Assembly: GCF_012273515.2 (NCBI RefSeq)
Contig: NZ_CP050975.2
Location: 2,046,001 to 2,110,000 of the forward strand
Length of the DNA: 64,000 nucleotides
Direction of reading: 5' to 3'
Origin: Streptomyces sp. RPA4-2
GTDB lineage: Bacteria > Actinomycetota > Actinomycetes > Streptomycetales > Streptomycetaceae
Below, piece after piece: positions 1 through 64,000 of this stretch (position 1 is its first letter; each line of letters opens with the position of its first letter). Position numbers and translations under genes: made by a program. The notes beneath the pieces were generated by a model. That model was not told where the DNA came from. It saw only the letters and a program-made list of their open reading frames with translations, and searched no databases.

Positions 1-693
1 CTGACCTTGCAAGAAGCCATGTTGCCCGCTCCTCGCCCGGTCGGCAGGCACCCGGCGGCCGTTCGCTACCGGCCCGCCGCCGAAGCGCTGAACGTGGCCG
101 GTGACTGGTACGACCTGGTCGACCTGCCCGGCGATCGCATCGCCGTCGCCGTCGGCGACGTCGTCGGCCACGGTCTCTACGCGGCCGGTGTCATGGGACA
201 ACTGCGCAGCGCCCTCACCGCGGCCTCTCTCGTCCCCGAAGGCCCCGCCCGCGCCCTGGAAGTTCTCGGGCTGTACGCCCGCACCGTCGACGGCGCCGAG
301 AACACCACCGTGGCCACGGCATTCGTCGACTGGGAGAACCACTCCATCACCTACAGCAGTGCCGGCCATCCCCCACCAGCGCTCCTGCGCACGGACGGAA
401 CCGTCGAGTTCCTGGACCAGGCCACCGACCCGCCACTGGCCGCCCGTCCTGAACACGGCCCCCGGACCCAGGCCGTCACGGCCTTCCGCGAGGGCGCCGT
501 CCTCGTGCTGTACACCGACGGTCTGATCGAACGCCGCGGCGAAGACATCGACAAGGGCCTCGCCCGGCTCGCCGACTCCCTGGCCCGCCACCAGGCGGAC
601 GACCCCGAAACCCTCGCCGACGCCGTGCTCACCGACCTGATCCCGCCCGGTGACGCCACCGACGACACCGCCCTGGTCATCGTCCGGCTCTGA
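1..693 (+). CDS. PP2C/SpoIIE-family serine phosphatase, 5' end outside window
   Basis: The frame is open from base 1, and the first residues (LQEAMLP) match the usual entry of a SpoIIE/RsbU phosphatase domain, so the true start and probably a GAF or PAS sensor domain lie upstream. About 230 residues are visible. They include the metal-binding stretch GDWYDL, the GDVVGHG motif and the C-terminal DDTALVIVRL, which together give a complete PP2C catalytic fold. These enzymes dephosphorylate anti-anti-sigma factors in stress or developmental signalling. No anti-sigma partner is visible nearby, so the target is unknown. Confidence 0.85.
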   Translation: MTLQEAMLPAPRPVGRHPAAVRYRPAAEALNVAGDWYDLVDLPGDRIAVAVGDVVGHGLYAAGVMGQLRSALTAASLVPEGPARALEVLGLYARTVDGAENTTVATAFVDWENHSITYSSAGHPPPALLRTDGTVEFLDQATDPPLAARPEHGPRTQAVTAFREGAVLVLYTDGLIERRGEDIDKGLARLADSLARHQADDPETLADAVLTDLIPPGDATDDTALVIVRL

Positions 694-763
694 ACACGGG
701 CCGCCGCGTTCGCCCGCCCGCCCACCTCGGCCGAAGGTGGCCGTCCTGCCGCTGCCTCGGCAT

Positions 764-1504
764 CTACCCTGCTCGCAGCGCCCGGCCGAGCACCTCCGGC
801 GCCCGCGCCAGCGACGGTCCGTACCAGGTCAGGTGTCGTCCGTCGACGAGTGCGCAGGGCACGTCCCCGAAGGCTTCGGGTCCGTCGTCGGCGGTGAAGC
901 GGTACGGCTCGTCGGGCAGCACCACCAGCTCCGGGGCCGCCGCGCGGAGCTCGGCGAGAGGGATACGGGGATAGCGGTCCTCGTGCCCCGCGTACACGTT
1001 GTCGACGCCCAGGCGCGCCAGGACGTCCCCGGCGAAGGTGTCGCGGCCGAGGACCATCCAGGGGCGCCGCCAGATCGGCACGATCGCGGCCGTCCGGTGC
1101 TCCGGGTCGGGCAGTCCGGCCCACGCCGACTCCGCCTCGTCGAGCCAGCGGGGCCGGGTCCGCGCCCCGCACGCCGTCAGCACCCGGTCGAGTTCCCGGA
1201 GGGCTCCCGGCACGTCCCTGACCTCCGTGACCAGCACCTCGATCCCCGCCGCGCGCAGGGCGTCCAGATCGGGGCCGCGGTTCTCCTCCTCGTTGGCCAC
1301 CACCAGGTCGGGGCCGATCCCTACGATCCGCTCGACCCGGGGGTTCTTGGTGCCGCCGACCCGGACGACGTCGAGGTCCGGCGGATGGCTGCACCAGTCC
1401 GTCGCGCCGGCCAGGGCGCCGGGGACGGTGACCGCGACGGCCTCGGTGAGCGAGGGCACGAGCGACACGACCCGTGGTCCGCCGGTGCTCGTCCTCCCGC
1501 TCAT
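764..1504 (-). CDS. BtuF-like helical-backbone metal/cobalamin-binding protein without signal peptide
   Basis: About 246 residues. The N-terminal half starts RVVSLVPSLTEAV and contains TDWCSHPP and GGTKNPRVERI, which are typical of the TroA/BtuF superfamily of periplasmic binding proteins. No signal peptide, lipobox or ABC permease is seen, so a classical import role is doubtful; soluble Streptomyces members of this family are common and poorly characterised. I chose the ATG at 1504 because the conserved fold begins just after it; an upstream in-frame start at 1606 adds a basic, low-similarity extension. It points the same way as the XRE regulator gene 126 bp upstream. The ligand cannot be read from the sequence. 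Confidence 0.7.
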   Translation of the reverse strand: MSGRTSTGGPRVVSLVPSLTEAVAVTVPGALAGATDWCSHPPDLDVVRVGGTKNPRVERIVGIGPDLVVANEEENRGPDLDALRAAGIEVLVTEVRDVPGALRELDRVLTACGARTRPRWLDEAESAWAGLPDPEHRTAAIVPIWRRPWMVLGRDTFAGDVLARLGVDNVYAGHEDRYPRIPLAELRAAAPELVVLPDEPYRFTADDGPEAFGDVPCALVDGRHLTWYGPSLARAPEVLGRALRAG

Positions 1505-1630
1505 GGGCGCGTCCCCGCTGTCGTGATCAGCGGGGACGAGGTGACCGCGGCGCTTTCGAAGACGTGACGGGAGGTTCCGGACATGGCGCCAGTATCGCAG
1601 TGCCACCCGGCCCGGATCCGCGCGGAAGGG

Positions 1631-2212
1631 TCAGCGCCTGCCGAAGCCGTGGCGCTCCTCCACCGCCTCGATGTGGTCGGCGACCTCGACCACGATCACC
1701 CGGGTGTCCGGCACGGTGGCGCGCCACCGATGGCGCACTCCGCCCGTGAGGTACAGCGTGTCGCCGCGCCCCAGACGGTGCGCGCGGCCCTCGGCCTCGA
1801 CCTCGACGGCGCCGTCGGCGACGTACATCAACTTGTCGTTGCGGTGCTGGAGTTCGCGGCCCTCCTCGTGGTCACCGACGAACTCCGTGGCGTGCAACTG
1901 GTGGTGACCGCGCACCAGGGGGCGCGTGCGGGCTTCGGAAGCGCAGCCGGCACCGTCGTCGGCGCGCACGACATCGACGCTGCACGCCGGGTCGGCCGCG
2001 GCGAGCAACTCGACGGCCGTGGTGCCCAGCGCGTCGGCGACCCTCTCCAGGGAGCTACGGCTCGGTCTGGCCCGCTCGTTCTCCACCTGGCTGAGGAACG
2101 GGACCGACAGGCCGCTGCGCGCGGCCACGACGGCGAGGGTGAGCTCCAGCGCCCGGCGCCGCCGCCGGACGGCCGCGCCCACCCGAAGGGGTTGTTCTTT
2201 GTGGTCGCCCAT
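1631..2212 (-). CDS. XRE-family regulator with C-terminal cupin domain
   Basis: 193 residues. Residues 10-65 form a Cro/C1-type helix-turn-helix with the recognisable SVPFLSQVENERARPS segment. Residues about 100-180 form a small cupin barrel with a conserved GDTLYLTGGVRHRWRA strand, probably binding a small effector. This HTH-cupin layout is typical of regulators of amine, amino-acid or antibiotic-stress genes. It lies 126 bp upstream of the BtuF-like gene on the same strand, so they may be co-transcribed, but the effector is not known. The ATG start at 2212 is followed directly by the HTH; an upstream in-frame extension is unlikely. Confidence 0.85.
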   Translation of the reverse strand: MGDHKEQPLRVGAAVRRRRRALELTLAVVAARSGLSVPFLSQVENERARPSRSSLERVADALGTTAVELLAAADPACSVDVVRADDGAGCASEARTRPLVRGHHQLHATEFVGDHEEGRELQHRNDKLMYVADGAVEVEAEGRAHRLGRGDTLYLTGGVRHRWRATVPDTRVIVVEVADHIEAVEERHGFGRR

Positions 2213-2983
2213 CGCTCCGGCTCCCTCCCACGCGTCGTCGGTCCACTGCTTCGGTCCACGCCTCGGGTCCCTTGCCCCTGAAGAGTTGTTTGCACCCTAC
2301 GCATGTTCGGCAAACCGTTTCACGCGGCCGTCATATCGCTGTCATGTCAGGGGAGGGCGAGGGTCACAATTCGCGCCAACAGCCGAGTTGCCCCGTCTCT
2401 CCGGGCACCGCGGCCGCCCTCCGGACGAAAGGGCTGACCAGGAGGGCCGGACGTCCTGCCGAGTTGCCCCGGGTCGCTGCTGACCCCACGTCAGGGTCAA
2501 CTGCCCGCGGCGGTGTTCCGAGGACGGTAGCGGTCATCTCCGCCACCACGCGCCCCCCAGGACTCCAGGACCCGGTCCGGCCCCCGGCGGCGGACCACAC
2601 CGGGATGTGAAGTCAGCGCGCACTACGTGGAGTTGGCGTCCGGTGTCGCACCGTACACGGTCGTGGCCGGTCAGCTCGGCCGTGCCGTCGTGCGGGGCGG
2701 TGAGGTGCGGTGTGCCCTCGGCACCGCGCGAGGGGCCGCGGGACGCGTCGCGGCCGTGCGGCGCCTCCGGGCCGGCCGGGGTCCGGGGCCGGGCCGGCCG
2801 CGGACGGCGCCGTGGTTGTCCGGATCCGGTGCGTACGCGTCGACATACCCGTCCTGGCCGTCCACCGGCGGCGGCACCCGCGGCGGGTCGCGGCGGGTCC
2901 GGACGCGCGGACCCGTGGGGTGGCGGCCGCGGCGCGGAATCGACCGTCACCGAGGGCCGTGCGACGGGCGACGGACGGAGCAA
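2213..2983. other. Gene-free region
   Basis: About 770 bp between the XRE regulator (its start faces this region) and the end of the betaine operon. Six-frame reading gives only arginine/proline-rich frames with no recognisable protein. The right end runs into a strong stem-loop. The part next to 2212 should contain the promoter of the XRE gene; I could not assign -10/-35 boxes with confidence. Confidence 0.5.
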
Positions 2984-3038
2984 GGGGTGGGCCCCGCCGC
3001 CCGGCATCTCACGGATGCCGGGCGGCGGGGCCCACCCC
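2984..3038 (-). terminator. 24-bp perfect stem-loop after the betaine operon
   Basis: Arm 2984-3007 is the exact reverse complement of 3015-3038, with a 7-nt loop at 3008-3014. It starts 23 bp beyond the stop codon of the permease/binding-protein gene. There is no U-tract, which is usual for Streptomyces terminators. It would also block transcription entering from the left. Confidence 0.85.
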
Positions 3039-3061
3039 TCGGTCGGCCGGGTCCGGTCGGG

Positions 3062-5674
3062 CTACCGCGGCGCCATCCGGTCCGCCACGTCCGGGCGTCC
3101 CTTCAGCCAGGCCGCGACGGCGTCCTCCTCGTGACCCTGGCCGCGCTGCTTGATCTCGCTCTCCAGGGAACCGAGTTCACCCTCGCTCATCTTGAAGTTC
3201 TTGATCCACCGGGTGAGTTGCGGGTACTGCTCCGGGAACTTCTCGCTGGAGATGGTCCGGATCGTGTTGCCCTCACCGAAGGCCTTCTTGTCGTCCGCGA
3301 GCTTGGTGAGCTTGTACTCGCTGTAGGCCCAGTGCGGCGACCACAGGGCGACGGCGACGGGCTGCTTCTTGGCGTACGCGCGCTTCAGCTCGGCCAGCAT
3401 GGCGGGCGTGGAGCCGTCGACGACCTTGTACTCCTTGTCCAGGCCGTAGCCCGGGAGCACCTTCTTCTTGAGCAGGTTCATCTCACCGGTGCCGGGCTCG
3501 ATACCGATGATCTTCCCGTCGAAGGTGCCCGCCTTGCCCTTCAGGTCCGCGAGTGACTTGACGCCCTTCACGTAGGAGGGCACGGCGATCTCCAGCGAGG
3601 TCGGCGCATACCAGGTGCCCAGGTCCTTCAGGTCGTTCTTGTGCTGGTCCCAGTAGTTCGACTGGGCGTAGGGCAGCCAGGCGTCGAAGTTGAGGTCGAG
3701 GTCGCCGGAGGCCAGTCCCGTGTAGACGGGGCCGACGTCCATCTGCTTGAGGTTCAGCTGGTAGCCGCGCCGTGCCAGCACGTTCTTCCAGAGGTAGGTG
3801 ACGGCGACGTCCTCGTCCCAGGGGAACCAGGCGACGTCCACCGGGCGCTTCGCCTCGGCCGGGGCGGCGGACGCCTTCCCCGCCGGGGCCAGCTTGTCGA
3901 CGACGCCGGGGTTCTTCTTCAGCCAGGCGCGCACGGCGTCCTGCTGCTTGCCCTTGCCGACCTTGTTGATCTCGGCCTCGAGGTCGGTCAGCTGCTTCTC
4001 GGTCATCTTGAAGTTCTTCAGCCACTTGCCGACGACCGGGTTGTCCTGCGCGAAGCCCTTGCGGGACAGCGTGTGCACGCCGTCGCCCTTGCCCCAGGCG
4101 CCCTTCGGGTCCTTGAGCTTCTTCAGCTCGTAGTCGCTGTAGGCCCAGTGCGGCGACCAGAGCGTGGCGACGATCGGCTTCTTCGCGGCGTACGCGCGCT
4201 TCAGCTCGGCCAGCATCGCCGGCGTGGAGCTGTCGACGACCTTGTACTCCTTGTCGAGCCCGTACGCCTTGAGCACCTTGCTCTTGAGCAGGCCCATCAT
4301 CCCGGCGCTGGACTCGATGCCGGTGATCTTGCCGCCGAAGGTGCCGGCCTTGCCCTTGAGGTCCTCCAGGGAGTCGATGCCCTTCATGTAGGCGGGCACC
4401 GACAGCTCCAGGGACGTCCGGCCGTACCAGGAGCCCAGGTCGTCGAGCTGCTTGCCGTACTTCTTCCAGTACTGCGCGTGCGTGGTCGGCAGCCAGGAGT
4501 CGGTCTCGAAGTCGACGTCGCCCTGGGCGAGCGAGGTGTAGAGCGGGCCGGCGTCGAACTGCTTGACGTCGACCTGGTAGCCGCGCTCCTCCAGGATCTC
4601 CTTCCACAGGAAGGTGGAGGCGACGCCCTCGTCCCACGGGATGTAGCCGATGCTGATCTTCTTGCCCTGGCCGACGTTCTCGCCGTCGGCCGCGGTGGAC
4701 GTCGCGTTCGTACCGCCGAAGACGCCCATGCCGCCCGCGACCAGCGCGAGGACGACGACGCCCACCACCGCGACGGCGGGACGGGGCCGGTAGGACCAGA
4801 TCCGCAGGCCCTGCGCGGCACGCAGCTTGGCGGCGGCGCGGCGGCCGAGCGGGGAGACCTGGGTGCCGAGGGCGCCGGTCATCCGGTCGAGGTAGATCGC
4901 CAGGATGACGATGGCCACGCCCGCCTCGGAGCCCAGGCCGACGTTCAGCTGGCCGATGGCCTCGTTCACGTCGCCGCCGAGGCCTCCGGTGCCGACCATG
5001 CCCGCGATGGCGGCCATGGACAGACCCAGCATGATGACCTGGTTGACGCCCGCCATGACGGTGGGCAGGGCCAGCGGCAGCTGGATGCGCAGCAGGGTGT
5101 CGCGGGGGGTGGTGCCGAACGCGTCGGCGGCTTCGACGAGTTCCTTGTCGACCTGCCGGATGCCCAGTTCGGTCATGCGGACGCCGGGCGCCAGCGCGAA
5201 GATCAGGGTGGCCACGATGCCGGCGGGGGCGCCGGTGCCGAAGAACAGGATCGCCGGGATGAGGTAGATCATCGCGGGCAGGGTCTGCATGAAGTCGAGG
5301 ACCGGGCGGACGATGCCGCTGACCCGGTCGGAGCGCGCCGCCCAGATGCCCACGGGGACGGAGACGACGAGCGCGATCAGTGTCGCCACGAGGACGAGCG
5401 AGAGGGTCACCATCGCGTCCTCCCACAGTTCGAGGGAGTCGATGAAGGCGAATCCCACGAAGGTGAGAACACCCGCGGAGGTGCCGCGCAGCCAGAACGC
5501 GATCACCGCGAAGATGCCCGCGAGCAGGAGCGGCTGCGGGGCCTGGAGGACGGCGTTGATGCCGTCGTAGGTGCCCGAGAAGACGGTCTTGAGGAAGTCG
5601 AAGAGCCACGCCATGTGGTTCAGCAGCCAGTCGACGACGTCGTTGACCCAGTCACCGAAGGGAATCCTAGGCAT
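3062..5674 (-). CDS. Glycine betaine/proline ABC permease fused to two tandem substrate-binding domains
   Basis: 870 residues. Residues 1-280 form an OpuAB/ProW-type permease with several membrane segments and the EAA-like loop ADAFGTTPRDTLLRIQLPLALP. A further membrane segment near 300-320 anchors two consecutive OpuAC domains, at about 335-595 and 610-870. Each has its own copy of the ligand-box signatures: IPWDEGVAST and FPWDEDVAVT, DSWLPTT and DAWLPYA, and WSPHWAYSDY and WSPHWAYSEY. The tryptophans that cage the trimethylammonium group are therefore present twice. It overlaps the upstream ATPase gene by 8 bp, so the two are translationally coupled. The expected role is osmoprotectant uptake at the cytoplasmic membrane. 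The ligand is inferred from the family (betaine, proline betaine, choline or ectoine). Confidence 0.92.
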   Translation of the reverse strand: MPRIPFGDWVNDVVDWLLNHMAWLFDFLKTVFSGTYDGINAVLQAPQPLLLAGIFAVIAFWLRGTSAGVLTFVGFAFIDSLELWEDAMVTLSLVLVATLIALVVSVPVGIWAARSDRVSGIVRPVLDFMQTLPAMIYLIPAILFFGTGAPAGIVATLIFALAPGVRMTELGIRQVDKELVEAADAFGTTPRDTLLRIQLPLALPTVMAGVNQVIMLGLSMAAIAGMVGTGGLGGDVNEAIGQLNVGLGSEAGVAIVILAIYLDRMTGALGTQVSPLGRRAAAKLRAAQGLRIWSYRPRPAVAVVGVVVLALVAGGMGVFGGTNATSTAADGENVGQGKKISIGYIPWDEGVASTFLWKEILEERGYQVDVKQFDAGPLYTSLAQGDVDFETDSWLPTTHAQYWKKYGKQLDDLGSWYGRTSLELSVPAYMKGIDSLEDLKGKAGTFGGKITGIESSAGMMGLLKSKVLKAYGLDKEYKVVDSSTPAMLAELKRAYAAKKPIVATLWSPHWAYSDYELKKLKDPKGAWGKGDGVHTLSRKGFAQDNPVVGKWLKNFKMTEKQLTDLEAEINKVGKGKQQDAVRAWLKKNPGVVDKLAPAGKASAAPAEAKRPVDVAWFPWDEDVAVTYLWKNVLARRGYQLNLKQMDVGPVYTGLASGDLDLNFDAWLPYAQSNYWDQHKNDLKDLGTWYAPTSLEIAVPSYVKGVKSLADLKGKAGTFDGKIIGIEPGTGEMNLLKKKVLPGYGLDKEYKVVDGSTPAMLAELKRAYAKKQPVAVALWSPHWAYSEYKLTKLADDKKAFGEGNTIRTISSEKFPEQYPQLTRWIKNFKMSEGELGSLESEIKQRGQGHEEDAVAAWLKGRPDVADRMAPR

Positions 5675-6746
5675 CGGCCGTCACCGCCTCGGTCCGGGGC
5701 TGCGCACAGCGGCCGGGTTCGTCCTGTTCGTCGCCGAGGAAGGCGACGAGCCGGCGACGCGGCACGACGCCGACCAGTTCGCCCTGGGGGTCGAGCACCG
5801 CGACCGGGTGCGTGAGGCGCGCGCTGATCGCGCACAGATCCACGAACGAGGTGTCGGGCAACGCGGTCTCGCAGTCGCAGTCGGCCTCGTCGCCGCGTAC
5901 GTCGGTGTCCATGACGGCGCCCGCCGTCAGCACCCGGGAGCGGTCGACGTCCTGGGTGAAGGAGGCGACGTAGTCGTCGGCGGGGCGCACGAGGATGTCC
6001 TCGGCGCTGCCGATCTGGACGATGCGGCCGTCGCGCATGACGGCGATCCGGTCGCCGAGCCGCATGGCCTCGTTGAGGTCGTGGGTGATGAACACGATGG
6101 TCTTCTTGAGCTTCTTCTGGAGCTCGATGAGCTGGTCCTGCATGTCACGGCGGATCAGCGGGTCGAGCGCGCTGAACGACTCGTCCATCAGCAGCAGATC
6201 GGCGTCGGTGGCGAGCGCGCGGGCGAGACCGACGCGCTGCTGCATCCCGCCGGACAGCTCGTCGGGCCAGGACTTCTCCCAGCCCGCGAGCCCGGCCAGC
6301 TCCAGGGCCTCGGTGGCGCGCTTCCTGCGCTCGGCGGCCGGTACGCCCTGGACCTCCAGGCCGTACGCCGCGTTCTCCAGGACACTGCGGTGCGGGAAGA
6401 GCGCGAAGTGCTGGAAGACCATGCTGATCTTCTTCGAGCGGACCTCGCGCAGGTCGCGGGCGCTGAGCGCGGTGAGGTCCTCACCGTCGAAGCGCACCTG
6501 TCCCGCGGTCGGTTCCAGAAGCCCGTTGAGCATGCGCAGCAGGGTGGACTTGCCGGATCCGGACAGGCCCATGACGACGAAGATCTGGCCCGGGTCGACC
6601 GTGAAGGACGCGTCGATCACCGCGGCGGTGGTGCCGTCGGCGCGCAGTTCCTCCCGGTCGGTTCCCTGGCGGAGTCGTTCCACCGCCTCTTCCGGTCGTC
6701 TCCCGAACACCTTGTACAGGTGCTCGGCCTCAAGCCTGGATGACAC
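5667..6746 (-). CDS. Glycine betaine ABC transporter ATP-binding protein (ProV/OpuAA type)
   Basis: 359 residues, GTG start at 6746. Walker A is GLSGSGKSTLLR, the ABC signature is ELSGGMQQRVGLARAL and Walker B is DLLLMDESFSALDPL. The N-terminal extension KVFGRRPEEAVERL and the C-terminal regulatory part (about 270-345, a CBS-like region ending VVPRRRLVAFL) are typical of OpuA/ProU ATPases, where this region senses ionic strength. It overlaps the permease gene by 8 bp and is the first gene of the operon. Its leader contains an unusual tandem repeat at 6771-6833. Confidence 0.93.
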   Translation of the reverse strand: MSSRLEAEHLYKVFGRRPEEAVERLRQGTDREELRADGTTAAVIDASFTVDPGQIFVVMGLSGSGKSTLLRMLNGLLEPTAGQVRFDGEDLTALSARDLREVRSKKISMVFQHFALFPHRSVLENAAYGLEVQGVPAAERRKRATEALELAGLAGWEKSWPDELSGGMQQRVGLARALATDADLLLMDESFSALDPLIRRDMQDQLIELQKKLKKTIVFITHDLNEAMRLGDRIAVMRDGRIVQIGSAEDILVRPADDYVASFTQDVDRSRVLTAGAVMDTDVRGDEADCDCETALPDTSFVDLCAISARLTHPVAVLDPQGELVGVVPRRRLVAFLGDEQDEPGRCAQPRTEAVTADA

Positions 6747-6770
6747 GTGTGCCTCTCGTTCGGACGCCTC

Positions 6771-6833
6771 GATCGGTCGGATCGGTGCGACGGGTCAGAT
6801 CGGTGCGATCGCTGTGATCGCCGTGATCGGTTG
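6771..6833. repeat. Seven tandem copies of a 9-bp unit in the betaine operon leader
   Basis: Units begin at 6771, 6780, 6789, 6798, 6807, 6816 and 6825. Five start GATCG(G/C)(T/C), one is the diverged GACGGGTCA and the last is GATCGGTTG. The array lies 24 bp upstream of the GTG start of the ATPase gene and in the divergent spacer shared with the exonuclease gene. It could be a set of helically unphased protein sites or a variable-number repeat. No function is known to me. Confidence 0.8.
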
Positions 6834-6939
6834 AAAAAGCAACCGGGCGCTTCCCGATGCCGCGCCTGCCCTCGCTTACACGGAGCAAACACGAGAGTGG
6901 TCCAGGTCACTGTCAGTGGCGTACGGCATGATGCGAGGC

Positions 6940-7860
6940 GTGACCAGACGCCTGATGCTGCTCGACACCGCCTCCCTGTACTTCCGGGCCTACTTCGGGG
7001 TCCCCGACTCGGTGAGGGCCCCGGACGGCACGCCCGTGAACGCCGTGCGCGGGCTGCTCGACTTCATCGACCGCCTGGTCAAGGACCACCACCCGGACGA
7101 CCTGGTGGCCTGTATGGACGCGGACTGGCGCCCGCAGTGGCGGGTCGACCTGATCCCCTCGTACAAGGCGCACCGAGTGGCCGTGGAGACCGAGACGGGC
7201 CCGGACGAGGAGGAGGTGCCGGACACGCTCTCCCCGCAGGTGCCCGTCATCGAGGACGTCCTGGACGCGCTGGGCATCGCGCGCGTGGGGGTCGAGGGGT
7301 ACGAGGCGGACGACGTGATCGGCACCTTCACCGGGCGCGCCACCGGCCCGGTCGACATCGTCACCGGCGACCGCGACCTCTACCAACTCGTCGACGACGA
7401 GCGGGGAGTGCGCGTCCTGTACCCCCTCAAGGGCGTCGGCACCCTCCAGCTCACCGACGAGACGTGGCTGCGCGAGAAGTACGGTGTCGACGGCTCGGGA
7501 TACGCGGACCTGGCGCTGCTGCGCGGCGACCCGAGCGACGGCCTTCCGGGGGTGCCCGGGATCGGCGAGAAGACGGCGGCCAAGCTGCTCGACGCCTTCG
7601 GCGACCTGGCCGGGATCATGACCGCCGTGGACGACCCGAAGTCCGCGCTGACGCCCTCTCAGCGCAAGCGGCTCGACGAGTCCCGCCCCTACGTCGCCCT
7701 GGCACCCGAGGTCGTACGGGTCGCCGGTGACGTCCCGCTGCCCGACGTCGACACGGCGCTGCCGCACACCCCGCGCGACCCGGCCGCCCTGGACGCGCTC
7801 GCGGCCCGCTGGGGCCTGGGCGGATCGCTGCAGCGCCTGCTCACGACGCTCGGCACCTGA
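6940..7860 (+). CDS. 5'-3' exonuclease, FEN/PolI N-terminal type
   Basis: About 306 residues, a stand-alone version of the DNA polymerase I 5' nuclease domain. Metal-binding and fold motifs are visible: LMLLDTASLYFRAYF near the start, EADDVIGTF, TGDRDLYQLVDD and the helix-hairpin-helix GLPGVPGIGEKTAAKLLDAF. It should cleave 5' flaps or RNA/DNA ends in replication and repair. The start is uncertain: GTG at 6940 gives the typical N-terminus TRRLMLLDTA, while ATG at 6931 or 6928 and GTG at 6916 are also in frame. It is divergent from the betaine operon and followed by a 215-bp spacer before the siderophore reductase gene. Confidence 0.88.
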   Translation: MTRRLMLLDTASLYFRAYFGVPDSVRAPDGTPVNAVRGLLDFIDRLVKDHHPDDLVACMDADWRPQWRVDLIPSYKAHRVAVETETGPDEEEVPDTLSPQVPVIEDVLDALGIARVGVEGYEADDVIGTFTGRATGPVDIVTGDRDLYQLVDDERGVRVLYPLKGVGTLQLTDETWLREKYGVDGSGYADLALLRGDPSDGLPGVPGIGEKTAAKLLDAFGDLAGIMTAVDDPKSALTPSQRKRLDESRPYVALAPEVVRVAGDVPLPDVDTALPHTPRDPAALDALAARWGLGGSLQRLLTTLGT

Positions 7861-8037
7861 GAAGCATCGTTCTCCGCCTGAGAGCATCATTCTCGCCGGC
7901 GGGAACGGGATCTCCGGGTGAGGGCATCGTCACTGTTTGGAGGGTGGCTCGAGCCTTACCACGGGGGTACTCGAATCCCGGTGGCAGGAGCACGAAGTCC
8001 GTCCCTGCGAAGGGTGTCAACCGGGACGGAGATGCTA

Positions 8038-8055
8038 ACTTAGGGGAGCCTAAGT
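8038..8055. promoter_or_regulatory. Probable DmdR/IdeR iron box
   Basis: A perfect 7-bp inverted repeat, ACTTAGG and CCTAAGT, with a 4-bp spacer. The core TTAGGGGAGCCTAA matches 12 of 14 positions of the first part of the actinobacterial iron-box consensus as I remember it (TTAGGTTAGCCTAA). It ends 20 bp before the ATG of a siderophore-interacting protein, which fits repression by iron-loaded DmdR1. Confidence 0.75.
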
Positions 8056-8075
8056 CATTGAACGAGGAGGCCGTC

Positions 8076-8924
8076 ATGGCAGAGCGTCCGGCACGCAGGC
8101 CCAGGAAGCCCCACTCCGCGCGCGTCGTGCGGACCGAACGGCTCACTCCCCATATGCAGCGCGTCGTCCTGGGCGGCGAGGGCCTCGCCGAGTTCACCGC
8201 GGGCACCTGTACCGACCATTACGTGAAGTTGCTCTTCGCCGCGGAGGGCGTCACCTATCCCGAGCCGTTCGACCTGGAGCGGATCCGCGAGGAGTTCCCG
8301 CGCGAGCAGTGGCCCGTGACCCGGACGTACACCGTGCGGGCCTGGGACCCCGAACTGCGCGAGCTCTCGCTCGACTTCGTGGTCCACGGCGACGAGGGCC
8401 TGGCCGGCCCCTGGGCGGCCCGCGTCCAACCGGGCGAGACCGTACGGTTCATGGGCCCCGGCGGCGCGTACGCGCCCGACGCGAGCGCCGACTGGCATCT
8501 GCTCGCCGGTGACGAGAGCGCGCTGCCCGCGATCGCCGCCGCCCTGGAGGCGCTGCCGGACGGCGCCGTGGCCCACGCCTTCCTGGAGGTCTCGGGCCGC
8601 GACGAGGAGCAGAAGATCGACTCCGACGTGAACGTGGTGTGGCTGCACCGCGGGGACCGGCCCGTCGGCGAGGCCCTGGTGGAGGCCGTGCGCGCGCTCG
8701 ACTTCCCGGAGGGCCGGATGCAGGCGTTCGTGCACGGCGAGGCGGCCTTCGTGAAGGAGCTGCGCCGGCTGCTGCGGGTGGAGCGGGAGGTCCCGCGCGA
8801 GGATCTGTCGATCTCCGGCTACTGGCGGCTGGGGCACAACGAGGACGGCTGGCAGGCGGCCAAGCGGGAGTGGAACGCGCAGGTGGAGGCGGAGCAGGAG
8901 GCGAGCTCGGCGGCCGCTTCCTGA
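8076..8924 (+). CDS. Siderophore-interacting protein (FAD-dependent ferric-siderophore reductase)
   Basis: 282 residues. The N-terminal FAD-binding barrel includes RVVRTERLTPHMQRVVLGGEG and the RTYTVRAWD segment that binds the flavin. The C-terminal SIP domain has the typical HGEAAFVKELRRLL and the closing SGYWRLGHNEDGWQAAKREW. The family reduces ferric iron in imported siderophores in the cytoplasm, releasing Fe2+. The ATG at 8076 is chosen because AACGAGGAGG sits just upstream and the iron box lies immediately before that; in-frame codons back to 7944 are not conserved-looking. It is a single-gene unit followed by a long gene-free region. Confidence 0.92.
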   Translation: MAERPARRPRKPHSARVVRTERLTPHMQRVVLGGEGLAEFTAGTCTDHYVKLLFAAEGVTYPEPFDLERIREEFPREQWPVTRTYTVRAWDPELRELSLDFVVHGDEGLAGPWAARVQPGETVRFMGPGGAYAPDASADWHLLAGDESALPAIAAALEALPDGAVAHAFLEVSGRDEEQKIDSDVNVVWLHRGDRPVGEALVEAVRALDFPEGRMQAFVHGEAAFVKELRRLLRVEREVPREDLSISGYWRLGHNEDGWQAAKREWNAQVEAEQEASSAAAS

Positions 8925-9133
8925 ACCTCCCCGGGCCGGGTTCCTCGGAGCGCTGCTGGTAGGACCTGAACACACGGATCGGCGGCCGCACCGCCGCCAC
9001 GGTCCGCGCGGGCGGCCCGCCCGAACGGCCGTGCACGGCACTACGGCACCCCTGTCGGGGTGCCCGGACATCGCCGGACGCCCCCGCCGTCCTCGCCCGG
9101 CCGAGCGGGTCGAAACCGGCGCCGCGCCACGTC

Positions 9134-9167
9134 CGGACGGGCCTGCCCGGACGGGCCTGCCCGGACG
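9134..9167. repeat. 14-bp tandem repeat, 2.4 copies
   Basis: The unit CGGACGGGCCTGCC begins at 9134 and 9148, and a partial copy at 9162. It runs directly into the 38-bp repeat array. Confidence 0.85.
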
Positions 9168-9258
9168 ACGCCACGCTCCTCGCGTCCAGCCGGGCCGTCC
9201 GGACGGCGCCACGCCCTTCGCGTCCAGCCGGGCCAGTCGGAGGGCGCCACCTTTCCGA
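9164..9258. repeat. 38-bp tandem repeat, 2.5 copies
   Basis: Units begin at 9164, 9202 and 9240. Each opens GA(C/G)G(A/G)CGCCAC or close to it, and the first two share the core TCGCGTCCAGCCGGGCC. A period of 38 is not a multiple of three, so this is not a coding repeat. Confidence 0.8.
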
Positions 9259-9820
9259 AGAGGCCGCCGAGCAGGCACAGTCGGACCTGCGGCTGGATCA
9301 GGGTGATCGGCGGGGACACGGATCCCCGCACGAGCGGCGCGAGTTGACGGCACGTCATGCGCGAGGCCGGGGAAGCGGTCACGCCCATCGCGCGGCCCCG
9401 GTGAGGGCGATGCCACCGGCGCCTCCCACCCCCTCCCCGGTCTCCGGGTGACGGCGGCCCTCGGACCGCGACGCACGTACGTCCCGCCAGCCCGGCGGGG
9501 GCGCCGTCCAGCAGCGTACGGCCGGCCTCCCCGAACGCCTCCCACGGCGTCAGGCGTGCGACCTGGCCCCGGAGTTCGCCCTCGAGGACCCCCGCGCCGG
9601 CACCGTACACACGGTCCGTACCGTCGCTCGCGACCCGCACGGCGCGAGCGCGGCTTCCTCCGGGCAGTGCGTGGTGAGCGGGTGAACGGACCCCCGTCAC
9701 CGGCGAGGCGGGCGCTCCCGCCCCCCGTCGCCGGTGCGCGTCCCGGGCCCGGGACAGGGGCGTGAGCACTTCGGCGCGACGCGGACACGGCCGCGACACG
9801 CGAGCGAAACAGGGTCTCCC

Positions 9821-9844
9821 TAATTTCTGTCACCCGACAGAATT
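9821..9844. promoter_or_regulatory. Palindromic operator before the permease, same as the one before the carboxylase operon
   Basis: TAATTTCTGTC, 4 bp, then GACAGAATT. It is identical at 20 of 24 positions to 18201-18224, which lies next to the TetR gene. It is 24 bp upstream of the permease start, where a repressor would block transcription. Confidence 0.8.
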
Positions 9845-9867
9845 CCGCGCCGAAGGCAGGTGCCACC

Positions 9868-11424
9868 GTGACCACCACCGCCCCCTCCGACGTACGCCCC
9901 GATCCGCCCCGGTCCCCCGACGACGGCTCGCTCACCCCGTTCGGCTACCGCCAGGAACTGCGGCGCAGCCTCGGCCGATACGCCTCGTTCGCCGCCGGTT
10001 TCTCATTCATCTCGGTGCTGACGACCGTCTTCCAATTCTTCGCCTTCGGGTACGCGTTCGGCGGCCCGGTCTTCTTCTGGACCTGGCCGGCCGTCCTGGT
10101 GGGCCAGCTGACGGTCGCCGCCTGCTTCGCCGAACTGGCCGCGCGCTACCCGCTCTCGGGCGCGATCTACCAGTGGTCCTCGCGCCTTTCGAACCTCTCC
10201 TTCGGCTGGTTCGCCGGCTGGATCATGGTGATCGGGCAGATCGTGGTGGTCGCGGCGGCCGCCCTCGCTCTGCAGATGGTGCTGCCCGCGATCTGGTCGG
10301 GCTTCCAGCTGGTGGGCGACGATCCGGCGCCCACCAGCCCCGACGGCGCGGCGAACGCGGCGGTCCTCGGTGTCGTCCTGCTCGTCCTGACCACGCTGGT
10401 GAACGTCGTCGACAACCGGGTGATGTCGGTGATCAACCGCGTCGGCGTCACCGCCGAGATCATCGGCGCCGTCCTGATCATCGTCCTGCTGTTCACCCAC
10501 TCCGAGCGCTCCCCCGGCATCACCTTCCACACCGGTGGGGGCGGATCGGGCCTGTTCGGGGCGCTGATGGTGGGCTCCTTCACGGCGGCCTACGTGATGA
10601 TCGGCTTCGACAGCGCGGGCGAGATGAGCGAGGAGACGCACAACCCACGGCGCACCGCGCCCCGCACGATCCTCACCGCGCTCGGCGCGGCGGGTCTGCT
10701 CGGCGGACTGATCGTGCTGGGCGGCCTGCTGGCCGCGCCCAGCCTCACCGACGGGCACCTGGGCGTGGACGGCCTGAGCTACGTGCTGACCAGCAGCCTC
10801 GGGGACGGGGTGGGCCGGGCGCTGCTCGCCGACGTGGTGGTGGCCGTCGCGGTGGCGACGCTGGCGATCCAGACGGCCGCCTGCCGCATGCTCTTCTCGA
10901 TGGCCCGGGACGGCCGGCTCCCCTTCTCCCGCCGGCTCGCGAGGGTCAACCCGCGCACCGGCATGCCGAGCGTGCCCGCGCTCACCGTCGGTGTCCTCGC
11001 CGCCGCCCTGCTGCTGCTCGACTTCGCCTCCCCGGAGGCCTTTCTGGCGATCGGTACCACCTGCATCGTGATGCTGTACCTGGCGTACGCGATGGTGACC
11101 GGACCGATGCTGGTGCGCCGGCTGCGCGGCGAGTTCACCGCCGGCGGGACCGACGAGACGGGCGCCCCGCTCTTCTCGCTGGGCCGCTGGGGCGTCCCGG
11201 TCAACGCGATCGCCCTCGTCTACGGTCTGCTCATGAGCGTCGACCTCGCCTGGCCGCGCGCCGCGGTGTACGACCCGGCGGGCGGACACTGGTACTTCCA
11301 GTGGTTCACCGTGCTGTTCCTGGGGTCGACGCTGCTCGCGGGTGCGGCCTACCGGGCGTACCGGGCCCGGACGACGGTGGCGGAGGCCGAGGCTCTGGAG
11401 GCGGCCCCGGCCTCGTACACCTGA
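9868..11424 (+). CDS. APC-superfamily amino acid/amine permease
   Basis: 518 residues with about twelve hydrophobic segments from residue 40 onward. Family marks include FAELAARYPLSGAIYQW in the second to third helix region and the conserved SAGEMSEETHNPRRTAPR loop after helix six. GTG start at 9868 with AAGGCAGG upstream. The transported compound is not readable from sequence. The operator shared with the carboxylase/DUF1989 operon suggests a nitrogen-rich substrate, such as guanidine, urea or a related amine, feeding that pathway. Permeases of this family often sit beside urea-carboxylase genes; here the gene is 6.8 kb from the nearest carboxylase-cluster gene. Confidence 0.88.
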   Translation: MTTTAPSDVRPDPPRSPDDGSLTPFGYRQELRRSLGRYASFAAGFSFISVLTTVFQFFAFGYAFGGPVFFWTWPAVLVGQLTVAACFAELAARYPLSGAIYQWSSRLSNLSFGWFAGWIMVIGQIVVVAAAALALQMVLPAIWSGFQLVGDDPAPTSPDGAANAAVLGVVLLVLTTLVNVVDNRVMSVINRVGVTAEIIGAVLIIVLLFTHSERSPGITFHTGGGGSGLFGALMVGSFTAAYVMIGFDSAGEMSEETHNPRRTAPRTILTALGAAGLLGGLIVLGGLLAAPSLTDGHLGVDGLSYVLTSSLGDGVGRALLADVVVAVAVATLAIQTAACRMLFSMARDGRLPFSRRLARVNPRTGMPSVPALTVGVLAAALLLLDFASPEAFLAIGTTCIVMLYLAYAMVTGPMLVRRLRGEFTAGGTDETGAPLFSLGRWGVPVNAIALVYGLLMSVDLAWPRAAVYDPAGGHWYFQWFTVLFLGSTLLAGAAYRAYRARTTVAEAEALEAAPASYT

Positions 11425-11496
11425 GCCCGGAGCAACCGACCCGGCAGCCGCCTCTCACATCCGGGCGGGGAGCACCCTGCCCCGCTCCGCCGCCCG

Positions 11497-11502
11497 TAGG
11501 CT
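11497..11502 (+). promoter_or_regulatory. Putative -10 box of a leaderless transcript
   Basis: TAGGCT ends 8 bp before the GTG at 11510, the spacing expected when transcription starts at the first base of the start codon. No ribosome-binding site is visible before this GTG, which supports leaderless initiation. Confidence 0.55.
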
Positions 11503-11509
11503 TGAGCGG

Positions 11510-12451
11510 GTGAGACGCAAGCCCAGGATCCCGCCCTCCCCCCTGCCGCAGCGCGACGGCGTCGACCCCGTGCGCGTCAGACTGCCGCAGGCCGGGGGGT
11601 GGGCCACGGTACGGGAGCATCTGGTGGAGCGGCTCGCGGCGGGGACCGGGGTGATCGACACGATGCTCGCGGACGGGCTGATCGTGCGCGCGGACGGGCG
11701 GCCGGTGGATCCCGCCACGGCGTACGAGCCGGGGATGTTCGTGTGGTTCCACCGGGAGCTGCCCGACGAGGAGCGGGTGCCGTTCGCCGTCGACGTCGTG
11801 TACCGCGACGCCCATGTCGTGGTGGCCGACAAACCCCACTTCCTGGCCACCACACCGCGTGGCAGCCATGTCGCGGAGACCGTGCTGGCGCGGCTGCGGC
11901 GGGAGCTGGACATCCCGGCGCTGGGCGCCGCACACCGCCTCGACCGGCTCACCGCCGGGCTCGTGCTGTTCACCGTGCGGCCCGAGGAGCGCGGCGCCTA
12001 CCAGTCGTTGTTCCGGGACCGTCTCGTCGCCAAGGAGTACGAGGCGGTGGCCCCGTACGACGCGGGGCTCGCGCTGCCGCGCACGGTCCGCAGCCGGATC
12101 GTGAAGGAGCGGGGGGTGATGGCCGCGCAGGAGGTGGCGGGTGAACCGAACGCCGTGAGCCGGGTCGAACTCCGCGACCACCGTGACGGGTTGGGACGCT
12201 ACCGGCTGATGCCGAGCACCGGGCAGACCCATCAGCTACGGGTGCACATGAACGCGCTGGGCGTCCCCATCCTCGGCGACCCGCTCTACCCGGTGGTGAC
12301 CGGCCCCGTGCCGGCCGGCGACTTCCGGCGTCCACTCCAACTGCTCGCGCGGAAACTGGAGTTCACCGATCCGGTCACGGGGCGGGCACACCGGTTCGTC
12401 AGCGGGCGGGAGCTCCAGGCCTGGTCCGCGCACGACGACTGGGCGCGGTAG
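11510..12451 (+). CDS. RluA-family RNA pseudouridine synthase
   Basis: 313 residues. The catalytic motif HRLDRLTAG is present with the active aspartate at about residue 145, followed by the family's KEYEAV strand and the C-terminal STGQTHQLRVHMNALGVPILGD. An N-terminal S4-like region (about 25-75, with REHLVERLAAGTGVIDTML) may help bind RNA. It should convert uridines in rRNA or tRNA to pseudouridine; the site is unknown. The GTG at 11510 is preferred over upstream in-frame codons because the protein similarity begins there and a leaderless promoter fits. It is convergent with the P450 gene, with only 26 bp between the stops. Confidence 0.9.
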   Translation: MRRKPRIPPSPLPQRDGVDPVRVRLPQAGGWATVREHLVERLAAGTGVIDTMLADGLIVRADGRPVDPATAYEPGMFVWFHRELPDEERVPFAVDVVYRDAHVVVADKPHFLATTPRGSHVAETVLARLRRELDIPALGAAHRLDRLTAGLVLFTVRPEERGAYQSLFRDRLVAKEYEAVAPYDAGLALPRTVRSRIVKERGVMAAQEVAGEPNAVSRVELRDHRDGLGRYRLMPSTGQTHQLRVHMNALGVPILGDPLYPVVTGPVPAGDFRRPLQLLARKLEFTDPVTGRAHRFVSGRELQAWSAHDDWAR

Positions 12452-12477
12452 CCGGGAGCCCCGGCACGCCTGGCCGT

Positions 12478-13986
12478 TCAGTATCCGCGCCACCAGGCCA
12501 GGAAGCGCTGCCAGGCCCCGGCCGGGCGGACGGGCGCGGGTACGGGGGCCTGTGCCGGCGCTGGTGGCGTCACCATCGGCGCGGGCGTCGACATCGGCAG
12601 GGACGGCTCGCGCCGCGGCGCGGACGCCGCCGACTGGTCGGTGCCGATCTGCCAGGGCTGCCGCTGCGGTGGGACCGGCCAAGCGGGCGGCACGTCCTCG
12701 ACCTCCTCCGGCGGCTGCGGCTCGAAGTAGACAGGGAGCTCCACCAGGTGCCGCGACGACATCGACGAGCGCCAGCGCAACTCGTCCTCGTCGCCCTCGA
12801 GTTCGACGTCGGGCAGTCGCATCAGCAGCGCCTCGACACCGACGTCGGCGATGGCACGGCCGATGTCCTGCCCCGGACACTCGTGGGGTCCGCCGCCGAA
12901 GGCCAGGTGGGACCGGTTGCCCATCATGTCGGCCTTGAGATCGGGCCGCACCCGGGGGTCGATGTTGCCCGGCGCGATGCCGAGGATCAGACCGTCGCCC
13001 CGGCGGATGGTCCGGCCGCCCAACTCCGTGTCCTGCTTGGCGAAGTAGCCGAGGACCGCGCTGAACGGCGGCTCGTCCCACAGCGACTGCTCTACCGCCT
13101 CGGGGACCGTCATCTGTCCGCCGTTCAGCCGGGCGCGGAAACGCGGGTCGATGAGCACCACGCGCAACACGTTGGCGAGCAGGTTGGCCGTGGCCTCGTA
13201 GGCGGCCAGCAGCACCAGGCGCAGATGCTGGGCGACCTCGTCGTCGGTGAGTCCGGCCGGGTGGTTGATGAGATGGCCGGTGAAGTCGTCGCCCGGCTGG
13301 TCACGGCGGCGGGCGGTGTGCCGGATCAGGATGTTCATGACGTACTCGTTGCTGGCGATCGCGGTCTCGGTGCCCTTGAGCAGGTCGCGGGTGGCCTGCA
13401 CCAGTCGGTCGTCGTACTCGTCGGGCATACCGAGGATCTGGCACAGCACGGCCATCGGGAGGTGCTCGGCGAACTGACTGACGAGATCCGCCCGGCCCTT
13501 CTCGCAGAAGCGGTTGACCAGGATCTGGGTCGCCCGGTTGATGTGCCGGCGGATGGTGCGGTGGTTGATGGTCGACATGGCGCCCATGACCGCGCCGCGC
13601 AGCCGCAGGTGCTCGTCGCCCTCGGCGTGGGAGCAGATGGGCTGCCAGGCGATGTGCGGCGCGAGCGGGTGTTCGGGCCCGGCCGTGCCGTCCTTGACGG
13701 CGGTCCACAGCCGGCTGTCCCGGGAGAAGTGGGTGGGCGTGCTCACCATGTGCAGGTTCTCCGCGTGGCCGAGCACCACCCAGATCGGCACGTCGTGGTG
13801 GAGCAGCACGGGGGCGACCGCACCGTGCTCGTCGCGGAGTTCCTCGTACAGGGCTCCCAGGTCCTCCGCCTCGGGGCCGTGGAGCCGGTGGAGCCCGCCG
13901 GGACCTCGGCCGTGGGCGGGGCAACCCGGCGGCGGGTCGAGGGCGAGGTCGTCCGTACCGGCCGGTGAGTGGGGTTCAGGCGTCAC
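12478..13986 (-). CDS. cvnE9: Conservon cytochrome P450 (CvnE/RarE type)
   Basis: 502 residues. Heme-binding FGGGPHECPG is present with the axial cysteine at about residue 370. The I-helix region is unusual: RLVLLAAYEATANLL replaces the common AGxxT pattern, as in other conservon P450s. A long proline/alanine-rich tail (about 410-502) ends FLAWWRGY and may tether the protein. It is the last gene after cvnA-D, 82 bp downstream of cvnD. From memory, S. coelicolor cvn9 (rarABCDE), which restrains aerial mycelium formation, has this layout. The number 9 is assigned by neighbourhood, not by alignment. Confidence 0.88.
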   Translation of the reverse strand: MTPEPHSPAGTDDLALDPPPGCPAHGRGPGGLHRLHGPEAEDLGALYEELRDEHGAVAPVLLHHDVPIWVVLGHAENLHMVSTPTHFSRDSRLWTAVKDGTAGPEHPLAPHIAWQPICSHAEGDEHLRLRGAVMGAMSTINHRTIRRHINRATQILVNRFCEKGRADLVSQFAEHLPMAVLCQILGMPDEYDDRLVQATRDLLKGTETAIASNEYVMNILIRHTARRRDQPGDDFTGHLINHPAGLTDDEVAQHLRLVLLAAYEATANLLANVLRVVLIDPRFRARLNGGQMTVPEAVEQSLWDEPPFSAVLGYFAKQDTELGGRTIRRGDGLILGIAPGNIDPRVRPDLKADMMGNRSHLAFGGGPHECPGQDIGRAIADVGVEALLMRLPDVELEGDEDELRWRSSMSSRHLVELPVYFEPQPPEEVEDVPPAWPVPPQRQPWQIGTDQSAASAPRREPSLPMSTPAPMVTPPAPAQAPVPAPVRPAGAWQRFLAWWRGY

Positions 13987-14068
13987 GATGATCGCTCCGA
14001 AACTGAAGTGGGTCCGGTGTCTTGGGGGGTGGGAGTGGGGGTGTGGGTCTCGCGGCCACCGGCGGGCG

Positions 14069-14689
14069 TCAGGCCCGCGAGGAGGACATCGCCAGCGAGT
14101 GCAGGAAGCGCATCAGCGTCATCAGGACGTCACGGCTGGAGGCCCGGCGGCGCGCGTCGCACTTCACGATCGGGATCTCCTCCGCGAGGTCGAGCGCGGT
14201 GCGCAGGTCCTCGATCGGATAGCTGGGCGCGTCCGGGAAGTCGTTCAGGGCGACGACGAACGGCACGCCGCGTTCCTCCAGGCGGCCGATCACGTCGAAG
14301 CTGACTTCCAGACGGCGGGTGTCGATCAGCACGACCGCGCCGAGCGCGCCCTCGAAGAGGCCGTTCCACAGGAACCAGAAGCGTTCCTGGCCGGGGGTGC
14401 CGAAGAGGTACAGCACCAGTTGTTCGGTGATGCTGATCCGGCCGAAGTCCATGGCCACGGTGGTGGCCGTCTTGGTCTCGGAGCCGTAGTTGTCGTCGAT
14501 GCCGATGCCGGCCTGCGTCATGGTCTCCTCGGTGGTCAGCGGCTTGATCTCGCTGACGGCACCCACCATGGTCGTCTTGCCGACCCCGAAACCGCCCACG
14601 ATCACGATCTTCACCGCGGCGGTCGCCGTGTGCGGCAGGTGGTCCTCGGCGCGCGGGCCGGTGATCGTGTCAGAGCTTTTGAAGTCCAT
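14069..14689 (-). CDS. cvnD9: Conservon small GTPase-like protein (CvnD)
   Basis: 206 residues of the Ras-like, MglA-related family found in conservons. P-loop GGFGVGKTTMV is near residue 33, switch-region FGTPGQERFWFLWNGL is near 95, and ALNDFPDAP is in the position of the NKxD base-recognition motif. It probably binds and hydrolyses GTP and cycles between membrane and cytoplasm with CvnA-C. It overlaps the end of cvnC by 20 bp, so the two are translationally coupled. Confidence 0.92.
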   Translation of the reverse strand: MDFKSSDTITGPRAEDHLPHTATAAVKIVIVGGFGVGKTTMVGAVSEIKPLTTEETMTQAGIGIDDNYGSETKTATTVAMDFGRISITEQLVLYLFGTPGQERFWFLWNGLFEGALGAVVLIDTRRLEVSFDVIGRLEERGVPFVVALNDFPDAPSYPIEDLRTALDLAEEIPIVKCDARRRASSRDVLMTLMRFLHSLAMSSSRA

Positions 14690-15125
14690 GCATCACCGCT
14701 TCGAGGAGGGAACGGTCGGGGAGCGCCGAGCGGACGATCGGGGCGCGCGCCTGTACCAGTTCGGCCGTCAGCAGCTCGGTGAGCAGGACGGTCACCACGC
14801 TGAACGGCAGATTGAGATAGGCCGAGAGCTCGGCCACGGACAGAGGGGCCTTGCACAGCCGCAACAGCACCGACTGCTCGGGCTGCGTGGTGGGCGCCGG
14901 AGGGTCGGCACGCGCCACGATCAGGGTGACCAGGTCGAGGTCGGCCCGGTCGCCGCCCTCGCCCCCGCCGGTGAGCACATACAGGCGCCCAGGGATCTTG
15001 GGGTCCTGTTCCTGGCCCTCCTGGGGGGTCCCCTCCGGGGAGGCTCCCTCGTGCGGCGGGCCTCCCTGGGGGACTTCCCGGGGCTCCGCGGTGGGGTGGC
15101 GCCGGCGGCGTTGCGGAGGAGTCAT
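14670..15125 (-). CDS. cvnC9: Conservon DUF742 protein (CvnC)
   Basis: 151 residues. The first 45 are charged and proline-rich; the rest is the DUF742 winged-helix-like domain (RLYVLTGGG, then CKAPLSVAELSAYLNLP and VVTVLLTELLTAELVQAR). I chose the ATG at 15125 because it overlaps the cvnB stop by 4 bp (ATGA), as is usual in conservons; the much longer in-frame extension lies over cvnB and cvnA and is not real. CvnC is thought to bridge the sensor-like CvnA and the GTPase CvnD. Confidence 0.9.
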   Translation of the reverse strand: MTPPQRRRRHPTAEPREVPQGGPPHEGASPEGTPQEGQEQDPKIPGRLYVLTGGGEGGDRADLDLVTLIVARADPPAPTTQPEQSVLLRLCKAPLSVAELSAYLNLPFSVVTVLLTELLTAELVQARAPIVRSALPDRSLLEAVMHGLQKL

Positions 15126-15529
15126 ACGGTCTGCCCGTTGCGGCGCGGCGGGCTGGTGAGGTGCGCGCCGATCCGTGCGACGAGGTCGCGCATGCGGTTG
15201 CTCATCAGGCCGGGCTCCGCGGTCTGGTTGGCGAGGACCGCGAGATAGGCGTTGGCCCCGGCGGACATGAGGTAGAAGTAGCCGCCGTTGATCTCGATGA
15301 TGACCATCCGCATCGTGCCGTCGCTGCGGGGGATCTCGCCCGCGACGGCTCCGGCCAGGCTCTGGAGTCCCGCGCAGGCGGCGGCGACGCGGTCGGCGGC
15401 GTCGGGGTCGCCGCCGTAGCGGGCGATGCGCAGCCCGTCGGCGGAGAGCACCACGATCTGCTGGATGCCCGGGACGCCGTCGGCGAGGTCTTTGAGCATC
15501 CAGTCGAAGTTGCCTCGCTGCTGGATCAC
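15122..15529 (-). CDS. cvnB9: Conservon roadblock/LC7-domain protein (CvnB)
   Basis: 135 residues, a single roadblock/LC7 (MglB-like) domain with the opening FDWMLKDLADGVPGIQQIVVLSADGL and the middle VAAACAGLQSLAGAVAGE. MglB-type proteins act as GTPase-activating partners of MglA-type GTPases, here probably CvnD. It is coupled by 4-bp stop/start overlaps to cvnA (15526-15529) and to cvnC (15122-15125). Confidence 0.93.
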   Translation of the reverse strand: MIQQRGNFDWMLKDLADGVPGIQQIVVLSADGLRIARYGGDPDAADRVAAACAGLQSLAGAVAGEIPRSDGTMRMVIIEINGGYFYLMSAGANAYLAVLANQTAEPGLMSNRMRDLVARIGAHLTSPPRRNGQTV

Positions 15530-17112
15530 TTGAGGTCCCCCTCGTCGTCGGCCTCGGCAGGGGCCGGCTGATGGCTACGGGTGAATGCGGTCGGGTCCGG
15601 GTCGCCCTTGAGGCCTTCCATGAACGCCTCGACCCACAGCCCCGGCGGGGGCTCCTCCTCCTTGGTGGCGGGCGTGGCCTCCCAGGGCGCCGCGGCGGCC
15701 GCGGCCTCGGCGGCCACCTCGGCGGCCCGGGCTTCCGCGATCCGCTGACTGAGCGGGACCTTGACCCTGCTGCGCCGCTGCGGCAGACCGTTGGCCGTCC
15801 ACTCGGTGACCAGCGGCGCGTCGTCGTCCTGGGAGCCGTCGTGCGGCGACGGGACACGGGGTCCGGTGGTCGGACGGCGCTTCTTCGGCTTGCGCTTGGG
15901 GCCCTCGACTCCGTCGGTGTCCATCGTCGGCACCGCGTTCACGCCGATGCCGTGCGCGAGACCGGGGGCGGGGTCCTTGGTGAGCATGTTGCTCGGCACG
16001 ACGATGACGGCGCGGACGCCGCCGTAAGCGGACTGGCGGAGCGAGATCTTCATGTCGTACATCTTCGAGAGCCGCCCGACGACGGCCATGCCGAGCCGGG
16101 GGGCCTCGCCGAGGATGTTGAGGTCGACGCCAGCCGCGGCCTGCCGGAGCAGTTCCTCGATCTTTCCGCGGGCCTCGTCGCTGAAGCTGACGCCGGAGTC
16201 CTCGATCTCGATGGCGACACCGGTCTGCACGACGAGGGCGGTGAGGTGCACCTTGGTGGTCGGCGGCGAGTAGCGCGTCGCGTTGTCGAGCAGTTCGGCG
16301 ACGGCGTGGATGACCGGTTCGACGTGGATGCCGTTGACGTTGACGTCGGCGATCGAGTGCAGCTCGATGCGGCGGTACTCCAGGATCCGGGACATGGCGC
16401 CGCGCATCACGCTGAACAGCGGGACGGGCTCGGGCCAGTTGCGCCCCGGACGGCCGCCGCCGAGCACGGCGATGGAGTCGGCGAGGCGGCCGATCAGCGC
16501 GGTGCCGTGGTCGATGCGCAGCAGGTCGTCGAAGACCTCGGGGTTGCGCCCGTGGTCCTCCTCCATCTCGCGGAGTTCCTTGTTCTGCTGGTGGACGATC
16601 GCCTGGACGCGCCGGGCGATGTTGACGAAGGAGCGCTGGGAGGAGTCGCGCAGCAGGTCCTCGTCGTCCACGACCTTGAGTACGGTGCCGAGCAGATCCC
16701 GCTGCACGGCGGTGAGTTCGCACGGGTCGCTCGCGCCTTGGCCGAAGGTACGGGCCACGTTCTCGGGGTTGACGCCGCCCCGCATGCGGCGGAGCCCGAT
16801 CGGCAGGACCTCTGTGCGCAGGCGCACGAACTCCTGGTCGTGGGCGGCGATGCGCTGTTCGAAGTACGTGGTGCTGCGGGCGAGTTCGGCGCGCAGGTCA
16901 CGGGCGTGGCGGCCGCGGCGTACGGCTTCCGCCGCGACGGTGACGACCAGCAGCGTCGCGATGGCGCCGCACCAGCCGACGGCGGTCCTGGCCGGGCTCG
17001 TCACCACGGCGACGGCGGCCCCGGTCACCGCGGCCATCAGTATGGCCGGCAGCAACAGGACGCGCGCGTAGGGAAGTTCACGGCCACCGGGAGGCGATTG
17101 AACACTCACCAT
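15526..17112 (-). CDS. cvnA9: Conservon sensor-kinase-like membrane protein (CvnA)
   Basis: About 528 residues from the ATG at 17112, chosen because AGAGGG lies 5-6 nt upstream; an ATG at 17172 and a TTG at 17178 are in frame but lack a ribosome-binding site. Two hydrophobic segments at about 18-65 anchor it. A GHKL ATPase domain follows, with N-box LLDNATRYSPP, G-box IEIEDSGVSFSD and LGMAVVGRLS. No clear phospho-acceptor histidine box is evident, as is common for CvnA proteins. The C-terminus is alanine/proline-rich. It heads the cvnA-B-C-D-E operon and is expected to sense an unknown signal. Confidence 0.9.
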   Translation of the reverse strand: MVSVQSPPGGRELPYARVLLLPAILMAAVTGAAVAVVTSPARTAVGWCGAIATLLVVTVAAEAVRRGRHARDLRAELARSTTYFEQRIAAHDQEFVRLRTEVLPIGLRRMRGGVNPENVARTFGQGASDPCELTAVQRDLLGTVLKVVDDEDLLRDSSQRSFVNIARRVQAIVHQQNKELREMEEDHGRNPEVFDDLLRIDHGTALIGRLADSIAVLGGGRPGRNWPEPVPLFSVMRGAMSRILEYRRIELHSIADVNVNGIHVEPVIHAVAELLDNATRYSPPTTKVHLTALVVQTGVAIEIEDSGVSFSDEARGKIEELLRQAAAGVDLNILGEAPRLGMAVVGRLSKMYDMKISLRQSAYGGVRAVIVVPSNMLTKDPAPGLAHGIGVNAVPTMDTDGVEGPKRKPKKRRPTTGPRVPSPHDGSQDDDAPLVTEWTANGLPQRRSRVKVPLSQRIAEARAAEVAAEAAAAAAPWEATPATKEEEPPPGLWVEAFMEGLKGDPDPTAFTRSHQPAPAEADDEGDLK

Positions 17113-17406
17113 GTATGCCCTCTGAGACAGATCGGCGGGGGGTCGGGGGGGGAGTTCGTGGGGAAACTGCATGGTCAAACAGAATCTTCGGAACTTTTGG
17201 GAACAAGCGCACGATTACATCTCAACTCGGTGCGCTGCGGGCGAGCTTAGTCCGACCGGATCATCGCCGTGTCATATTCGGCAAGCGCCTGAAATCGCCC
17301 AGGGGACAGGAGTACCCTCGGCCCATTTATACGCTCAGGCTTCACTCGCACACCCTCAGTAACGGCGTACGAGTAGCCGAAATCCCCTGCTCCACCGGGC
17401 GGTATG
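17113..17406. other. Spacer between conservon and TetR gene
   Basis: 294 bp with lower GC than its neighbours in the centre (about 17175-17370). It contains the conservon promoter on the reverse strand and the end of the TetR unit. A 63-codon forward frame at 17171-17362 has no recognisable features. No strong stem-loop was seen. Confidence 0.5.
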
Positions 17407-18033
17407 TCAGATTCCGGCGATCCGCAGCGCCGCGTCGGCGGTGGCCTCGGCGAACGCGGACACGGGCCGGTCCGGGTCGGAGCGGTGCACGAGAATCACC
17501 CCTTCGATGAGGCCGAACAACAGATCCGTCCGCAGGTCGAGTTCACTCTTGGCGAGAGCGCCGCCCGCGGCCGTCGCTGCCAGCAACTGCCGGTAGGTGC
17601 CCTTGAGTTCGGCCCGTACGGCGTGGAAGCCCGCGAAGCGCTCGGCGCGCACCTCGGGCAGCAGGTACAGCCCGCCGAGGTTGTGCGGGCCGCCGCAGAG
17701 CAGTTCCACGTCGGTCCGGCACAGCTCCCACAACCGGCCCTCGGGCGCGGCCGCGTCGTCCGCCAGGAGCCGGCGGGCGAAGGCCAGCGAGGGCGTGACC
17801 GTGGACTCCAGGAGCTCGGCGAGCAGCTCCTCCTTGCCGGAGACGTAGTGGTACATGGACGCCTGGCGCATGCCCGCCCGCTCGGCGACGGCCCGGGTGG
17901 TCGTCGCCGCGTACCCGCGTGTCGTGAACAACTCGGCCGCCGCGTCGAGCAGTTCGTCGCGCGGCGACAGGCCGCTGTCCGGCCGCTGCGTCGCGCGCGG
18001 CCGGCCCACCCGTCGTCCGCCCCCGGCTCCCAT
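17407..18033 (-). CDS. TetR-family repressor of the carboxylase regulon
   Basis: 208 residues. The N-terminal TetR helix-turn-helix (about 26-72) reads LLDAAAELFTTRGYAATTTRAVAERAG then SMYHYVSGKEELLAELL, typical of the family. The C-terminal ligand domain has no clear assignment. The gene is divergent from the DUF1989/carboxylase operon, and the 214-bp spacer holds a 9-bp perfect inverted repeat (18203-18224). A near-identical copy precedes the permease at 9868. I infer that this protein binds both sites and is released by a pathway intermediate or by the imported substrate. Confidence 0.88.
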   Translation of the reverse strand: MGAGGGRRVGRPRATQRPDSGLSPRDELLDAAAELFTTRGYAATTTRAVAERAGMRQASMYHYVSGKEELLAELLESTVTPSLAFARRLLADDAAAPEGRLWELCRTDVELLCGGPHNLGGLYLLPEVRAERFAGFHAVRAELKGTYRQLLAATAAGGALAKSELDLRTDLLFGLIEGVILVHRSDPDRPVSAFAEATADAALRIAGI

Positions 18034-18200
18034 GCGTTCGATCCTCGCACATGACGCCGGTGGCCGATCGCACCCCGGAGGAGTCTCGAAGCCGCGTGAC
18101 CAGCCGTGTCACCACCGGCCTTCGCCGCACCGCGGGCACGGGTGAGGGATCGGTAACCGGACGGCAACGCGCGAGACACGGCGTCGAACCCCGGCGCTCC

Positions 18201-18224
18201 TAATTTCTGTCGGGCGACAGAAAT
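18201..18224. promoter_or_regulatory. TetR operator before the carboxylase operon
   Basis: ATTTCTGTC and GACAGAAAT form a perfect 9-bp inverted repeat around GGGC. It lies 24 bp before the first DUF1989 start codon, in the spacer shared with the divergent TetR gene. The site before the permease (9821-9844) matches at 20 of 24 positions. Confidence 0.85.
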
Positions 18225-18247
18225 CACCCGGAGCCGGAGGAACCGCG

Positions 18248-19072
18248 ATGGCGACAGCGACCACGCACGGAGCACGCGATCACGCCCGCGCCCAGGAGGG
18301 CACCCGCGCCGAGGCCATGCCCGTCGTTCCGGCGAGCTCCTGGCCCGCGCCCCCCTGCGAGGCGGGCCACCTGGTGTGGGCGGAGACGGTGGCGGGCGGC
18401 AACTACACGCACCGGGTGCTGGCCCGCGGCACGGAACTCAGGCTGACCGACCTGAGCGGCGACGCCTGCGCCCACCTCCTCCTGTACGCCGCCGACCGTC
18501 CCTGGGAGCGCCTGAACGTGGCGGACACGGTCAAGGTCCAGTGGAACGCGTACCTGGGCGAGGGGCAGTTGCTCCTCTCCGACCAGGGCCGCGTGCTCGC
18601 CTCGCTCACCGCCGACACCTCCGGGCGCCACGACGCCCTGTGCGGCACCTCCACGCTCGTACGCAACACACAGCGCTACGGGGACGGCGTGCCGCAGTCC
18701 GCCTCCCCCGCGGGACGCGAGCTGTTCAAGCTGGCCGCCGCCAAGAACGGCCTCGGACCACGTGATCTGCCGCCCTCGCTCTCCTTCTTCCAGGGCGTGG
18801 CGATAGGCGACGACGGCTCCCTGGACTTCACCGGTTCGGCGGGTCCTGGCGGCAGTGTGACGTTGCGCGCCGAGCAGGACGTCACCGTGCTGATCGTGAA
18901 CGTGCCGCACCCGGTCGACCCGCGCCCCGCCTACACCAGCACCGCCCTCGAGGTGCTCGCCTGGCGGTCGGCGGCGACGAAGCCGGGCGACCCGTTGTGG
19001 GAGGCGACGCCCGAGGGCCGCCGTGCCTTCCAGAACACCGTCGAGTTCCTGGCCGCGAGGGGGCTCGCATGA
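18248..19072 (+). CDS. DUF1989 urea carboxylase-associated protein 1 (carboxyguanidine deiminase subunit-like)
   Basis: 274 residues of the DUF1989 family. Typical segments are LRLTDLSGDACAHLLLYAAD, ERLNVADTVKVQWNAYLGEG, SDTSGRHDALCGTS-like text (ADTSGRHDALCGTS) and HPVDPRPAYTSTALEVLAW. Such pairs are annotated as urea-amidolyase-associated proteins. Published work on guanidine breakdown identified them as CgdA/CgdB, which convert carboxyguanidine to allophanate. The conserved cysteine and histidines are kept (HDALCG). RBS GGAGCCGGAGGA is upstream. Its stop overlaps the next gene's ATG by 4 bp. The assignment to guanidine rather than urea metabolism is inference. Confidence 0.85.
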   Translation: MATATTHGARDHARAQEGTRAEAMPVVPASSWPAPPCEAGHLVWAETVAGGNYTHRVLARGTELRLTDLSGDACAHLLLYAADRPWERLNVADTVKVQWNAYLGEGQLLLSDQGRVLASLTADTSGRHDALCGTSTLVRNTQRYGDGVPQSASPAGRELFKLAAAKNGLGPRDLPPSLSFFQGVAIGDDGSLDFTGSAGPGGSVTLRAEQDVTVLIVNVPHPVDPRPAYTSTALEVLAWRSAATKPGDPLWEATPEGRRAFQNTVEFLAARGLA

Positions 19073-19686
19073 CCACGGGCACGAGCGCCGCCACGACGGT
19101 GGTTCCCGCACGCGCCGCCTGGTCGTCGGTCATCCGCGCGGGCGGCACACTCACCATCACCGACCTGCACGGCAACCAGGCCGTCGACTTCCTCGCGTAC
19201 GACGCCCACGACCCGTCCGTCCGCTACAGCGCGCCCGACACGATCCAGGCGCAGGGCAACATCTTCCTGACGGCCGGCAGCGTGCTGATGTCCAACGAGC
19301 ACACCCCCCTGATGACCGTGGTGTCCGACGACGTCGGCCGGCACGACACGGTCGGCGGCGCCTGCTCCAAGGAGTCGAACACGCTGCGGTACGGCCACCA
19401 CACCTGGTCGCAGCACGCCTGCGTGGACAACTTCCTCGCGCGCGGCGCCCGGCACGGCCTCGGCAAGCGCGACCTCGTCTCGAACATCAACTGGTACATG
19501 AACGTGCCGGTCGAGAAGGACGGCACCCTCGGCATCGTCGACGGCCTCTCGGCCCCGGGCCTCGCCCTGACCCTGCGCGCCGCACGCGATGTCCTCGTCC
19601 TGGTCTCCAACTGCCCCCAGATCAACAACCCCTGCAACGGCTTCGAACCGACCGCCGTGCGGATGAGCGTAGGGACGGCGGAATGA
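19069..19686 (+). CDS. DUF1989 urea carboxylase-associated protein 2 (carboxyguanidine deiminase subunit-like)
   Basis: 205 residues, a second, shorter DUF1989 protein: TLTITDLHGNQAVDFLAYDA, RYSAPDTIQAQGNIFLTAGS, VGRHDTVGGACSKESNT and NVPVEKDGTLGI. Pairs of a long and a short member form the two-subunit carboxyguanidine deiminase. The start is the ATG at 19069, overlapping the upstream stop (ATGA); its own stop overlaps the carboxylase start in the same way. The three genes are thus tightly coupled. The motif GRHDxxxGxxC, shared with the upstream gene, carries the probable metal or catalytic residues. Confidence 0.86.
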   Translation: MTTGTSAATTVVPARAAWSSVIRAGGTLTITDLHGNQAVDFLAYDAHDPSVRYSAPDTIQAQGNIFLTAGSVLMSNEHTPLMTVVSDDVGRHDTVGGACSKESNTLRYGHHTWSQHACVDNFLARGARHGLGKRDLVSNINWYMNVPVEKDGTLGIVDGLSAPGLALTLRAARDVLVLVSNCPQINNPCNGFEPTAVRMSVGTAE

Positions 19687-22600
19687 GCTTCGACACGCTG
19701 CTGGTCGCCAACCGGGGCGAGATCGCGGTCCGGATCATCCGCACCGCGCGCGAACTCGGCCTCCGCACGGTCGCGGTGTACTCCGACCCCGACCGCTCGG
19801 CACCGCACGTCCGGCTCGCCGACGAGGCCGTCCGGCTGGGCCCGGCCCCCGCGAAGGACTCGTACCTCGACGCCGACCTGGTCCTGAAGGCGGCCAAGGA
19901 CACCGGCGCCGGGGCGATCCACCCCGGCTACGGCTTCCTGTCCGAGGACGCGGCCTTCGCGCGGCGCTGCGAGGACGCCGGGATCGTCTTCGTGGGACCG
20001 ACGCCCCGGCAGCTGGAGCTGTTCGGGGCGAAGCACACCGCGCGGGCGGCGGCCCGGTCGGCCGGTGTGCCGCTGGCCCCGGGCACGGGGCTGCTGCCCG
20101 GCCTCCCGGATGCCCTGGAGGCGGCCGAGGACATCGGCTACCCCGTGATGCTCAAGGCCACCGGCGGCGGGGGCGGCATCGGTATGGCGGCCTGCGGCTC
20201 CGCGGGTGAACTGGCCGAGGCCTGGGAGCGCGTACAGCGCGTCGCCGCCGCGTCCTTCGCCTCCGCCGGGGTCTTCCTGGAGCGCCTGGTGGAGCACGCC
20301 CGCCATGTCGAGGTGCAGGTCTTCGGCGACGGCCGGGGCCGCGTCGTCACCTTCGGCGACCGCGACTGCTCGCTCCAGCGCCGCAACCAGAAGGTCGTGG
20401 AGGAGGCCCCGGCCCCCGGGCTCCCGCCTCACGTGCGGGCCCGACTCGCCTCCTGCGCACGTGACCTGTGCGCGAGTGTCGGATACCGCTCGGCCGGCAC
20501 GGTCGAGTTCGTGTACGACGCCGCGCACGAGGAGGCGTACTTCCTGGAGGTCAACACCCGTCTCCAGGTGGAGCATCCGGTCACCGAGGAGATCTACGGG
20601 GTCGACCTCGTCGCCTGGATGCTGCGGCTCGCGCGCGGTGAGTCGGAGGTCGTGCGGGACCCGGGGGCGCCGCGCGGTCACGCCGTGGAGGCCCGGCTGT
20701 ACGCCGAGGACCCCTCGCGCGAGCACCGGCCGAGCGCGGGGCTGCTGACCCGGGTCGAGTTCCCCGGCGGCGTCCGGGTGGACGGCTGGGTGGAGACGGG
20801 CACCGAGGTGACCACCGCGTACGACCCCATGCTCGCGAAGATCGTCGCGTACGGCCCGGACCGCGCGCACGCCCTGGAGCGGCTGGACGAGGCGCTGGCC
20901 AGGACTCGGGTCGACGGCGTCGAGACGAACCTGGGGCTGGTGCGGGCCGCGCTCGCCGACCCGTCCTTCCGGCGGGCCGCGCACTCGACGGCGACGCTGG
21001 CCGGGGTCACCGATCCCACGGCCCGCGTCGAGGTGGTCTCCGGCGGCACGCTCACCACGGTCCAGGACTGGCCGGGCCGCACCGGCTACTGGCAGGTGGG
21101 CGTGCCGCCGTGCGGACCGATGGACGACCTGTCCTTCCGGCTGGGCAACCGCGCCCTCGGCAACGACGAGGGGGCACCCGGTCTGGAGTGCACCCTGCGG
21201 GGGCCGGCCCTGCGCTTCACGCACGCCGTCACGGTCTGCGTCACCGGCGCCCCGGCGCCGGTGACCGTGGACGGCACGGCAATCGCCCAGTGGGAGCCGG
21301 TGACGGTGCCCGCGGGAGCGGTGCTGGACGTCGGCGCACCCGGCGGACACGGCCTGCGCACCTACGTCCTCTTCGCCGGCGGAGGCCTGGACGTCCCGGC
21401 GTTCCTCGGCAGCGCCGCCACCTTCACCCTGGGCCGGTTCGGCGGGCACGGCGGCCGGGCGCTGCGGACCGGGGACGTGCTGCACGGCGGATCGGTCACC
21501 TCCGTGTCGGCGCCCGTACCGCCCGCCGACCGACCCGTGCTCACGTCCGGGTGGCGGGTCGGCGCGCTCGAAGGCCCGCACGCCGCACCGGAGTTCTTCA
21601 CCGAGGACGACATCCACGACTTCTACGCGGCCGACTGGAAGGTCCACTTCAACTCGGCGCGCACCGGCGTACGACTGGTCGGTCCCAAGCCCCGCTGGGC
21701 GCGTACGGACGGCGGCGAGGCGGGCCTGCACCCCTCCAACATCCACGACACGCCGTACTCCGTCGGTGCCGTCGACTACACCGGTGACATGCCGGTGCTG
21801 CTCGGCCCGGACGGCCCCTCGCTCGGCGGCTTCGTCTGCCCCGCGACGGTCGTCAGCACGGAGCGCTGGAAACTCGGCCAGCTCCGCCCCGGCGACACCG
21901 TGCGCTTCACGCCGCTCGCCGACGACGGCTCGGCGCGGGCCGCCGTCGTGGACGGCGGGGTACTGGCCCGGGACGGCGACGTGACGTTCCGCCGCAGCGG
22001 CGACGACAACCTGCTGGTCGAGTTCGGGCCCATGCAGCTGGACCTGGCGCTGCGCATGCGGGTCCACGCGCTGATGGAGGCGGTGGCCGCGGCGGACCTC
22101 GACGGCGTCACGGACCTGACCCCCGGCATCCGCTCCCTGCAGATCCAGGCGGATCCGCGCAGACTCCCGCAGCGCGCACTGCTCGCCGCCGTGCGGGAGA
22201 CGGTCCGCGCGCTCCCTCCCACCGACCGGCTCGTGGTCCCCTCCCGTACCGTGCACCTCCCGCTGTCCTGGGACGACCCGGCGACCCGCGAGGCCATCGA
22301 CCGGTACATGGCGGGGGTCCGCGACGACGCACCCTGGTGCCCGTGGAACATCGAGTTCATCCGCCGGGTGAACGGCCTGGACTCGGTGGACGACGTGTAC
22401 CGCACCGTCTTCGACGCCGAGTACCTCGTACTGGGCCTGGGCGACGTGTACCTGGGCGCGCCGGTCGCGACTCCGCTGGACCCGCGGCACCGTCTGGTCA
22501 CCACCAAGTACAACCCGGCCCGCACCTGGACCGCAGAGAACTCCGTCGGCATCGGCGGCGCCTATCTCTGCGTCTACGGCATGGAGGGTCCCGGCGGCTA

Positions 22601-23198
22601 CCAGTTCGTGGGCCGGACCACCCAGGTGTGGTCGGGGTGGCAGCAACGCGGTGCCTTCGAGCCGGGCTCGCCCTGGCTGCTGCGCTTCTTCGACCGCATC
22701 AAGTGGTACGCCGTGGAGCCCGACGAACTCCTCGGTCTGCGCGCCGACATCGTCTCGGGGCGGTTCGTGCCACGGATCGAGGAGGGCGAGTTCTCGCTGG
22801 CGCGCTACGAGGACTTCCTCGCCGACCACGCCGAGTCGATCGCGCGGTTCCGGGCCCGGCAGGGCGCCGCGTTCGGCGCGGAGCGGGATGCCTGGGAGGC
22901 GGCGGGCGAGTTTGCCCGCGCGGACGCCGCAACCGCGCCCGCGCCCGCGGCAGCAGAGGTGACCGTCCCGGCGGGCGGCCGGCTCGTCGAGGCCGAGTTC
23001 GCCGCGTCCGTGTGGCAGGTGAACGTCGAGCCGGGCGACCATGTCACCGCCGGCCAGCCCCTGCTGGCGCTGGAGGCGATGAAGATGGAGTCCCGGGTGG
23101 CCGCCCCGGCGGACGGAGTCGTGCGGCAGGTCCTCACCAGGCCCGGCGCCCAGGTGGAAGCGGGCACGGCACTCGTGGTCCTGGCACCCGCCACCTGA
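19683..23198 (+). CDS. uca: Biotin-dependent urea/guanidine carboxylase
   Basis: 1171 residues in the order biotin carboxylase (1-450; LVANRGEIAVRIIRTARELG, ATP-grasp loop KATGGGGGIGM, EVNTRLQVEHPVTEEIYGVD), KipA/AHS2 region (about 455-760; GGTLTTVQDWPGRTGYWQVG), KipI/AHS1 region (about 770-1000; DDNLLVEFGP), a segment YNPARTWTAENSVGIGG, and a C-terminal biotinyl domain with EAMKMES, biotin lysine at about 1134. It carboxylates urea to allophanate or guanidine to carboxyguanidine using ATP and bicarbonate. The presence of two DUF1989 genes favours guanidine; the residues that discriminate the two need alignment to characterised enzymes. The ATG at 19683 overlaps the previous stop. Confidence 0.92.
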   Translation: MSFDTLLVANRGEIAVRIIRTARELGLRTVAVYSDPDRSAPHVRLADEAVRLGPAPAKDSYLDADLVLKAAKDTGAGAIHPGYGFLSEDAAFARRCEDAGIVFVGPTPRQLELFGAKHTARAAARSAGVPLAPGTGLLPGLPDALEAAEDIGYPVMLKATGGGGGIGMAACGSAGELAEAWERVQRVAAASFASAGVFLERLVEHARHVEVQVFGDGRGRVVTFGDRDCSLQRRNQKVVEEAPAPGLPPHVRARLASCARDLCASVGYRSAGTVEFVYDAAHEEAYFLEVNTRLQVEHPVTEEIYGVDLVAWMLRLARGESEVVRDPGAPRGHAVEARLYAEDPSREHRPSAGLLTRVEFPGGVRVDGWVETGTEVTTAYDPMLAKIVAYGPDRAHALERLDEALARTRVDGVETNLGLVRAALADPSFRRAAHSTATLAGVTDPTARVEVVSGGTLTTVQDWPGRTGYWQVGVPPCGPMDDLSFRLGNRALGNDEGAPGLECTLRGPALRFTHAVTVCVTGAPAPVTVDGTAIAQWEPVTVPAGAVLDVGAPGGHGLRTYVLFAGGGLDVPAFLGSAATFTLGRFGGHGGRALRTGDVLHGGSVTSVSAPVPPADRPVLTSGWRVGALEGPHAAPEFFTEDDIHDFYAADWKVHFNSARTGVRLVGPKPRWARTDGGEAGLHPSNIHDTPYSVGAVDYTGDMPVLLGPDGPSLGGFVCPATVVSTERWKLGQLRPGDTVRFTPLADDGSARAAVVDGGVLARDGDVTFRRSGDDNLLVEFGPMQLDLALRMRVHALMEAVAAADLDGVTDLTPGIRSLQIQADPRRLPQRALLAAVRETVRALPPTDRLVVPSRTVHLPLSWDDPATREAIDRYMAGVRDDAPWCPWNIEFIRRVNGLDSVDDVYRTVFDAEYLVLGLGDVYLGAPVATPLDPRHRLVTTKYNPARTWTAENSVGIGGAYLCVYGMEGPGGYQFVGRTTQVWSGWQQRGAFEPGSPWLLRFFDRIKWYAVEPDELLGLRADIVSGRFVPRIEEGEFSLARYEDFLADHAESIARFRARQGAAFGAERDAWEAAGEFARADAATAPAPAAAEVTVPAGGRLVEAEFAASVWQVNVEPGDHVTAGQPLLALEAMKMESRVAAPADGVVRQVLTRPGAQVEAGTALVVLAPAT

Positions 23199-23232
23199 CC
23201 GCACGGCCGTGGTCCGTGGACTAGCCGGTGGG

Positions 23233-23267
23233 CACCCCTCACCCCTCACCCCTCACCCCTCACCCGT
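23233..23267. repeat. 7-bp tandem repeat, five copies
   Basis: CACCCCT is repeated four times and followed by a variant CACCCGT. It lies in the spacer between the carboxylase and allophanate hydrolase genes, 95 bp before the next ATG. Such a short-unit array is prone to length change. Confidence 0.9.
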
Positions 23268-23362
23268 CGGATCGCGCCCATCGGATCGTGCCCTGCGAAA
23301 CCTGGTGAACTTCTCCCCACTCCGCTGAAATCCGGCTGACTCCGACGAACAAGGAGCACCCC

Positions 23363-25019
23363 ATGACCGCCCTCGCCCGAGTGCAGTCGGCCTACGCCCG
23401 CGTCGAGGCGGTCGACCGCCCCGAGATCTGGATCGACCTGCGCCCTCGGGCAGCGGTCGAGAAGGAGGCCGAGGCTCTCGACGCCCGCGTCGCCGCGGGC
23501 GAACACCTCCCCCTCGCCGGCCGGCTCCTCGCCGCGAAGGGCAACATCGACGTGGCGGGCCTGCCGACCACCGCGGGCTGCCCGGCGTACGCGTACACCC
23601 CGAAGGAGGACGCCCCCGCGGTCGCCCGCCTGCGAGCGGCCGGCGCGCTCGTCCTGGGCACCACGAACCTGGACCAGTTCGCGACCGGCCTGGTCGGTAC
23701 CCGTTCCCCGTACGGCGCGGTGCGCGGGGCCCTCGACCCGGCCCGCGTCAGTGGTGGCTCCAGCTCCGGATCGGCCGTGGCGGTGGCTCTGGGCCTGGTC
23801 GACCTCGCCCTCGGCACCGACACGGCCGGTTCCGGCCGTGTTCCCGCCGCCTTCAACGGCATCGTGGGCCTGAAGCCGACCCGCGGCCTGGTCCCGACCA
23901 CCGGCGTCGTCCCGGCCTGCGCCTCACTGGACTGCGTGACCGTCTTCGCCCGTACGCTCCCGGAGGCCGAACACGCCCTCGCGCACCTGGCCCGCCCGTC
24001 CGGACGCGCGCTGCTTAAGCCCTCCCCCAGCGCGCCCCCGGTCCCTGGCGCGTCGCCGTCCCCCGACGGCACAGCTCGGCGAGCTGGACGCGGGTTGGGC
24101 GCGGGCGTACGAGGCCGCCGTGGCGCAGCTCGTCGCGGCGGGGGCCGAGGTGCGACCACTCGATCTCACCCCGTTCACCGAGGCGGCGGCGATGCTCTAC
24201 GAGGGCGCGTTCGTCGCCGAGCGCTACACCGCGGTGGGGAGTTTTGTCGACAAGTTGCTCAGCGAGGGGGGCGCGGGTCTCGACCCGACCGTCGCGGGGA
24301 TCATCACTCGCGCCCGGGACATCCCGGCCCACCGTCTCTTCGCCGACCAGGACCGGCTGGCCGACTTGCGTCTGCGGGCCCTCGCCGGGCTCGGCGACGC
24401 GGACGCCCTGCTGCTGCCGACCGCGCCGGGTCACCCCACGCTCGCGGAGGTCGCCGCCGACCCGCTGGGCGCCAACGCCCGCCTGGGGCGTTTCACCAAC
24501 TCAACGAACCTCTTCGACCTCGCCGCGGTCGCCGTTCCGGCGGGCACCGTGGACGGACTGTCCTTCGGCGTCATGCTGATCGGCCGCGCGTTCACCGACG
24601 AGCGCCTGGCCCGGATCGCCGCCCTGCTCCGGCCTCGGACACGGGTCGCCGTGTTCGGCGCCCATCTGTCGGGCCAGCCCCTGAACCCGCAGCTCCTCGC
24701 CCTGGGCGCCGAGTGGGAGCGTACGACGGCGACGGCGGCCTCCTACCGGCTGTACGCCCTGGCCACCACACCTCCCAAGCCGGGTCTGGTCCGCACCGGC
24801 GCGGGCGGGGCCGCCGTCGAGACGGAGGTGTGGCGGCTGCCCGCCGAGGGCCTCGGCCGCCTGCTCGCCGAACTGCCCCGTCCGATGGCGCTCGGCCGGG
24901 TCGAACTGGCCGACGGCACCCACGTGCCCGGCTTCCTGTGCGAGCCCCGCGCGCTCGAGGGCGCGGAGGACATCACGGAGTACGGCGGCTGGCGCGGCTA
25001 CCTGCGGGCGCGCGACTGA
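23363..25019 (+). pseudogene. atzF: Allophanate hydrolase, split by two frameshifts
   Basis: The front part (23363 to about 24015) reads as an amidase-signature enzyme: catalytic lysine in LLAAKGNIDVAGLP, GGSSSGSAVAVALG and nucleophile region DTAGSGRVPAAFNGIVGLKP. Around 24016-24046 the frame changes to one that reads PWRVAVP, and around 24058-24070 it changes again to one reading TAQLGELDAGWARAYEAAVA. The rest is intact, including the AtzF C-terminal domain (VELADGTHVPGFLCEP, DITEYGGWRGYL). Each junction fits one missing base, and both lie in runs of C. The product would hydrolyse allophanate to ammonia and CO2, completing the pathway. RBS AAGGAG precedes the ATG. It is either a real loss or a sequencing error. 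Confidence 0.85.
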
Positions 25020-25039
25020 GCCGCTGACGCCGCGGTCCG

Positions 25040-25160
25040 GGTGACCGGCGTACCGGACGTACCCATGTGCCGAAGTACCCACGTACCGGCCTATTCACGT
25101 AGCGACGTATCGATGAATTCACCTACCGACGTACCCACGTACCGGAGTACCGGCGACGCA
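25040..25160. repeat. Degenerate ACGTACC-rich spacer
   Basis: Repeated CGTACC, ACGTA and GTACC words recur roughly every 8-12 bp between the convergent atzF and helicase genes. It looks like a decayed short-unit repeat. No coding sense was found. Confidence 0.6.
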
Positions 25161-25181
25161 CCGGAGGGCCGGAGTACGGAA

Positions 25182-25211
25182 GTGCGCCGCCCCCGCATCG
25201 GGACGGCGCAC
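25182..25211. terminator. Stem-loop between convergent atzF and helicase genes
   Basis: GTGCGCCG at 25182-25189 pairs with CGGCGCAC at 25204-25211, and an inner CCCG/CGGG pair closes a CAT loop. It can serve both converging transcripts. Confidence 0.75.
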
Positions 25212-25231
25212 CACGAGCGAACGGGCCCGGC

Positions 25232-28048
25232 TCAGCCCACCGACGAGTAGGCGACCACCCCGCGCAGCAGCCCGTCGACCGCCTTGCGCGCGTTCTTCGC
25301 GACCGTCGAGCCCTCTCCGCCGGACACGGGCGCGGCGGCCGAGATCTGGCCCAGCACGTCGATGACCTGCTTGCACCAGCGGACGAAGTCGCCGGCCGGC
25401 ATCTCCGCCTCGCGCAGCACCTCGTCGAGGCCCTTGCCGGAAGCCCACTCGTAGGCCGCCCAGGCGAAGCCCAGATCCGGCTCGCGCTGGCCCACGCCCT
25501 CGGACTGGGTGATCCTGAAGTCCTCCTCCAGGGCGTCCAGACGGCCCCAGATGCGGACCATCTCGCCCAGCGCGGCCTTGGCCTTGCCGGAGGGCAGCTT
25601 CGGCGCCATCGCGTCGTCGCCGACCCGCGACTCGTAGACCAACGCCGAGACGCACGCGGCGAGTTCGGCCGGGTTCAGTCCCTCCCAGACGCCGGCCCGC
25701 AGGCATTCGCTGGCCAGCAGGTCGAGTTCGCCGTACAGCCGGGCCAGCCGCCTGCCGTGTTCGGTGGCCTCGTCGCCGCGCAGGTAGTCCAGCTCGGTGA
25801 GCAGGGCGACGATACGGTCGAAGGTGCGGGCGATGGTGTTCGTCCGGCCCTCGATGCGGCGCTCCAGCTGCGAGGTGTCGCGCAGCAGCCGGTGGTAGCG
25901 CTCGGCCCAACGGGCGTGGTCCTCGCGGTCGTTGCACCCGTGGCAGGGGTGGGCGCGGATCGCCGTGCGCAGCCGGGCGATCTCGCGGTCGTCGGCGGCC
26001 TCGGAGCGCTTCTTGCGCAGCCGGTCGGGGACGATGTGCCCGGCCTTGGTGCGCAAGGCGGACGCGAGGTCGCGACGGGACTGCGGGGAACGCGGGTTGA
26101 AGGACTTCGGGATGCGCATCCGCTCCAGCGCCTCCACCGGCACCGGGAAGTCCATCGAGGCCAGCCGCTTGACCTGGCGCTCGGCGGTGAGCACCAGCGG
26201 GCGCGGGCCGTCGTGCTGCTCGAAACCGCGGTGGCCGTTGGACCGGCCCGCGGGCAGACCGGGGTCCAGCACCAGCGCCAGACCGGCGAACTTGCCGGTC
26301 GGGACATGGATGATGTCACCCGGCTTGAGCTTCTCCAGTGCGACGGCCGCCTCCGCGCGACGTTGCGCCACGCCCTGCTTGGCGAGGTCGGTCTCGCGGT
26401 CCTTGAGCTCGCGCCGCAGCCGCGCGTACTCCTCGAAGTCCCCGAGGTGGCAGGTCATGGACTCCTTGTAACCCTCGAGTCCCTCCTCGTTGCGCTGCAC
26501 CTGCCGGGAGATCCCGACGACCGACTTGTCGGCCTGGAACTGCGCGAAGGAGGTCTCCAGGAGTTCGCGCGAGCGGTGCCGCCCGAACTGCTCGACCAGG
26601 TTCACCGCCATGTTGTACGACGGCTTGAAGCTGGAACGCAGCGGGTAGGTGCGGGTGCCCGCGAGTCCGGCCAGGTGGTCGGGGCTGAAGCCGCGCTGCC
26701 ACAGCACGACGGCATGGCCCTCGACGTCGATGCCGCGGCGCCCCGCCCGGCCGGTCAGCTGGGTGTACTCACCGGGAGTGATGTCGGCGTGCTGTTCGCC
26801 GTTCCACTTGACGAGCTTCTCCAGCACCACCGAGCGGGCGGGCATGTTGATACCGAGCGCGAGGGTCTCGGTGGCGAACACGGCCTTCACCAGGCCGCGT
26901 ACGAAGAGCTCCTCGACGACCTCCTTGAACGTCGGCAGCATGCCGGCGTGGTGGGCCGCGATGCCCCGCTCCAGGCCTTCCAGCCACTCGTAGTACCCGA
27001 GGACGTGCAGGTCCTCCGGCGGGATGGAATCGGTGCGCCGCTCGACGATCTCGCGCACCTTCACCCGCGCCTCCTCGTCGTTGAGGCGGAGTCCCGCGTA
27101 CATGCACTGCTGGACGGCGGCCTCGCAGGCGGCGCGGCTGAAGATGAAGGTGATGGCGGGCAGCAGGCCCTCGGCGTCGAGCCGTTCGATGACCTCGGGG
27201 CGGCCCGGCGTCCAGATCCGCGAGCGCTGCCGGCGCTCGCGCTCCCGGTCGGCCTCGCGCATGGCGCGCCCACGCCGGCGGTCCTGGTACGACGGACGGC
27301 TCGCCTCCATGCGGGCCAGCCGCGTGAGGTCGGGGTTGACCGCCTTCTTGTGGCCCTCGCCCTCCTCGAAGAGGTCGTACATCCGGCGTCCGGCGAGCAC
27401 GTGCTGGAACAGCGGCACCGGTCGGTGCTCGGAGACGATCACCTCGGTGTCACCGCGCACGGTGTCCAGCCAGTCCCCGAACTCCTCCGCGTTCGACACG
27501 GTCGCCGAGAGCGAGACGAGGGTGACCGACTCGGGAAGATGGATGATCACTTCCTCCCACACGGCGCCGCGGAAGCGGTCGGAGAGGTAGTGCACCTCGT
27601 CCATGACCACGTGGCCGAGGCCGAGAAGGGTCTGCGAACCCGCGTACAGCATGTTGCGCAGCACCTCGGTGGTCATGACGACCACCGGGGCGTCGGAGTT
27701 GACGCTGTTGTCCCCGGTGAGGAGACCGACCTTGTCCGCGCCGTAACGGCGGGAGAGGTCGGCGTACTTCTGGTTCGACAGCGCCTTGATCGGCGTGGTG
27801 TAGAAGCACTTCTTGCCCTGCTCGAGGGCCAGGTGGACGGCGAACTCGCCGACGATCGTCTTGCCCGAGCCGGTGGGCGCGGCCACGAGCACACCCTTGC
27901 CCGCCTCGAGCGCCTTGCAGGCCTCGATCTGGAAGGGGTCGAGGCCGAAGTCGTACATCTCGCGGAAGGAGGCGAGCGCGGTGGCCTGCTCGACAGCGCG
28001 CTTCCGTGCTGCCGCGTACCGCTCGGCCGGTGAGAGGTCCTCTGTCAT
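25232..28048 (-). CDS. Ski2/Mtr4-like DEVH-box RNA helicase (HelY type)
   Basis: 938 residues. Walker A is APTGSGKT, motif II is MDEVHYLSD, motif III is SLSATVSN and motif VI is QLTGRAGRRGID. The C-terminal part matches the DSHCT domain of Ski2-like helicases, which unwind RNA for degradation in eukaryotes; the actinobacterial HelY role is not defined. The ATG at 28048 is chosen because MTEDLSPAERYAAA is the usual Streptomyces N-terminus; an upstream GTG-rich extension overlaps the end of the kinase gene. The next upstream gene on the same strand is the lipid kinase, 85 bp away, then tatC. This helicase-tatC-tatA order is common in Streptomyces. Confidence 0.92.
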   Translation of the reverse strand: MTEDLSPAERYAAARKRAVEQATALASFREMYDFGLDPFQIEACKALEAGKGVLVAAPTGSGKTIVGEFAVHLALEQGKKCFYTTPIKALSNQKYADLSRRYGADKVGLLTGDNSVNSDAPVVVMTTEVLRNMLYAGSQTLLGLGHVVMDEVHYLSDRFRGAVWEEVIIHLPESVTLVSLSATVSNAEEFGDWLDTVRGDTEVIVSEHRPVPLFQHVLAGRRMYDLFEEGEGHKKAVNPDLTRLARMEASRPSYQDRRRGRAMREADRERERRQRSRIWTPGRPEVIERLDAEGLLPAITFIFSRAACEAAVQQCMYAGLRLNDEEARVKVREIVERRTDSIPPEDLHVLGYYEWLEGLERGIAAHHAGMLPTFKEVVEELFVRGLVKAVFATETLALGINMPARSVVLEKLVKWNGEQHADITPGEYTQLTGRAGRRGIDVEGHAVVLWQRGFSPDHLAGLAGTRTYPLRSSFKPSYNMAVNLVEQFGRHRSRELLETSFAQFQADKSVVGISRQVQRNEEGLEGYKESMTCHLGDFEEYARLRRELKDRETDLAKQGVAQRRAEAAVALEKLKPGDIIHVPTGKFAGLALVLDPGLPAGRSNGHRGFEQHDGPRPLVLTAERQVKRLASMDFPVPVEALERMRIPKSFNPRSPQSRRDLASALRTKAGHIVPDRLRKKRSEAADDREIARLRTAIRAHPCHGCNDREDHARWAERYHRLLRDTSQLERRIEGRTNTIARTFDRIVALLTELDYLRGDEATEHGRRLARLYGELDLLASECLRAGVWEGLNPAELAACVSALVYESRVGDDAMAPKLPSGKAKAALGEMVRIWGRLDALEEDFRITQSEGVGQREPDLGFAWAAYEWASGKGLDEVLREAEMPAGDFVRWCKQVIDVLGQISAAAPVSGGEGSTVAKNARKAVDGLLRGVVAYSSVG

Positions 28049-28133
28049 CGTGCCTTCGAGACTACCGGCAGCCACTGACAACAGGACGATCAATATCCGG
28101 ATCCGTACCGGTGAAGCCCCGGATCCCCGCAGC

Positions 28134-29024
28134 TCAGGGAATCGCCACCCGCACCGCACCCGGCACGCACCGCGCCGTGAGCGGCAGCGGCCCCAGCGGC
28201 TCACCGTCCGCGTACCCGGTGAGGCCGTCGGCGACGAGCTCCACGCCGGCCGCCCGGTGCACGCTCACCACGGGATGGGAGAGATGGGTGCCCCGGTACA
28301 CCTTCGGGAACACCCTGAGCAGCGTCCTGCGGGTGCACGGCCCGACGACCGTGATGTCGAACAGTCCGTCGCCGAGGTCCGCGCCCGCGCAGATCTTCAT
28401 GCCGCCGCCGTACGACGAGCCGTTGCCGACCGCGATGAGAGTCGCCTCGATCTCGCGGGTCTCGCCGTCGTCCAGGGTCATCCGGTACCGGACCGGCCGG
28501 AAGGCCGCCAGCTCGGCGAGCATCGCCAGGTCGTACTTGACGCGTCCGGAGGGCCGGCGCATGCGGTTGCCGCGGTCGTTGACCCGGGAGTCGAAGCCGG
28601 AGGCGAGGACGGTGCCGAACCAGGTGCCGTTCACGTGGCCCAGGTCGACGTCCCGGAGCCGGGCGCCCTTGAGGGACTCGGCGATCTGCCGCCCCGCGGC
28701 GGCCGGATCACCGAGGGGCAGGCCCAGGGCGCGCGCGAAGTCGTTCCCGGTGCCGGCGGCGACCAGGCCGAGCGGGGTGCGGGTCCCGGCGACGGCTTGC
28801 AGGGCCAGATGTGCCATGCCGTCGCCGCCGACGGCTATCAGGGCGCCCGTTCCGCTCGCGACCGCGTCGCGCGCGCGGGTCAGGGCGTCGGCGGCGTTCT
28901 CGCCGAGAACCGTCCGCACGGAGAATCCCGCCGCCCGCAGAGCGGAAGCGGCCGGCTGCGCCGCACGGGCGCCCCGGCCGCGCCCTGCGGTGGGATTGAC
29001 GAAGAGGGTGATCTCGCTGGTCAC
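28134..29024 (-). CDS. Diacylglycerol kinase-family lipid kinase
   Basis: 296 residues. The catalytic domain begins LFVNPTAGRGRGARA and has GGDGMAHLALQ and the nucleotide loop LVAAGTGNDFARALGLP. The family phosphorylates diacylglycerol or other lipids to recycle membrane lipids. GTG start at 29024. It lies between tatC (31 bp upstream) and the helicase (85 bp downstream) in one probable operon. Confidence 0.9.
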   Translation of the reverse strand: MTSEITLFVNPTAGRGRGARAAQPAASALRAAGFSVRTVLGENAADALTRARDAVASGTGALIAVGGDGMAHLALQAVAGTRTPLGLVAAGTGNDFARALGLPLGDPAAAGRQIAESLKGARLRDVDLGHVNGTWFGTVLASGFDSRVNDRGNRMRRPSGRVKYDLAMLAELAAFRPVRYRMTLDDGETREIEATLIAVGNGSSYGGGMKICAGADLGDGLFDITVVGPCTRRTLLRVFPKVYRGTHLSHPVVSVHRAAGVELVADGLTGYADGEPLGPLPLTARCVPGAVRVAIP

Positions 29025-29055
29025 GGCCCTGACCCTACGAGATCTTCGCTCCTTG

Positions 29056-30000
29056 TCAGGTCACGTCGTCATAACCGTTGACCCGGTCCGGGGCCGCCTG
29101 CCCGGGCAGCGCCCCGCCGGCCGACACCGTCTCGACCTCCCCGATGTCCTCGGGTGTGAGGTCCAGCTCGGAGGCCTCGTCGTCGTCGGGTCCCTCGGCC
29201 TCGCGGCGGCGCTTGCGCCGGTCGTTCAGCAGCGAGAAGGCGGTCGCCACGAAGTACAGCACCCAGATCGGCCCGGCCAGCGCCAGCATGGTCAGCGGGT
29301 CGGTGCTGGGCGTGGCCACGGCCGCGAAGACCGTGATGCCCATGATCATGCCGCGCCACCAGCCGAGCATGCGCCGGCCGGTGAGCACTCCGGTCAGGTT
29401 CAGCATGACCAGCAGCAGGGGCAGCTCGAAGGAGAGCCCGAAGACGAGCACCATCCGGACGATGAGGTCCAGCAGGTCGTCCAGTGGCAGCTGGTTGTCG
29501 AGGTCCGCGGGCGAGAAGCCGAGGAGGACCGTCGCCATCGTCGGCAGCGTCTTGTACGCGAAGAAGGCGCCGCCCAGGAACAGCGGGACGCCCGTGCCCA
29601 CGAACGCCAGCGCGTACTTCTTCTCGTGCCGGTGCAGGCCCGGAACGATGAAGGCCCACAGCTGGTAGAGCCAGATCGGCGACGCGAAGATCACACCGGC
29701 CATCAGCGAGACCTTGAGCGCGAGCGTGAACGGCGTCAGCAGGCCGTTCAGCACGATGCGGGCGCAGGTGCCGCTCCGCTGCTGCGCGAGCTCCGACAGG
29801 GTGGACTGGCAGCCCACCGCGTCCAGGATCGGGTTCGTGAAGAACTCGATGATGTTCTTGTAGTAGAAGGCGGCCACGACGGTGACGACGACGATGGCCA
29901 GAACGGCCTTCGCGAGCCGGTTGCGGAGCTCACGAAGGTGCTCCGCGAGGGGCATCCGCCCCTCGGGGTCCTTCTCCTTCTTGCGGGCAGGCTTGAGCAA
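29056..30000 (-). CDS. tatC: TatC, twin-arginine translocase receptor subunit
   Basis: 314 residues with six membrane segments. The conserved cytoplasmic start MPLAEHLRELRNRLAKAV, which helps bind the twin-arginine signal, is at residues 15-32. The C-terminal 60 residues are acidic and soluble. The TTG at 30000 gives the N-terminus MLKPARKKEKDPEGR, which matches Streptomyces TatC as I remember it; the ATG at 29955 is the alternative. It follows tatA by 47 bp on the same strand. Streptomyces exports many folded proteins through Tat, so this operon is expected to be well expressed. Confidence 0.93.
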   Translation of the reverse strand: MLKPARKKEKDPEGRMPLAEHLRELRNRLAKAVLAIVVVTVVAAFYYKNIIEFFTNPILDAVGCQSTLSELAQQRSGTCARIVLNGLLTPFTLALKVSLMAGVIFASPIWLYQLWAFIVPGLHRHEKKYALAFVGTGVPLFLGGAFFAYKTLPTMATVLLGFSPADLDNQLPLDDLLDLIVRMVLVFGLSFELPLLLVMLNLTGVLTGRRMLGWWRGMIMGITVFAAVATPSTDPLTMLALAGPIWVLYFVATAFSLLNDRRKRRREAEGPDDDEASELDLTPEDIGEVETVSAGGALPGQAAPDRVNGYDDVT

Positions 30001-30047
30001 CCCACGTCCTCATCTCGTGCGGCGGGCCGGAGAGGTCCGGCCCTGCG

Positions 30048-30334
30048 TCAGCGCTTGGTCGTGTCCGTGGGCTCGCTGACCGGACGGGCGCTGGTCACGT
30101 CGCCGGGCGCGGCCTGGATGGTGCGCTGGGCCGGGGTCTGCTCGTCGGTGCTGGGCGGGCTTAAGCCGGGGCGGGGTTGCTGCCCTCGTCCTTCATGGCC
30201 TTGGCCTCGCTCTTCAGAATGCGGGCGGACTTGCCGAGGGAGCGCGCCATGTCCGGAAGCTTCTTCGCGCCGAACAGCAGGATGATGACGACGAGGATGA
30301 GAATGATCTCGGGAGCTCCGAGCCTTCCGAACAT
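30048..30334 (-). pseudogene. tatA: TatA with a frameshift before its C-terminal tail
   Basis: From the ATG at 30334 the frame reads the TatA membrane helix APEIILILVVIILLFGAKK and the amphipathic helix LPDMARSLGKSARILKSEA, then stops after 57 residues (TAA at 30161-30163). Past the stop, in the -1 frame, the sequence continues TDEQTPAQRTIQAAPGDV and ends EPTDTTKR at 30048. This is a normal Streptomyces TatA tail. Adding a single base in the C-run near 30170-30180 restores exactly 95 residues, which I recall as the usual length. The gene may therefore be intact in the cell. If the shift is real, the short form still has both helices needed for pore assembly. Confidence 0.88.
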
Positions 30335-30592
30335 AAGTCTTTACCTTCTCACCGAGGCTGCATGGGCGGGGTACTGCCCGATCGGTCGGACGTGTGTCCG
30401 GTCGTCGTGTTGACAGCGATCGTAACGCTCAGGGGTGAACGCGGGGCAATCCCTGTGCGTACTCCCGGTCGCGACCCGCGCCTCGTTCTTCGGGCCGCGA
30501 TCAGAAGCGTACCTGCCCGCACCGGCAAGTTGACAGGCCAGAGTGACGCATTGCGCAACCCTGGGACGACTCTTACCGGGACTCCCGCGAGG

Positions 30593-30787
30593 TCACAGGC
30601 CGTCCACGGAGCGCGCGGCCCCGACCGTCGCCCGCTCCAGGTCGTCGGCCGCCCTGTTGATACGGCGTGCGGAATCCGTCACCTGCCGTCCCAGACGTTC
30701 CGCCTCCAGGAAGACCCGGACGGCGAGCACGCCGAGAACGGCCATTCCCAGAAAACCCACAGCGATCGCGCACATCGGCCAGAACAT
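30593..30787 (-). CDS. Small single-pass membrane protein
   Basis: 64 residues: a hydrophobic helix at 4-26 (CAIAVGFLGMAVLGVLAVRVF) is cut here as CAIAVGFLGMAVLGV and LAVRVF, followed by a charged coiled-coil-like stretch (ERLGRQVTDSARRINRAADD). No known domain. It sits between tatA and the zinc-ribbon gene on the same strand, and similar small proteins occupy this place in other Streptomyces as far as I recall. The function is unknown. It might be a membrane-bound regulator or a cell-envelope accessory. Confidence 0.7.
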   Translation of the reverse strand: MFWPMCAIAVGFLGMAVLGVLAVRVFLEAERLGRQVTDSARRINRAADDLERATVGAARSVDGL

Positions 30788-30796
30788 GGGGCGAGC

Positions 30797-31174
30797 CTAG
30801 AGCGTCGAGTGCAGGCGCAGCGTCCGCACCCCGCCTCCGGTGAGGAGCTCGACGATCCGCTCGCCCGCGGGCTTGCGGACGGCGGCGCCGCACTCGGTGC
30901 AGGTGAAGGAGTAGAAGGTGGTCCGGCTCGACGCGCCGATCGCCAGCATCAGGGCGTTCGCCCGGAGCTCCAGCCGGGCCCGGCAGTCGGGGCAGCCGGC
31001 CCTGAACAGCACGTCGGCCACTCTGCGCATCCCGGCGAACGCGCTGATCACCGTCATCTCGGCGGCGCTGGGGGACGCACCGGCCTTCACCGCTCCCCCG
31101 GCTATTTCGGGCCTCCCGGCCCGCTCCGTGACACCGGCCTTCTCCGACCCACCAGACATCGCCGACGTGGTCAA
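30797..31174 (-). CDS. Uncharacterised zinc-ribbon protein
   Basis: 125 residues. A four-cysteine ribbon is formed by CPDC (about 60-63) and CTEC (about 91-94), as in small zinc-binding proteins. The N-terminal 40 residues are low in structure. The TTG at 31174 overlaps the pafC stop; an ATG at 31159 is an alternative start. It lies 9 bp upstream of the small membrane protein gene and just after pafC, so it is probably in the same transcript. The function is unknown. Confidence 0.7.
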   Translation of the reverse strand: MTTSAMSGGSEKAGVTERAGRPEIAGGAVKAGASPSAAEMTVISAFAGMRRVADVLFRAGCPDCRARLELRANALMLAIGASSRTTFYSFTCTECGAAVRKPAGERIVELLTGGGVRTLRLHSTL

Positions 31175-32205
31175 AGCCCCTGCTCCTGCCTGTCGAACGG
31201 TCGGTCCTGGACTCCGTCGCCGTCGCCGTCGCCGTCGAGCCCGTCGTAGGCCGCCAGCGCCTCACGGGCCGCCTGTCGCGCGCTGTCCGCCAGCTCCGGC
31301 GGCGACACGATCCGGCCGTCGCGGCCGAGGCGCAGAGCCAGCCGCCGCAGCGACGTGGGGTCGGGGGTCCGCAGAGTGATACGCAGCCCGCCGTCCGGCA
31401 GTTCATCCGCGCTGTCGTGCGGGTAGTACTCCGCGACCCAGCGCCCGCCCGGTCCGACCTCGACCACCACCTCGGGATCCTCGGCGGCGGGCTGCACGAG
31501 CCCCTCGGACAGGTCCCTCAGCTCGACCTCCGGCGGCGCGGACGGCTCGTCGAGAATGCGGATCTCGGCGACCCGGTCGAGCCGGAAGGTACGGCGCGCC
31601 TCGGAGCGGCGGCACCAGGCCTCCACATAGGTGTGCCCGACGCTGACCAGGCGGATCGGGTCGATCTCGCGCTCGGTGAGCTCGTCGCGCGAGGGCGAGT
31701 AGTAGCGGATCCACAGCCGGCGGCGCTCGGAGATCGCCCGGTCGACGTCCGCGAAGACCCCGCCCTCGGACTCGAAGGTCACCGAGAGCCGGGAGCTGGC
31801 CCCCGCCGCCTCTCCCGAGGCGGCCTCCACCTTCGCGGTGGCGCGCAGCAGCGCCTGCCGGTCGCCCTCACGCAACCCGGGCAGCGTGGAGACCGCGCGG
31901 GCGGCCACCAGCAGCGCGGTCGCCTCGTCGGCGGCGATACGGAGCGGCGCCGCGACGTCGTCCGGGTTGTGCCACCAGATGCGGTCGCCGTCGGTGTCGA
32001 TGTCGAGCAGGTCGCCGCCGCGGAAACTCGTCCCGCACAGCGGCAGCACGTCGAGGTCGGAGATCAACTCGTCCTCGGTGATCCCGAAGGCCCGGGCGAC
32101 GTCACCGACGCGCGCGCCGGGGCGCTCCCGCAGATAGGTCACCAGGGAGAGCATCCGCCGGGTCTGGTCGATCGCGTTCGTGGGCCTGGCCGGTTTTCCT
32201 GCCAC
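31171..32205 (-). CDS. pafC: PafC, WYL-domain regulator
   Basis: 344 residues. An N-terminal winged helix (about 15-65, TRRMLSLVTYLRERPGARVGDVARAFG) precedes a WYL domain (about 150-220; RRLWIRYYSPSRDELTEREIDPIRLVSVG then YVEAWCRRSEARRTFRLDRV). PafB and PafC form a heterodimeric activator of the LexA-independent DNA-damage response in mycobacteria and probably do so here. The GTG at 32205 is used because AGGAAA lies upstream and the alternative runs through pafB. It lies 16 bp downstream of pafB. Confidence 0.9.
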   Translation of the reverse strand: MAGKPARPTNAIDQTRRMLSLVTYLRERPGARVGDVARAFGITEDELISDLDVLPLCGTSFRGGDLLDIDTDGDRIWWHNPDDVAAPLRIAADEATALLVAARAVSTLPGLREGDRQALLRATAKVEAASGEAAGASSRLSVTFESEGGVFADVDRAISERRRLWIRYYSPSRDELTEREIDPIRLVSVGHTYVEAWCRRSEARRTFRLDRVAEIRILDEPSAPPEVELRDLSEGLVQPAAEDPEVVVEVGPGGRWVAEYYPHDSADELPDGGLRITLRTPDPTSLRRLALRLGRDGRIVSPPELADSARQAAREALAAYDGLDGDGDGDGVQDRPFDRQEQGL

Positions 32206-32221
32206 TTTCCTACGTTCCCCC

Positions 32222-33199
32222 TCAGCCCTTGGCCACGGCGCGCAGCCGGTCCACCACGTCGGCCCGCAGCTCGGCGGGTTCCAGGACCACGACATCGGGC
32301 CCGAACTCGACGAGCCACGCCTCCAGGCCGTGCCCGTACGGAATCTCCAACTCGTCCCAGCCGTCTTCCCGTTCCCGGATCGAGACGGCCTTGGCCCGCA
32401 GCGGGTAACCGGAGCCGCTGCGCAGCCGGATCCGCGCGGAGCGGTCGGCGATCTCGCCCGCCCAGCCCGCGACCGTCTCCCGCACGGTGACGACGTCGGG
32501 CACCTCGGCCGTGTACCGGCCGGCCCGGGCGCGGACCTTGCCGGTGATCCGTGAGAGCCGGAAGACGCGCTCGGCCCCGCGGTCGCGGTCCCAGCCCGCC
32601 AGGTACCAGTGGCCGCGCCAGCACTCCAGGGCCCAGGGCTCGACCTGCCGGGTCTCGGGGTGCGCGGCCGTCGCCTTGCGGTAGTCGAAGACGACCGGGC
32701 GGCGGTCGCGGCAGGCCAGCATCAGCGGCTCGAAGGCCGCCTCGTGCACGGGGATGTGCGGCTCCAGGGCGCCGTGGGCCTCGTACGGGTCCACGTCCTC
32801 GGGCAGGCCGGCGGCACGCAGTTTCTGCAGGGCGCCGCTCGCCGCGCCGGCCAGCCGCGCCTGCTGCCAGACCTTGGCGGCGAGGCCGAGGGCGGCGGCC
32901 TCCTCGGCGTCCAGGGTGATGGCCGGCAGGCGGTTGCTGTCGCGGCGGGCGAGGTAGCCGACCTCGCCGTCGAGGTTCTCCACGGTCTCGATGACCAGGC
33001 CGAGCTCGCGCAGGTCGTCCTTGTCGCGTTCGAACATCCGGTTGAAGGAGTCGTCGGACGAGGCCGCTCCCCTGCCCGGCCTGAACGCCTCCACATAGGC
33101 CTCGATGGAATCGCGCAGTTCGCGCTTGCTGAGCGGCCGCCGTGTCCCGAGCAGACACAGCGCCAGGTTCATCAGCCGCTCGGCCTTGGCAATGGCCAT
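32222..33199 (-). CDS. pafB: PafB, WYL-domain regulator
   Basis: 325 residues. The N-terminal HTH begins KAERLMNLALCLLGTRRPLS, and the WYL domain at about 165-235 includes VVFDYRKATAAHPETRQVEP and WYLAGWDRDRGAERVFRLSRI. It is paired with the downstream pafC, and together they are thought to sense single-stranded DNA through the WYL domains and turn on repair genes. It is separated from the FKBP gene by a strong stem-loop, so it has its own promoter within 33200-33267. Confidence 0.92.
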   Translation of the reverse strand: MAIAKAERLMNLALCLLGTRRPLSKRELRDSIEAYVEAFRPGRGAASSDDSFNRMFERDKDDLRELGLVIETVENLDGEVGYLARRDSNRLPAITLDAEEAAALGLAAKVWQQARLAGAASGALQKLRAAGLPEDVDPYEAHGALEPHIPVHEAAFEPLMLACRDRRPVVFDYRKATAAHPETRQVEPWALECWRGHWYLAGWDRDRGAERVFRLSRITGKVRARAGRYTAEVPDVVTVRETVAGWAGEIADRSARIRLRSGSGYPLRAKAVSIREREDGWDELEIPYGHGLEAWLVEFGPDVVVLEPAELRADVVDRLRAVAKG

Positions 33200-33267
33200 C
33201 GACGCCCTTCCCTATGGTGCTTCCGACCGATGACCGTACCGCTCCGGAGTGTCGTGGCAAAAGCCGA

Positions 33268-33295
33268 GGGCCCATGCCCGGACAGGCATGGGCCC
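33268..33295 (-). terminator. 11-bp perfect stem-loop between FKBP and pafB
   Basis: GGGCCCATGCC at 33268-33278 pairs exactly with 33285-33295 around a 6-nt loop. It lies about 180 bp after the FKBP stop and 69 bp before pafB starts. Confidence 0.8.
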
Positions 33296-33476
33296 CAGGT
33301 GATCGAATCCGGTCGAATCCCGATCACACGGTGTACGAAGATCGGACCAGAGTGCGACCTTCCCGATGATCGGACCGGAGTCACCGATTTCCCGGTCGCC
33401 GAACCGGGAACAGCGCTCCCCGGGCCCGGACGACCGGTCCCGGGCGCCGGGGAACCGTGGGCTCCCCGGACCGAGG

Positions 33477-33848
33477 TCAGACCGCGACCAGGTCGCAGAC
33501 GAAGATCAGCGTCTCGCCGGGGGCGATCCGGCCGCCGGCGCCGCGGTCCCCGTAGGCGAGGTGCGCCGGGATGGTCAGCTGGCGGCGGCCGCCGACCTTC
33601 ATGCCCTGCACGCCCTGGTCCCACCCGCTGATGACCTGGCCGACGCCGAGCTGGAACTCCAGCGGGTTGCCGCGGTTCCAGGAGGCGTCGAACTCCTCGC
33701 CGGTGGAGAAGGCCACGCCCACATAGTGGACCTTGACGAAGTCTCCGGCCTTGGCGACCTGGCCGTCGCCCTCCCAGATTTCCTTGATCTCGAGGTCCGC
33801 CGGGGGCTCGCCGCCCGGGAAGTCGATCTCGGGCTTCTCGATGCTCAC
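33477..33848 (-). CDS. FKBP-type peptidyl-prolyl isomerase, cytoplasmic
   Basis: 123 residues, a single FKBP domain: DFVKVHYVGVAF, EFDASWNRGNPLEFQLGVGQ, VISGWDQGVQGMKVGG and the closing PGETLIFVCDLV. Active-site aromatic residues (the Tyr of VHYVG, the Trp of SGWDQG) are kept. No signal peptide, so it acts in the cytoplasm on proline peptide bonds. The GTG at 33848 was chosen because MSIEKPEIDFPGGEPPADL is the typical N-terminus. It lies 79 bp downstream of a two-domain FKBP lipoprotein gene, on the same strand. Confidence 0.92.
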   Translation of the reverse strand: MSIEKPEIDFPGGEPPADLEIKEIWEGDGQVAKAGDFVKVHYVGVAFSTGEEFDASWNRGNPLEFQLGVGQVISGWDQGVQGMKVGGRRQLTIPAHLAYGDRGAGGRIAPGETLIFVCDLVAV

Positions 33849-33927
33849 GTCTCTCGCTCCTGCTTGTTCGCGTGGGTTCGCGTGGTGCCCTTGAGGCACC
33901 ACCGACAGTCTCACATCCCTGACGGGC

Positions 33928-34929
33928 TCACATCTTCGCCAGGATGTCGACCGTGAAGACCAGCGTGGAGTCCTTCTTGATGCCGCTGCCGCTCGGCGGG
34001 TTGTCGCCGTAGCCCAGGGCCGGCGGGACGACGATGAGGACGCGGCTGCCGACCTTCTTGCCCGTCAGGCCCTGCCCCCAGCCCTTGACGACCTGCTGGA
34101 GCGAGAACGACGTCAGCTGACCGCGGCTGTACGTGGAGTCGAACTCCTTGCCGCCGTCCCACAGGACGCCCTTGTACTGCACCAGGACGCTGCTGTCCGC
34201 CTTGACCTCCTCGCCGTCGCCCTCGATGACGTAGTCCGCCACGAGCTTCGTGGGCGCCGCCGCCTTGGGCACGTCGATGGAGGGGGCCTTGCCGTCGGTG
34301 TTCGTGCCGACCTTCGGGAGGGCCTTGTCGTTCTGCGCGACGTCCTTGCCCTTGGCGGAGCTCTTCGCGTTGAAGGTGTTCTCGATGTCGACGACGAACA
34401 CCAGCGTGTCGGTGCCCTTGATACCCGCCTGCGTGTTGCCCCGCGTGCCGTAGCCCCAGGTCGGCGGGACGGCCATCTCGACGCGGCTGCCGACCTTCTT
34501 GCCCACGAGGCCGTAGCGCCAGCCGTCGATGATGCCGCCCTGCGCGAGCTGGATGACCAGCGACGTCTTGCGGTCGTAGGAGTTGTCGAAGACCTTCGCG
34601 GTGTCCCAGACCTGGCCGAGGTAGCTCGCCTGGATGTAGTCGTTCTCCGCGACCGTCCCGCCGTTGCCCGCGATGACCGTCCTGACCGCCAGGTCCTTCG
34701 ACGGGGCGCCGCTTCCCTTGGCCACGGTCGGCTTCTCACCGAACTTCGTCCCGGCCGTGATGGCGGGCAGCGGACCGTCGACGATCTTCGGCGGCGGTGC
34801 CGACGAGGCGGACGCCGAAGGCGACGGACTGCTGCTGGACTTGGCCTTCTCCGACTTGTTGTCGTCACCGCATCCGGCGAGAGTGACCAGTCCTGCGGGT
34901 ACGGCGAGGAGAAGTGAGCGTCGGCGCAC
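33928..34929 (-). CDS. Lipoprotein with two FKBP-type isomerase domains
   Basis: 333 residues, GTG start. The signal peptide RRRSLLLAVPAGLVT ends at the lipobox LAGC, with lipid cysteine about 20. The first FKBP domain is about 75-185 (YIQASYLGQVWDTAKVFDNS, GWRYGLVGKKVGSRVEM), the second about 215-333 (VLVQYKGVLWDGGKEFDST, GWGQGLTGKKVGSRVLI). The expected role is folding of secreted proteins at the outer face of the membrane. Its location in the Pup gene region is conserved in Streptomyces as I recall, but no mechanistic link to Pup is known. Confidence 0.9.
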   Translation of the reverse strand: MRRRSLLLAVPAGLVTLAGCGDDNKSEKAKSSSSPSPSASASSAPPPKIVDGPLPAITAGTKFGEKPTVAKGSGAPSKDLAVRTVIAGNGGTVAENDYIQASYLGQVWDTAKVFDNSYDRKTSLVIQLAQGGIIDGWRYGLVGKKVGSRVEMAVPPTWGYGTRGNTQAGIKGTDTLVFVVDIENTFNAKSSAKGKDVAQNDKALPKVGTNTDGKAPSIDVPKAAAPTKLVADYVIEGDGEEVKADSSVLVQYKGVLWDGGKEFDSTYSRGQLTSFSLQQVVKGWGQGLTGKKVGSRVLIVVPPALGYGDNPPSGSGIKKDSTLVFTVDILAKM

Positions 34930-34992
34930 GGTGGGGGCCTCGTATCGATCGATCTTGGTTGATGGCGTGCGCGCAACTCTACGACGTGAGAA

Positions 34993-35021
34993 GGGCGCCG
35001 TACGGAAAACGTACGGCGCCC
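34993..35021 (-). terminator. 12-bp perfect stem-loop after pafA
   Basis: GGGCGCCGTACG at 34993-35004 pairs with 35010-35021 around a GAAAA loop. It lies 37 bp past the pafA stop. Confidence 0.85.
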
Positions 35022-35057
35022 CGCGTTGCGTTCCGCGTCACTCGCGGAACGCCCGGC

Positions 35058-36419
35058 TCACATTCCGGCGATCAGCTTCTCCACCCGGTCGTCGACCGAA
35101 CGGAACGGGTCCTTGCACAACACGGTGCGCTGTGCCTGGTCGTTGAGCTTGAGGTGAACCCAGTCGACGGTGAAATCGCGGCGCTGTTCCTGGGCTCGCC
35201 GGATGAAGTCCCCGCGCAGCCGCGCCCGAGTGGTCTGGGGCGGCACGGACTTGCCCTCGAAGATCTTCAAGTCATTGCAGATCCGAGCGGCTTGTCCCTT
35301 CCTCTCCAGCAGGTAGTACAGGCCACGACGACGGTGGATGTCGTGGTAGGCGAGGTCTATCTGAGCGACCCTCGGGTGCGACATCGTCATGTTGTGCTTG
35401 GCCCGGTACCGCTCGATGAGCTTGTACTTCATGACCCAGTCGATCTCGGTACCGATCCGGTCGAGGTCCTCCGCCTCGATCGAGTCGAGCACCCGGCCCC
35501 ACAGTTCGAGGACCTGTTCGACGGTCCCGGTGCGGATGCCGCGGCGCTCGCAGAAGTCCACGGCCTTCTCGTAGTACTCGCGCTGCACCTCGAGGGCGGA
35601 GGCCTCACGGCCACTGGCCAGCCGCACCTTGCGGCGGCCCGTGATGTCGTGGCTCACCTCGCGGATCGCCCGGATCGGGTTCTCCAGGGTGAGGTCGCGC
35701 ATCACCGTGCCGGCCTCGATCATGCGCAGTACCAGGTCGGTGGCGCCGACCTTCAGGAGCATGGTCGTCTCGGACATGTTCGAATCGCCGACGATGACGT
35801 GCAGCCGGCGGTAGCGCTCGGCGTCGGCGTGTGGTTCGTCGCGGGTGTTGATGATGGGCCGGGAGCGGGTCGTCGCGGAGCTGACGCCCTCCCAGATGTG
35901 CTCGGCACGCTGGCTGACGCAGTACACGGCGCCGCGCGGAGTCTGCAGCACCTTGCCGGCGCCGCACAGCAGCTGCCGCGTGACCAGGAACGGAATGAGG
36001 ATGTCCGCGAGTCGGGAGAACTCCCCGTGGCGAGCCACCAGGTAGTTCTCGTGGCACCCGTACGAGTTGCCGGCCGAGTCGGTGTTGTTCTTGAACAGGT
36101 AGACGTCGCCCGCGATTCCTTCCTCGTGCAGGCGTCGTTCTGCGTCCACCAGGAGTCCTTCGAGAATGCGCTCGCCGGCTTTGTCGTGGGTGACGAGTTC
36201 CGTCACGTTGTCACATTCGGGTGTCGCGTATTCCGGATGTGATCCCACGTCGAGATAGAGGCGGGCACCGTTCCGCAGAAAGACATTGCTGCTGCGGCCC
36301 CATGACACGACACGGCGGAAGAGGTACCGCGCCACCTCGTCGGGAGACAGGCGCCGCTGTCCCCTGAACGTACACGTGACGCCGTACTCGTTCTCCAGCC
36401 CGAAAATGCGGCGGTCCAT
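35058..36419 (-). CDS. pafA: PafA, Pup-protein ligase
   Basis: 453 residues, the usual family length. The start [16 protein letters not shown] holds the catalytic-site glutamates of the glutamine-synthetase-like fold. Further marks are [34 protein letters not shown] and [19 protein letters not shown]. It attaches Pup through its C-terminal glutamate to lysines of target proteins, using ATP. It lacks the long insertion after the first strand that marks Dop (present in 41608-43119). It lies between the FKBP lipoprotein gene and an MFS gene on the same strand, and pup itself is 5 kb away. Confidence 0.96.
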
Positions 36420-36428
36420 GACTGAACA

Positions 36429-37688
36429 TTACGCCCGATCCCCCGAGCTGAAACGGGGTTCGACGGCACGGTTTGGATCATTTTCCGATGAGACCGCAAC
36501 TACCGCACCGTCCCCGGTAGCTGCGAGGACCCGCCCCGTGGCCAGCAGAACCACCAGCGCGGCGGCTCCCGCGGCGCCCGGAACGGCGAAGCCCCACACG
36601 GCCCCGCCCCACTCCACGACCGGGCCCGCGAGGCCCGTTCCGACCGACGCGCCCACGGTGAACGTGGTCACAAGCCAGGAGAACGCCTCGGTGACGGTGC
36701 CCTTCGGGGCATGCCGGTCCACGATGATGAACGCGCAGGCGATGCAGGGTGCCAGGAACACACCGGCGAGGGCCGTGAGGGCCGTCATGGCGACCGCTCC
36801 CGGCATCAGGAGGAGCGGCAGGTAACACACCGCCAGAAACGCCACCAGCACGCGCAGTCGCCGCTCGGGCGTGCCGCTCCACTGCCGCGCCCCGTACACC
36901 GTGCCGCCGACGAGCGCGCCGAGGCCGAGGGCCGCCATCAGCCAGCCGTACACCGCGTCCCCGCCGTGGTCGTCGGCGTACGACACGGCGGCGACCGTGA
37001 TCGAGCCGAGCGCGTTCCCCACGAACAGGAACGCGCCGAGCAGGGCCAGCAGCCCGGGTGAGCGCAGCGCGCCGAGCCAGTGCGCCTCGCGCGGCGCCGA
37101 GCGCCACGCGCGCGAGGGCGGCGAGACGACCACCCAGAGGGCGCCCAGCACCCCGATGCCGTTCAGGATCAGCAGCGCGGCCTGCGCGGACCAGAGCGAC
37201 ACGAACAGCGTCACCAGCAGGGGTCCGACGGTGAACATGACTTCCTGGGCCACGGCGTCCATCGCGTACGCGGTGTGCACCTGGTCCTCGCGGCGCAGCA
37301 CGGACGGCCACAGGGCACGCAGGCCGCCTTCCAGCGGTGGCGTGAAGAGTCCGGCGACCACCATGGCGGCGTAGGCGACGGGCAGCGGGTCGGTGCCCGA
37401 GAGGGCGAAGACGGCCATGCCGAGGGCCGAGACCAGCGCGGCGGGCAACTGGACGCGCGGCTGCCCGTAGAGGTCCACGAGCCGCCCGAGCAGCGGCTGT
37501 CCCACGGCGTTGGCCACCCCGTACACGGCGGCGAGCGCCCCGGCCAGACCGTACGTGCCGCCCTCGGCCCGGATGAACAGGACGACCGCGATGGCGGCGG
37601 TCGCGTTCGGCAGCCGCCCGGTGAGCGTGCCGGCGAGCAGCCGGGCGGCATGCCTCGCCCTGAGGATCTCCAGGTATCCCGCGGCCAT
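36429..37688 (-). CDS. MFS efflux-type transporter
   Basis: 419 residues with about twelve membrane segments. The motif LLGRLVDLYGQPR after the second helix is a variant of the MFS loop-2,3 signature. The ATG at 37688 is chosen because earlier in-frame codons run into the divergent LacI gene's promoter. The substrate is unknown. It is divergent from a LacI-family regulator, and the 121-bp spacer contains an inverted repeat (37739-37765), so the regulator probably controls this gene. It ends 9 bp before pafA starts and may read through into it. Confidence 0.88.
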   Translation of the reverse strand: MAAGYLEILRARHAARLLAGTLTGRLPNATAAIAVVLFIRAEGGTYGLAGALAAVYGVANAVGQPLLGRLVDLYGQPRVQLPAALVSALGMAVFALSGTDPLPVAYAAMVVAGLFTPPLEGGLRALWPSVLRREDQVHTAYAMDAVAQEVMFTVGPLLVTLFVSLWSAQAALLILNGIGVLGALWVVVSPPSRAWRSAPREAHWLGALRSPGLLALLGAFLFVGNALGSITVAAVSYADDHGGDAVYGWLMAALGLGALVGGTVYGARQWSGTPERRLRVLVAFLAVCYLPLLLMPGAVAMTALTALAGVFLAPCIACAFIIVDRHAPKGTVTEAFSWLVTTFTVGASVGTGLAGPVVEWGGAVWGFAVPGAAGAAALVVLLATGRVLAATGDGAVVAVSSENDPNRAVEPRFSSGDRA

Positions 37689-37738
37689 GTTCCCGCCTTC
37701 TCCGCCGAGCGCCCGAGGCGACCCGGAGCTGCCAGTGT

Positions 37739-37765
37739 TACGTATAACGTCCCTCTTCATACGTA
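37739..37765. promoter_or_regulatory. Candidate operator between MFS and LacI genes
   Basis: TACGTAT at 37739-37745 and ATACGTA at 37759-37765 are exact inverted repeats with centres 20 bp (about two helical turns) apart. This fits a dimeric repressor that regulates both divergent genes. Confidence 0.55.
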
Positions 37766-37809
37766 CCATGTGCCCAGTCCGCGAGTCCAGACGAAGGAGC
37801 AGGTCGCCG

Positions 37810-38820
37810 GTGGCACGAGCCAGCACGCGCCCCACGAGCCGGGACGTCGCCCAGGCCGCGGGGGTCTCCCAGGCCGCGGTCTCCCTCGTGCTGGGCGAGA
37901 AGTGGCGCGGCCGGGTCTCCGAGGCGACGGCGGACCGCGTCCGGGAGGCTGCCCGGGAGCTCGGCTACCGCCCGAACCTGGCCGCCCGCAACCTCCGCCT
38001 CGGCCGCACCCGCACGGTCCTTCTGGTGGTCCCGGCGCTCACCACGGAGTTCTTCGCCGGCGTCTACACCGGCGCGGCGCGGGTGGCCTCCGCCCATGGC
38101 TTCGGTGTGGTCCTCTACCCCTCACCCGAGGGCATCGGCCCCGCCCGTGACCCGTTCGGCTCCGCACGGGCGGCCCTGGACGGCGTCATCGCCTCCTCCA
38201 TGGCCGCGGACGCCCTCACGGCGATCCGGGGCGACCAACTGCCCCTCGTGATGCTGGACAGCGACCCGGCGGGCAGCCTGGGCGCGGCCACCGTCAACCT
38301 CGACATCAGGGACGGCGTGCGCCAGGTGGCGGACCATCTCCTGGCCCTCGGGCACCGTCATTTCCTGCACCTGGGGGCGGACATCGCGTCCTGGACCTTC
38401 GAGGTGCGCGCCCGCGAACTGGCCGCCCGGCTGGAGAGCGTCCCGGGTACGCGGCTGCGCACGGCCCGCGCCCCGATCTCCATCGAGCCCTCCCGTGCCG
38501 CCGCGGAGACGGCCCTGTCCGCGCCAGGGCCCCGGCCCACGGCCCTGGTCTGCGACGACGACAACCTCGCGGCCGGCGCCTACAAGGCGGCCCGCCGCCT
38601 TGGACTGCGGGTCCCCGACGACCTCTCGATCACGGGTCTCGACGACCTTGCCCTCGCCCGCGCCATCGACCCCGAGCTGACCACGGTCCGCCTGGACGCC
38701 GAGCTGTTCGGGGAACGGGGCATGGAGGCCCTCCTCGCCGTCCTGGACGGCCGCACACCGCCGGAGGGGGACATCCCGGTCGAGCTGGTCGTACGGGGCT
38801 CCACGGCGCCGCCCCGCTAG
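37810..38820 (+). CDS. LacI-family transcriptional regulator
   Basis: 336 residues. The LacI HTH at 8-60 (TSRDVAQAAGVSQAAVSLVL, then RVREAARELGYRPNLAARNL) is followed by a periplasmic-binding-like domain (TVLLVVPALTTEFFAGVYTG, LDSDPAGS, DDLSITGLDDLALAR). GTG at 37810 with GAAGGAGCA upstream. The ligand, probably a sugar or nucleoside, is unknown. Its divergent partner is the MFS transporter. Confidence 0.9.
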   Translation: MARASTRPTSRDVAQAAGVSQAAVSLVLGEKWRGRVSEATADRVREAARELGYRPNLAARNLRLGRTRTVLLVVPALTTEFFAGVYTGAARVASAHGFGVVLYPSPEGIGPARDPFGSARAALDGVIASSMAADALTAIRGDQLPLVMLDSDPAGSLGAATVNLDIRDGVRQVADHLLALGHRHFLHLGADIASWTFEVRARELAARLESVPGTRLRTARAPISIEPSRAAAETALSAPGPRPTALVCDDDNLAAGAYKAARRLGLRVPDDLSITGLDDLALARAIDPELTTVRLDAELFGERGMEALLAVLDGRTPPEGDIPVELVVRGSTAPPR

Positions 38821-39076
38821 GTCGCCTCCGCCCCTTCGCGCAGGGCCTGTGGGTGGCCTCCGGCTGGGTGCGCCGCCCGGCTGCGGACCGCCCGTTCACG
38901 GGGGCGTATCCGGGTGCTGGACGATCCGGGTGATCCGACGCCGCCGCGCGGCACCGTGCCGGGCGCCGGGCGCCCGACGGGCAGGGGTACATGCCCGCGG
39001 CGCGGCCCGGCGGTCCGACGCGCTCCGCGGCGCCATGGAGCGCCCCTTGAAGGCCCGAAGCCGCCCGGACATGGCT

Positions 39077-39112
39077 GCGCCCCGCCCACCGGACGACCGG
39101 TGCGCGGGGCGC
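39077..39112. terminator. Bidirectional stem-loop between lacI-type gene and prcA
   Basis: A 15-pair stem with one mismatch: GCGCCCCG outside and CACCGG inside on the left arm, closing on an ACGA loop. It ends 9 bp before the prcA stop and can serve both converging genes. The rest of the 300-bp spacer (38821-39076) shows no gene. Confidence 0.8.
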
Positions 39113-39120
39113 GAGCGGGG

Positions 39121-39867
39121 TCACTCGTCGTCTTCGGGATCCTCGGCCTCGGTGGCGGTGGACGCGCCGCCCTCCTCCAGCAAGCGGGCCAGCTGACGCC
39201 CGACGATGCGCTTGAACTTGCGCTGCTGCGGGCGCGTACGGTCCAGGATCGCCACCTCCAGGCGCTCGGCGGGAATCTCCCGCTCGCCGCCGTTCGGCTC
39301 CCGCGACAGCGACTGCACGGCCAGCTTCAGCGCCTCGGCCAGCGACATGCCGTCCTGGTGGCGCTGGTCCAGATAGCTGCTGATCTGCTCCGCGTTGCCG
39401 CCGACCGCGACCGACCCGTGCTCGTCCACGATCGATCCGTCGTGCGGCAGCCGGTAGATCTGGTCCCCGTCGGGGGTCTCCCCCACCTCGGCGACCACGA
39501 GCTCCACCTCGTACGGCTTCTCGGCCGCGCTGGAGAAGATCGTGCCCAGCGTCTGGGCGTACACGTTGGCCAGACCGCGCGCGGTCACGTCGTCACGGTC
39601 GTACGTGTAACCGCGCAGATCGGCGTAGCGCACACCGCCGATCCGCAGGTTCTCGTACTCGTTGTACTTGCCGGCGGCCGCGAAGCCGATCCGGTCGTAG
39701 ATCTCGCTGAACTTGTGCAGCGCGCGGGACGGGTTCTCGCCGACGAACACGATGCCGTCGGCGTACTGCAGCACGACGAGGCTGCGACCGCGGGCGATGC
39801 CCTTGCGGGCGTACTCCGCACGGTCGGCCATGGCCTGCTGGGGTGAGACATAGAACGGCGTCGACAC
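39121..39867 (-). CDS. prcA: Proteasome alpha subunit PrcA
   Basis: 248 residues. It starts [22 protein letters not shown], the alpha-type N-terminal helix that forms the gate and docks the ATPase. The core has [18 protein letters not shown] and [18 protein letters not shown]. It lacks a catalytic N-terminal threonine, as expected. Seven copies form each outer ring of the 20S core. It lies 57 bp downstream of prcB on the same strand. Confidence 0.95.
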
Positions 39868-39924
39868 CGGTTATCCGTCCCTTTCTGTCGAAGTCACAGG
39901 GTCACCTGGGTAAAGAGGCCGGAC

Positions 39925-40770
39925 TCAGAGCAGCGCGGCCCGGGGGCCGTCCGGCTGCTCCAGGCGCCGCTCCAGGATCGCGCGGGCGATCTCCGAGGAC
40001 TCCTCCTCGGTGAGACGGCGGAATCCCTCTTCGGTGATCACGGTGACGATCGGGTAGATCCGGCGGGCGACATCGGGACCGCCCGTCGCCGAGTCGTCGT
40101 CGGCCGCGTCGTACAGCGCCTGGATGACCAGGGTGGTGGCCTGCTGTTCGGTCAGGTCGTTGCTGTAGAGCTTCTTCATGGCACCGCGCGCGAAGATCGA
40201 GCCGGAGCCGGTGGCGGCGTAACCGTGCTCCTCGGAGCGGCCGCCGGTGACGTCGTAGGAGAAGATGCGGCCCTTCTCGCGGTCCACGTCGTAGCCCGCG
40301 AAGAGGGGGACCACGGCGAGGCCCTGCATGGCCATGCCGAGGTTGGAACGGATCATGGTGGAGAGACGGTTGGCCTTGCCCTCCAGGGAGAGCGTGGCGC
40401 CCTCGACCTTCTCGAAGTGCTCCAGCTCCAGCTGGAACAGCTTGACCATCTCGACGGCCAGGCCCGCCGTACCGGCGATGCCCACCGCCGAGTACTCGTC
40501 GGCGGGGAAGACCTTCTCGATGTCGCGCTGAGCGATCATGTTGCCCATGGTGGCCCGCCGGTCGCCGGCGAGGACGACTCCGCCGGGGAACGTGACGGCG
40601 ACGATGGTCGTGCCGTGCGGGGCCTCGATCACGCCCTGTACGGGCGGCAGCTGCCGCCTGCCCGGGAGCATCTCCGGCTGATGCTCGCCCAGGAAGTCCA
40701 TGAAGGACGACGACCCGGGCGTCAGGAAGGCAGCCGGTAGACGCCCGGTGCTACGAGTGTTGGCTTCCAC
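39925..40770 (-). CDS. prcB: Proteasome beta subunit PrcB
   Basis: 281 residues, GTG start at 40770. A 53-residue propeptide ends at APHG, and cleavage exposes Thr54 of [21 protein letters not shown], the catalytic nucleophile. The Asp and Lys of the active site follow in the usual spacing (GDRRAT, then [14 protein letters not shown]). It forms the inner rings. Its first 49 bp overlap the end of the endonuclease VII-like gene. Confidence 0.96.
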
Positions 40771-40979
40771 GGGGATCCTTCCAAGTAGGCGGCAGCCCGA
40801 CGAACAGCGTCGGGATCATCTCCCAACTTGCCGATGGCCGAATTGCAGTTGAAGCACAGTACGCCACGGACCCTACCCGTCTCGTGGCAGTGATCCACGT
40901 GAACTGCGGGAGCTTTCGAACAGATCACGCAGGGCCCCTTTTGAGGGGCCACCAGCTCGTCACGCTCGGCTTCGGTCAT
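40722..40979 (-). CDS. Endonuclease VII-like HNH protein, probably the intact C-terminal part of a broken gene
   Basis: 85 residues with the complete recombination-endonuclease VII core: [20 protein letters not shown], then [14 protein letters not shown] and [11 protein letters not shown]. The paired cysteines and the HVDHCH are the zinc and catalytic residues. Full-length relatives have an extra N-terminal zinc knuckle and a linker. Those parts are present upstream (40980-41186) but in other frames with stops, so this looks frameshifted or decayed. The gene overlaps prcB by 49 bp and lies between pup and prcB, a position where other Streptomyces also carry a small gene, as I recall. Its link to the proteasome is not known. 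Confidence 0.75.
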
Positions 40980-41081
40980 GCCGTACCGGCACCACAGGAG
41001 GCCTGCGCGCGCCCCTCAACGGCTCGGCACGTCTCGCAGCGCGTGGACGGCCCGTGCGAGGCCGTCGCCTTGAGGCGCCAC

Positions 41082-41186
41082 TCAGTTCACAGCTCGACCA
41101 TCCGGATCGGACCGCCTGCGAACGAAGGCTGCGTACGGCTTGTGCTCGCCGCACCGCACGCAGCACTTCACTTCTTCTTCGTTCAC
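41082..41186 (-). pseudogene. Detached N-terminal zinc-knuckle part of the endonuclease VII-like gene
   Basis: From the GTG at 41186 the frame reads NEEEVKCCVRCGEHKPYAAF and RRRSDPDGRAVN, then stops at 41082. KCCVRCGEHKP is the usual opening of actinobacterial endonuclease VII proteins. A second frame then carries RCETCRAVEGRAQ, which fits the second half of the knuckle, and a third frame carries the HNH core. At least two shifts are therefore needed to rebuild one protein of about 150 residues. Confidence 0.6.
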
Positions 41187-41202
41187 CGAGCCGAAAGCCC
41201 CC

Positions 41203-41225
41203 GTAACCTTCGATCCGAAGGTTAC
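41203..41225 (-). terminator. 10-bp stem-loop overlapping the pup stop codon
   Basis: GTAACCTTCG at 41203-41212 pairs exactly with 41216-41225 around ATC. The pup stop (41222-41224) is inside the stem. It could reduce readthrough into the endonuclease and prcBA genes. Confidence 0.7.
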
Positions 41226-41440
41226 TCGCCGCCCTTCTGAACGAAACTTCGCACGAAGTCCTCCGCGTTCTCCTCGAGGACATCGTCGATCTCGTCCAGT
41301 ACGGAGTCGACGTCGTCCGACAGCTTCTCCTGGCGTTCCTTGAGGTCGTCCGTCGCCTGCGCGTCCTGCGCCTGCTCCTCGACCTCCTCGGTGGAACGCG
41401 TCGCCTTCTGCTGTCCGCCGCCGGTGTCCTTGGTCGCCAT
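41222..41440 (-). CDS. pup: Pup, prokaryotic ubiquitin-like protein
   Basis: 72 residues, disordered and acidic. The N-terminus ATKDTGGGQQKATRSTEE and the helix-forming DDVDSVLDEIDDVLEENAED, which the ATPase recognises, are typical. The C-terminus is VQKGGE. Because it ends in glutamate, not glutamine, it can be used by PafA directly and would not need Dop deamidation. The ATG at 41440 gives the standard MATKD start. It lies downstream of dop (167-bp spacer) on the same strand and upstream of the endonuclease-like gene and prcBA. Confidence 0.97.
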   Translation of the reverse strand: MATKDTGGGQQKATRSTEEVEEQAQDAQATDDLKERQEKLSDDVDSVLDEIDDVLEENAEDFVRSFVQKGGE

Positions 41441-41607
41441 AACCCTCACCCCGCTCGGTTCGACGTTCTTGATCAGACCCTACAAGCAGGGTCCGACATC
41501 GGCCCCGCAGTTGCCACAACGTCCGGGGGCCACCTCCATGATTCCCGGGCGTCGCCCTTTTCCACCCCGATGCGCCGTACGGGGCCCCAGGACCCCGTAC
41601 GGCCGGC

Positions 41608-43119
41608 TCAGCCGCCCGAGAGGACCTTGACCAGGTCTTCCGCCGTGCGACAGCGATCGAGGAGCTCCTTGACGTGATTACGCGTTCCGCGAAGCGGCTC
41701 CAGGGTTGGAACGCGCTGGAGCGAGTCCCTGCCGGGCAGATCGAAGATCACCGAGTCCCAGGAGGCCGCCGCCACGTCGTCCGCGTACTGTTCGAGACAC
41801 CGGCCGCGGAAGTACGCGCGGGTGTCCTCCGGCGGCTTCGTCCGGGCCCGCTCGACGTCCGACTCGTCCAGCAGGCGCTTCATCTTGCCGCGGGCGGCCA
41901 GACGGTTGTACAGGCCCTTCTCGGCGCGTACGTCGGCGTACTGGAGGTCGACCAGGTGCAGCCGGGCGGCGTCCCAGTCGAGGTCGTCCCGGCGCCGGTA
42001 GCCCTCCATGAGCTCCCGCTTGGCGACCCAGTCGAGCTCGCCGGCCAGGCTCATCGGATCGTTCTCCAGACGGTTCAGGGTGTCCTCCCAGCGGACCAGT
42101 ACGTCCTTGGTCTGGTCGTCGGCGTCCGCCCCCAACCGCTCCTCCACGTATTTGCGCGACAGCTCGAAGTACTCCATCTGGAGCTGCACCGCGGTCAGCG
42201 TGCGTCCGCTGCGCAGCGTGACGAGCCGCTTCAGGGTCGGGTCGTGCGACACCTGGTGCAGCGTGCGCACCGGCTGGTCCACCGCGAGGTCGACGGCGAT
42301 GAAACCGTCCTCGATCATGGACAGGACCAGGGCGGTCGTGCCCAGCTTCAGATAGGTCGAGATCTCCGACAGGTTCGCGTCGCCGATGATCACGTGCAGC
42401 CTGCGGTACTTCTCGGCGTCCGCGTGCGGCTCGTCACGGGTGTTGATGATGGGGCGCTTCAGCGTGGTCTCGAGGCCCACCTCGACCTCGAAGTAGTCGG
42501 CCCGCTGACTGAGCTGGAAGCCGTGCTCGTGGCCGTCCTGGCCGATGCCGACGCGGCCCGCTCCGGTGACGACCTGACGGGACACGAAGAACGGCGTGAG
42601 GTGGCGCACGATGTCCGAGAAGGGGGTCTCCCGCTTCATCAGGTAGTTCTCGTGCGTGCCGTACGAGGCGCCCTTGTTGTCGGTGTTGTTCTTGTAGAGG
42701 TGGATCGGCTGGGCGCCGGGGAGCTGGGCCGCCCGTTCCGCGGCCTCCGCCATGATGCGCTCGCCGGCCTTGTCCCACAGGACCGCGTCCCACGGGTTGG
42801 TGACCTCGGGCGAGCTGTACTCCGGGTGCGCGTGGTCCACGTACAGCCGTGCGCCGTTGGTGAGGATGACATTGGCCAGGCCGATGTCCTCGTCGGTGAG
42901 CTGGCTGGAGTCGGCGGCCTCGCGGGCGAGGTCGAAGCCTCGCGCGTCCCGCAGCGGGTTCTCCTCCTCGAAGTCCCAGCGGGCGCGGCGCGCCCGGTGC
43001 ATCGCCGCGGCGTACGCGTTGACGATCTGGGACGAGGTGAGCATGGCATTGGCGTTGGGGTGGCCGGCGACGGAGATCCCGTACTCCGTCTCGATGCCCA
43101 TTACTCGCCGTACGGTCAT
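41608..43119 (-). CDS. dop: Dop, depupylase/Pup deamidase
   Basis: 503 residues. It starts [19 protein letters not shown]. The Dop-specific insertion (about residues 38-80, [17 protein letters not shown]) separates it from PafA. The rest follows the same carboxylate-amine ligase fold: [53 protein letters not shown]. It removes Pup from targets. Its deamidase role should be unnecessary here because Pup already ends in Glu. The next gene upstream is arc (234 bp away) and the next downstream is pup. Confidence 0.96.
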
Positions 43120-43309
43120 GCGGCCCTCCTTGCCCGGCGGCGCCCTCGGTCGGGGGCGCTGCTCAAGTACCGCTGGTGCTCCGGTGCGTGTGCGGTGCCC
43201 GTCCCCGCAACGCGCGACTCGGCGGTACGAAAGAGCCTAGAACGCCTCTGCGCTGGTGGGGAGATCATTTGCGTCATTGCTGTGCTCCAGCCGTGCCCCG
43301 GAAAGCAGT

Positions 43310-43344
43310 CGGCTGCGGGTACCCGTGGAGGGCACCCGCAGCCG
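43310..43344 (-). terminator. Stem-loop after arc
   Basis: CGGCTGCGGGT at 43310-43320 pairs with 43334-43344 around a 13-nt loop. It begins 9 bp past the arc stop. Confidence 0.75.
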
Positions 43345-43353
43345 CCCTGGCTT

Positions 43354-45120
43354 TTACAGGTACTGACCGGTGTTGGCCACCGTGTCGATGGAGCGTCCGG
43401 TGTCCGCGCCCTGCTTTCCGGTGACGAGCGTACGGATGTAAACGATCCGTTCGCCCTTCTTTCCGGAGATCCGGGCCCAGTCGTCCGGGTTGGTGGTGTT
43501 CGGCAGGTCCTCGTTCTCCTTGAACTCGTCCACGCACGCCTGGAGGAGGTGGGAGACCCGGAGGCCCTTCTGGTTCTGTTCGAGGAAGGCCTTGATGGCC
43601 GCCTTCTTGGCGCGGCCCACGATGTTCTCGATCATGGCGCCGGAATTGAAGTCCTTGAAGTACAGGACTTCCTTGTCGCCGTTGGCGTAGGTGACCTCGA
43701 GGAAGCGGTTCTCCTCGGATTCGGCGTACATCTGCTCCACGGCGGTCTGGATCATGCCGTGGACGGTGGCTGCCCGGTCCCCGCCGTGCTCTCCGAGGTC
43801 GTCGGAGTGCAGCGGAAGGCGCTGGGTGAGGTACTTCGCGAAGATGTCCTTGGCGGCCTCGGCGTCCGGGCGCTCGATCTTGATCTTCACATCGAGTCGT
43901 CCGGGGCGCAGGATCGCGGGGTCGATCATGTCCTCACGGTTCGAGGCACCGATCACGACCACGTTCTCCAGGCCCTCCACGCCGTCGATCTCGGCGAGCA
44001 GCTGGGGGACGATGGTGTTCTCCACGTCCGAGCTGACGCCCGATCCACGGGTGCGGAAGAGGGACTCCATCTCGTCGAAGAAGACGATGACGGGGGTGCC
44101 CTCGCTGGCCTTCTCACGAGCACGCTGGAAGACGAGGCGGATCTGCCGCTCGGTCTCGCCGACGTACTTGTTCAGGAGCTCGGGGCCCTTGATGTTGAGG
44201 AAGAAGCTCTTGCCGGTGGCCTGGCCGGTGACCTCGGCGACCTTCTTGGCCAGCGAGTTGGCGACCGCCTTGGCGATGAGCGTCTTGCCGCATCCGGGGG
44301 GCCCGTAGAGCAGCACACCCTTGGGCGGCCGCAGTTCGTGCTCCTTGAAGAGGTCGGGGTAGAGGTACGGGAGCTCGACCGCGTCGCGGATCATTTCGAT
44401 CTGGTTCCCCAGGCCGCCGATCTGCTCGTAGCCGATGTCCGGGACCTCTTCGAGGACGAGTTCCTCGACCTCGCTCTTGGGAACGACCTCGTAGACATAG
44501 CCGGAACGGGGTTCGAGAAGCAGGGCGTCGCCGGGACGGATGGTGACGTCCAGCAGCGGCTCGGCGAGCCGTACCACCCGTTCCTCGTCGGTGTGCCCCA
44601 CCACGAGGGCGCGCTCGCCGTCCTCCAGGATCTCCTTGAGGGTGACGATGTCGCCGACGCTCTCGTACTCCATGGCCTCGACCACGTTGAGGGCTTCGTT
44701 GAGCATCACTTCCTGGCCGCGCCTGAGCTCTTCGAGCTCCACGCTGGGGCTGACGTTCACCCGGAGCTTGCGGCCCCCGGTGAAGATGTCCGCCGTGCCG
44801 TCCTCGTTCGCCACGAGGAAGACACCGAAGCCCGCCGGCGGCTGCGCGAGCCGGTCGACCTCTTCCTTGAGGGCCACGATCTGGTCGCGGGCCTCACGGA
44901 GCGTGTTGGCGAGCCGCTCGTTCTGCGCGGACACGCCGGCCAGGTTGGTCTGCAGCTCGACGATCCGCTCCTCGAGAATCCTCGTGTGCCGCGGAGAGTC
45001 GGCGAGCTTGCGTCGCAGGACGGCGATCTCCTGCTCAAGGTAGGCAACCTGCCCGGCAGGGTCATCGGACCCTCGTCCCGGGCGGATGCCGCGGTTCATG
45101 TCGTCGTCGTGGGCTGCCAC
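43354..45120 (-). CDS. arc: ARC/Mpa, AAA+ ATPase of the proteasome
   Basis: 588 residues from the GTG at 45120, chosen because it gives the standard [17 protein letters not shown] start, with GGAGGTGAGG upstream. An N-terminal coiled coil (about 28-75, which binds Pup) is followed by OB domains (about 90-235) and the AAA module: [32 protein letters not shown] and [18 protein letters not shown]. It ends NTGQYL; the penultimate tyrosine is the docking motif that opens the 20S gate. It unfolds pupylated proteins using ATP. Confidence 0.96.
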
Positions 45121-45373
45121 GGTCCTCACCTCCTCCAAGGGGAGCTGGACGCTTCCAGACCCTACCTGGGTGGGTGTCGATTGAAACCCCTAGATCACAA
45201 AGACTGTCGAGGCGTGTCCGATCTTCACCCTTGCGCTCTCCCTCACGCCAGGGGAATACCCACCCAACATGATTGGGAAGCCGACGGAGGTAGGCTCAAA
45301 GTGTTCAACACCCGTCAGAGCTGGCCCGATTCCCCAGTCTTCGGATCGCTCGACGCAGGAAACGGCAGGAGAA

Positions 45374-45679
45374 ATGACCGTGCAGCAGGAGGCCGGAGCA
45401 AGCGGCGAGGCGCTCGAGGTATGGATCGACCAGGACCTCTGTACCGGAGACGGGATCTGCGCCCAGTACGCGCCGGAGGTCTTCGAGCTGGACATCGACG
45501 GCCTGGCCTACGTGAAGAGCGCCGACGACGAGCTGCTGCAGGCCCCGGGCGCCACAACGCCCGTACCGCTGACGCTTCTGCGTGACGTGACCGACTCGGC
45601 CAAGGAGTGCCCGGGCGACTGCATCCACGTACGTCGGGTTTCGGACAGGGTCGAGGTCTACGGACCCGACGTGGAGTGA
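45374..45679 (+). CDS. Small ferredoxin (3Fe-4S/4Fe-4S type)
   Basis: 101 residues. VWIDQDLCTGDGICAQYAPE and AKECPGDCIHV give cysteines at 23, 29, 79 and 83, close to the single-cluster ferredoxins that serve P450 enzymes in Streptomyces. The ATG at 45374 with AGGAGA upstream is preferred; earlier in-frame codons are not conserved. It is divergent from arc, with a 253-bp spacer. The partner enzyme is not nearby; the conservon P450 (12478-13986) is one candidate, but this is speculation. Confidence 0.9.
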   Translation: MTVQQEAGASGEALEVWIDQDLCTGDGICAQYAPEVFELDIDGLAYVKSADDELLQAPGATTPVPLTLLRDVTDSAKECPGDCIHVRRVSDRVEVYGPDVE

Positions 45680-45727
45680 TCCGGAAGCCACTCCACGTGA
45701 CGGATTGTCTCTTTTCTCACATTCTTC

Positions 45728-46303
45728 TCATACGCTCTGGGCGTCGGAAGGCGTCGAGCGGATGAACGCTCCGTTCTTCCACTGCCACTTGGCCCGGTCC
45801 TTCACGTCCGGACAGCAACTCGGCACGTCGGCCGACGAGTAGCCGAGCAGGGTCGCGGTGACGGCGCCGTCACGTACGGCGAAGCCCGTGACGCTCAGCC
45901 GGTCCTTCGGATCGACCAGGGTGGCGACGATCCGGGGTTTCTTCGCCGCCCCGCCCTGGGTGAGGACGTAGACACCGTTGGGCGGGGTGCCGGAGCCCGC
46001 GTCGCAGCGGACCACGGCGACCGTCTCCGGGCTGCCGTCGCCGTCGAGGTCTCCCGAAGCCTTCTTCTGCACGACGACCTCGGTGGGCCCGCAATCGAGG
46101 GGGAAGGTGACGGCCGCGGGGTCCGGGGGCGCGATCGCGGCCGGAGCGGCCTTCGCCCCGGGGCCGGGCTGGGCCGCCGTGGCCGATCCGGGCTGGACGA
46201 CCGAGGACAGGGCGACGACCCCGGCCACGGCGGTGGCCGTCGCCAGCCAGTGGATGGGACGGGTGTGCGTGTGTGCCAGTTCCGGGACGACGGATTGCTG
46301 CAC
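45728..46303 (-). CDS. Secreted or anchored protein of unknown function, FG-GAP-like stretch
   Basis: 191 residues. A signal-peptide-like segment (about 20-45, WLATATAVAGVVALSSVV) is followed by a proline/alanine linker and a globular part with DLDGDGSPETVAVVRCD, similar to calcium-binding repeat loops in FG-GAP proteins. Four cysteines (DCGP, RCDAG, SCCPD) may form disulfides. The GTG at 46303 has CAGGAGAC upstream and is preferred over an upstream start that lacks one. It is convergent with the ferredoxin gene (48 bp between stops). The function is unknown. Confidence 0.75.
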   Translation of the reverse strand: MQQSVVPELAHTHTRPIHWLATATAVAGVVALSSVVQPGSATAAQPGPGAKAAPAAIAPPDPAAVTFPLDCGPTEVVVQKKASGDLDGDGSPETVAVVRCDAGSGTPPNGVYVLTQGGAAKKPRIVATLVDPKDRLSVTGFAVRDGAVTATLLGYSSADVPSCCPDVKDRAKWQWKNGAFIRSTPSDAQSV

Positions 46304-46448
46304 TGGGAGCGTCTCCTGGGAGGGCTGTGCCGGTGTGGGGGTGGAGTGGCCAGCATGGTGCCACACGTCACAGTCGGGCGGAACGGCGGGGTCCGGACTT
46401 CTGGCGGCGCGTCAACAGAAACGCGCCCTGCCCCAGTTGCGGAAAGGC

Positions 46449-46490
46449 CTGTGGCCGGGTCCCCGGGTGTCTCCGGGAACTCGGCCACAG
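46449..46490 (-). terminator. Stem-loop after trmI
   Basis: CTGTGGCCG at 46449-46457 pairs with CGGCCACAG at 46482-46490, with an inner CCCGG/CCGGG pair. It lies about 45 bp past the trmI stop. Confidence 0.75.
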
Positions 46491-46533
46491 GGGTGGAGCG
46501 TTGGGTACGCGCGCGGCGGGGACGCCGGCCGGA

Positions 46534-47436
46534 TCAGCGGGCGGTGCCGCCGTCGGCGTTGGGACCGGCGTAGTCCTCGCCGTAGGCGCCCTTGGCGGGG
46601 CGGCGCCGGCGCATGGGCGGCTCGACGCCGTCCGCGAGGCGGCGGGCGGTGAGCAGGAAGCCGGTGTGCCCGATCATCCGGTGGTCCGGGCGGACGGCGA
46701 GGCCCTCGATGTGCCAGTTGCGGATCATCGACTCCCAGGCGGTCGGCTCGTTGAAGGAGCCGATCTCGCGGATGGACTCGACGGTCCGCGCGAGCTGGGT
46801 GGTCGTCGCCACGTAGCAGCACAGGATGCCGCCGGGGACGAGTGCCTTGGAGACGGCCTCCAGGCACTCCCAGGGGGCGAGCATGTCGAGGATGACGCGG
46901 TCGACCTCGGTGTCGCTCAGGTTGTCCTGGAGGTCGCCCACGGTGAGCTGCCAGGCGGGGTGCGGGCCGCCGAAGTAGCGCTCCACGTTCTGCTGGGCGA
47001 TCTCCGCGAAGTCCTCGCGGCGCTCGTAGGAGTGCAGCATGCCCTGGTCGCCGATGGCGCGCAGCAGGAAGCTGCTGAGCGAGCCGGAGCCGACGCCCGC
47101 CTCCACGACGCGTGCGCCGGGGAAGATGTCCGCGAAGGCCAGGATCTGCCCCGCGTCCTTGGGGTAGACCACGGCGGCACCGCGGGGCATGGACAGGACG
47201 TAGTCGGGGAGCAGGGGGCGCAGCGCGAGATAGGCGACGTTCCCCGTGGTGCGGACAACGCTGCCCTCGGGAGCACCGATCAGCTCGTCGTGCGGGAAGG
47301 AACCCTTGTGGGTGTGGAAATTCTTCCCGGCCTCGAGCGTGAACGTGTAGTGGCGGCCCTTGGGGTCGGTCAGCTGAACCTGGTCCCCGACCTTGAAGGG
47401 CCCGCGCCTGCGGGCGGCACCGGTCGGTTCGGACAT
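46534..47436 (-). CDS. trmI: TrmI, tRNA (adenine-58-N1)-methyltransferase
   Basis: 300 residues. A small N-terminal barrel (FKVGDQVQLTDPKGRHYTF) precedes the Rossmann methyltransferase with AdoMet loop VVEAGVGSGSLSSFLLRA and the catalytic-site strand VDRVILDMLAPWECLE. It methylates A58 in the T-loop of tRNAs. The gene is 53 bp downstream of the protease gene on the same strand. The last 25 residues are basic and low in conservation. Confidence 0.94.
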   Translation of the reverse strand: MSEPTGAARRRGPFKVGDQVQLTDPKGRHYTFTLEAGKNFHTHKGSFPHDELIGAPEGSVVRTTGNVAYLALRPLLPDYVLSMPRGAAVVYPKDAGQILAFADIFPGARVVEAGVGSGSLSSFLLRAIGDQGMLHSYERREDFAEIAQQNVERYFGGPHPAWQLTVGDLQDNLSDTEVDRVILDMLAPWECLEAVSKALVPGGILCCYVATTTQLARTVESIREIGSFNEPTAWESMIRNWHIEGLAVRPDHRMIGHTGFLLTARRLADGVEPPMRRRRPAKGAYGEDYAGPNADGGTAR

Positions 47437-47489
47437 GTGAACAGCCTACCGGTCCCCGCGCGGGGCGCCGACCATGGCCGATGCGCGGT

Positions 47490-49100
47490 TCAGGAGGGCC
47501 TGGCCATCGCCTTGACGAAGGCCCGCTCGACGTCCGCCGCCGAGAGGACCCCGTAGATCTCACCCGAGTCCTCCACCACCAGGTACTCGGTCGCGGGGGT
47601 CGCGCGCAGGACGTCGAGGAGTGGCTCGCCCGCGAGCTCGGCGGAGACCCGCATGCCGTCGGTGATGTCCTGGGCGAGGCCGCTGACGGCCACCCAGGGG
47701 CGGCGGTGTTCCGGTACGCCGACGATGGCGGCCTCGCGCACCAGGGAGAGGGGCTCGCCGTTGGCGTCGACGACGACCAGGGCGCGGGCGCCCGCGTCGT
47801 TGGCGCGGCGCAGCGCCTCGGAGAGAGGGGTGCTGGTCTCGACCGGGACCGCTCGCCGGGTGAGCGAGCGGGCCCGCAGTTCGGGCAGGTGTTCGCGCAG
47901 ACGGGCCATGCGCAGGCTGTTGCCGGCGCCGGTCCAGATGATGGCGGCGAGGATCGCGGCCAGCAGGGCGTCGGTGACCGTGTCCATGCCGCCGATGTTG
48001 TCCTGGGTCTCGCCGAGCGCTCCGGACTGGGTGAGCAGGGGCAGGCCGATCAGGACGGAGACGGCGAGCGCGCGGCCGACCCAGGCCGCCGCGACGGTGC
48101 CGGTCATCGGCCTGCCGGTGATCTTCCAGACGACGGCGCGGAGCATCCGGCCGCCGTCCAGGGGAAGACCGGGGAGCAGGTTGAAGGCGGCCACGATCAG
48201 GTTGGAGATCATCAGACCGGCGAGCAGGACACCGGGGACCGTGCCGGGCTCGACGGCGAGCATGGCGAGGTAGAAGAGGCCGGAGAGGACCAGTGAGAGC
48301 AGCGGTCCGACGAAGGACAGCACGAACTCCCGGCCCGGGGTCTCGGCCTCCTTCTCGATCTCGGACACCCCGCCGAAGAACTGCAGCTGGATCCGGCGCA
48401 CCGGCAGCTTGAAGCGCAGGGCGGCGACCGTGTGGGCCAGCTCGTGGACCAGCACGGAGGCGTAGAAGGCGACCGCGAAGAAGAGGGAGACGAGGTAGCG
48501 CAGGGCGCCGAGTTCGGGCAGCACGCGGTCGAGCTGGCCGCCGAACACCCAGGTGATCAGCGCGGCGACGAGGAACCAGCTGGGCGCCACGTAGACCGGT
48601 ACGCCGAACGGACGCCCCATCAGCAGTCCGCCACCGGGCTCCCGGCGGCGGCGTGGGGGCCTCGGCCCGCGACCACCGCCGGCGCCGTCCGTACCGGTGC
48701 CGGTACCGGACTGGGCGAGGGTGCGGTGGTGCGCGGTGGTGTCCGTGCCGGTGGGCCGGTCGGGTTCGTGGGACTCCGGGGACGGGCGTCCTGCGTCCGG
48801 GGCGGGGGCGGCGTGGTCGTCGGCGGTCACCGTCCGTCCCGGGTCCGTTCGCGGAGGTCTCGTGCGGCTCGCCGTGGAGGGGCGTCCGGGTCGTCGCGCG
48901 GCTCGGGTCGGGGGCTCCGGGTGCGCGCGGGTCGGGTCGGCGGTGTTCGGGTCGGCGGCTGCCCGCGGGCGCTCGTGCCGGTCCGGTCCGGGTCGCGTGG
49001 CGTCCGCGGCCGGCCCGGCGGGGGCCTGGGGCCCCTCGTGGCGCTCGGTCGCTTCGTCGGTGCCGGATCGCGGCTGCCCGCTCCCGCCGCTCTCGTCCAC
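47490..49100 (-). CDS. Site-2 (M50) metalloprotease with CBS domains
   Basis: 536 residues. The first about 160 are a proline-, arginine- and threonine-rich, disordered-looking extension. Membrane segments follow, with the zinc motif HELAH (His about 219, Glu 220, His 223) and the second ligand motif NLLPGLPLDGGRMLRA. A C-terminal pair of CBS domains (about 410-530, RALVVVDANGEPLSLV and EYLVVEDSGEIYGVLSA) may bind nucleotides and regulate activity. These proteases cut membrane-bound regulators. The GTG at 49100 has GAGGGGAC upstream. An ATG at the start of the membrane part (GRPFGVPVYVAP) is an alternative start. Confidence 0.88.
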   Translation of the reverse strand: MDESGGSGQPRSGTDEATERHEGPQAPAGPAADATRPGPDRHERPRAAADPNTADPTRAHPEPPTRAARRPGRPSTASRTRPPRTDPGRTVTADDHAAPAPDAGRPSPESHEPDRPTGTDTTAHHRTLAQSGTGTGTDGAGGGRGPRPPRRRREPGGGLLMGRPFGVPVYVAPSWFLVAALITWVFGGQLDRVLPELGALRYLVSLFFAVAFYASVLVHELAHTVAALRFKLPVRRIQLQFFGGVSEIEKEAETPGREFVLSFVGPLLSLVLSGLFYLAMLAVEPGTVPGVLLAGLMISNLIVAAFNLLPGLPLDGGRMLRAVVWKITGRPMTGTVAAAWVGRALAVSVLIGLPLLTQSGALGETQDNIGGMDTVTDALLAAILAAIIWTGAGNSLRMARLREHLPELRARSLTRRAVPVETSTPLSEALRRANDAGARALVVVDANGEPLSLVREAAIVGVPEHRRPWVAVSGLAQDITDGMRVSAELAGEPLLDVLRATPATEYLVVEDSGEIYGVLSAADVERAFVKAMARPS

Positions 49101-49275
49101 GATGTCCCCTCGTTCGAAGCGTCTCCCGCTCCCGATCATGCGAAGCAGGGTCTGTGGTCGATGGTATGCGTCGGTCGCGACACGTTCCGCCCCGGCACCC
49201 CCTCTGTTTTCCGTGCCGTCGCACCAGTCCCTCGCGTGCACTCACTGTCAGTGGCGGGCCGTAAGGTCTTGGGAC

Positions 49276-50181
49276 ATGGAGACCAGCACCGAGGGCGCCG
49301 TCCCGCCCGAGCCGACCGCGGCTGTCACGGCCGCGCCGCCGGCGTCCCTGTCGCCCTCGCGCGCCAGCGACTTCATGCAGTGCCCGCTGCTCTACCGGTT
49401 CCGGGTGATCGACAAGCTCCCCGAGAAGCCGAGCGAGGCGGCCACCCGCGGCACGCTGGTGCACGCGGTGCTGGAGCGGCTCTTCGACTCCCCGGCGACG
49501 GAGCGGACGGCCCCGCGTGCCAAGTCCCTCATCCCCGGCCAGTGGGACCGGCTGCGCGAGACACGGCCCGAGGTCGTGGAGCTGTTCGCCGACGACCCCG
49601 AGGGTGAGCGGCTGGCGCGTTGGCTCGGCGAGGCGGAGCGGCTGGTGGAGCGCTGGTTCAGCCTGGAGGACCCGACCCGGCTCGAGCCCGCCGAGCGCGA
49701 GCTTTTCATCGAGGCCCGGCTCGACTCCGGGCTGAAGCTGCGCGGCATCATCGACCGCGTCGACGTGGCGCCGACGGGCGAGGTCAGGATCGTCGACTAC
49801 AAGACGGGCAAGGCCCCCCGGCCCGAGTACGCCGAGGGCGCGCTGTTCCAGATGAAGTTCTACGCCCTGGTGGTGTGGCGGCTGAAGCAGGTGGTCCCGC
49901 GCCGTCTCCAGCTCGTCTATCTCGGCAGCGGCGACGTGCTGACGTACGACCCGGCGATCGCGGACCTGGAGCGGGTCGAGCGCAAGCTGCTCGCGCTGTG
50001 GGAGGCGATCCGGGAGGCCACCGAGACGGGCGACTGGCGGCCGCGTCCCACCAAACTCTGCGGCTGGTGCGACCACCAGGCGGTGTGTCCGGAATTCGGC
50101 GGTACTCCCCCGCCGTATCCACTCCCGGTCAGGGCGCCCGAGTCGGGCGGTACCGAGCAGGGCAGAATGGGGCCGGACTAG
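49276..50181 (+). CDS. RecB/Cas4-like PD-(D/E)XK nuclease with a probable Fe-S cluster
   Basis: 301 residues. Nuclease motifs are TRGTLVHAVLERLF, GIIDRVDV and VRIVDYKTGKAPR, the last supplying the Asp and Lys of the PD-(D/E)XK core. Four cysteines in the AddB/Cas4 arrangement (C36 of DFMQCPLLYRF, and C262, C265 and C271 of CGWCDHQAVC) suggest a 4Fe-4S cluster that holds the fold. The role is probably DNA end processing or repair. The ATG at 49276 lies 8 bp after TAAGGT, a possible leaderless promoter. It is divergent from the protease gene (175 bp) and only 14 bp before the response-regulator gene. Confidence 0.9.
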   Translation: METSTEGAVPPEPTAAVTAAPPASLSPSRASDFMQCPLLYRFRVIDKLPEKPSEAATRGTLVHAVLERLFDSPATERTAPRAKSLIPGQWDRLRETRPEVVELFADDPEGERLARWLGEAERLVERWFSLEDPTRLEPAERELFIEARLDSGLKLRGIIDRVDVAPTGEVRIVDYKTGKAPRPEYAEGALFQMKFYALVVWRLKQVVPRRLQLVYLGSGDVLTYDPAIADLERVERKLLALWEAIREATETGDWRPRPTKLCGWCDHQAVCPEFGGTPPPYPLPVRAPESGGTEQGRMGPD

Positions 50182-50195
50182 CGAAGGAGACTTAC

Positions 50196-50867
50196 GTGGC
50201 CATCCGCGTCCTACTGGTCGACGACCAGCCGCTGCTGCGCACCGGCTTCCGGATGATTCTGGAGGCCGAGCAGGATCTGGCGGTCGTCGGCGAGGCCGGT
50301 GACGGTCTCCAGGCACTGGATCAGGTGCGTGCCCTGCAGCCCGATGTGGTTCTGATGGACATCCGCATGCCGCGGATGGACGGGGTGGAGGCGACCCGGC
50401 AGATCACCGGCCCGGGGCGCGACGGCCCGGCCAAGGTGCTCGTCCTGACGACCTTCGACCTCGACGAGTACGTGGTGGAGGCGCTGCGGGCGGGCGCCAG
50501 CGGTTTCCTCCTGAAGGACGCTCCGGCCAACGAGCTGGTGCAGGCGATCCGGGTGGTCGCCGCGGGCGAGGCGATGCTCGCCCCGAGCATCACACGCCGG
50601 CTCCTGGACAAGTACGCGAGTCACCTGCCGTCCGGCGACGAGCCCGTGCCCGACACCCTGCACACCCTCACCGAGCGCGAGGTGGAGGTGCTGAAGCTGG
50701 TGGCGCGCGGTCTGTCGAACGCGGAGGTCGCCGCCGACCTGTTCGTCAGCGAGACCACCGTCAAGACGCATGTGGGCCACGTCCTCACCAAGCTGGGTCT
50801 GCGCGACCGGGTGCAGGCCGCGGTGTACGCGTACGAGAGCGGGTTGGTGCGCCCCGGCGCGCAGTGA
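50196..50867 (+). CDS. NarL/LuxR-type response regulator, orphan
   Basis: 223 residues. The receiver domain (1-120) has VLLVDDQPLLRTGF with Asp9 and Asp10, phospho-acceptor Asp55 in LMDIRMP, and the lysine of GFLLKDAP. The LuxR HTH (about 155-215) reads LTEREVEVLKLVARGLSNAE and VSETTVKTHVGHVLTKLGLR. No histidine kinase is adjacent, so its partner is elsewhere. GTG at 50196 with GAAGGAGA upstream. It is probably co-transcribed with the nuclease gene. Confidence 0.93.
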   Translation: MAIRVLLVDDQPLLRTGFRMILEAEQDLAVVGEAGDGLQALDQVRALQPDVVLMDIRMPRMDGVEATRQITGPGRDGPAKVLVLTTFDLDEYVVEALRAGASGFLLKDAPANELVQAIRVVAAGEAMLAPSITRRLLDKYASHLPSGDEPVPDTLHTLTEREVEVLKLVARGLSNAEVAADLFVSETTVKTHVGHVLTKLGLRDRVQAAVYAYESGLVRPGAQ

Positions 50868-50882
50868 CCCCACCGGCGGTGC

Positions 50883-50932
50883 GACCGTGGGCGCCTTCCT
50901 CCCGTACGTCCTGGAGGAAGGCGCCCACGGTC
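50883..50932. terminator. 20-bp perfect stem-loop between convergent genes
   Basis: 50883-50902 is the exact reverse complement of 50913-50932, with a 10-nt loop. It lies between the response regulator (+) and the binding-lipoprotein gene (-) and can stop both. Confidence 0.9.
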
Positions 50933-50960
50933 GTGTACGGGCGGGTGTGTTCGGGCCCGC

Positions 50961-52562
50961 TCAGTCCTTGCTGATCTCCCAGAACCGGAACACGGTCGAG
51001 GAGTCGAGGCAGTTCTCCAGGCCGTAGACGTTGTCCCGCACGACCGCGTACTGCTTGGCCTGCCAGACGGGGATGACCGGGAGCTGCTCGGCCACGATGT
51101 CCTGGATCTTGCCGTACTCGGCTTCGGTGGAGGAGCGGTTGCTCTGGGCGGCCGTCTTCGGGATGAGACGACCGGTGACGGTGCTGTTGGTGTAGTTGTT
51201 CTGCAGCACGTTGCCCTTGCCGAAGAAGGGGGCCGTGAAGTTGTCGGGGTCCGGGTAGTCGGGCACCCAGCCCTTCACGTAGACGCCGTACTTGCCGCGG
51301 GCGACGTCCTTCTCGTACCGGTCGTAGGCGACGGACTTCACGGTCGCGTGGAACAGCCCGCTGGCGTTGAGCTGCTGGGCGATCGCTCTGAACTCCTGGT
51401 CGGTGGCGGGGCCGTAGCGCGACGGGGTCGACCAGAGCGTCAGGGCGACCTTGCCGGTGACGCCCTCGTCCTTGAGCGCCGCGGCGGCCTTCTCCTTGGA
51501 CGGGCGGTCACCGTAGGTGTCGGAGAAGGCCGTGTCGTGGCCCGTGATCCCGGCCGGGATGATCGAGTAGAGCGGCGTCGCCGTGCCCTGGTAGACCTCG
51601 TTGACGAGGGCCGCGCGGTCGAGCAGATAGGCGATGGCCTTGCGCACGCCGAGCTTGCCGGCCACCGGGTCGTCCATGTTGAAGACCAGGTGCTGCACCT
51701 CGGCGCTGCTGCCCTCGACGATGCTGACGCCCCTGCCGGTGGAGGTGTCGTTGGTGATGTCCGCGATGCCGTCGGCGGCCAGACCCCGGTAGGCGACGTC
51801 GACCCGGTGGTCCAGCACCGCCGTCCTCAGGGCGTCCTGGGCGCCGTGGAAGAACCTCAGCGTGACACCGGAGTTCTTCACCTTGGCGGTGCCCCGGTAG
51901 CTGTCGTTGACCGAGAAGACGGCCTGGTCCTTGTCGAAGGAGTCCAGCTTGTACGGGCCCGAGCCGACCGCCTGGTGGTCCGCGCGCAGCCCGTTCCCGG
52001 CGTACTGCCGGTGGTCCACGATCGAGCCGGCGCCGGAGGCTATCTTGCTCGGGAAGGTGGCGTCGGCGTACTTGAGCTTGAAGACCACCGTCCTGGCGTC
52101 CGGGGCCCGCACGGTGTCGAGCATGGGGAACATGACCGCGGGGCCTGCGGGGTCCGCGATGTTCAGCATGCGGTCGAAGGAGAACTTGACGTCCTTCGAG
52201 GTGAGCGGGTCACCGTTGCTGAACTTCAGGCCGTCCTTGAGGGTGCAGGTGTAGACCGTGGTCCCGGTGCCCGAGAACGAGCACTCCTTGGCGGCTTCGG
52301 GCGACGGCTCCGTGGCGCCGTTGGAGAAGCTCAGCAGGGACTGGAAGACGTTGTTGAACAACAGCCAGGATCCCGAGTCGTACCCGGACGCCGGGTCGGT
52401 GGCCAGGACGTCGTCGGACATCCCGATCACGACGGAGGAGCCGGTGCTCCCGGTGCCGCCCGTTTCCGAGCCGCAGCCTGCGAGCAGGCCGATGGCCAGC
52501 CCCGTCGCGACGGACAGGACCGGCCATTGGTTGCGCATGTTCACGAGGAGGTGCCTTGTCAT
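50961..52562 (-). CDS. Oligopeptide/nickel-type ABC substrate-binding lipoprotein (SBP family 5)
   Basis: 533 residues. The signal peptide ends at the lipobox LLAGCGS. The mature part has SBP_bac_5 marks: VIGMSDDVLATDPASGYDSG, LKDGLKFSNGDPLTSKDVKFSF, KAIAYLLDRAALVNEVYQG and YGVYVKGWVPDYPDPDNF. The ATG at 52562 is used; an ATG at 52538 (RNQWPVLSVATG) is equally plausible. No permease or ATPase gene is nearby. The adjacent downstream-facing neighbour (52628-54235) is a paralogue in tandem, so the pair probably arose by duplication and diverged. The ligand is unknown. Confidence 0.9.
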   Translation of the reverse strand: MTRHLLVNMRNQWPVLSVATGLAIGLLAGCGSETGGTGSTGSSVVIGMSDDVLATDPASGYDSGSWLLFNNVFQSLLSFSNGATEPSPEAAKECSFSGTGTTVYTCTLKDGLKFSNGDPLTSKDVKFSFDRMLNIADPAGPAVMFPMLDTVRAPDARTVVFKLKYADATFPSKIASGAGSIVDHRQYAGNGLRADHQAVGSGPYKLDSFDKDQAVFSVNDSYRGTAKVKNSGVTLRFFHGAQDALRTAVLDHRVDVAYRGLAADGIADITNDTSTGRGVSIVEGSSAEVQHLVFNMDDPVAGKLGVRKAIAYLLDRAALVNEVYQGTATPLYSIIPAGITGHDTAFSDTYGDRPSKEKAAAALKDEGVTGKVALTLWSTPSRYGPATDQEFRAIAQQLNASGLFHATVKSVAYDRYEKDVARGKYGVYVKGWVPDYPDPDNFTAPFFGKGNVLQNNYTNSTVTGRLIPKTAAQSNRSSTEAEYGKIQDIVAEQLPVIPVWQAKQYAVVRDNVYGLENCLDSSTVFRFWEISKD

Positions 52563-52627
52563 TGGTTCTCTGGAGCGCCGGTCCGGCGGACGCCGGTCCG
52601 GGGCGGCCGACGCCCCTGGAGGACCGG

Positions 52628-54235
52628 TCAGCCGCCCACGCCGCGACCGAGCTCCCACAGCTGGAGCGTCGAGGAGGAGTTGAGGGCCCATTCGGCACCC
52701 GTGATGTCGTCCCGCGCGGCGATGTACTGCTTACCCTGCCACAGCGGCAGGATCGGCACGTCATCGGCCACTATGTTCTGGATCTCCGTAAGGCTCCTCG
52801 ACGCGGTGAGGCGGTCGGCCTCGCGACGCGAGTCCGGGATCAGCGTGCCGCGGATCTTGGTGTTCACGTACGGGGAGCCGAGGGTGTTGTCCTTGTCGAG
52901 GAACGGCGCCAGGTAGTTGTCGGCGTCCGGGAAGTCGGGGAACCAGCCCATGCCGTAGACCTGGTACTTGCCCTTCTGCTCGGCCGGGCGGAACGTCTCC
53001 CAGGGCGTGCCCTTGACGTCGACCTGGAACAGGCCGGTGGCGTTGAGCTGCTGCTTCAGCACCTCGAACTCCTGCTTGGTGGCCGTACCGTAGTGGTCGG
53101 TCGTGTAGTGCAGGGTGAGCTTCACCGGCGTGGTGATGCCGGCCTTGGACAGCGTCGTGGTGGCCCTGGCCACGCTCGGGTCGCCGTACTTGTTGAAGAA
53201 CGAGTTCGAGTGGCCGGTGATGGTGGCCGGGACGAGCGAGTACAGCGGCTCGGCCTGCGAGCCGTACACCTTGGAGACCAGATCGCCGCGGTTGATGACC
53301 TCGGCCATCGCCTGACGGACGGCCTTGCTCTTCACCGACGGGTCGTCGGTGTTGAAGCCGAGGTAGCGGATCTCGAGACCGGGCATCTCGACGAGGTCGA
53401 TGTTGCCGTCCGTGCCGAGGTTGCCGAGCTTCTTGATCTGCTCCGGCGTCATCGAACGGGTCATCAGGTCGATGTCGCCCTTGTCGAGCGCGGCGCCCAT
53501 GGCGTCCGCGCTGGCGAAGGACCGCATCTCGACCTTGTCGTTCTTCGGCTTCAGCAGACCCTTGTAGTTCGGGTTCTTGGTGAAGACCATCTTGACCGCC
53601 GCGTCGTTCTTGACATCGGCCTCAAGGGTGTACGGGCCGGAGCCGTCGACCTGGAACCCGTCGCGCAGCTTGCCCTTGTCGTAGTCCTTGGGGTTCACGA
53701 TGCCGGCGACCGGGGTCGACAGCTTGAACGGGAAGGTCGCGTCCGCGCTCTTGAGGTGGAAGATCACCTCGCGGTCGCCCTGCGCCTCGACGGTGTCGAC
53801 GGTGGACAGCAGCGCGAACACACCACTGTCGGCCTTGATCGCCATCGCGCGGTCGATCGAGAACTTCACGTCCTTGGCGGTGATCGGGTCACCGCTCGCG
53901 AACTTCAGGCCCTCACGCAGCTTGCACGCGTAGCGCTCGTTGCCGGAGTCGGTGAAACCGCAGCTCTCGGCGGCCTCGGGCTGGGGATCGCCGTCACCAC
54001 GGGGCTGGACCATCAGCGTCTGCACCGTCTGACGCAGGACGTTCCAGGTACCGACGTCGTACGCGTACGCCGGGTCAAAAGGAGCCGGGGCATCCTTCGA
54101 TGCGGTGAACCCGTCCGTGGTGCCGACGACGATCGCATCGCCGCTGTTGCCCCCGCTGCCGGAACCGCCACACGCGGCGAGCACCGGGGCGAGCAGACCC
54201 ACAACGGCCGGCAGCACCAAAGTCTTGCGGTTCAT
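52628..54235 (-). CDS. Second oligopeptide/nickel-type ABC substrate-binding lipoprotein
   Basis: 535 residues. The signal peptide RKTLVLPAVVGLLAPV ends at the lipobox LAACGG. The mature part matches its neighbour segment by segment: CKLREGLKFASGDPITAKDV, VRQAMAEVINRGDLVSKVYG, YQVYGMGWFPDFPDADNY and VADDVPILPLWQGKQYIAA. The ATG at 54235 has GGAGAAACTCGAGC upstream. It precedes its paralogue by 65 bp on the same strand, and both are orphans without transporter membrane genes. They may share a distant permease or act as receptors. Confidence 0.91.
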   Translation of the reverse strand: MNRKTLVLPAVVGLLAPVLAACGGSGSGGNSGDAIVVGTTDGFTASKDAPAPFDPAYAYDVGTWNVLRQTVQTLMVQPRGDGDPQPEAAESCGFTDSGNERYACKLREGLKFASGDPITAKDVKFSIDRAMAIKADSGVFALLSTVDTVEAQGDREVIFHLKSADATFPFKLSTPVAGIVNPKDYDKGKLRDGFQVDGSGPYTLEADVKNDAAVKMVFTKNPNYKGLLKPKNDKVEMRSFASADAMGAALDKGDIDLMTRSMTPEQIKKLGNLGTDGNIDLVEMPGLEIRYLGFNTDDPSVKSKAVRQAMAEVINRGDLVSKVYGSQAEPLYSLVPATITGHSNSFFNKYGDPSVARATTTLSKAGITTPVKLTLHYTTDHYGTATKQEFEVLKQQLNATGLFQVDVKGTPWETFRPAEQKGKYQVYGMGWFPDFPDADNYLAPFLDKDNTLGSPYVNTKIRGTLIPDSRREADRLTASRSLTEIQNIVADDVPILPLWQGKQYIAARDDITGAEWALNSSSTLQLWELGRGVGG

Positions 54236-54680
54236 GCTCGAGTTTCTCCAGAGCTGTCGTGTCCATGTACACGCCATACAGGGGTGGTGCGGGCGAGTCA
54301 CGGGGGTTATGGCGAGGTTCTCGCGATGACATTAGTCCGCACCGCCAGGACAGCTCACAGAGACCGGAGTTGAGTTCCCATCACGCTGCGAAACCGGGCG
54401 CGGACGCACCGATAACCCGACAGCGGAAGGATTCGTGCAGCGTTCCACCAATCGGGACACAAGGACGTCCCGATCACCCCCGAAAAGGGGATAACGGCAC
54501 ACGGCGAGCCCCCTGTCGACCCTCTGTCACGTGACGAACATCACATGGTCAACTTGGCCCGGGCGTACCGGAATTCGGCCGTCCGCCCACAGATCGAATT
54601 ACCCGCGGCGGCTCCGTTCCACTTACCCCCGGATACGCCACGACAATCCGATCTTTCGGATACGCACGCTGGGTGAACGC
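54236..54680. other. Promoter-bearing spacer, no gene seen
   Basis: 445 bp between the HAD gene's end and the start of the binding lipoprotein, with lower GC than elsewhere. It should contain the promoter of the lipoprotein genes. No frame resembles a protein, and no strong stem-loop or repeat was found. Confidence 0.5.
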
Positions 54681-55382
54681 CTAGCGCATTTCCGTCATCA
54701 GGCCGCGCAGAAAAGCCAGGTCGACCTCTTCCAGCGAGGTCACGACCGTGCGCCGGGCCGCGGGGGCGATGGGCGCGACCGAGGGTACGGCAACCACCTG
54801 GCAGCCCGCCGCCTCGGCGGCCGCGACGCCGGTGGCGGTGTCCTCGATGACCGCGCACCTGGCCGGATCCACGCCGAGACCGGCGGCGGCCAGCAGATAC
54901 GGGTCGGGGAACGGCTTCGTCCGCTCCACCTCGTCGCCCGCGACGGTCAGCGTGAAGTACTGGGGTCCGAGCGAGGCCAGGATCCGGTCGATGATGCGCC
55001 GGTGCGAGGCGGAGACCAGTGCGGTGGGAATCTCGTGCGCCGCGAGTTCCGCGAGGAGCCGGGTCGCGCCCGGCATCAGCGGCAGGGCCACGCCGATACG
55101 GCGCTCGAAGCCGTCGTTCAGCAGCACCGAGAGCTCGTCGAAGGTGATGTCGGCTCCGGTGGCCTCGATCAGGAAGTTGGCGCTGCGGGTCATGGGGCCG
55201 CCGACGACCACCTGGCGCCAGGAGTCGTCGAGGGCGTGCCCGAGGGTCCTGAAGATCTCGACCTCGACGTCCCACCAGAAGCCCTCGGTGTCCACCAGGG
55301 TGCCGTCCATGTCGAGGAGTACGGCTTGCAGTGCGGAGCCTTCGGCCGTACGGGTACCGAGCGCGGGGACCGTGCTGGTCAT
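54681..55382 (-). CDS. HAD-superfamily phosphatase (beta-phosphoglucomutase-like)
   Basis: 233 residues. HAD motif I is LLDMDGTLVDTE, motif II is LVSASHRRI, motif III lysine is in ERTKPFPDPYLLAA and motif IV is CAVIEDTATGV. The alpha-helical cap between motifs I and II is of the subfamily I type. The substrate is a small phosphorylated metabolite that cannot be named. The ATG at 55382 has AAGGAGG upstream; the longer in-frame extension is arginine-rich and unlikely. It follows metH on the same strand after a terminator-like stem. Confidence 0.9.
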   Translation of the reverse strand: MTSTVPALGTRTAEGSALQAVLLDMDGTLVDTEGFWWDVEVEIFRTLGHALDDSWRQVVVGGPMTRSANFLIEATGADITFDELSVLLNDGFERRIGVALPLMPGATRLLAELAAHEIPTALVSASHRRIIDRILASLGPQYFTLTVAGDEVERTKPFPDPYLLAAAGLGVDPARCAVIEDTATGVAAAEAAGCQVVAVPSVAPIAPAARRTVVTSLEEVDLAFLRGLMTEMR

Positions 55383-55568
55383 CCTGGCGCACCTCCTTGG
55401 GGGACGATCAGGCCGGTCACCCTTCGGAGAGCAAGGGGCGACCGGCCTGCGGTGGACCGACCAGTGTACGTCTCCCGTGGCCAGAGTGCCTCTCGACACC
55501 CGCGCGACGCGTGACAGGGCCCAGGGCCGTCCGGCGGCTCGCGCCGGACGGAGGCGCGAGGGGACCCC

Positions 55569-55629
55569 CCTCGTGCCGCGGCAGGGATGTTCGAGCGACG
55601 GGGCGGACGCCGCCTGTCGCGGCACGAGG
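55569..55629 (-). terminator. 17-bp stem-loop after metH
   Basis: Arm 55569-55585 pairs with 55613-55629 (one G-U pair) around a 27-nt loop, starting 24 bp past the metH stop. Confidence 0.75.
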
Positions 55630-55653
55630 CGGGCGGGAATTGCGCCACACGCC

Positions 55654-58600
55654 TCAGCGCGCGTTGAAGTACTTCGCCTCCGGGTGGTGGATCACGATGG
55701 CGTCCGTGGACTGCTCGGGGTGCAGCTGGAACTCCTCCGAGAGGTGCACGCCGATGCGCTCGGGCTCCAGGAGTTCGGCGATCTTCGCGCGGTCCTCCAG
55801 GTCGGGGCAGGCGCCGTAGCCGAGGGAGAAGCGGGCGCCCCGGTACTTGAGGGCGAACATGTCCTCGACGACCGCCGGGTCCTCCCCCGCGAAGCCGAGC
55901 TCCGAACGGACGCGGGCGTGCCAGTACTCGGCGAGCGCCTCCGCCAACTGCACGGACAGGCCGTGCAGTTCGAGGTAGTCGCGGTAGGAGTTGGACTCGA
56001 AGAGCTTGGCGGTCTCCTCGCCGATCCGGGAGCCGACGGTGACGACCTGGAGGCCGACGACATCCGTCTCACCGGACTCCTCGGGCCGGAAGAAGTCGGC
56101 CAGGCACAGCCGGCGTCCGCGGCGCTGGCGCGGGAAGGTGAACCGGGTGCGCTCGTTGCCCTGCTCGTCCAGCAGGATCAGGTCGTCGTCCTTGGACACG
56201 CACGGGAAGTAGCCGTAGACGACGGCCGCTTCGAGCAGGTTGTCGGTCTGCAGCTTGTCCAGCAGCCCGCGCAGCCGCGGCCGGCCCTCCGTCTCGACGA
56301 GCTCCTCGTACGTCGGTCCCTCGCCCGTACGGGCCTGCTTCAGACCCCACTGGCCCTTGAACAGCGCGCCCTCGTCCAGCCAGGACGCGTACTCCTTGAG
56401 CTGGATGCCCTTGATGACGCGGGTGCCCCAGAACGGCGGAGTGGGCACGGGGTTGTCGACGGCGACGTCGGAGCGGATGTGCCCCTCCTCCGGGCGCTCC
56501 TCGACCACGGTCTGCGCGGCGGCCGCCCGCACCCGGCGCTGCTTCAGTTCGGGCAGCACGGCCCCGGGCACGCCCCGCTTGACCCCGATCAGCGCGTCCA
56601 TCAGGCGCAGGCCCTCGAACGCGTCGCGGGCGTAGCGGACCTCGCCCTCGTAGATCTCGTACAGGTCCTGTTCCACGTACGCCCTGGTCAGGGCCGCACC
56701 GCCGAGGATGACCGGATAGTCGGCGGACAGCCCGCGCTGGTTGAGCTCCTCCAGGTTCTCCTTCATGATCACCGTGGACTTGACCAGCAGCCCGGACATG
56801 CCGATCACGTCGGCCCGGTGCTCCTCGGCGGCGTCCAGGATCGCGGAGACCGGCTGCTTGATGCCGAGGTTGACGACGTTGTAGCCGTTGTTGGACAGGA
56901 TGATGTCGACGAGGTTCTTGCCGATGTCGTGGACGTCTCCGCGCACGGTGGCCAGGACGATGGTGCCCTTGCCCTCGGAGTCCGACTTCTCCATGTGCGG
57001 TTCGAGGTAGGCCACCGCGGACTTCATGACCTCGGCGGACTGGAGCACGAACGGCAGCTGCATCTGGCCGGAGCCGAACAGTTCGCCGACCACCTTCATG
57101 CCGTCGAGGAGCGTCTCGTTGACGATGTCGAGGGCGGGGCGGTCCTGGAGGGCCTCGGCGAGGTCGTCCTCCAGGCCGTTCTTCTCGCCGTCGATGATGC
57201 GCCGCTTGAGCCGTTCGTCCAGGGGCAGCGCGGCGAGTTCCTCGGCCCTGCCCGCCTTCAGCGACTTGGTGGTGGCGCCCTCGAACAGCGCCATCAGCTT
57301 CTGCAGCGGGTCGTATCCCTCGGCGCGCCGGTCGTGGATGAGGTCGAGGGCGGTGGTGACCTGCTCCTCGTCGAAGCGCGCGATGGGCAGGATCTTGCTC
57401 GCGTGCACGATCGCGGAGTCGAGGCCCGCCTTGACGCACTCGTCGAGGAAGACCGAGTTGAGCAGGACGCGGGCCGCCGGGTTGAGGCCGAAGGAGATGT
57501 TCGACAGGCCCAGCGTGGTCTGGACGTCCGGGCGGCGCCGCTTCAGCTCGCGGATCGCCTCGATCGTCGCGATGCCGTCCTTCCGGGACTCCTCCTGACC
57601 GGTGCAGATGGTGAAGGTCAGGGTGTCGATGAGGATGTCCGACTCGTGGATGCCCCAGTTGCCCGTCAGGTCCTCGATCAGCCGTTCGGCGATGGCGACC
57701 TTGGTCTCGACGGTGCGGGCCTGGCCCTCCTCGTCGATGGTCAGCGCGATCAGTGCGGCGCCGTGCTCCCGGGCGAGCCCGGTCACCTTCGCGAAGCGCG
57801 ACTCGGGGCCGTCGCCGTCCTCGTAGTTGACGGAGTTGATGACGGCCCGGCCGCCGAGCTTCTCCAGGCCCGCGCGGATGACCTCGACCTCGGTCGAGTC
57901 GAGGACGATCGGCAGCGTCGAGGCGGTGGCGAAGCGTCCGGCGAGCTCCTCCATGTCCGCGACGCCGTCCCGGCCGACGTAGTCGACGCAGAGGTCGAGC
58001 ATGTGGGCGCCCTCGCGGATCTGGTCGCGGGCCATCTCCACGCAGTCGTCCCAGCGGGCCGCCAGCATCGCATCACGGAACTTCTTCGAACCGTTGGCGT
58101 TGGTGCGCTCGCCGATCGCCATGTACGCGGTGTCCTGGCGGAACGGCACGGTCTGGTAGAGCGACGCGGCGCCGGGTTCGGGCTGCGGGTGACGTTCGGT
58201 GGGTTCGACCCCCCGTACCCGCTCGACGAGCCGGCGCAGGTGCTCGGGCGTCGTACCGCAGCAGCCGCCGACCAGGGACAGGCCGTAGTCGCGGACGAAG
58301 TTCTCCTGCGCGTCGGCGAGGCCCTCGGGGTCGAGCGGGAAGTGCGCGCCGTCCTTGGTCAGGACCGGCAGGCCGGCGTTCGGCATACAGAGCAGCGGGA
58401 TACGGGAGTGCCGGGTGAGGTAGCGCAGGTGTTCGCTCATCTCGGCGGGGCCGGTCGAGCAGTTCAGGCCGATCATGTCGATGCCGAGCGGCTCCAGCGC
58501 GGTGAGCGCGGCGCCGATCTCGGAGCCCAGCAGCATGGTGCCGGTCGTCTCGAACGCCATCGAGCACAGCAGCGGGAGGTCGAGTCCGAGTGCCTCCATG

Positions 58601-59184
58601 GCGCGGCGGGCGCCCAGCAGGGAGGCCTTGGTCTGCAGCAGGTCCTGGGTGGTCTCGACGATCAGGGCGTCGGCGCCGCCGGCGATCAGTCCCTCGGCGT
58701 TGGCCTGGAAGCCGTCGCGCAGTGTGCCGTAGGCGACGTGGCCGAGGGTCGGCAGCTTGGTGCCGGGGCCGATGGAGCCGAGGACCCAGCGCCGGCGGCC
58801 GTCGCGGGAGGCGAAGCCGTCCGCGACCTCGCGGGCGATCCGGGCTCCCGCCTCGGACAGTTCGAGGACACGGTCGGCGATGTCGTACTCGGCCATGGCC
58901 GAGTGGTTCGCACCGAAGGTGTTCGTCTCGACGCAGTCGACGCCCACATCGAAATAGGCCTCGTGGACCGAACGGACGATGTCGGGCCGGGTGAGGTTCA
59001 GGATCTCGTTGCAGCCTTCGAGGTTCTCGAAGTCCTCCAGCGTCGGATCCTGCGCCTGCAGCATCGTGCCCATCGCGCCGTCGGCCACCACGACACGGCC
59101 GGCGAGGGCCTCGCGCAGTGCGGCGATACGGGTCCGGTTCTCGGCGAGCTCGGACGAAGGGGACGGGTTCGGCAACGAAGCCAT
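55654..59184 (-). CDS. metH: MetH, cobalamin-dependent methionine synthase
   Basis: 1176 residues in the standard order: homocysteine domain (about 1-330; VVADGAMGTMLQAQDP, zinc cysteines in LNCSTGP and GGCCGTTPEH), folate domain (about 345-640; AIGERTNANGSKKFR), cap and B12 domain (about 655-890; DVHDIGKN with cobalt-ligand His about 752, MSGLLVKST, VILGGAALT), and reactivation domain (PPFWGTRVIKG, GYGACPDLEDRAK). It transfers a methyl group from methyltetrahydrofolate to homocysteine. The ATG at 59184 has AGGGAGCACC upstream. No B12 or SAM riboswitch was recognised in the 272-bp leader. Confidence 0.96.
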   Translation of the reverse strand: MASLPNPSPSSELAENRTRIAALREALAGRVVVADGAMGTMLQAQDPTLEDFENLEGCNEILNLTRPDIVRSVHEAYFDVGVDCVETNTFGANHSAMAEYDIADRVLELSEAGARIAREVADGFASRDGRRRWVLGSIGPGTKLPTLGHVAYGTLRDGFQANAEGLIAGGADALIVETTQDLLQTKASLLGARRAMEALGLDLPLLCSMAFETTGTMLLGSEIGAALTALEPLGIDMIGLNCSTGPAEMSEHLRYLTRHSRIPLLCMPNAGLPVLTKDGAHFPLDPEGLADAQENFVRDYGLSLVGGCCGTTPEHLRRLVERVRGVEPTERHPQPEPGAASLYQTVPFRQDTAYMAIGERTNANGSKKFRDAMLAARWDDCVEMARDQIREGAHMLDLCVDYVGRDGVADMEELAGRFATASTLPIVLDSTEVEVIRAGLEKLGGRAVINSVNYEDGDGPESRFAKVTGLAREHGAALIALTIDEEGQARTVETKVAIAERLIEDLTGNWGIHESDILIDTLTFTICTGQEESRKDGIATIEAIRELKRRRPDVQTTLGLSNISFGLNPAARVLLNSVFLDECVKAGLDSAIVHASKILPIARFDEEQVTTALDLIHDRRAEGYDPLQKLMALFEGATTKSLKAGRAEELAALPLDERLKRRIIDGEKNGLEDDLAEALQDRPALDIVNETLLDGMKVVGELFGSGQMQLPFVLQSAEVMKSAVAYLEPHMEKSDSEGKGTIVLATVRGDVHDIGKNLVDIILSNNGYNVVNLGIKQPVSAILDAAEEHRADVIGMSGLLVKSTVIMKENLEELNQRGLSADYPVILGGAALTRAYVEQDLYEIYEGEVRYARDAFEGLRLMDALIGVKRGVPGAVLPELKQRRVRAAAAQTVVEERPEEGHIRSDVAVDNPVPTPPFWGTRVIKGIQLKEYASWLDEGALFKGQWGLKQARTGEGPTYEELVETEGRPRLRGLLDKLQTDNLLEAAVVYGYFPCVSKDDDLILLDEQGNERTRFTFPRQRRGRRLCLADFFRPEESGETDVVGLQVVTVGSRIGEETAKLFESNSYRDYLELHGLSVQLAEALAEYWHARVRSELGFAGEDPAVVEDMFALKYRGARFSLGYGACPDLEDRAKIAELLEPERIGVHLSEEFQLHPEQSTDAIVIHHPEAKYFNAR

Positions 59185-59385
59185 GAAGGTGCTCCCTGGA
59201 GTGCGACGGCTGTCGGCTTTGCGCTTCCCATGGAAGGCGCACGCCGTCAGGGTAGCCCGGAGCACCACCGGAGGGTCGGCGGCGTCCAGAGGACGGACGC
59301 GCGTGGCGGAGGCGACCGGGGTGTTAAGAACAGACGAGACATCTTGCGACCACCTATTAGCGAGAGCTCGTCGACGAACGGTAGT

Positions 59386-59402
59386 GTTCGACATTGCCGA
59401 AC
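59386..59402. promoter_or_regulatory. GylR-type operator before gylR
   Basis: GTTCGACATTGCCGAAC: an interrupted palindrome TTCG(A)CA(T)TG(C)CGAA. It ends 54 bp before gylR and matches the site before glpF at 15 of 17 positions, which fits GylR autoregulation. Confidence 0.8.
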
Positions 59403-59456
59403 GGCGGCAGCGCAGGGGCCCGCCAACGGCCCAAGGGGAACGGAGGCAGCACGGCG

Positions 59457-60221
59457 ATGGCACGGAACATCCAGTCGCTCGAACGGGCGGCGGCGATGCT
59501 GCGCCTGCTCGCGGGCGGCGAGCGACAGCTCGGCCTGTCCGACATCGCCTCGTCGCTGGGCCTGGCCAAAGGCACGGCTCACGGCATACTGCGCACCCTT
59601 CAGCAGGAGGGCTTCGTCGAACAGGACACCGTCTCCGGGCGCTACCAGCTCGGCGCCGAACTGCTGCGCCTCGGGACCACCTATCTGGACGTGCACGAAC
59701 TGCGGGCGCGGGCGCTGGTGTGGACCGACGACCTGGCCCGTTCCAGCGGGGAGAGCGTCTACCTGGGGGTCCTGCACCAACAGGGGGTGCTGATCGTGCA
59801 CCACGTGTTCCGGCCCGACGACAGCCGCCAGGTGCTGGAGGTCGGGGCCATGCAGCCGCTGCACTCCACGGCGCTGGGCAAGGTCCTGTCGGCGTACGAC
59901 CCGGTGGCGCACAGCGAGGTCCTGGAGGCCGAGCGCAACGAGTTCACGGCCCGGACGGTCAGTGCGCTGGAGCAGTTCGAAGGGGTTCTCGACCTGACCC
60001 GGGCGCGCGGGTACGCGGACGACGTCGAGGAGACCTGGACGGGCGTCGCCTCGGTCGCGGCCCCGATCCACAACCGGCGGCGCATGCCGGTCGGCGCGGT
60101 GGGCATCACCGGGGCCGTGGAGCGGGTCTGCAAGGACGGGGAGCTGCGCCCCGAGCTGATCGCGGCGGTGCGGGACTGCGCCCGCGCGGTGTCGCGGGAC
60201 CTGGGGGCCGGGCGGTTCTGA
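59457..60221 (+). CDS. gylR: GylR, IclR-family repressor of glycerol use
   Basis: 254 residues, the length I recall for S. coelicolor GylR. The IclR winged helix (about 5-60) reads SLERAAAMLRLLAGGERQLG and SSLGLAKGTAHGILRTLQQ. The effector domain has HSTALGKVLSAYDP and VASVAAPIHNRRRMPVGAVG. It represses glpFKD and its own gene, and is relieved by glycerol or glycerol-3-phosphate. The ATG at 59457 begins the usual MARNIQSLERAA start. It is divergent from metH and followed by the operon it controls. Confidence 0.95.
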   Translation: MARNIQSLERAAAMLRLLAGGERQLGLSDIASSLGLAKGTAHGILRTLQQEGFVEQDTVSGRYQLGAELLRLGTTYLDVHELRARALVWTDDLARSSGESVYLGVLHQQGVLIVHHVFRPDDSRQVLEVGAMQPLHSTALGKVLSAYDPVAHSEVLEAERNEFTARTVSALEQFEGVLDLTRARGYADDVEETWTGVASVAAPIHNRRRMPVGAVGITGAVERVCKDGELRPELIAAVRDCARAVSRDLGAGRF

Positions 60222-60607
60222 CGCCCGCCGGCGGCGCGCGGACGCCCGCGCGCGGCGGCTCGCGTGTCCGGGTGCGCCCGCCCCCGGCATGCCCGCGCGA
60301 TCCCCTCGGCCAACAGGCCGGTACGTCACCGACGTGCCGGCCTTTCGCGTGTCGCGCGTCTCCGCGTGACATGCCTGGAGCCGCACGGGGAACGTGCCCC
60401 GCAACCCCCCGCGGAACGCGCCCGGCATCCCCGCGGATCACACCCCGCATCCCCGCGGGACGCGCCCGGCGCACACACGACGTACCCGTTCGCGTGCGGT
60501 GCGCTCCCGCCAGAAGATCGATAGCTCACAGCAATCAATAACGATCGTGTTTTCGATAACGGAACCCTTGACGAGCTGGTAACACCGGAGCAAGACTCCC
60601 GTCCATC
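60222..60607. other. gylR-glpF spacer
   Basis: 386 bp without a gene. It has a small 8-bp GCGCGCGG/CCGCGCGC stem-loop at 60234-60253 just after gylR, then repeated CGCGGGA/CCCGCGG words at about 60400-60470, then a lower-GC stretch at 60520-60570 that probably contains glpF promoter elements before the operator. Confidence 0.5.
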
Positions 60608-60624
60608 GGTCGACATTGTCGAAC
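60608..60624. promoter_or_regulatory. GylR-type operator before glpFKD
   Basis: GGTCGACATTGTCGAAC; the core TCGACA/TGTCGA is a perfect inverted repeat around one T. It lies 125 bp before glpF and matches the gylR-proximal site at 15 of 17 positions. Confidence 0.8.
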
Positions 60625-60749
60625 ACCTGACGGCAAAAGCGTTAGGGTGTGGCAGTGCCAGCGGCCGTCATCGCCCTCACCCCCGAGGGCGCGAACCACC
60701 GGAGGGACCCGGGGTTCGGCTTCCTGGACGAAGGACAAAGGAGTCGCGG

Positions 60750-61538
60750 GTGTCCAGCTCCGACATCTTCATCGGCGAGACCATAGGTACCGCCATACTC
60801 ATCCTGCTCGGTGGTGGCGTCTGCGCCGCCGTCACGCTGAAGGCCTCGAAGGCCCGTAACGCCGGCTGGCTCGCCATCGCCTTCGGGTGGGGTTTCGCGG
60901 TCCTCACGGCCGTCTACACCTCCGCGCCGCTGTCCGGCGCGCACCTGAACCCGGCCGTGACGCTGGCGCTCACCATCAAGGACGGCGGCTGGAACAACCT
61001 GCCGGTGTACTGGGGCGGCCAGTTGCTCGGCGCCATGATCGGTGCCACGCTGGTCTGGGTCGTGTACTACGGGCAGTTCCGGGCGCACCTGACCGACCCC
61101 GAGATCGTCGGCGCGGCCGAGGAGCCGGCCGCCAAGGCCGTCGAGGCCGAGGAGCCGGCCGCCGGCCCGGTGCTCGGCATCTTCTCCACCGGCCCCGAGA
61201 TCCGCAACGCGGTGCAGAACCTCGCCACGGAGATCATCGGCACCGTGGTTCTGGTGCTCGCGGTCCTCACCCAGGGTCTGAACGACAAGGGCAACGGCCT
61301 CGGCCCCCTCGGCGCCCTGATCACCGCCCTCGTGGTCGTGTCGATCGGTCTCTCCCTCGGTGGCCCCACCGGCTACGCGATCAACCCGGCCCGTGACCTC
61401 GGTCCGCGCATCGTGCATGCCCTGCTCCCCCTGCCGAACAAGGGTGGTTCCGACTGGAGCTACGCCTGGGTCCCGGTCGTCGGTCCGCTGATCGGCGGCG
61501 CGATCGCCGCAGGCCTCTACAACGTCGCCTTCGCTTAG
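60750..61538 (+). CDS. glpF: GlpF, glycerol facilitator
   Basis: 262 residues with six membrane helices and both aquaporin-family boxes: [13 protein letters not shown] in the first half and [13 protein letters not shown] in the second; the Asp after NPAR is typical of glycerol channels. The loop between helices 3 and 4 (residues about 115-140, alanine/glutamate-rich with a repeated [12 protein letters not shown] element) is longer than usual. GTG start at 60750 with ACAAAGGAG upstream. First gene of the glpF-glpK-glpD operon. Confidence 0.95.
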
Positions 61539-61698
61539 GAGCATCGCCGAAGCACCGCTCGGGAACACCGCCCAGGAGCACCGCCGAAGAGCCGAACGCC
61601 TCGAGGCACGCCCGGAGCACCGCTTACCGCACCTCCAGAGCAGCGCGACGTAAACACGTAGACACCGCCCTTCCATTCGGAACCTTCAGGAGCACACC

Positions 61699-63237
61699 GT
61701 GACCGACGCACACACCGCCGGCCCCTTCATCGCCGCGATCGACCAGGGCACCACCTCGTCCCGCTGCATCGTCTTCGACCGCGACGGCCGCATCGTCTCC
61801 GTCGACCAGAAGGAGCACGAGCAGATCTTCCCGAAGCCGGGCTGGGTCGAGCACGACGCCACCGAGATCTGGACCAACGTCCAGGAAGTCGTGGCCGGGG
61901 CCATCGAGAAGGCCGGCATCACCCGCGACGACATCAAGGCGATCGGCATCACCAACCAGCGTGAGACGACGCTGCTCTGGGACAAGAACACCGGCGAGCC
62001 CGTCCACAACGCCATCGTCTGGCAGGACACCCGCACCGACGCGCTCTGCAGGGAGCTCGGCCGCAACGTCGGCCAGGACCGCTTCCGCCGCGAGACCGGC
62101 CTGCCGCTCGCGTCGTACTTCGCCGGCCCCAAGGCCCGCTGGCTGCTCGACAACGTCGAGGGCCTGCGCGAGCGCGCCGAGGCCGGGGACATCCTCTTCG
62201 GCACGATGGACACCTGGGTCATCTGGAACCTGACGGGTGGTGTCGACGGCGGCCGCCACGTGACCGACGTCACCAACGCCTCCCGCACCATGCTGATGAA
62301 CCTGCACACCCTGGAGTGGGACGAGAAGATCGCCGAGTCCATCGGCGTCCCGCTGGCGATGCTCCCCGAGATCCGCTCCTCCGCCGAGGTCTACGGCGAG
62401 GTCACCGGAGGCCCGCTCGGCGAGCTGCTCGGCGGCATCCCGGTCGCCTCCGCGCTCGGCGACCAGCAGGCGGCCCTGTTCGGCCAGACCTGCTTCTCCG
62501 AGGGTGAGGCCAAGTCCACCTACGGCACCGGCACGTTCATGCTGATGAACACCGGCGACAAGATCATCAACTCGTACTCGGGTCTGCTGACCACCGTCGG
62601 CTACCGCATCGGCGACCAGGCTCCGGTGTACGCCCTCGAGGGCTCCATCGCCGTCACCGGTTCGCTGGTGCAGTGGATGCGCGACCAGATGGGCCTGATC
62701 AAGTCCGCCGCCGAGATCGAGACGCTCGCGTCGTCGGTCGAGGACAACGGCGGCGCCTACTTCGTACCGGCCTTCTCCGGCCTGTTCGCCCCGTACTGGC
62801 GCTCCGACGCCCGCGGTGTGATCGCCGGCCTGACCCGGTACGTCACCAAGGCGCACATCGCGCGCGCCGTCCTGGAGGCGACCGCCTGGCAGACCCGCGA
62901 GATCACCGACGCCATGACGAAGGACTCCGGCGTCGAGCTCACGGCCCTCAAGGTCGACGGCGGCATGACCTCCAACAACCTGCTGATGCAGACCCTCGCC
63001 GACTTCCTGGACGCCCCCGTGGTGCGCCCGATGGTCGCCGAGACCACCTGCCTCGGCGCCGCCTACGCCGCCGGCCTCGCCGTCGGCTTCTGGTCCAACA
63101 CCGAGGACCTGCGCGCCAACTGGCGCCGGGCCGCGGAGTGGACCCCCAACATGGACGCGGACATCCGCGACCGTGAGTACAAGAGCTGGCTCAAGGCCGT
63201 CGAGCGGACCATGGGCTGGATCGAAGACGAGAACTGA
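61699..63237 (+). CDS. glpK: GlpK, glycerol kinase
   Basis: 512 residues of the FGGY family. The start [18 protein letters not shown] holds the phosphate loop, [10 protein letters not shown] and the later [12 protein letters not shown] bind substrate, and [14 protein letters not shown] is the conserved C-terminal adenosine site. It phosphorylates glycerol to glycerol-3-phosphate, trapping it after entry through GlpF. GTG start with AGGAGC upstream. A 160-bp spacer with short GAGCA(C/T)CGC repeats separates it from glpF, and it ends 19 bp before glpD. Confidence 0.96.
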
Positions 63238-63256
63238 CGAGGAGTAAGAACCCGCA

Positions 63257-64000
63257 ATGACCAGCCAGTCCACCCTGCAGTCCGTGCCTGCCCTCGGTAC
63301 GCACCCGGCCTCCGGCTCGAACCCGAGCCGCGCCGAGACCCGGGAGCAACTCTCCAAGGCGACGTACGACCTTCTCGTGATCGGCGGCGGCATCCTGGGC
63401 ATCTCCACCGCCTGGCACGCCGCGCAGTCCGGTCTGCGGGTGGCCCTGGTCGACGCCGGTGACTTCGCCGGCGCCACCTCCTCCGCCTCCTCCAAGCTTC
63501 TCCACGGCGGTCTGCGCTACCTGCAGACCGGCGCGGTGAAGCTGGTGGCGGAGAACCACTTCGAGCGCCGTGCGGTCTCCCGCCAGGTGGCCCCCCACCT
63601 GGCGAACCCGCTCACGTTCTACCTCCCCGTGTACAAGGGCGGGCCGCACGGCGCGGCGAAGCTCGGAGCCGGTGTGTTCGCGTACTCGGCGCTCTCCGCG
63701 TTCGGTGACGGCGTGGGGCACCTGCTCAGCCCCTCGAAGGCGGCGCAGGACGTGCCGGAACTGCGCACCGACAACCTGAAGGCCGTCGCGGTGTACGGCG
63801 ACGACCAGATGAACGACTCCCGGATGGCCCTGATGACCGTCCGCGCGGCCGTCGAGTCGGGTGCGGTGGTCCTCAACCACGCCGAGGTGACCGGTCTGCG
63901 CTTCACCCGGGGCCGGGTCACGGGAGCGGAGCTGAAGGACCGCACGGACGGTGCCGAGTTCGGCGTCGACGCGCGCCTCGTCCTCAACGCCACCGGCCCC
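63257..64000 (+). CDS. glpD: GlpD, glycerol-3-phosphate dehydrogenase, 3' end outside window
   Basis: The first 248 residues are visible. The FAD-binding motif YDLLVIGGGILGISTAWHAA is at about 37-56, followed by the family's ATSSASSKLLHGGLRYL and the later DDQMNDSRMALMTVRAAVESG. It oxidises glycerol-3-phosphate to dihydroxyacetone phosphate at the membrane and passes electrons to quinone. The ATG at 63257 lies 19 bp after glpK, with GAGGAGTAAG upstream, so it is coupled to the operon. Confidence 0.95.
   Translation, partial: MTSQSTLQSVPALGTHPASGSNPSRAETREQLSKATYDLLVIGGGILGISTAWHAAQSGLRVALVDAGDFAGATSSASSKLLHGGLRYLQTGAVKLVAENHFERRAVSRQVAPHLANPLTFYLPVYKGGPHGAAKLGAGVFAYSALSAFGDGVGHLLSPSKAAQDVPELRTDNLKAVAVYGDDQMNDSRMALMTVRAAVESGAVVLNHAEVTGLRFTRGRVTGAELKDRTDGAEFGVDARLVLNATGP

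Follow-up and report, generated by a model that had tools for sequence, protein, structure and literature searches.

Predicted AmtR operators at a permease gene and a DUF1989-carboxylase operon of Streptomyces sp. RPA4-2 suggest a split regulon for guanidine use

In the window, that is, the whole stretch of 64,000 nucleotides from Streptomyces sp. RPA4-2 that was analyzed, a permease gene and an operon encoding two DUF1989 proteins, a biotin-dependent carboxylase, and an allophanate hydrolase are each preceded by a short palindrome, and a TetR-family gene is transcribed divergently from the operon (Table 1). A pseudouridine synthase gene and a conservon set the two halves apart, as the original prediction had pointed out, and this layout proved common to close relatives: the same genes lie between the permease and AmtR in 60 of 61 loci having both, with L070 as the exception. 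The allophanate hydrolase gene is broken in a C-rich stretch near 24000-24060 of this assembly and was searched as two pieces (23363-24037 and 24120-25019); owing to the frame break, the pathway may stop short of completion here.

Table 1. Features of the permease and carboxylase loci in the 64-kb window
Feature	Position	Strand	Basis or remark
GlnR-like box array (5-mers every 11 bp), permease promoter	9773..9810	+	14/18 consensus positions
AmtR operator (predicted), permease promoter	9821..9844	+	TAATTTCTGTCACCCGACAGAATT; genome scan and conservation
APC-type permease, predicted guanidine/organocation importer	9868..11424	+	best NCBIfam model TIGR03428
RluA-type pseudouridine synthase, intervening, outside regulon	11498..12451	+	
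Conservon (HATPase_c, Roadblock/LC7, DUF742, GTP-binding protein, P450), intervening, outside regulon	12478..17178	-	
amtR, TetR-family repressor AmtR, divergent from operon	17407..18033	-	
GlnR-like box array GTAAC-n6-GCAAC-n6-GACAC-n6-GAACC, operon promoter	18153..18190	+	15/18 consensus positions
AmtR operator (predicted), operon promoter	18201..18224	+	TAATTTCTGTCGGGCGACAGAAAT; genome scan and conservation
DUF1989 protein UAAP1, predicted carboxyguanidine deiminase subunit	18248..19072	+	TIGR03425 over cut-off
DUF1989 protein UAAP2, predicted carboxyguanidine deiminase subunit	19069..19686	+	TIGR03424 over cut-off
Biotin-dependent "urea carboxylase," Asp698 and Asp921	19683..23198	+	TIGR02712, 1823 bits
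Allophanate hydrolase gene, split by frame break	23363..25019	+	

The two 24-mers are identical at 20 of 24 positions and both are near-perfect palindromes, the permease copy having one mismatch to the 19-mer TTTCTGTCN4GACAGAA when read on the opposite strand. When this 19-mer was used as the search pattern with up to three mismatches, it gave four strand-hits at two places in the window, versus an average of 0.39 when the window was shuffled 100 times; one shuffle also reached four strand-hits and so left some room for two short palindromes being alike by chance. The 9.86-Mb genome, however, holds just these two places at 0 to 1 mismatch, both at functionally linked genes, and the next best sites carry two. 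Thus, direct comparison and the genome scan for which the original prediction had called bore out the similarity and symmetry that it had claimed. At up to three mismatches, the true pattern yielded 35 strand-hits genome-wide and a reversed control 16, so that many of the weak genomic sites must be noise. Of 80 other Streptomyces loci, 79 carry an exact CTGTCN4GACAG core no more than 200 bp upstream of the DUF1989 gene; these loci are not independent, since they were taken as the closest of 383 relatives found. In the remaining one (L043), a single base is changed in one arm of the core. Where a Streptomyces locus extends 200 bp or more upstream of the permease gene, the core is also present close to the start of that gene (42/42 loci). 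Conservation at both promoters refutes a chance resemblance, to which we assign a negligible probability.

At both genes, 23 bases separate the operator from the start codon (GTG at 9868 and ATG at 18248), and the equal distance of 24 bp noted in the original prediction therefore holds in this genome. As a conserved feature it does not: with the start codons of relatives extrapolated from tblastn, the core lies 16 to 151 bp from the aligned start of DUF1989 and -10 to 141 bp from that of the permease. Equal spacing was thus rejected as a functional feature and is regarded as a coincidence. Elsewhere in the genome, the best remaining sites, considered as possible further regulon members, have two mismatches: a palindrome at G000:C1:5305711 lies beside a region with menaquinone-type methyltransferase and radical-SAM genes, and the site at 5652475 has an adenosine deaminase-like gene nearby (genes read by eye in both cases).

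The product of the divergent gene has the TetR N-terminal helix-turn-helix (PF00440). In an NCBIfam search with this protein, no AmtR model was matched, and all 18 hits fell far below the cut-offs. In a PDB search, the top six sequences (5e57, 5mqq/6gy3, and 5dy1/5dy0/5dxz) scored 110 to 128 bits, and the next TetR proteins scored 48.3 bits or less. The entries 5e57 and 5mqq/6gy3 are labeled AmtR and 5dy1/5dy0/5dxz TetR family; we take the latter three to be AmtR of C. glutamicum and 5e57 to be that of M. smegmatis. Judged by these matches, the TetR protein beside the operon is AmtR.

TetR proteins are abundant in Streptomyces, and the operators might belong to another regulator of this family, with the neighboring gene a mere coincidence. 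Three lines of evidence make this very improbable. First, the window operators have the same CTGTC-n4-GACAG core as the consensus given for AmtR of S. avermitilis and others (TAtCTGTCa-n2-cGACAGATAT), from which they differ in the outer bases. Second, the purified M. smegmatis orthologue bound the region upstream of the permease gene, and deletion of amtR in that species raised the transcripts. Third, operator and AmtR occur together. A DUF1989 search of the class matched 31 of 296 genomes at E values up to 1e-40, 26 of them over the cut-off; these 26 and G216 were kept as operon genomes, and four below the cut-off (G038, G050, G340, and G421) were dropped. AmtR (E value up to 1e-20) is present in 21 of these 27. 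Within the genus, it was found in 9/9 genomes with the operon, our own included, versus 1/19 without, G324 being a Streptomyces genome that has kept AmtR while the operon is absent. Outside Streptomyces, the palindrome was detected beside the permease gene or the first DUF1989 gene in 11 of 12 AmtR-bearing operon genomes (it was not found at either gene in G462) and in 0 of 6 lacking AmtR, and the two presences thus agree in 17 of 18 genomes. These data support the small regulon originally predicted, in which the permease gene and the DUF1989/carboxylase/allophanate hydrolase operon would be controlled by the neighboring TetR protein.

An AmtR regulon of this kind is already known in S. avermitilis and M. 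smegmatis. In S. avermitilis, sav_6697-6700 and sav_6709 are reportedly direct targets of AmtRsav, as described by Chen and colleagues in 2013. The permease, urea carboxylase, amidase, and AmtR genes (sav6709, 6698, 6697, and 6701) were tabulated together in 2013, and the gene set, the palindrome core, the split numbering (sav6709 versus sav6697-6701), and the orientation of amtR opposite to the operon all match the window; the genome is another one, and in the window the reading frame of the allophanate hydrolase gene is broken. In M. smegmatis (msmeg_2184-2189; amtR, msmeg_4300), AmtR likewise represses permease and carboxylase genes and GlnR is needed for their response to nitrogen, but amtR lies elsewhere in the genome and the permease gene adjoins the operon; amtR is also reported to have an antisense RNA there. 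The homologous repressor of C. glutamicum, whose consensus is given as CTAT-N6-ATAG, has the half-site CTAT rather than CTGT with the same 6-bp spacing, but it is a global nitrogen regulator of more than 30 genes, whereas the present genome has two sites at up to one mismatch. Repression and DNA binding by AmtR are thus experimental findings in relatives and are predicted here by analogy. As the split regulon belongs to a described kind of AmtR regulon, the finding as first given adds little; what this analysis adds to it are the GlnR-like boxes and the assignment to guanidine, either of which may have been reported already.

The boxes were scored against the GlnR array consensus gTnAc-n6-GaAAc-n6-GtnAC-n6-GAAAc. 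Three positions in the window reach at least 14/18, all at the permease and operon promoters, and the array at the operon has the top score within the 64 kb. The permease array, with GACAC-n6-GAAAC as its best a-b pair, begins 54 bp upstream of the operator core, and the boxes lie at an identical offset from the operator in both promoters. These boxes suggest that both promoters would most likely be activated by GlnR. Each operator also overlaps a conserved TAATTT, a candidate -10 element; this assignment is founded on conservation, since a consensus scan of 9700-9900 found no sigma-70 promoter at the permease gene. Given the overlap, bound AmtR would block transcription.

The names of the family models favor urea as the substrate: TIGR02712 is called urea carboxylase and TIGR03428, which the permease matches with 648 bits, under the cut-off of 740, "permease, urea carboxylase system." The M. 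smegmatis papers also annotate urea, and the same AmtR regulon could serve urea breakdown by urea carboxylase and allophanate hydrolase (urea amidolyase), as the AmtR literature has it. We consider this improbable. Guanidine carboxylases are defined as TIGR02712 members that carry Asp at the positions equivalent to K. lactis 1584 and 1330, and in our alignment Asp921 and Asp698 of the window enzyme occupy these positions, respectively; the fungal urea enzyme has Asn at 1330. The distinguishing Asp is present in every readable AmtR-linked relative, namely, 78/78 in Streptomyces and 12/12 AmtR-bearing operon genomes outside the genus, under a rule that is not clean, since Met aligns at the first aspartate in the three class members having a guanidine-I riboswitch at the operon and in G351. 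In a first phylum-wide carboxylase sample, 6 of 198 genomes were over the cut-off and 187 matched at E values up to 1e-100, most of the matches listed covering the biotin carboxylase part only. A single enzyme (L095) among the six carboxylase loci is of the Asn type, and its 6.6-kb locus, which takes in about 1.5 kb on either side, showed no DUF1989 gene. For urea, a DUF1989 deiminase pair should be needless, yet both genes were found in 80/80 Streptomyces loci, and a pair of the UAAP1 and UAAP2 type adjoins the carboxylase gene in the window. TIGR03425 and TIGR03424 presumably correspond to CgdA and CgdB, for which the published criterion is a position below the CgdA/CgdB ancestor in a PF09347 tree. 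Moreover, M. smegmatis AmtR was not released from DNA by urea. The carboxylase and DUF1989 genes thus appear to read better as guanidine than as urea catabolism, and with guanidine-type aspartates in the carboxylase, AmtR most likely guards guanidine uptake and breakdown. Taken as a whole, guanidine included, we hold it very probable that the two palindromes are AmtR operators controlling the permease gene and the operon together.

In the mechanism that we propose, AmtR would bind both operators and thereby keep the permease gene and the DUF1989-DUF1989-carboxylase-allophanate hydrolase operon from being transcribed. Most likely, nitrogen starvation would activate both through GlnR, with AmtR keeping them off until a release signal arrives, and guanidine would be imported and carboxylated, carboxyguanidine deiminated to allophanate, and allophanate hydrolyzed to ammonia. 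The key question is then the signal sensed by AmtR, which the literature consulted treats as a regulator of urea metabolism.

AmtR might have no small-molecule ligand and be released by the PII protein GlnK, doubling the nitrogen-starvation input of GlnR. Such release is reported for C. glutamicum AmtR, for which no small effector is known, and the M. smegmatis protein was unaffected by urea and amino acids. Against GlnK, the nitrogen response of M. smegmatis was retained in the absence of AmtR but not in that of GlnR, and a passage of PMC4617892 sets this species apart from C. glutamicum as regards PII control of transcription, so that AmtR seems to bring a second signal; we regard release by GlnK as rather unlikely. 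If the AmtR targets degrade guanidine, guanidine is the obvious candidate ligand, and it is not among the effectors that the consulted section on M. smegmatis lists as tried. A literature search returned no paper joining AmtR with guanidine as a sensor, with two key subscription papers, in which it may have been tried, lying outside the search. We tentatively suggest that the inducer is guanidine or an intermediate of the pathway. It is likewise conceivable, though short of an even chance, that beyond Corynebacterium AmtR is a repressor that responds to guanidine, the protein equivalent of the guanidine riboswitch, and forms an AND gate with GlnR: a composite promoter of fixed geometry would open the way to guanidine import and degradation when nitrogen is scarce and guanidine is present. 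Such a role would account for the lack of effect of urea and amino acids on DNA binding by the M. smegmatis protein. If true, actinobacteria would have a protein-based guanidine sensor beside riboswitches.

Carboxylase operons under guanidine riboswitches comprise the same set of an importer, a carboxyguanidine deiminase pair, a guanidine carboxylase, and an allophanate hydrolase. In contrast, no guanidine riboswitch was found anywhere in the 64-kb window, hence none before the operon, and control appears to be exerted by a DNA-binding repressor. Guanidine-I riboswitches over the cut-off occur in 0 of the 21 AmtR-bearing operon genomes (G381 has one below it) and at the operon in 3 of the 6 without AmtR. 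These riboswitch operons are not clean orthologues, since their divergent carboxyltransferase has Met instead of Asp and no fused biotin carboxylase domain was aligned, and the G216 riboswitch scored exactly at the cut-off in one search and was not returned in another; AmtR and guanidine-I as mutually exclusive controls were therefore not relied on. The RPA4-2 genome was searched for the guanidine-I and guanidine-III classes and has no guanidine-I riboswitch. It has one of the guanidine-III class, away from the window, which lends weak support to the guanidine reading, since in the genus this class is equally common without the operon (17/19 genomes) as with it (7/9). The element lies at an SMR exporter gene, and toxic guanidine excess would be handled in the same cell by this riboswitch-controlled SugE-type exporter.

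Two 24-bp palindromes, one ahead of the permease gene (GTG start at 9868) and one ahead of the DUF1989 operon (ATG start at 18248), were proposed in the original prediction to be a shared TetR operator. They are indeed identical at 20 of 24 positions. Even with up to three mismatches allowed, the 19-nt pattern TTTCTGTCN4GACAGAA was recovered in the window at these two places alone, each on both strands, and a scan of the genome (a single contig of 9.86 Mb), which had been suggested as a check, placed matches with 0 or 1 mismatch at these two places only. The equal 24-bp spacing to the start codon, to which the prediction had also drawn attention, is a coincidence, because the operator-to-start distance differs widely among 80 Streptomyces relatives.

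Coordinates of the operators, the regulator gene and the guanidine-III riboswitch locus (L093, a locus from the window's own genome, G000)
Feature	Position	Strand	Sequence or basis
Permease-side site	9821-9844		TAATTTCTGTCACCCGACAGAATT, read from sequence
Operon-side site	18201-18224		TAATTTCTGTCGGGCGACAGAAAT, read from sequence
amtR, TetR protein	17407-18033	minus, divergent	PDB similarity
Guanidine-III riboswitch	L093:1501-1565 = G000:C1:3649931-3649995	minus	
SugE-type SMR exporter gene	L093:1150-1470		

The 80 relatives were loci fetched with UAAP1, the first DUF1989 gene of the operon, and they are the best 80 of 383 matching relatives, hence close kin. An exact CTGTCN4GACAG was present within 200 bp upstream of UAAP1 in 79 of the 80 loci, the remaining one (L043) having one base changed, and the operator site was likewise present at the permease gene in all 42 loci that include its start together with 200 bp or more of upstream DNA. 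AmtR was found in 78/80; the other two loci (L028 and L032) stop just upstream of the operon. In the window, an RluA-type pseudouridine synthase gene and a conservon separate the two sites, and the same genes lie between permease and AmtR in 60 of the 61 loci with both. Therefore, the split that had been predicted is real and common to close relatives rather than peculiar to this genome. The permease directly adjoins AmtR in locus L070, and likewise in G271 and G322, both genomes from a different family.

The gene 3′ of the first site encodes a permease of the APC type. Among NCBIfam models it matches "permease, urea carboxylase system" best, with 648 bits; the cut-off of 740 is not reached, though the match is almost full length. 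The two DUF1989 proteins encoded 3′ of the second site are UAAP1 and UAAP2, each over its NCBIfam cut-off; next in the operon come the genes for a "urea carboxylase" that depends on biotin (TIGR02712, 1823 bits) and for an allophanate hydrolase. The latter (23363-25019) occupies two frames, with the frame change in a C-rich stretch at about 24000-24060. It is a single stop-free frame in 74/74 relatives that yielded both halves (80 examined). The break could stem from faulty assembly, or else be a recent lesion or pseudogene of this strain.

According to a 2024 Nature paper, a guanidine carboxylase call needs Asp at K. lactis positions 1584 and 1330, the latter being the criterion that separates guanidine from urea carboxylases (PMC11410670). 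When the window protein was aligned with 3va7, the K. lactis structure, with numbering derived by hand from the aligned chain ranges, its Asp698 stood opposite Asn1330 of the urea enzyme, and its Asp921 corresponded to 1584. Streptomyces relatives carry Asp at the first position in 78/78 and at the second in 77/77 (uncovered in 2 and 3 of 80, respectively). Outside Streptomyces, the first position is Asp in all 12 operon genomes with AmtR, versus Met in four and uncovered in two of the six without it. Among six carboxylase loci of a phylum sample, five have Asp, all from the same genus and including the window's own, and L095 has Asn; no DUF1989 gene was detected within the 6.6-kb locus of the latter. 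A review states that enzymes annotated as urea carboxylases prefer guanidine and that about 75% of genes so annotated are predicted guanidine enzymes (PMC12186494). The operon is predicted, from the carboxylase residues, to serve guanidine rather than urea catabolism. In three genomes with guanidine-I riboswitch-linked DUF1989 operons (G210, G216 and G269; loci L154, L155 and L156), no AmtR was found and the carboxyltransferase residue is Met; either the aspartate rule has exceptions or another compound is the substrate of those enzymes. The window's genome also carries a guanidine-III riboswitch, whose end lies 30 nt ahead of the start of a SugE-family SMR exporter. Its presence does not mark the operon, because it was found in 7/9 same-genus genomes with the operon versus 17/19 without.

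The TetR protein matches six solved AmtR sequences in the PDB at 110 to 128 bits, versus at most 48.3 bits for all others; three of the six structures bear only the name "TetR family" there. In a 2013 study, a table of ten actinobacteria groups AmtR with permease, urea carboxylase and amidase; the S. avermitilis genes are sav6709 (permease), sav6698 (urea carboxylase), sav6697 (amidase) and sav6701 (AmtR) (PMC4222082). A later paper gives a 22-bp AmtR consensus, TAtCTGTCa-n2-cGACAGATAT, for species including S. avermitilis, credited to Chen et al. 2013, and CTAT-N6-ATAG for C. glutamicum (PMC8864220). The window sites share the CTGTC-n4-GACAG core with the 22-bp consensus but differ in the outer bases. 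Chen et al. 2013 reportedly analyzed exactly this regulon; therefore, the split AmtR regulon is already known in type and almost in location.

Among 296 genomes sampled across the class, 31 match UAAP1 at E ≤ 1e-40, 26 of them over the cut-off. The operon set comprised these 26 plus the sub-cut-off genome G216 (four other sub-cut-off genomes were dropped), and the comparison set was 19 same-genus genomes listed without a UAAP1 match. AmtR (E ≤ 1e-20) was found in 21/27 versus 1/19. In that one genome (G324, locus L228), it lies between the same helicase, recognized by eye, and RluA genes, and at this locus tblastn recovered RluA, whereas genes of the permease, operon and conservon were not detected; this amtR is an orphan regulator. 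The 18 non-Streptomyces operon genomes were searched for CT[AG]TCN4GA[CT]AG in the interval between 250 bp before and 30 bp after the extrapolated permease or UAAP1 start. It was present in 11 of the 12 with AmtR, G462 being the sole exception, and in none of the six without; one of these six, G216, has it inside the permease gene instead. Loci L159, L162 and L171 carry AmtR-type operators of the form ATACCTGTCN4GACAGGTAT, from which L171 departs by one base; in their genomes AmtR lies close to the operon's 3′ end. In two UAAP1-UAAP2-allophanate hydrolase clusters (L160 and L167, from G294 and G373), carboxylase and AmtR were not found.

When relatives were aligned on the operator, a TA was seen to flank the palindrome upstream (T in 100% of operon and 96% of permease promoters, A in 100% of both); thus, TAATTT fits a candidate −10 element overlapped by the operator. 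No consensus sigma-70 promoter was found at 9700-9900. Farther upstream, both promoters contain conserved 5-mers at 11-bp steps. Scored against the GlnR consensus gTnAc-n6-GaAAc-n6-GtnAC-n6-GAAAc, as quoted in PMC10704036, both strands of the 64-kb window gave matches of at least 14/18 only at 18153 (15), 18142 (14) and 9773 (14), of which 18142 is the array at 18153 shifted one step. The arrays at 18153 and 9773 each lie at −54 from their own operator core. In relatives, the −54 register was the best offset in 67/77 operon promoters, and the −32 half-box scored best in 40/42 permease promoters. These GlnR-like boxes fit the GlnR dependence of the counterpart genes in M. smegmatis (PMC4222082) and the AmtR/GlnR competition reported for that species.

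In the mechanism we propose, nitrogen starvation would lead GlnR to activate both promoters, and AmtR would block initiation at the permease and operon promoters until released, as we predict, by guanidine or a pathway intermediate. The main alternative is release by GlnK, as in C. glutamicum. In M. smegmatis, transcripts were stronger in an amtR mutant, purified AmtR bound the DNA upstream of the permease gene, and neither urea nor amino acids altered this binding (PMC4222082). A literature search, with most subscription papers outside its reach, found no paper joining AmtR with guanidine. Elsewhere in the window, 59182-59301 (minus strand) matches the Streptomyces-metH sRNA family (RF03076, 102 bits).
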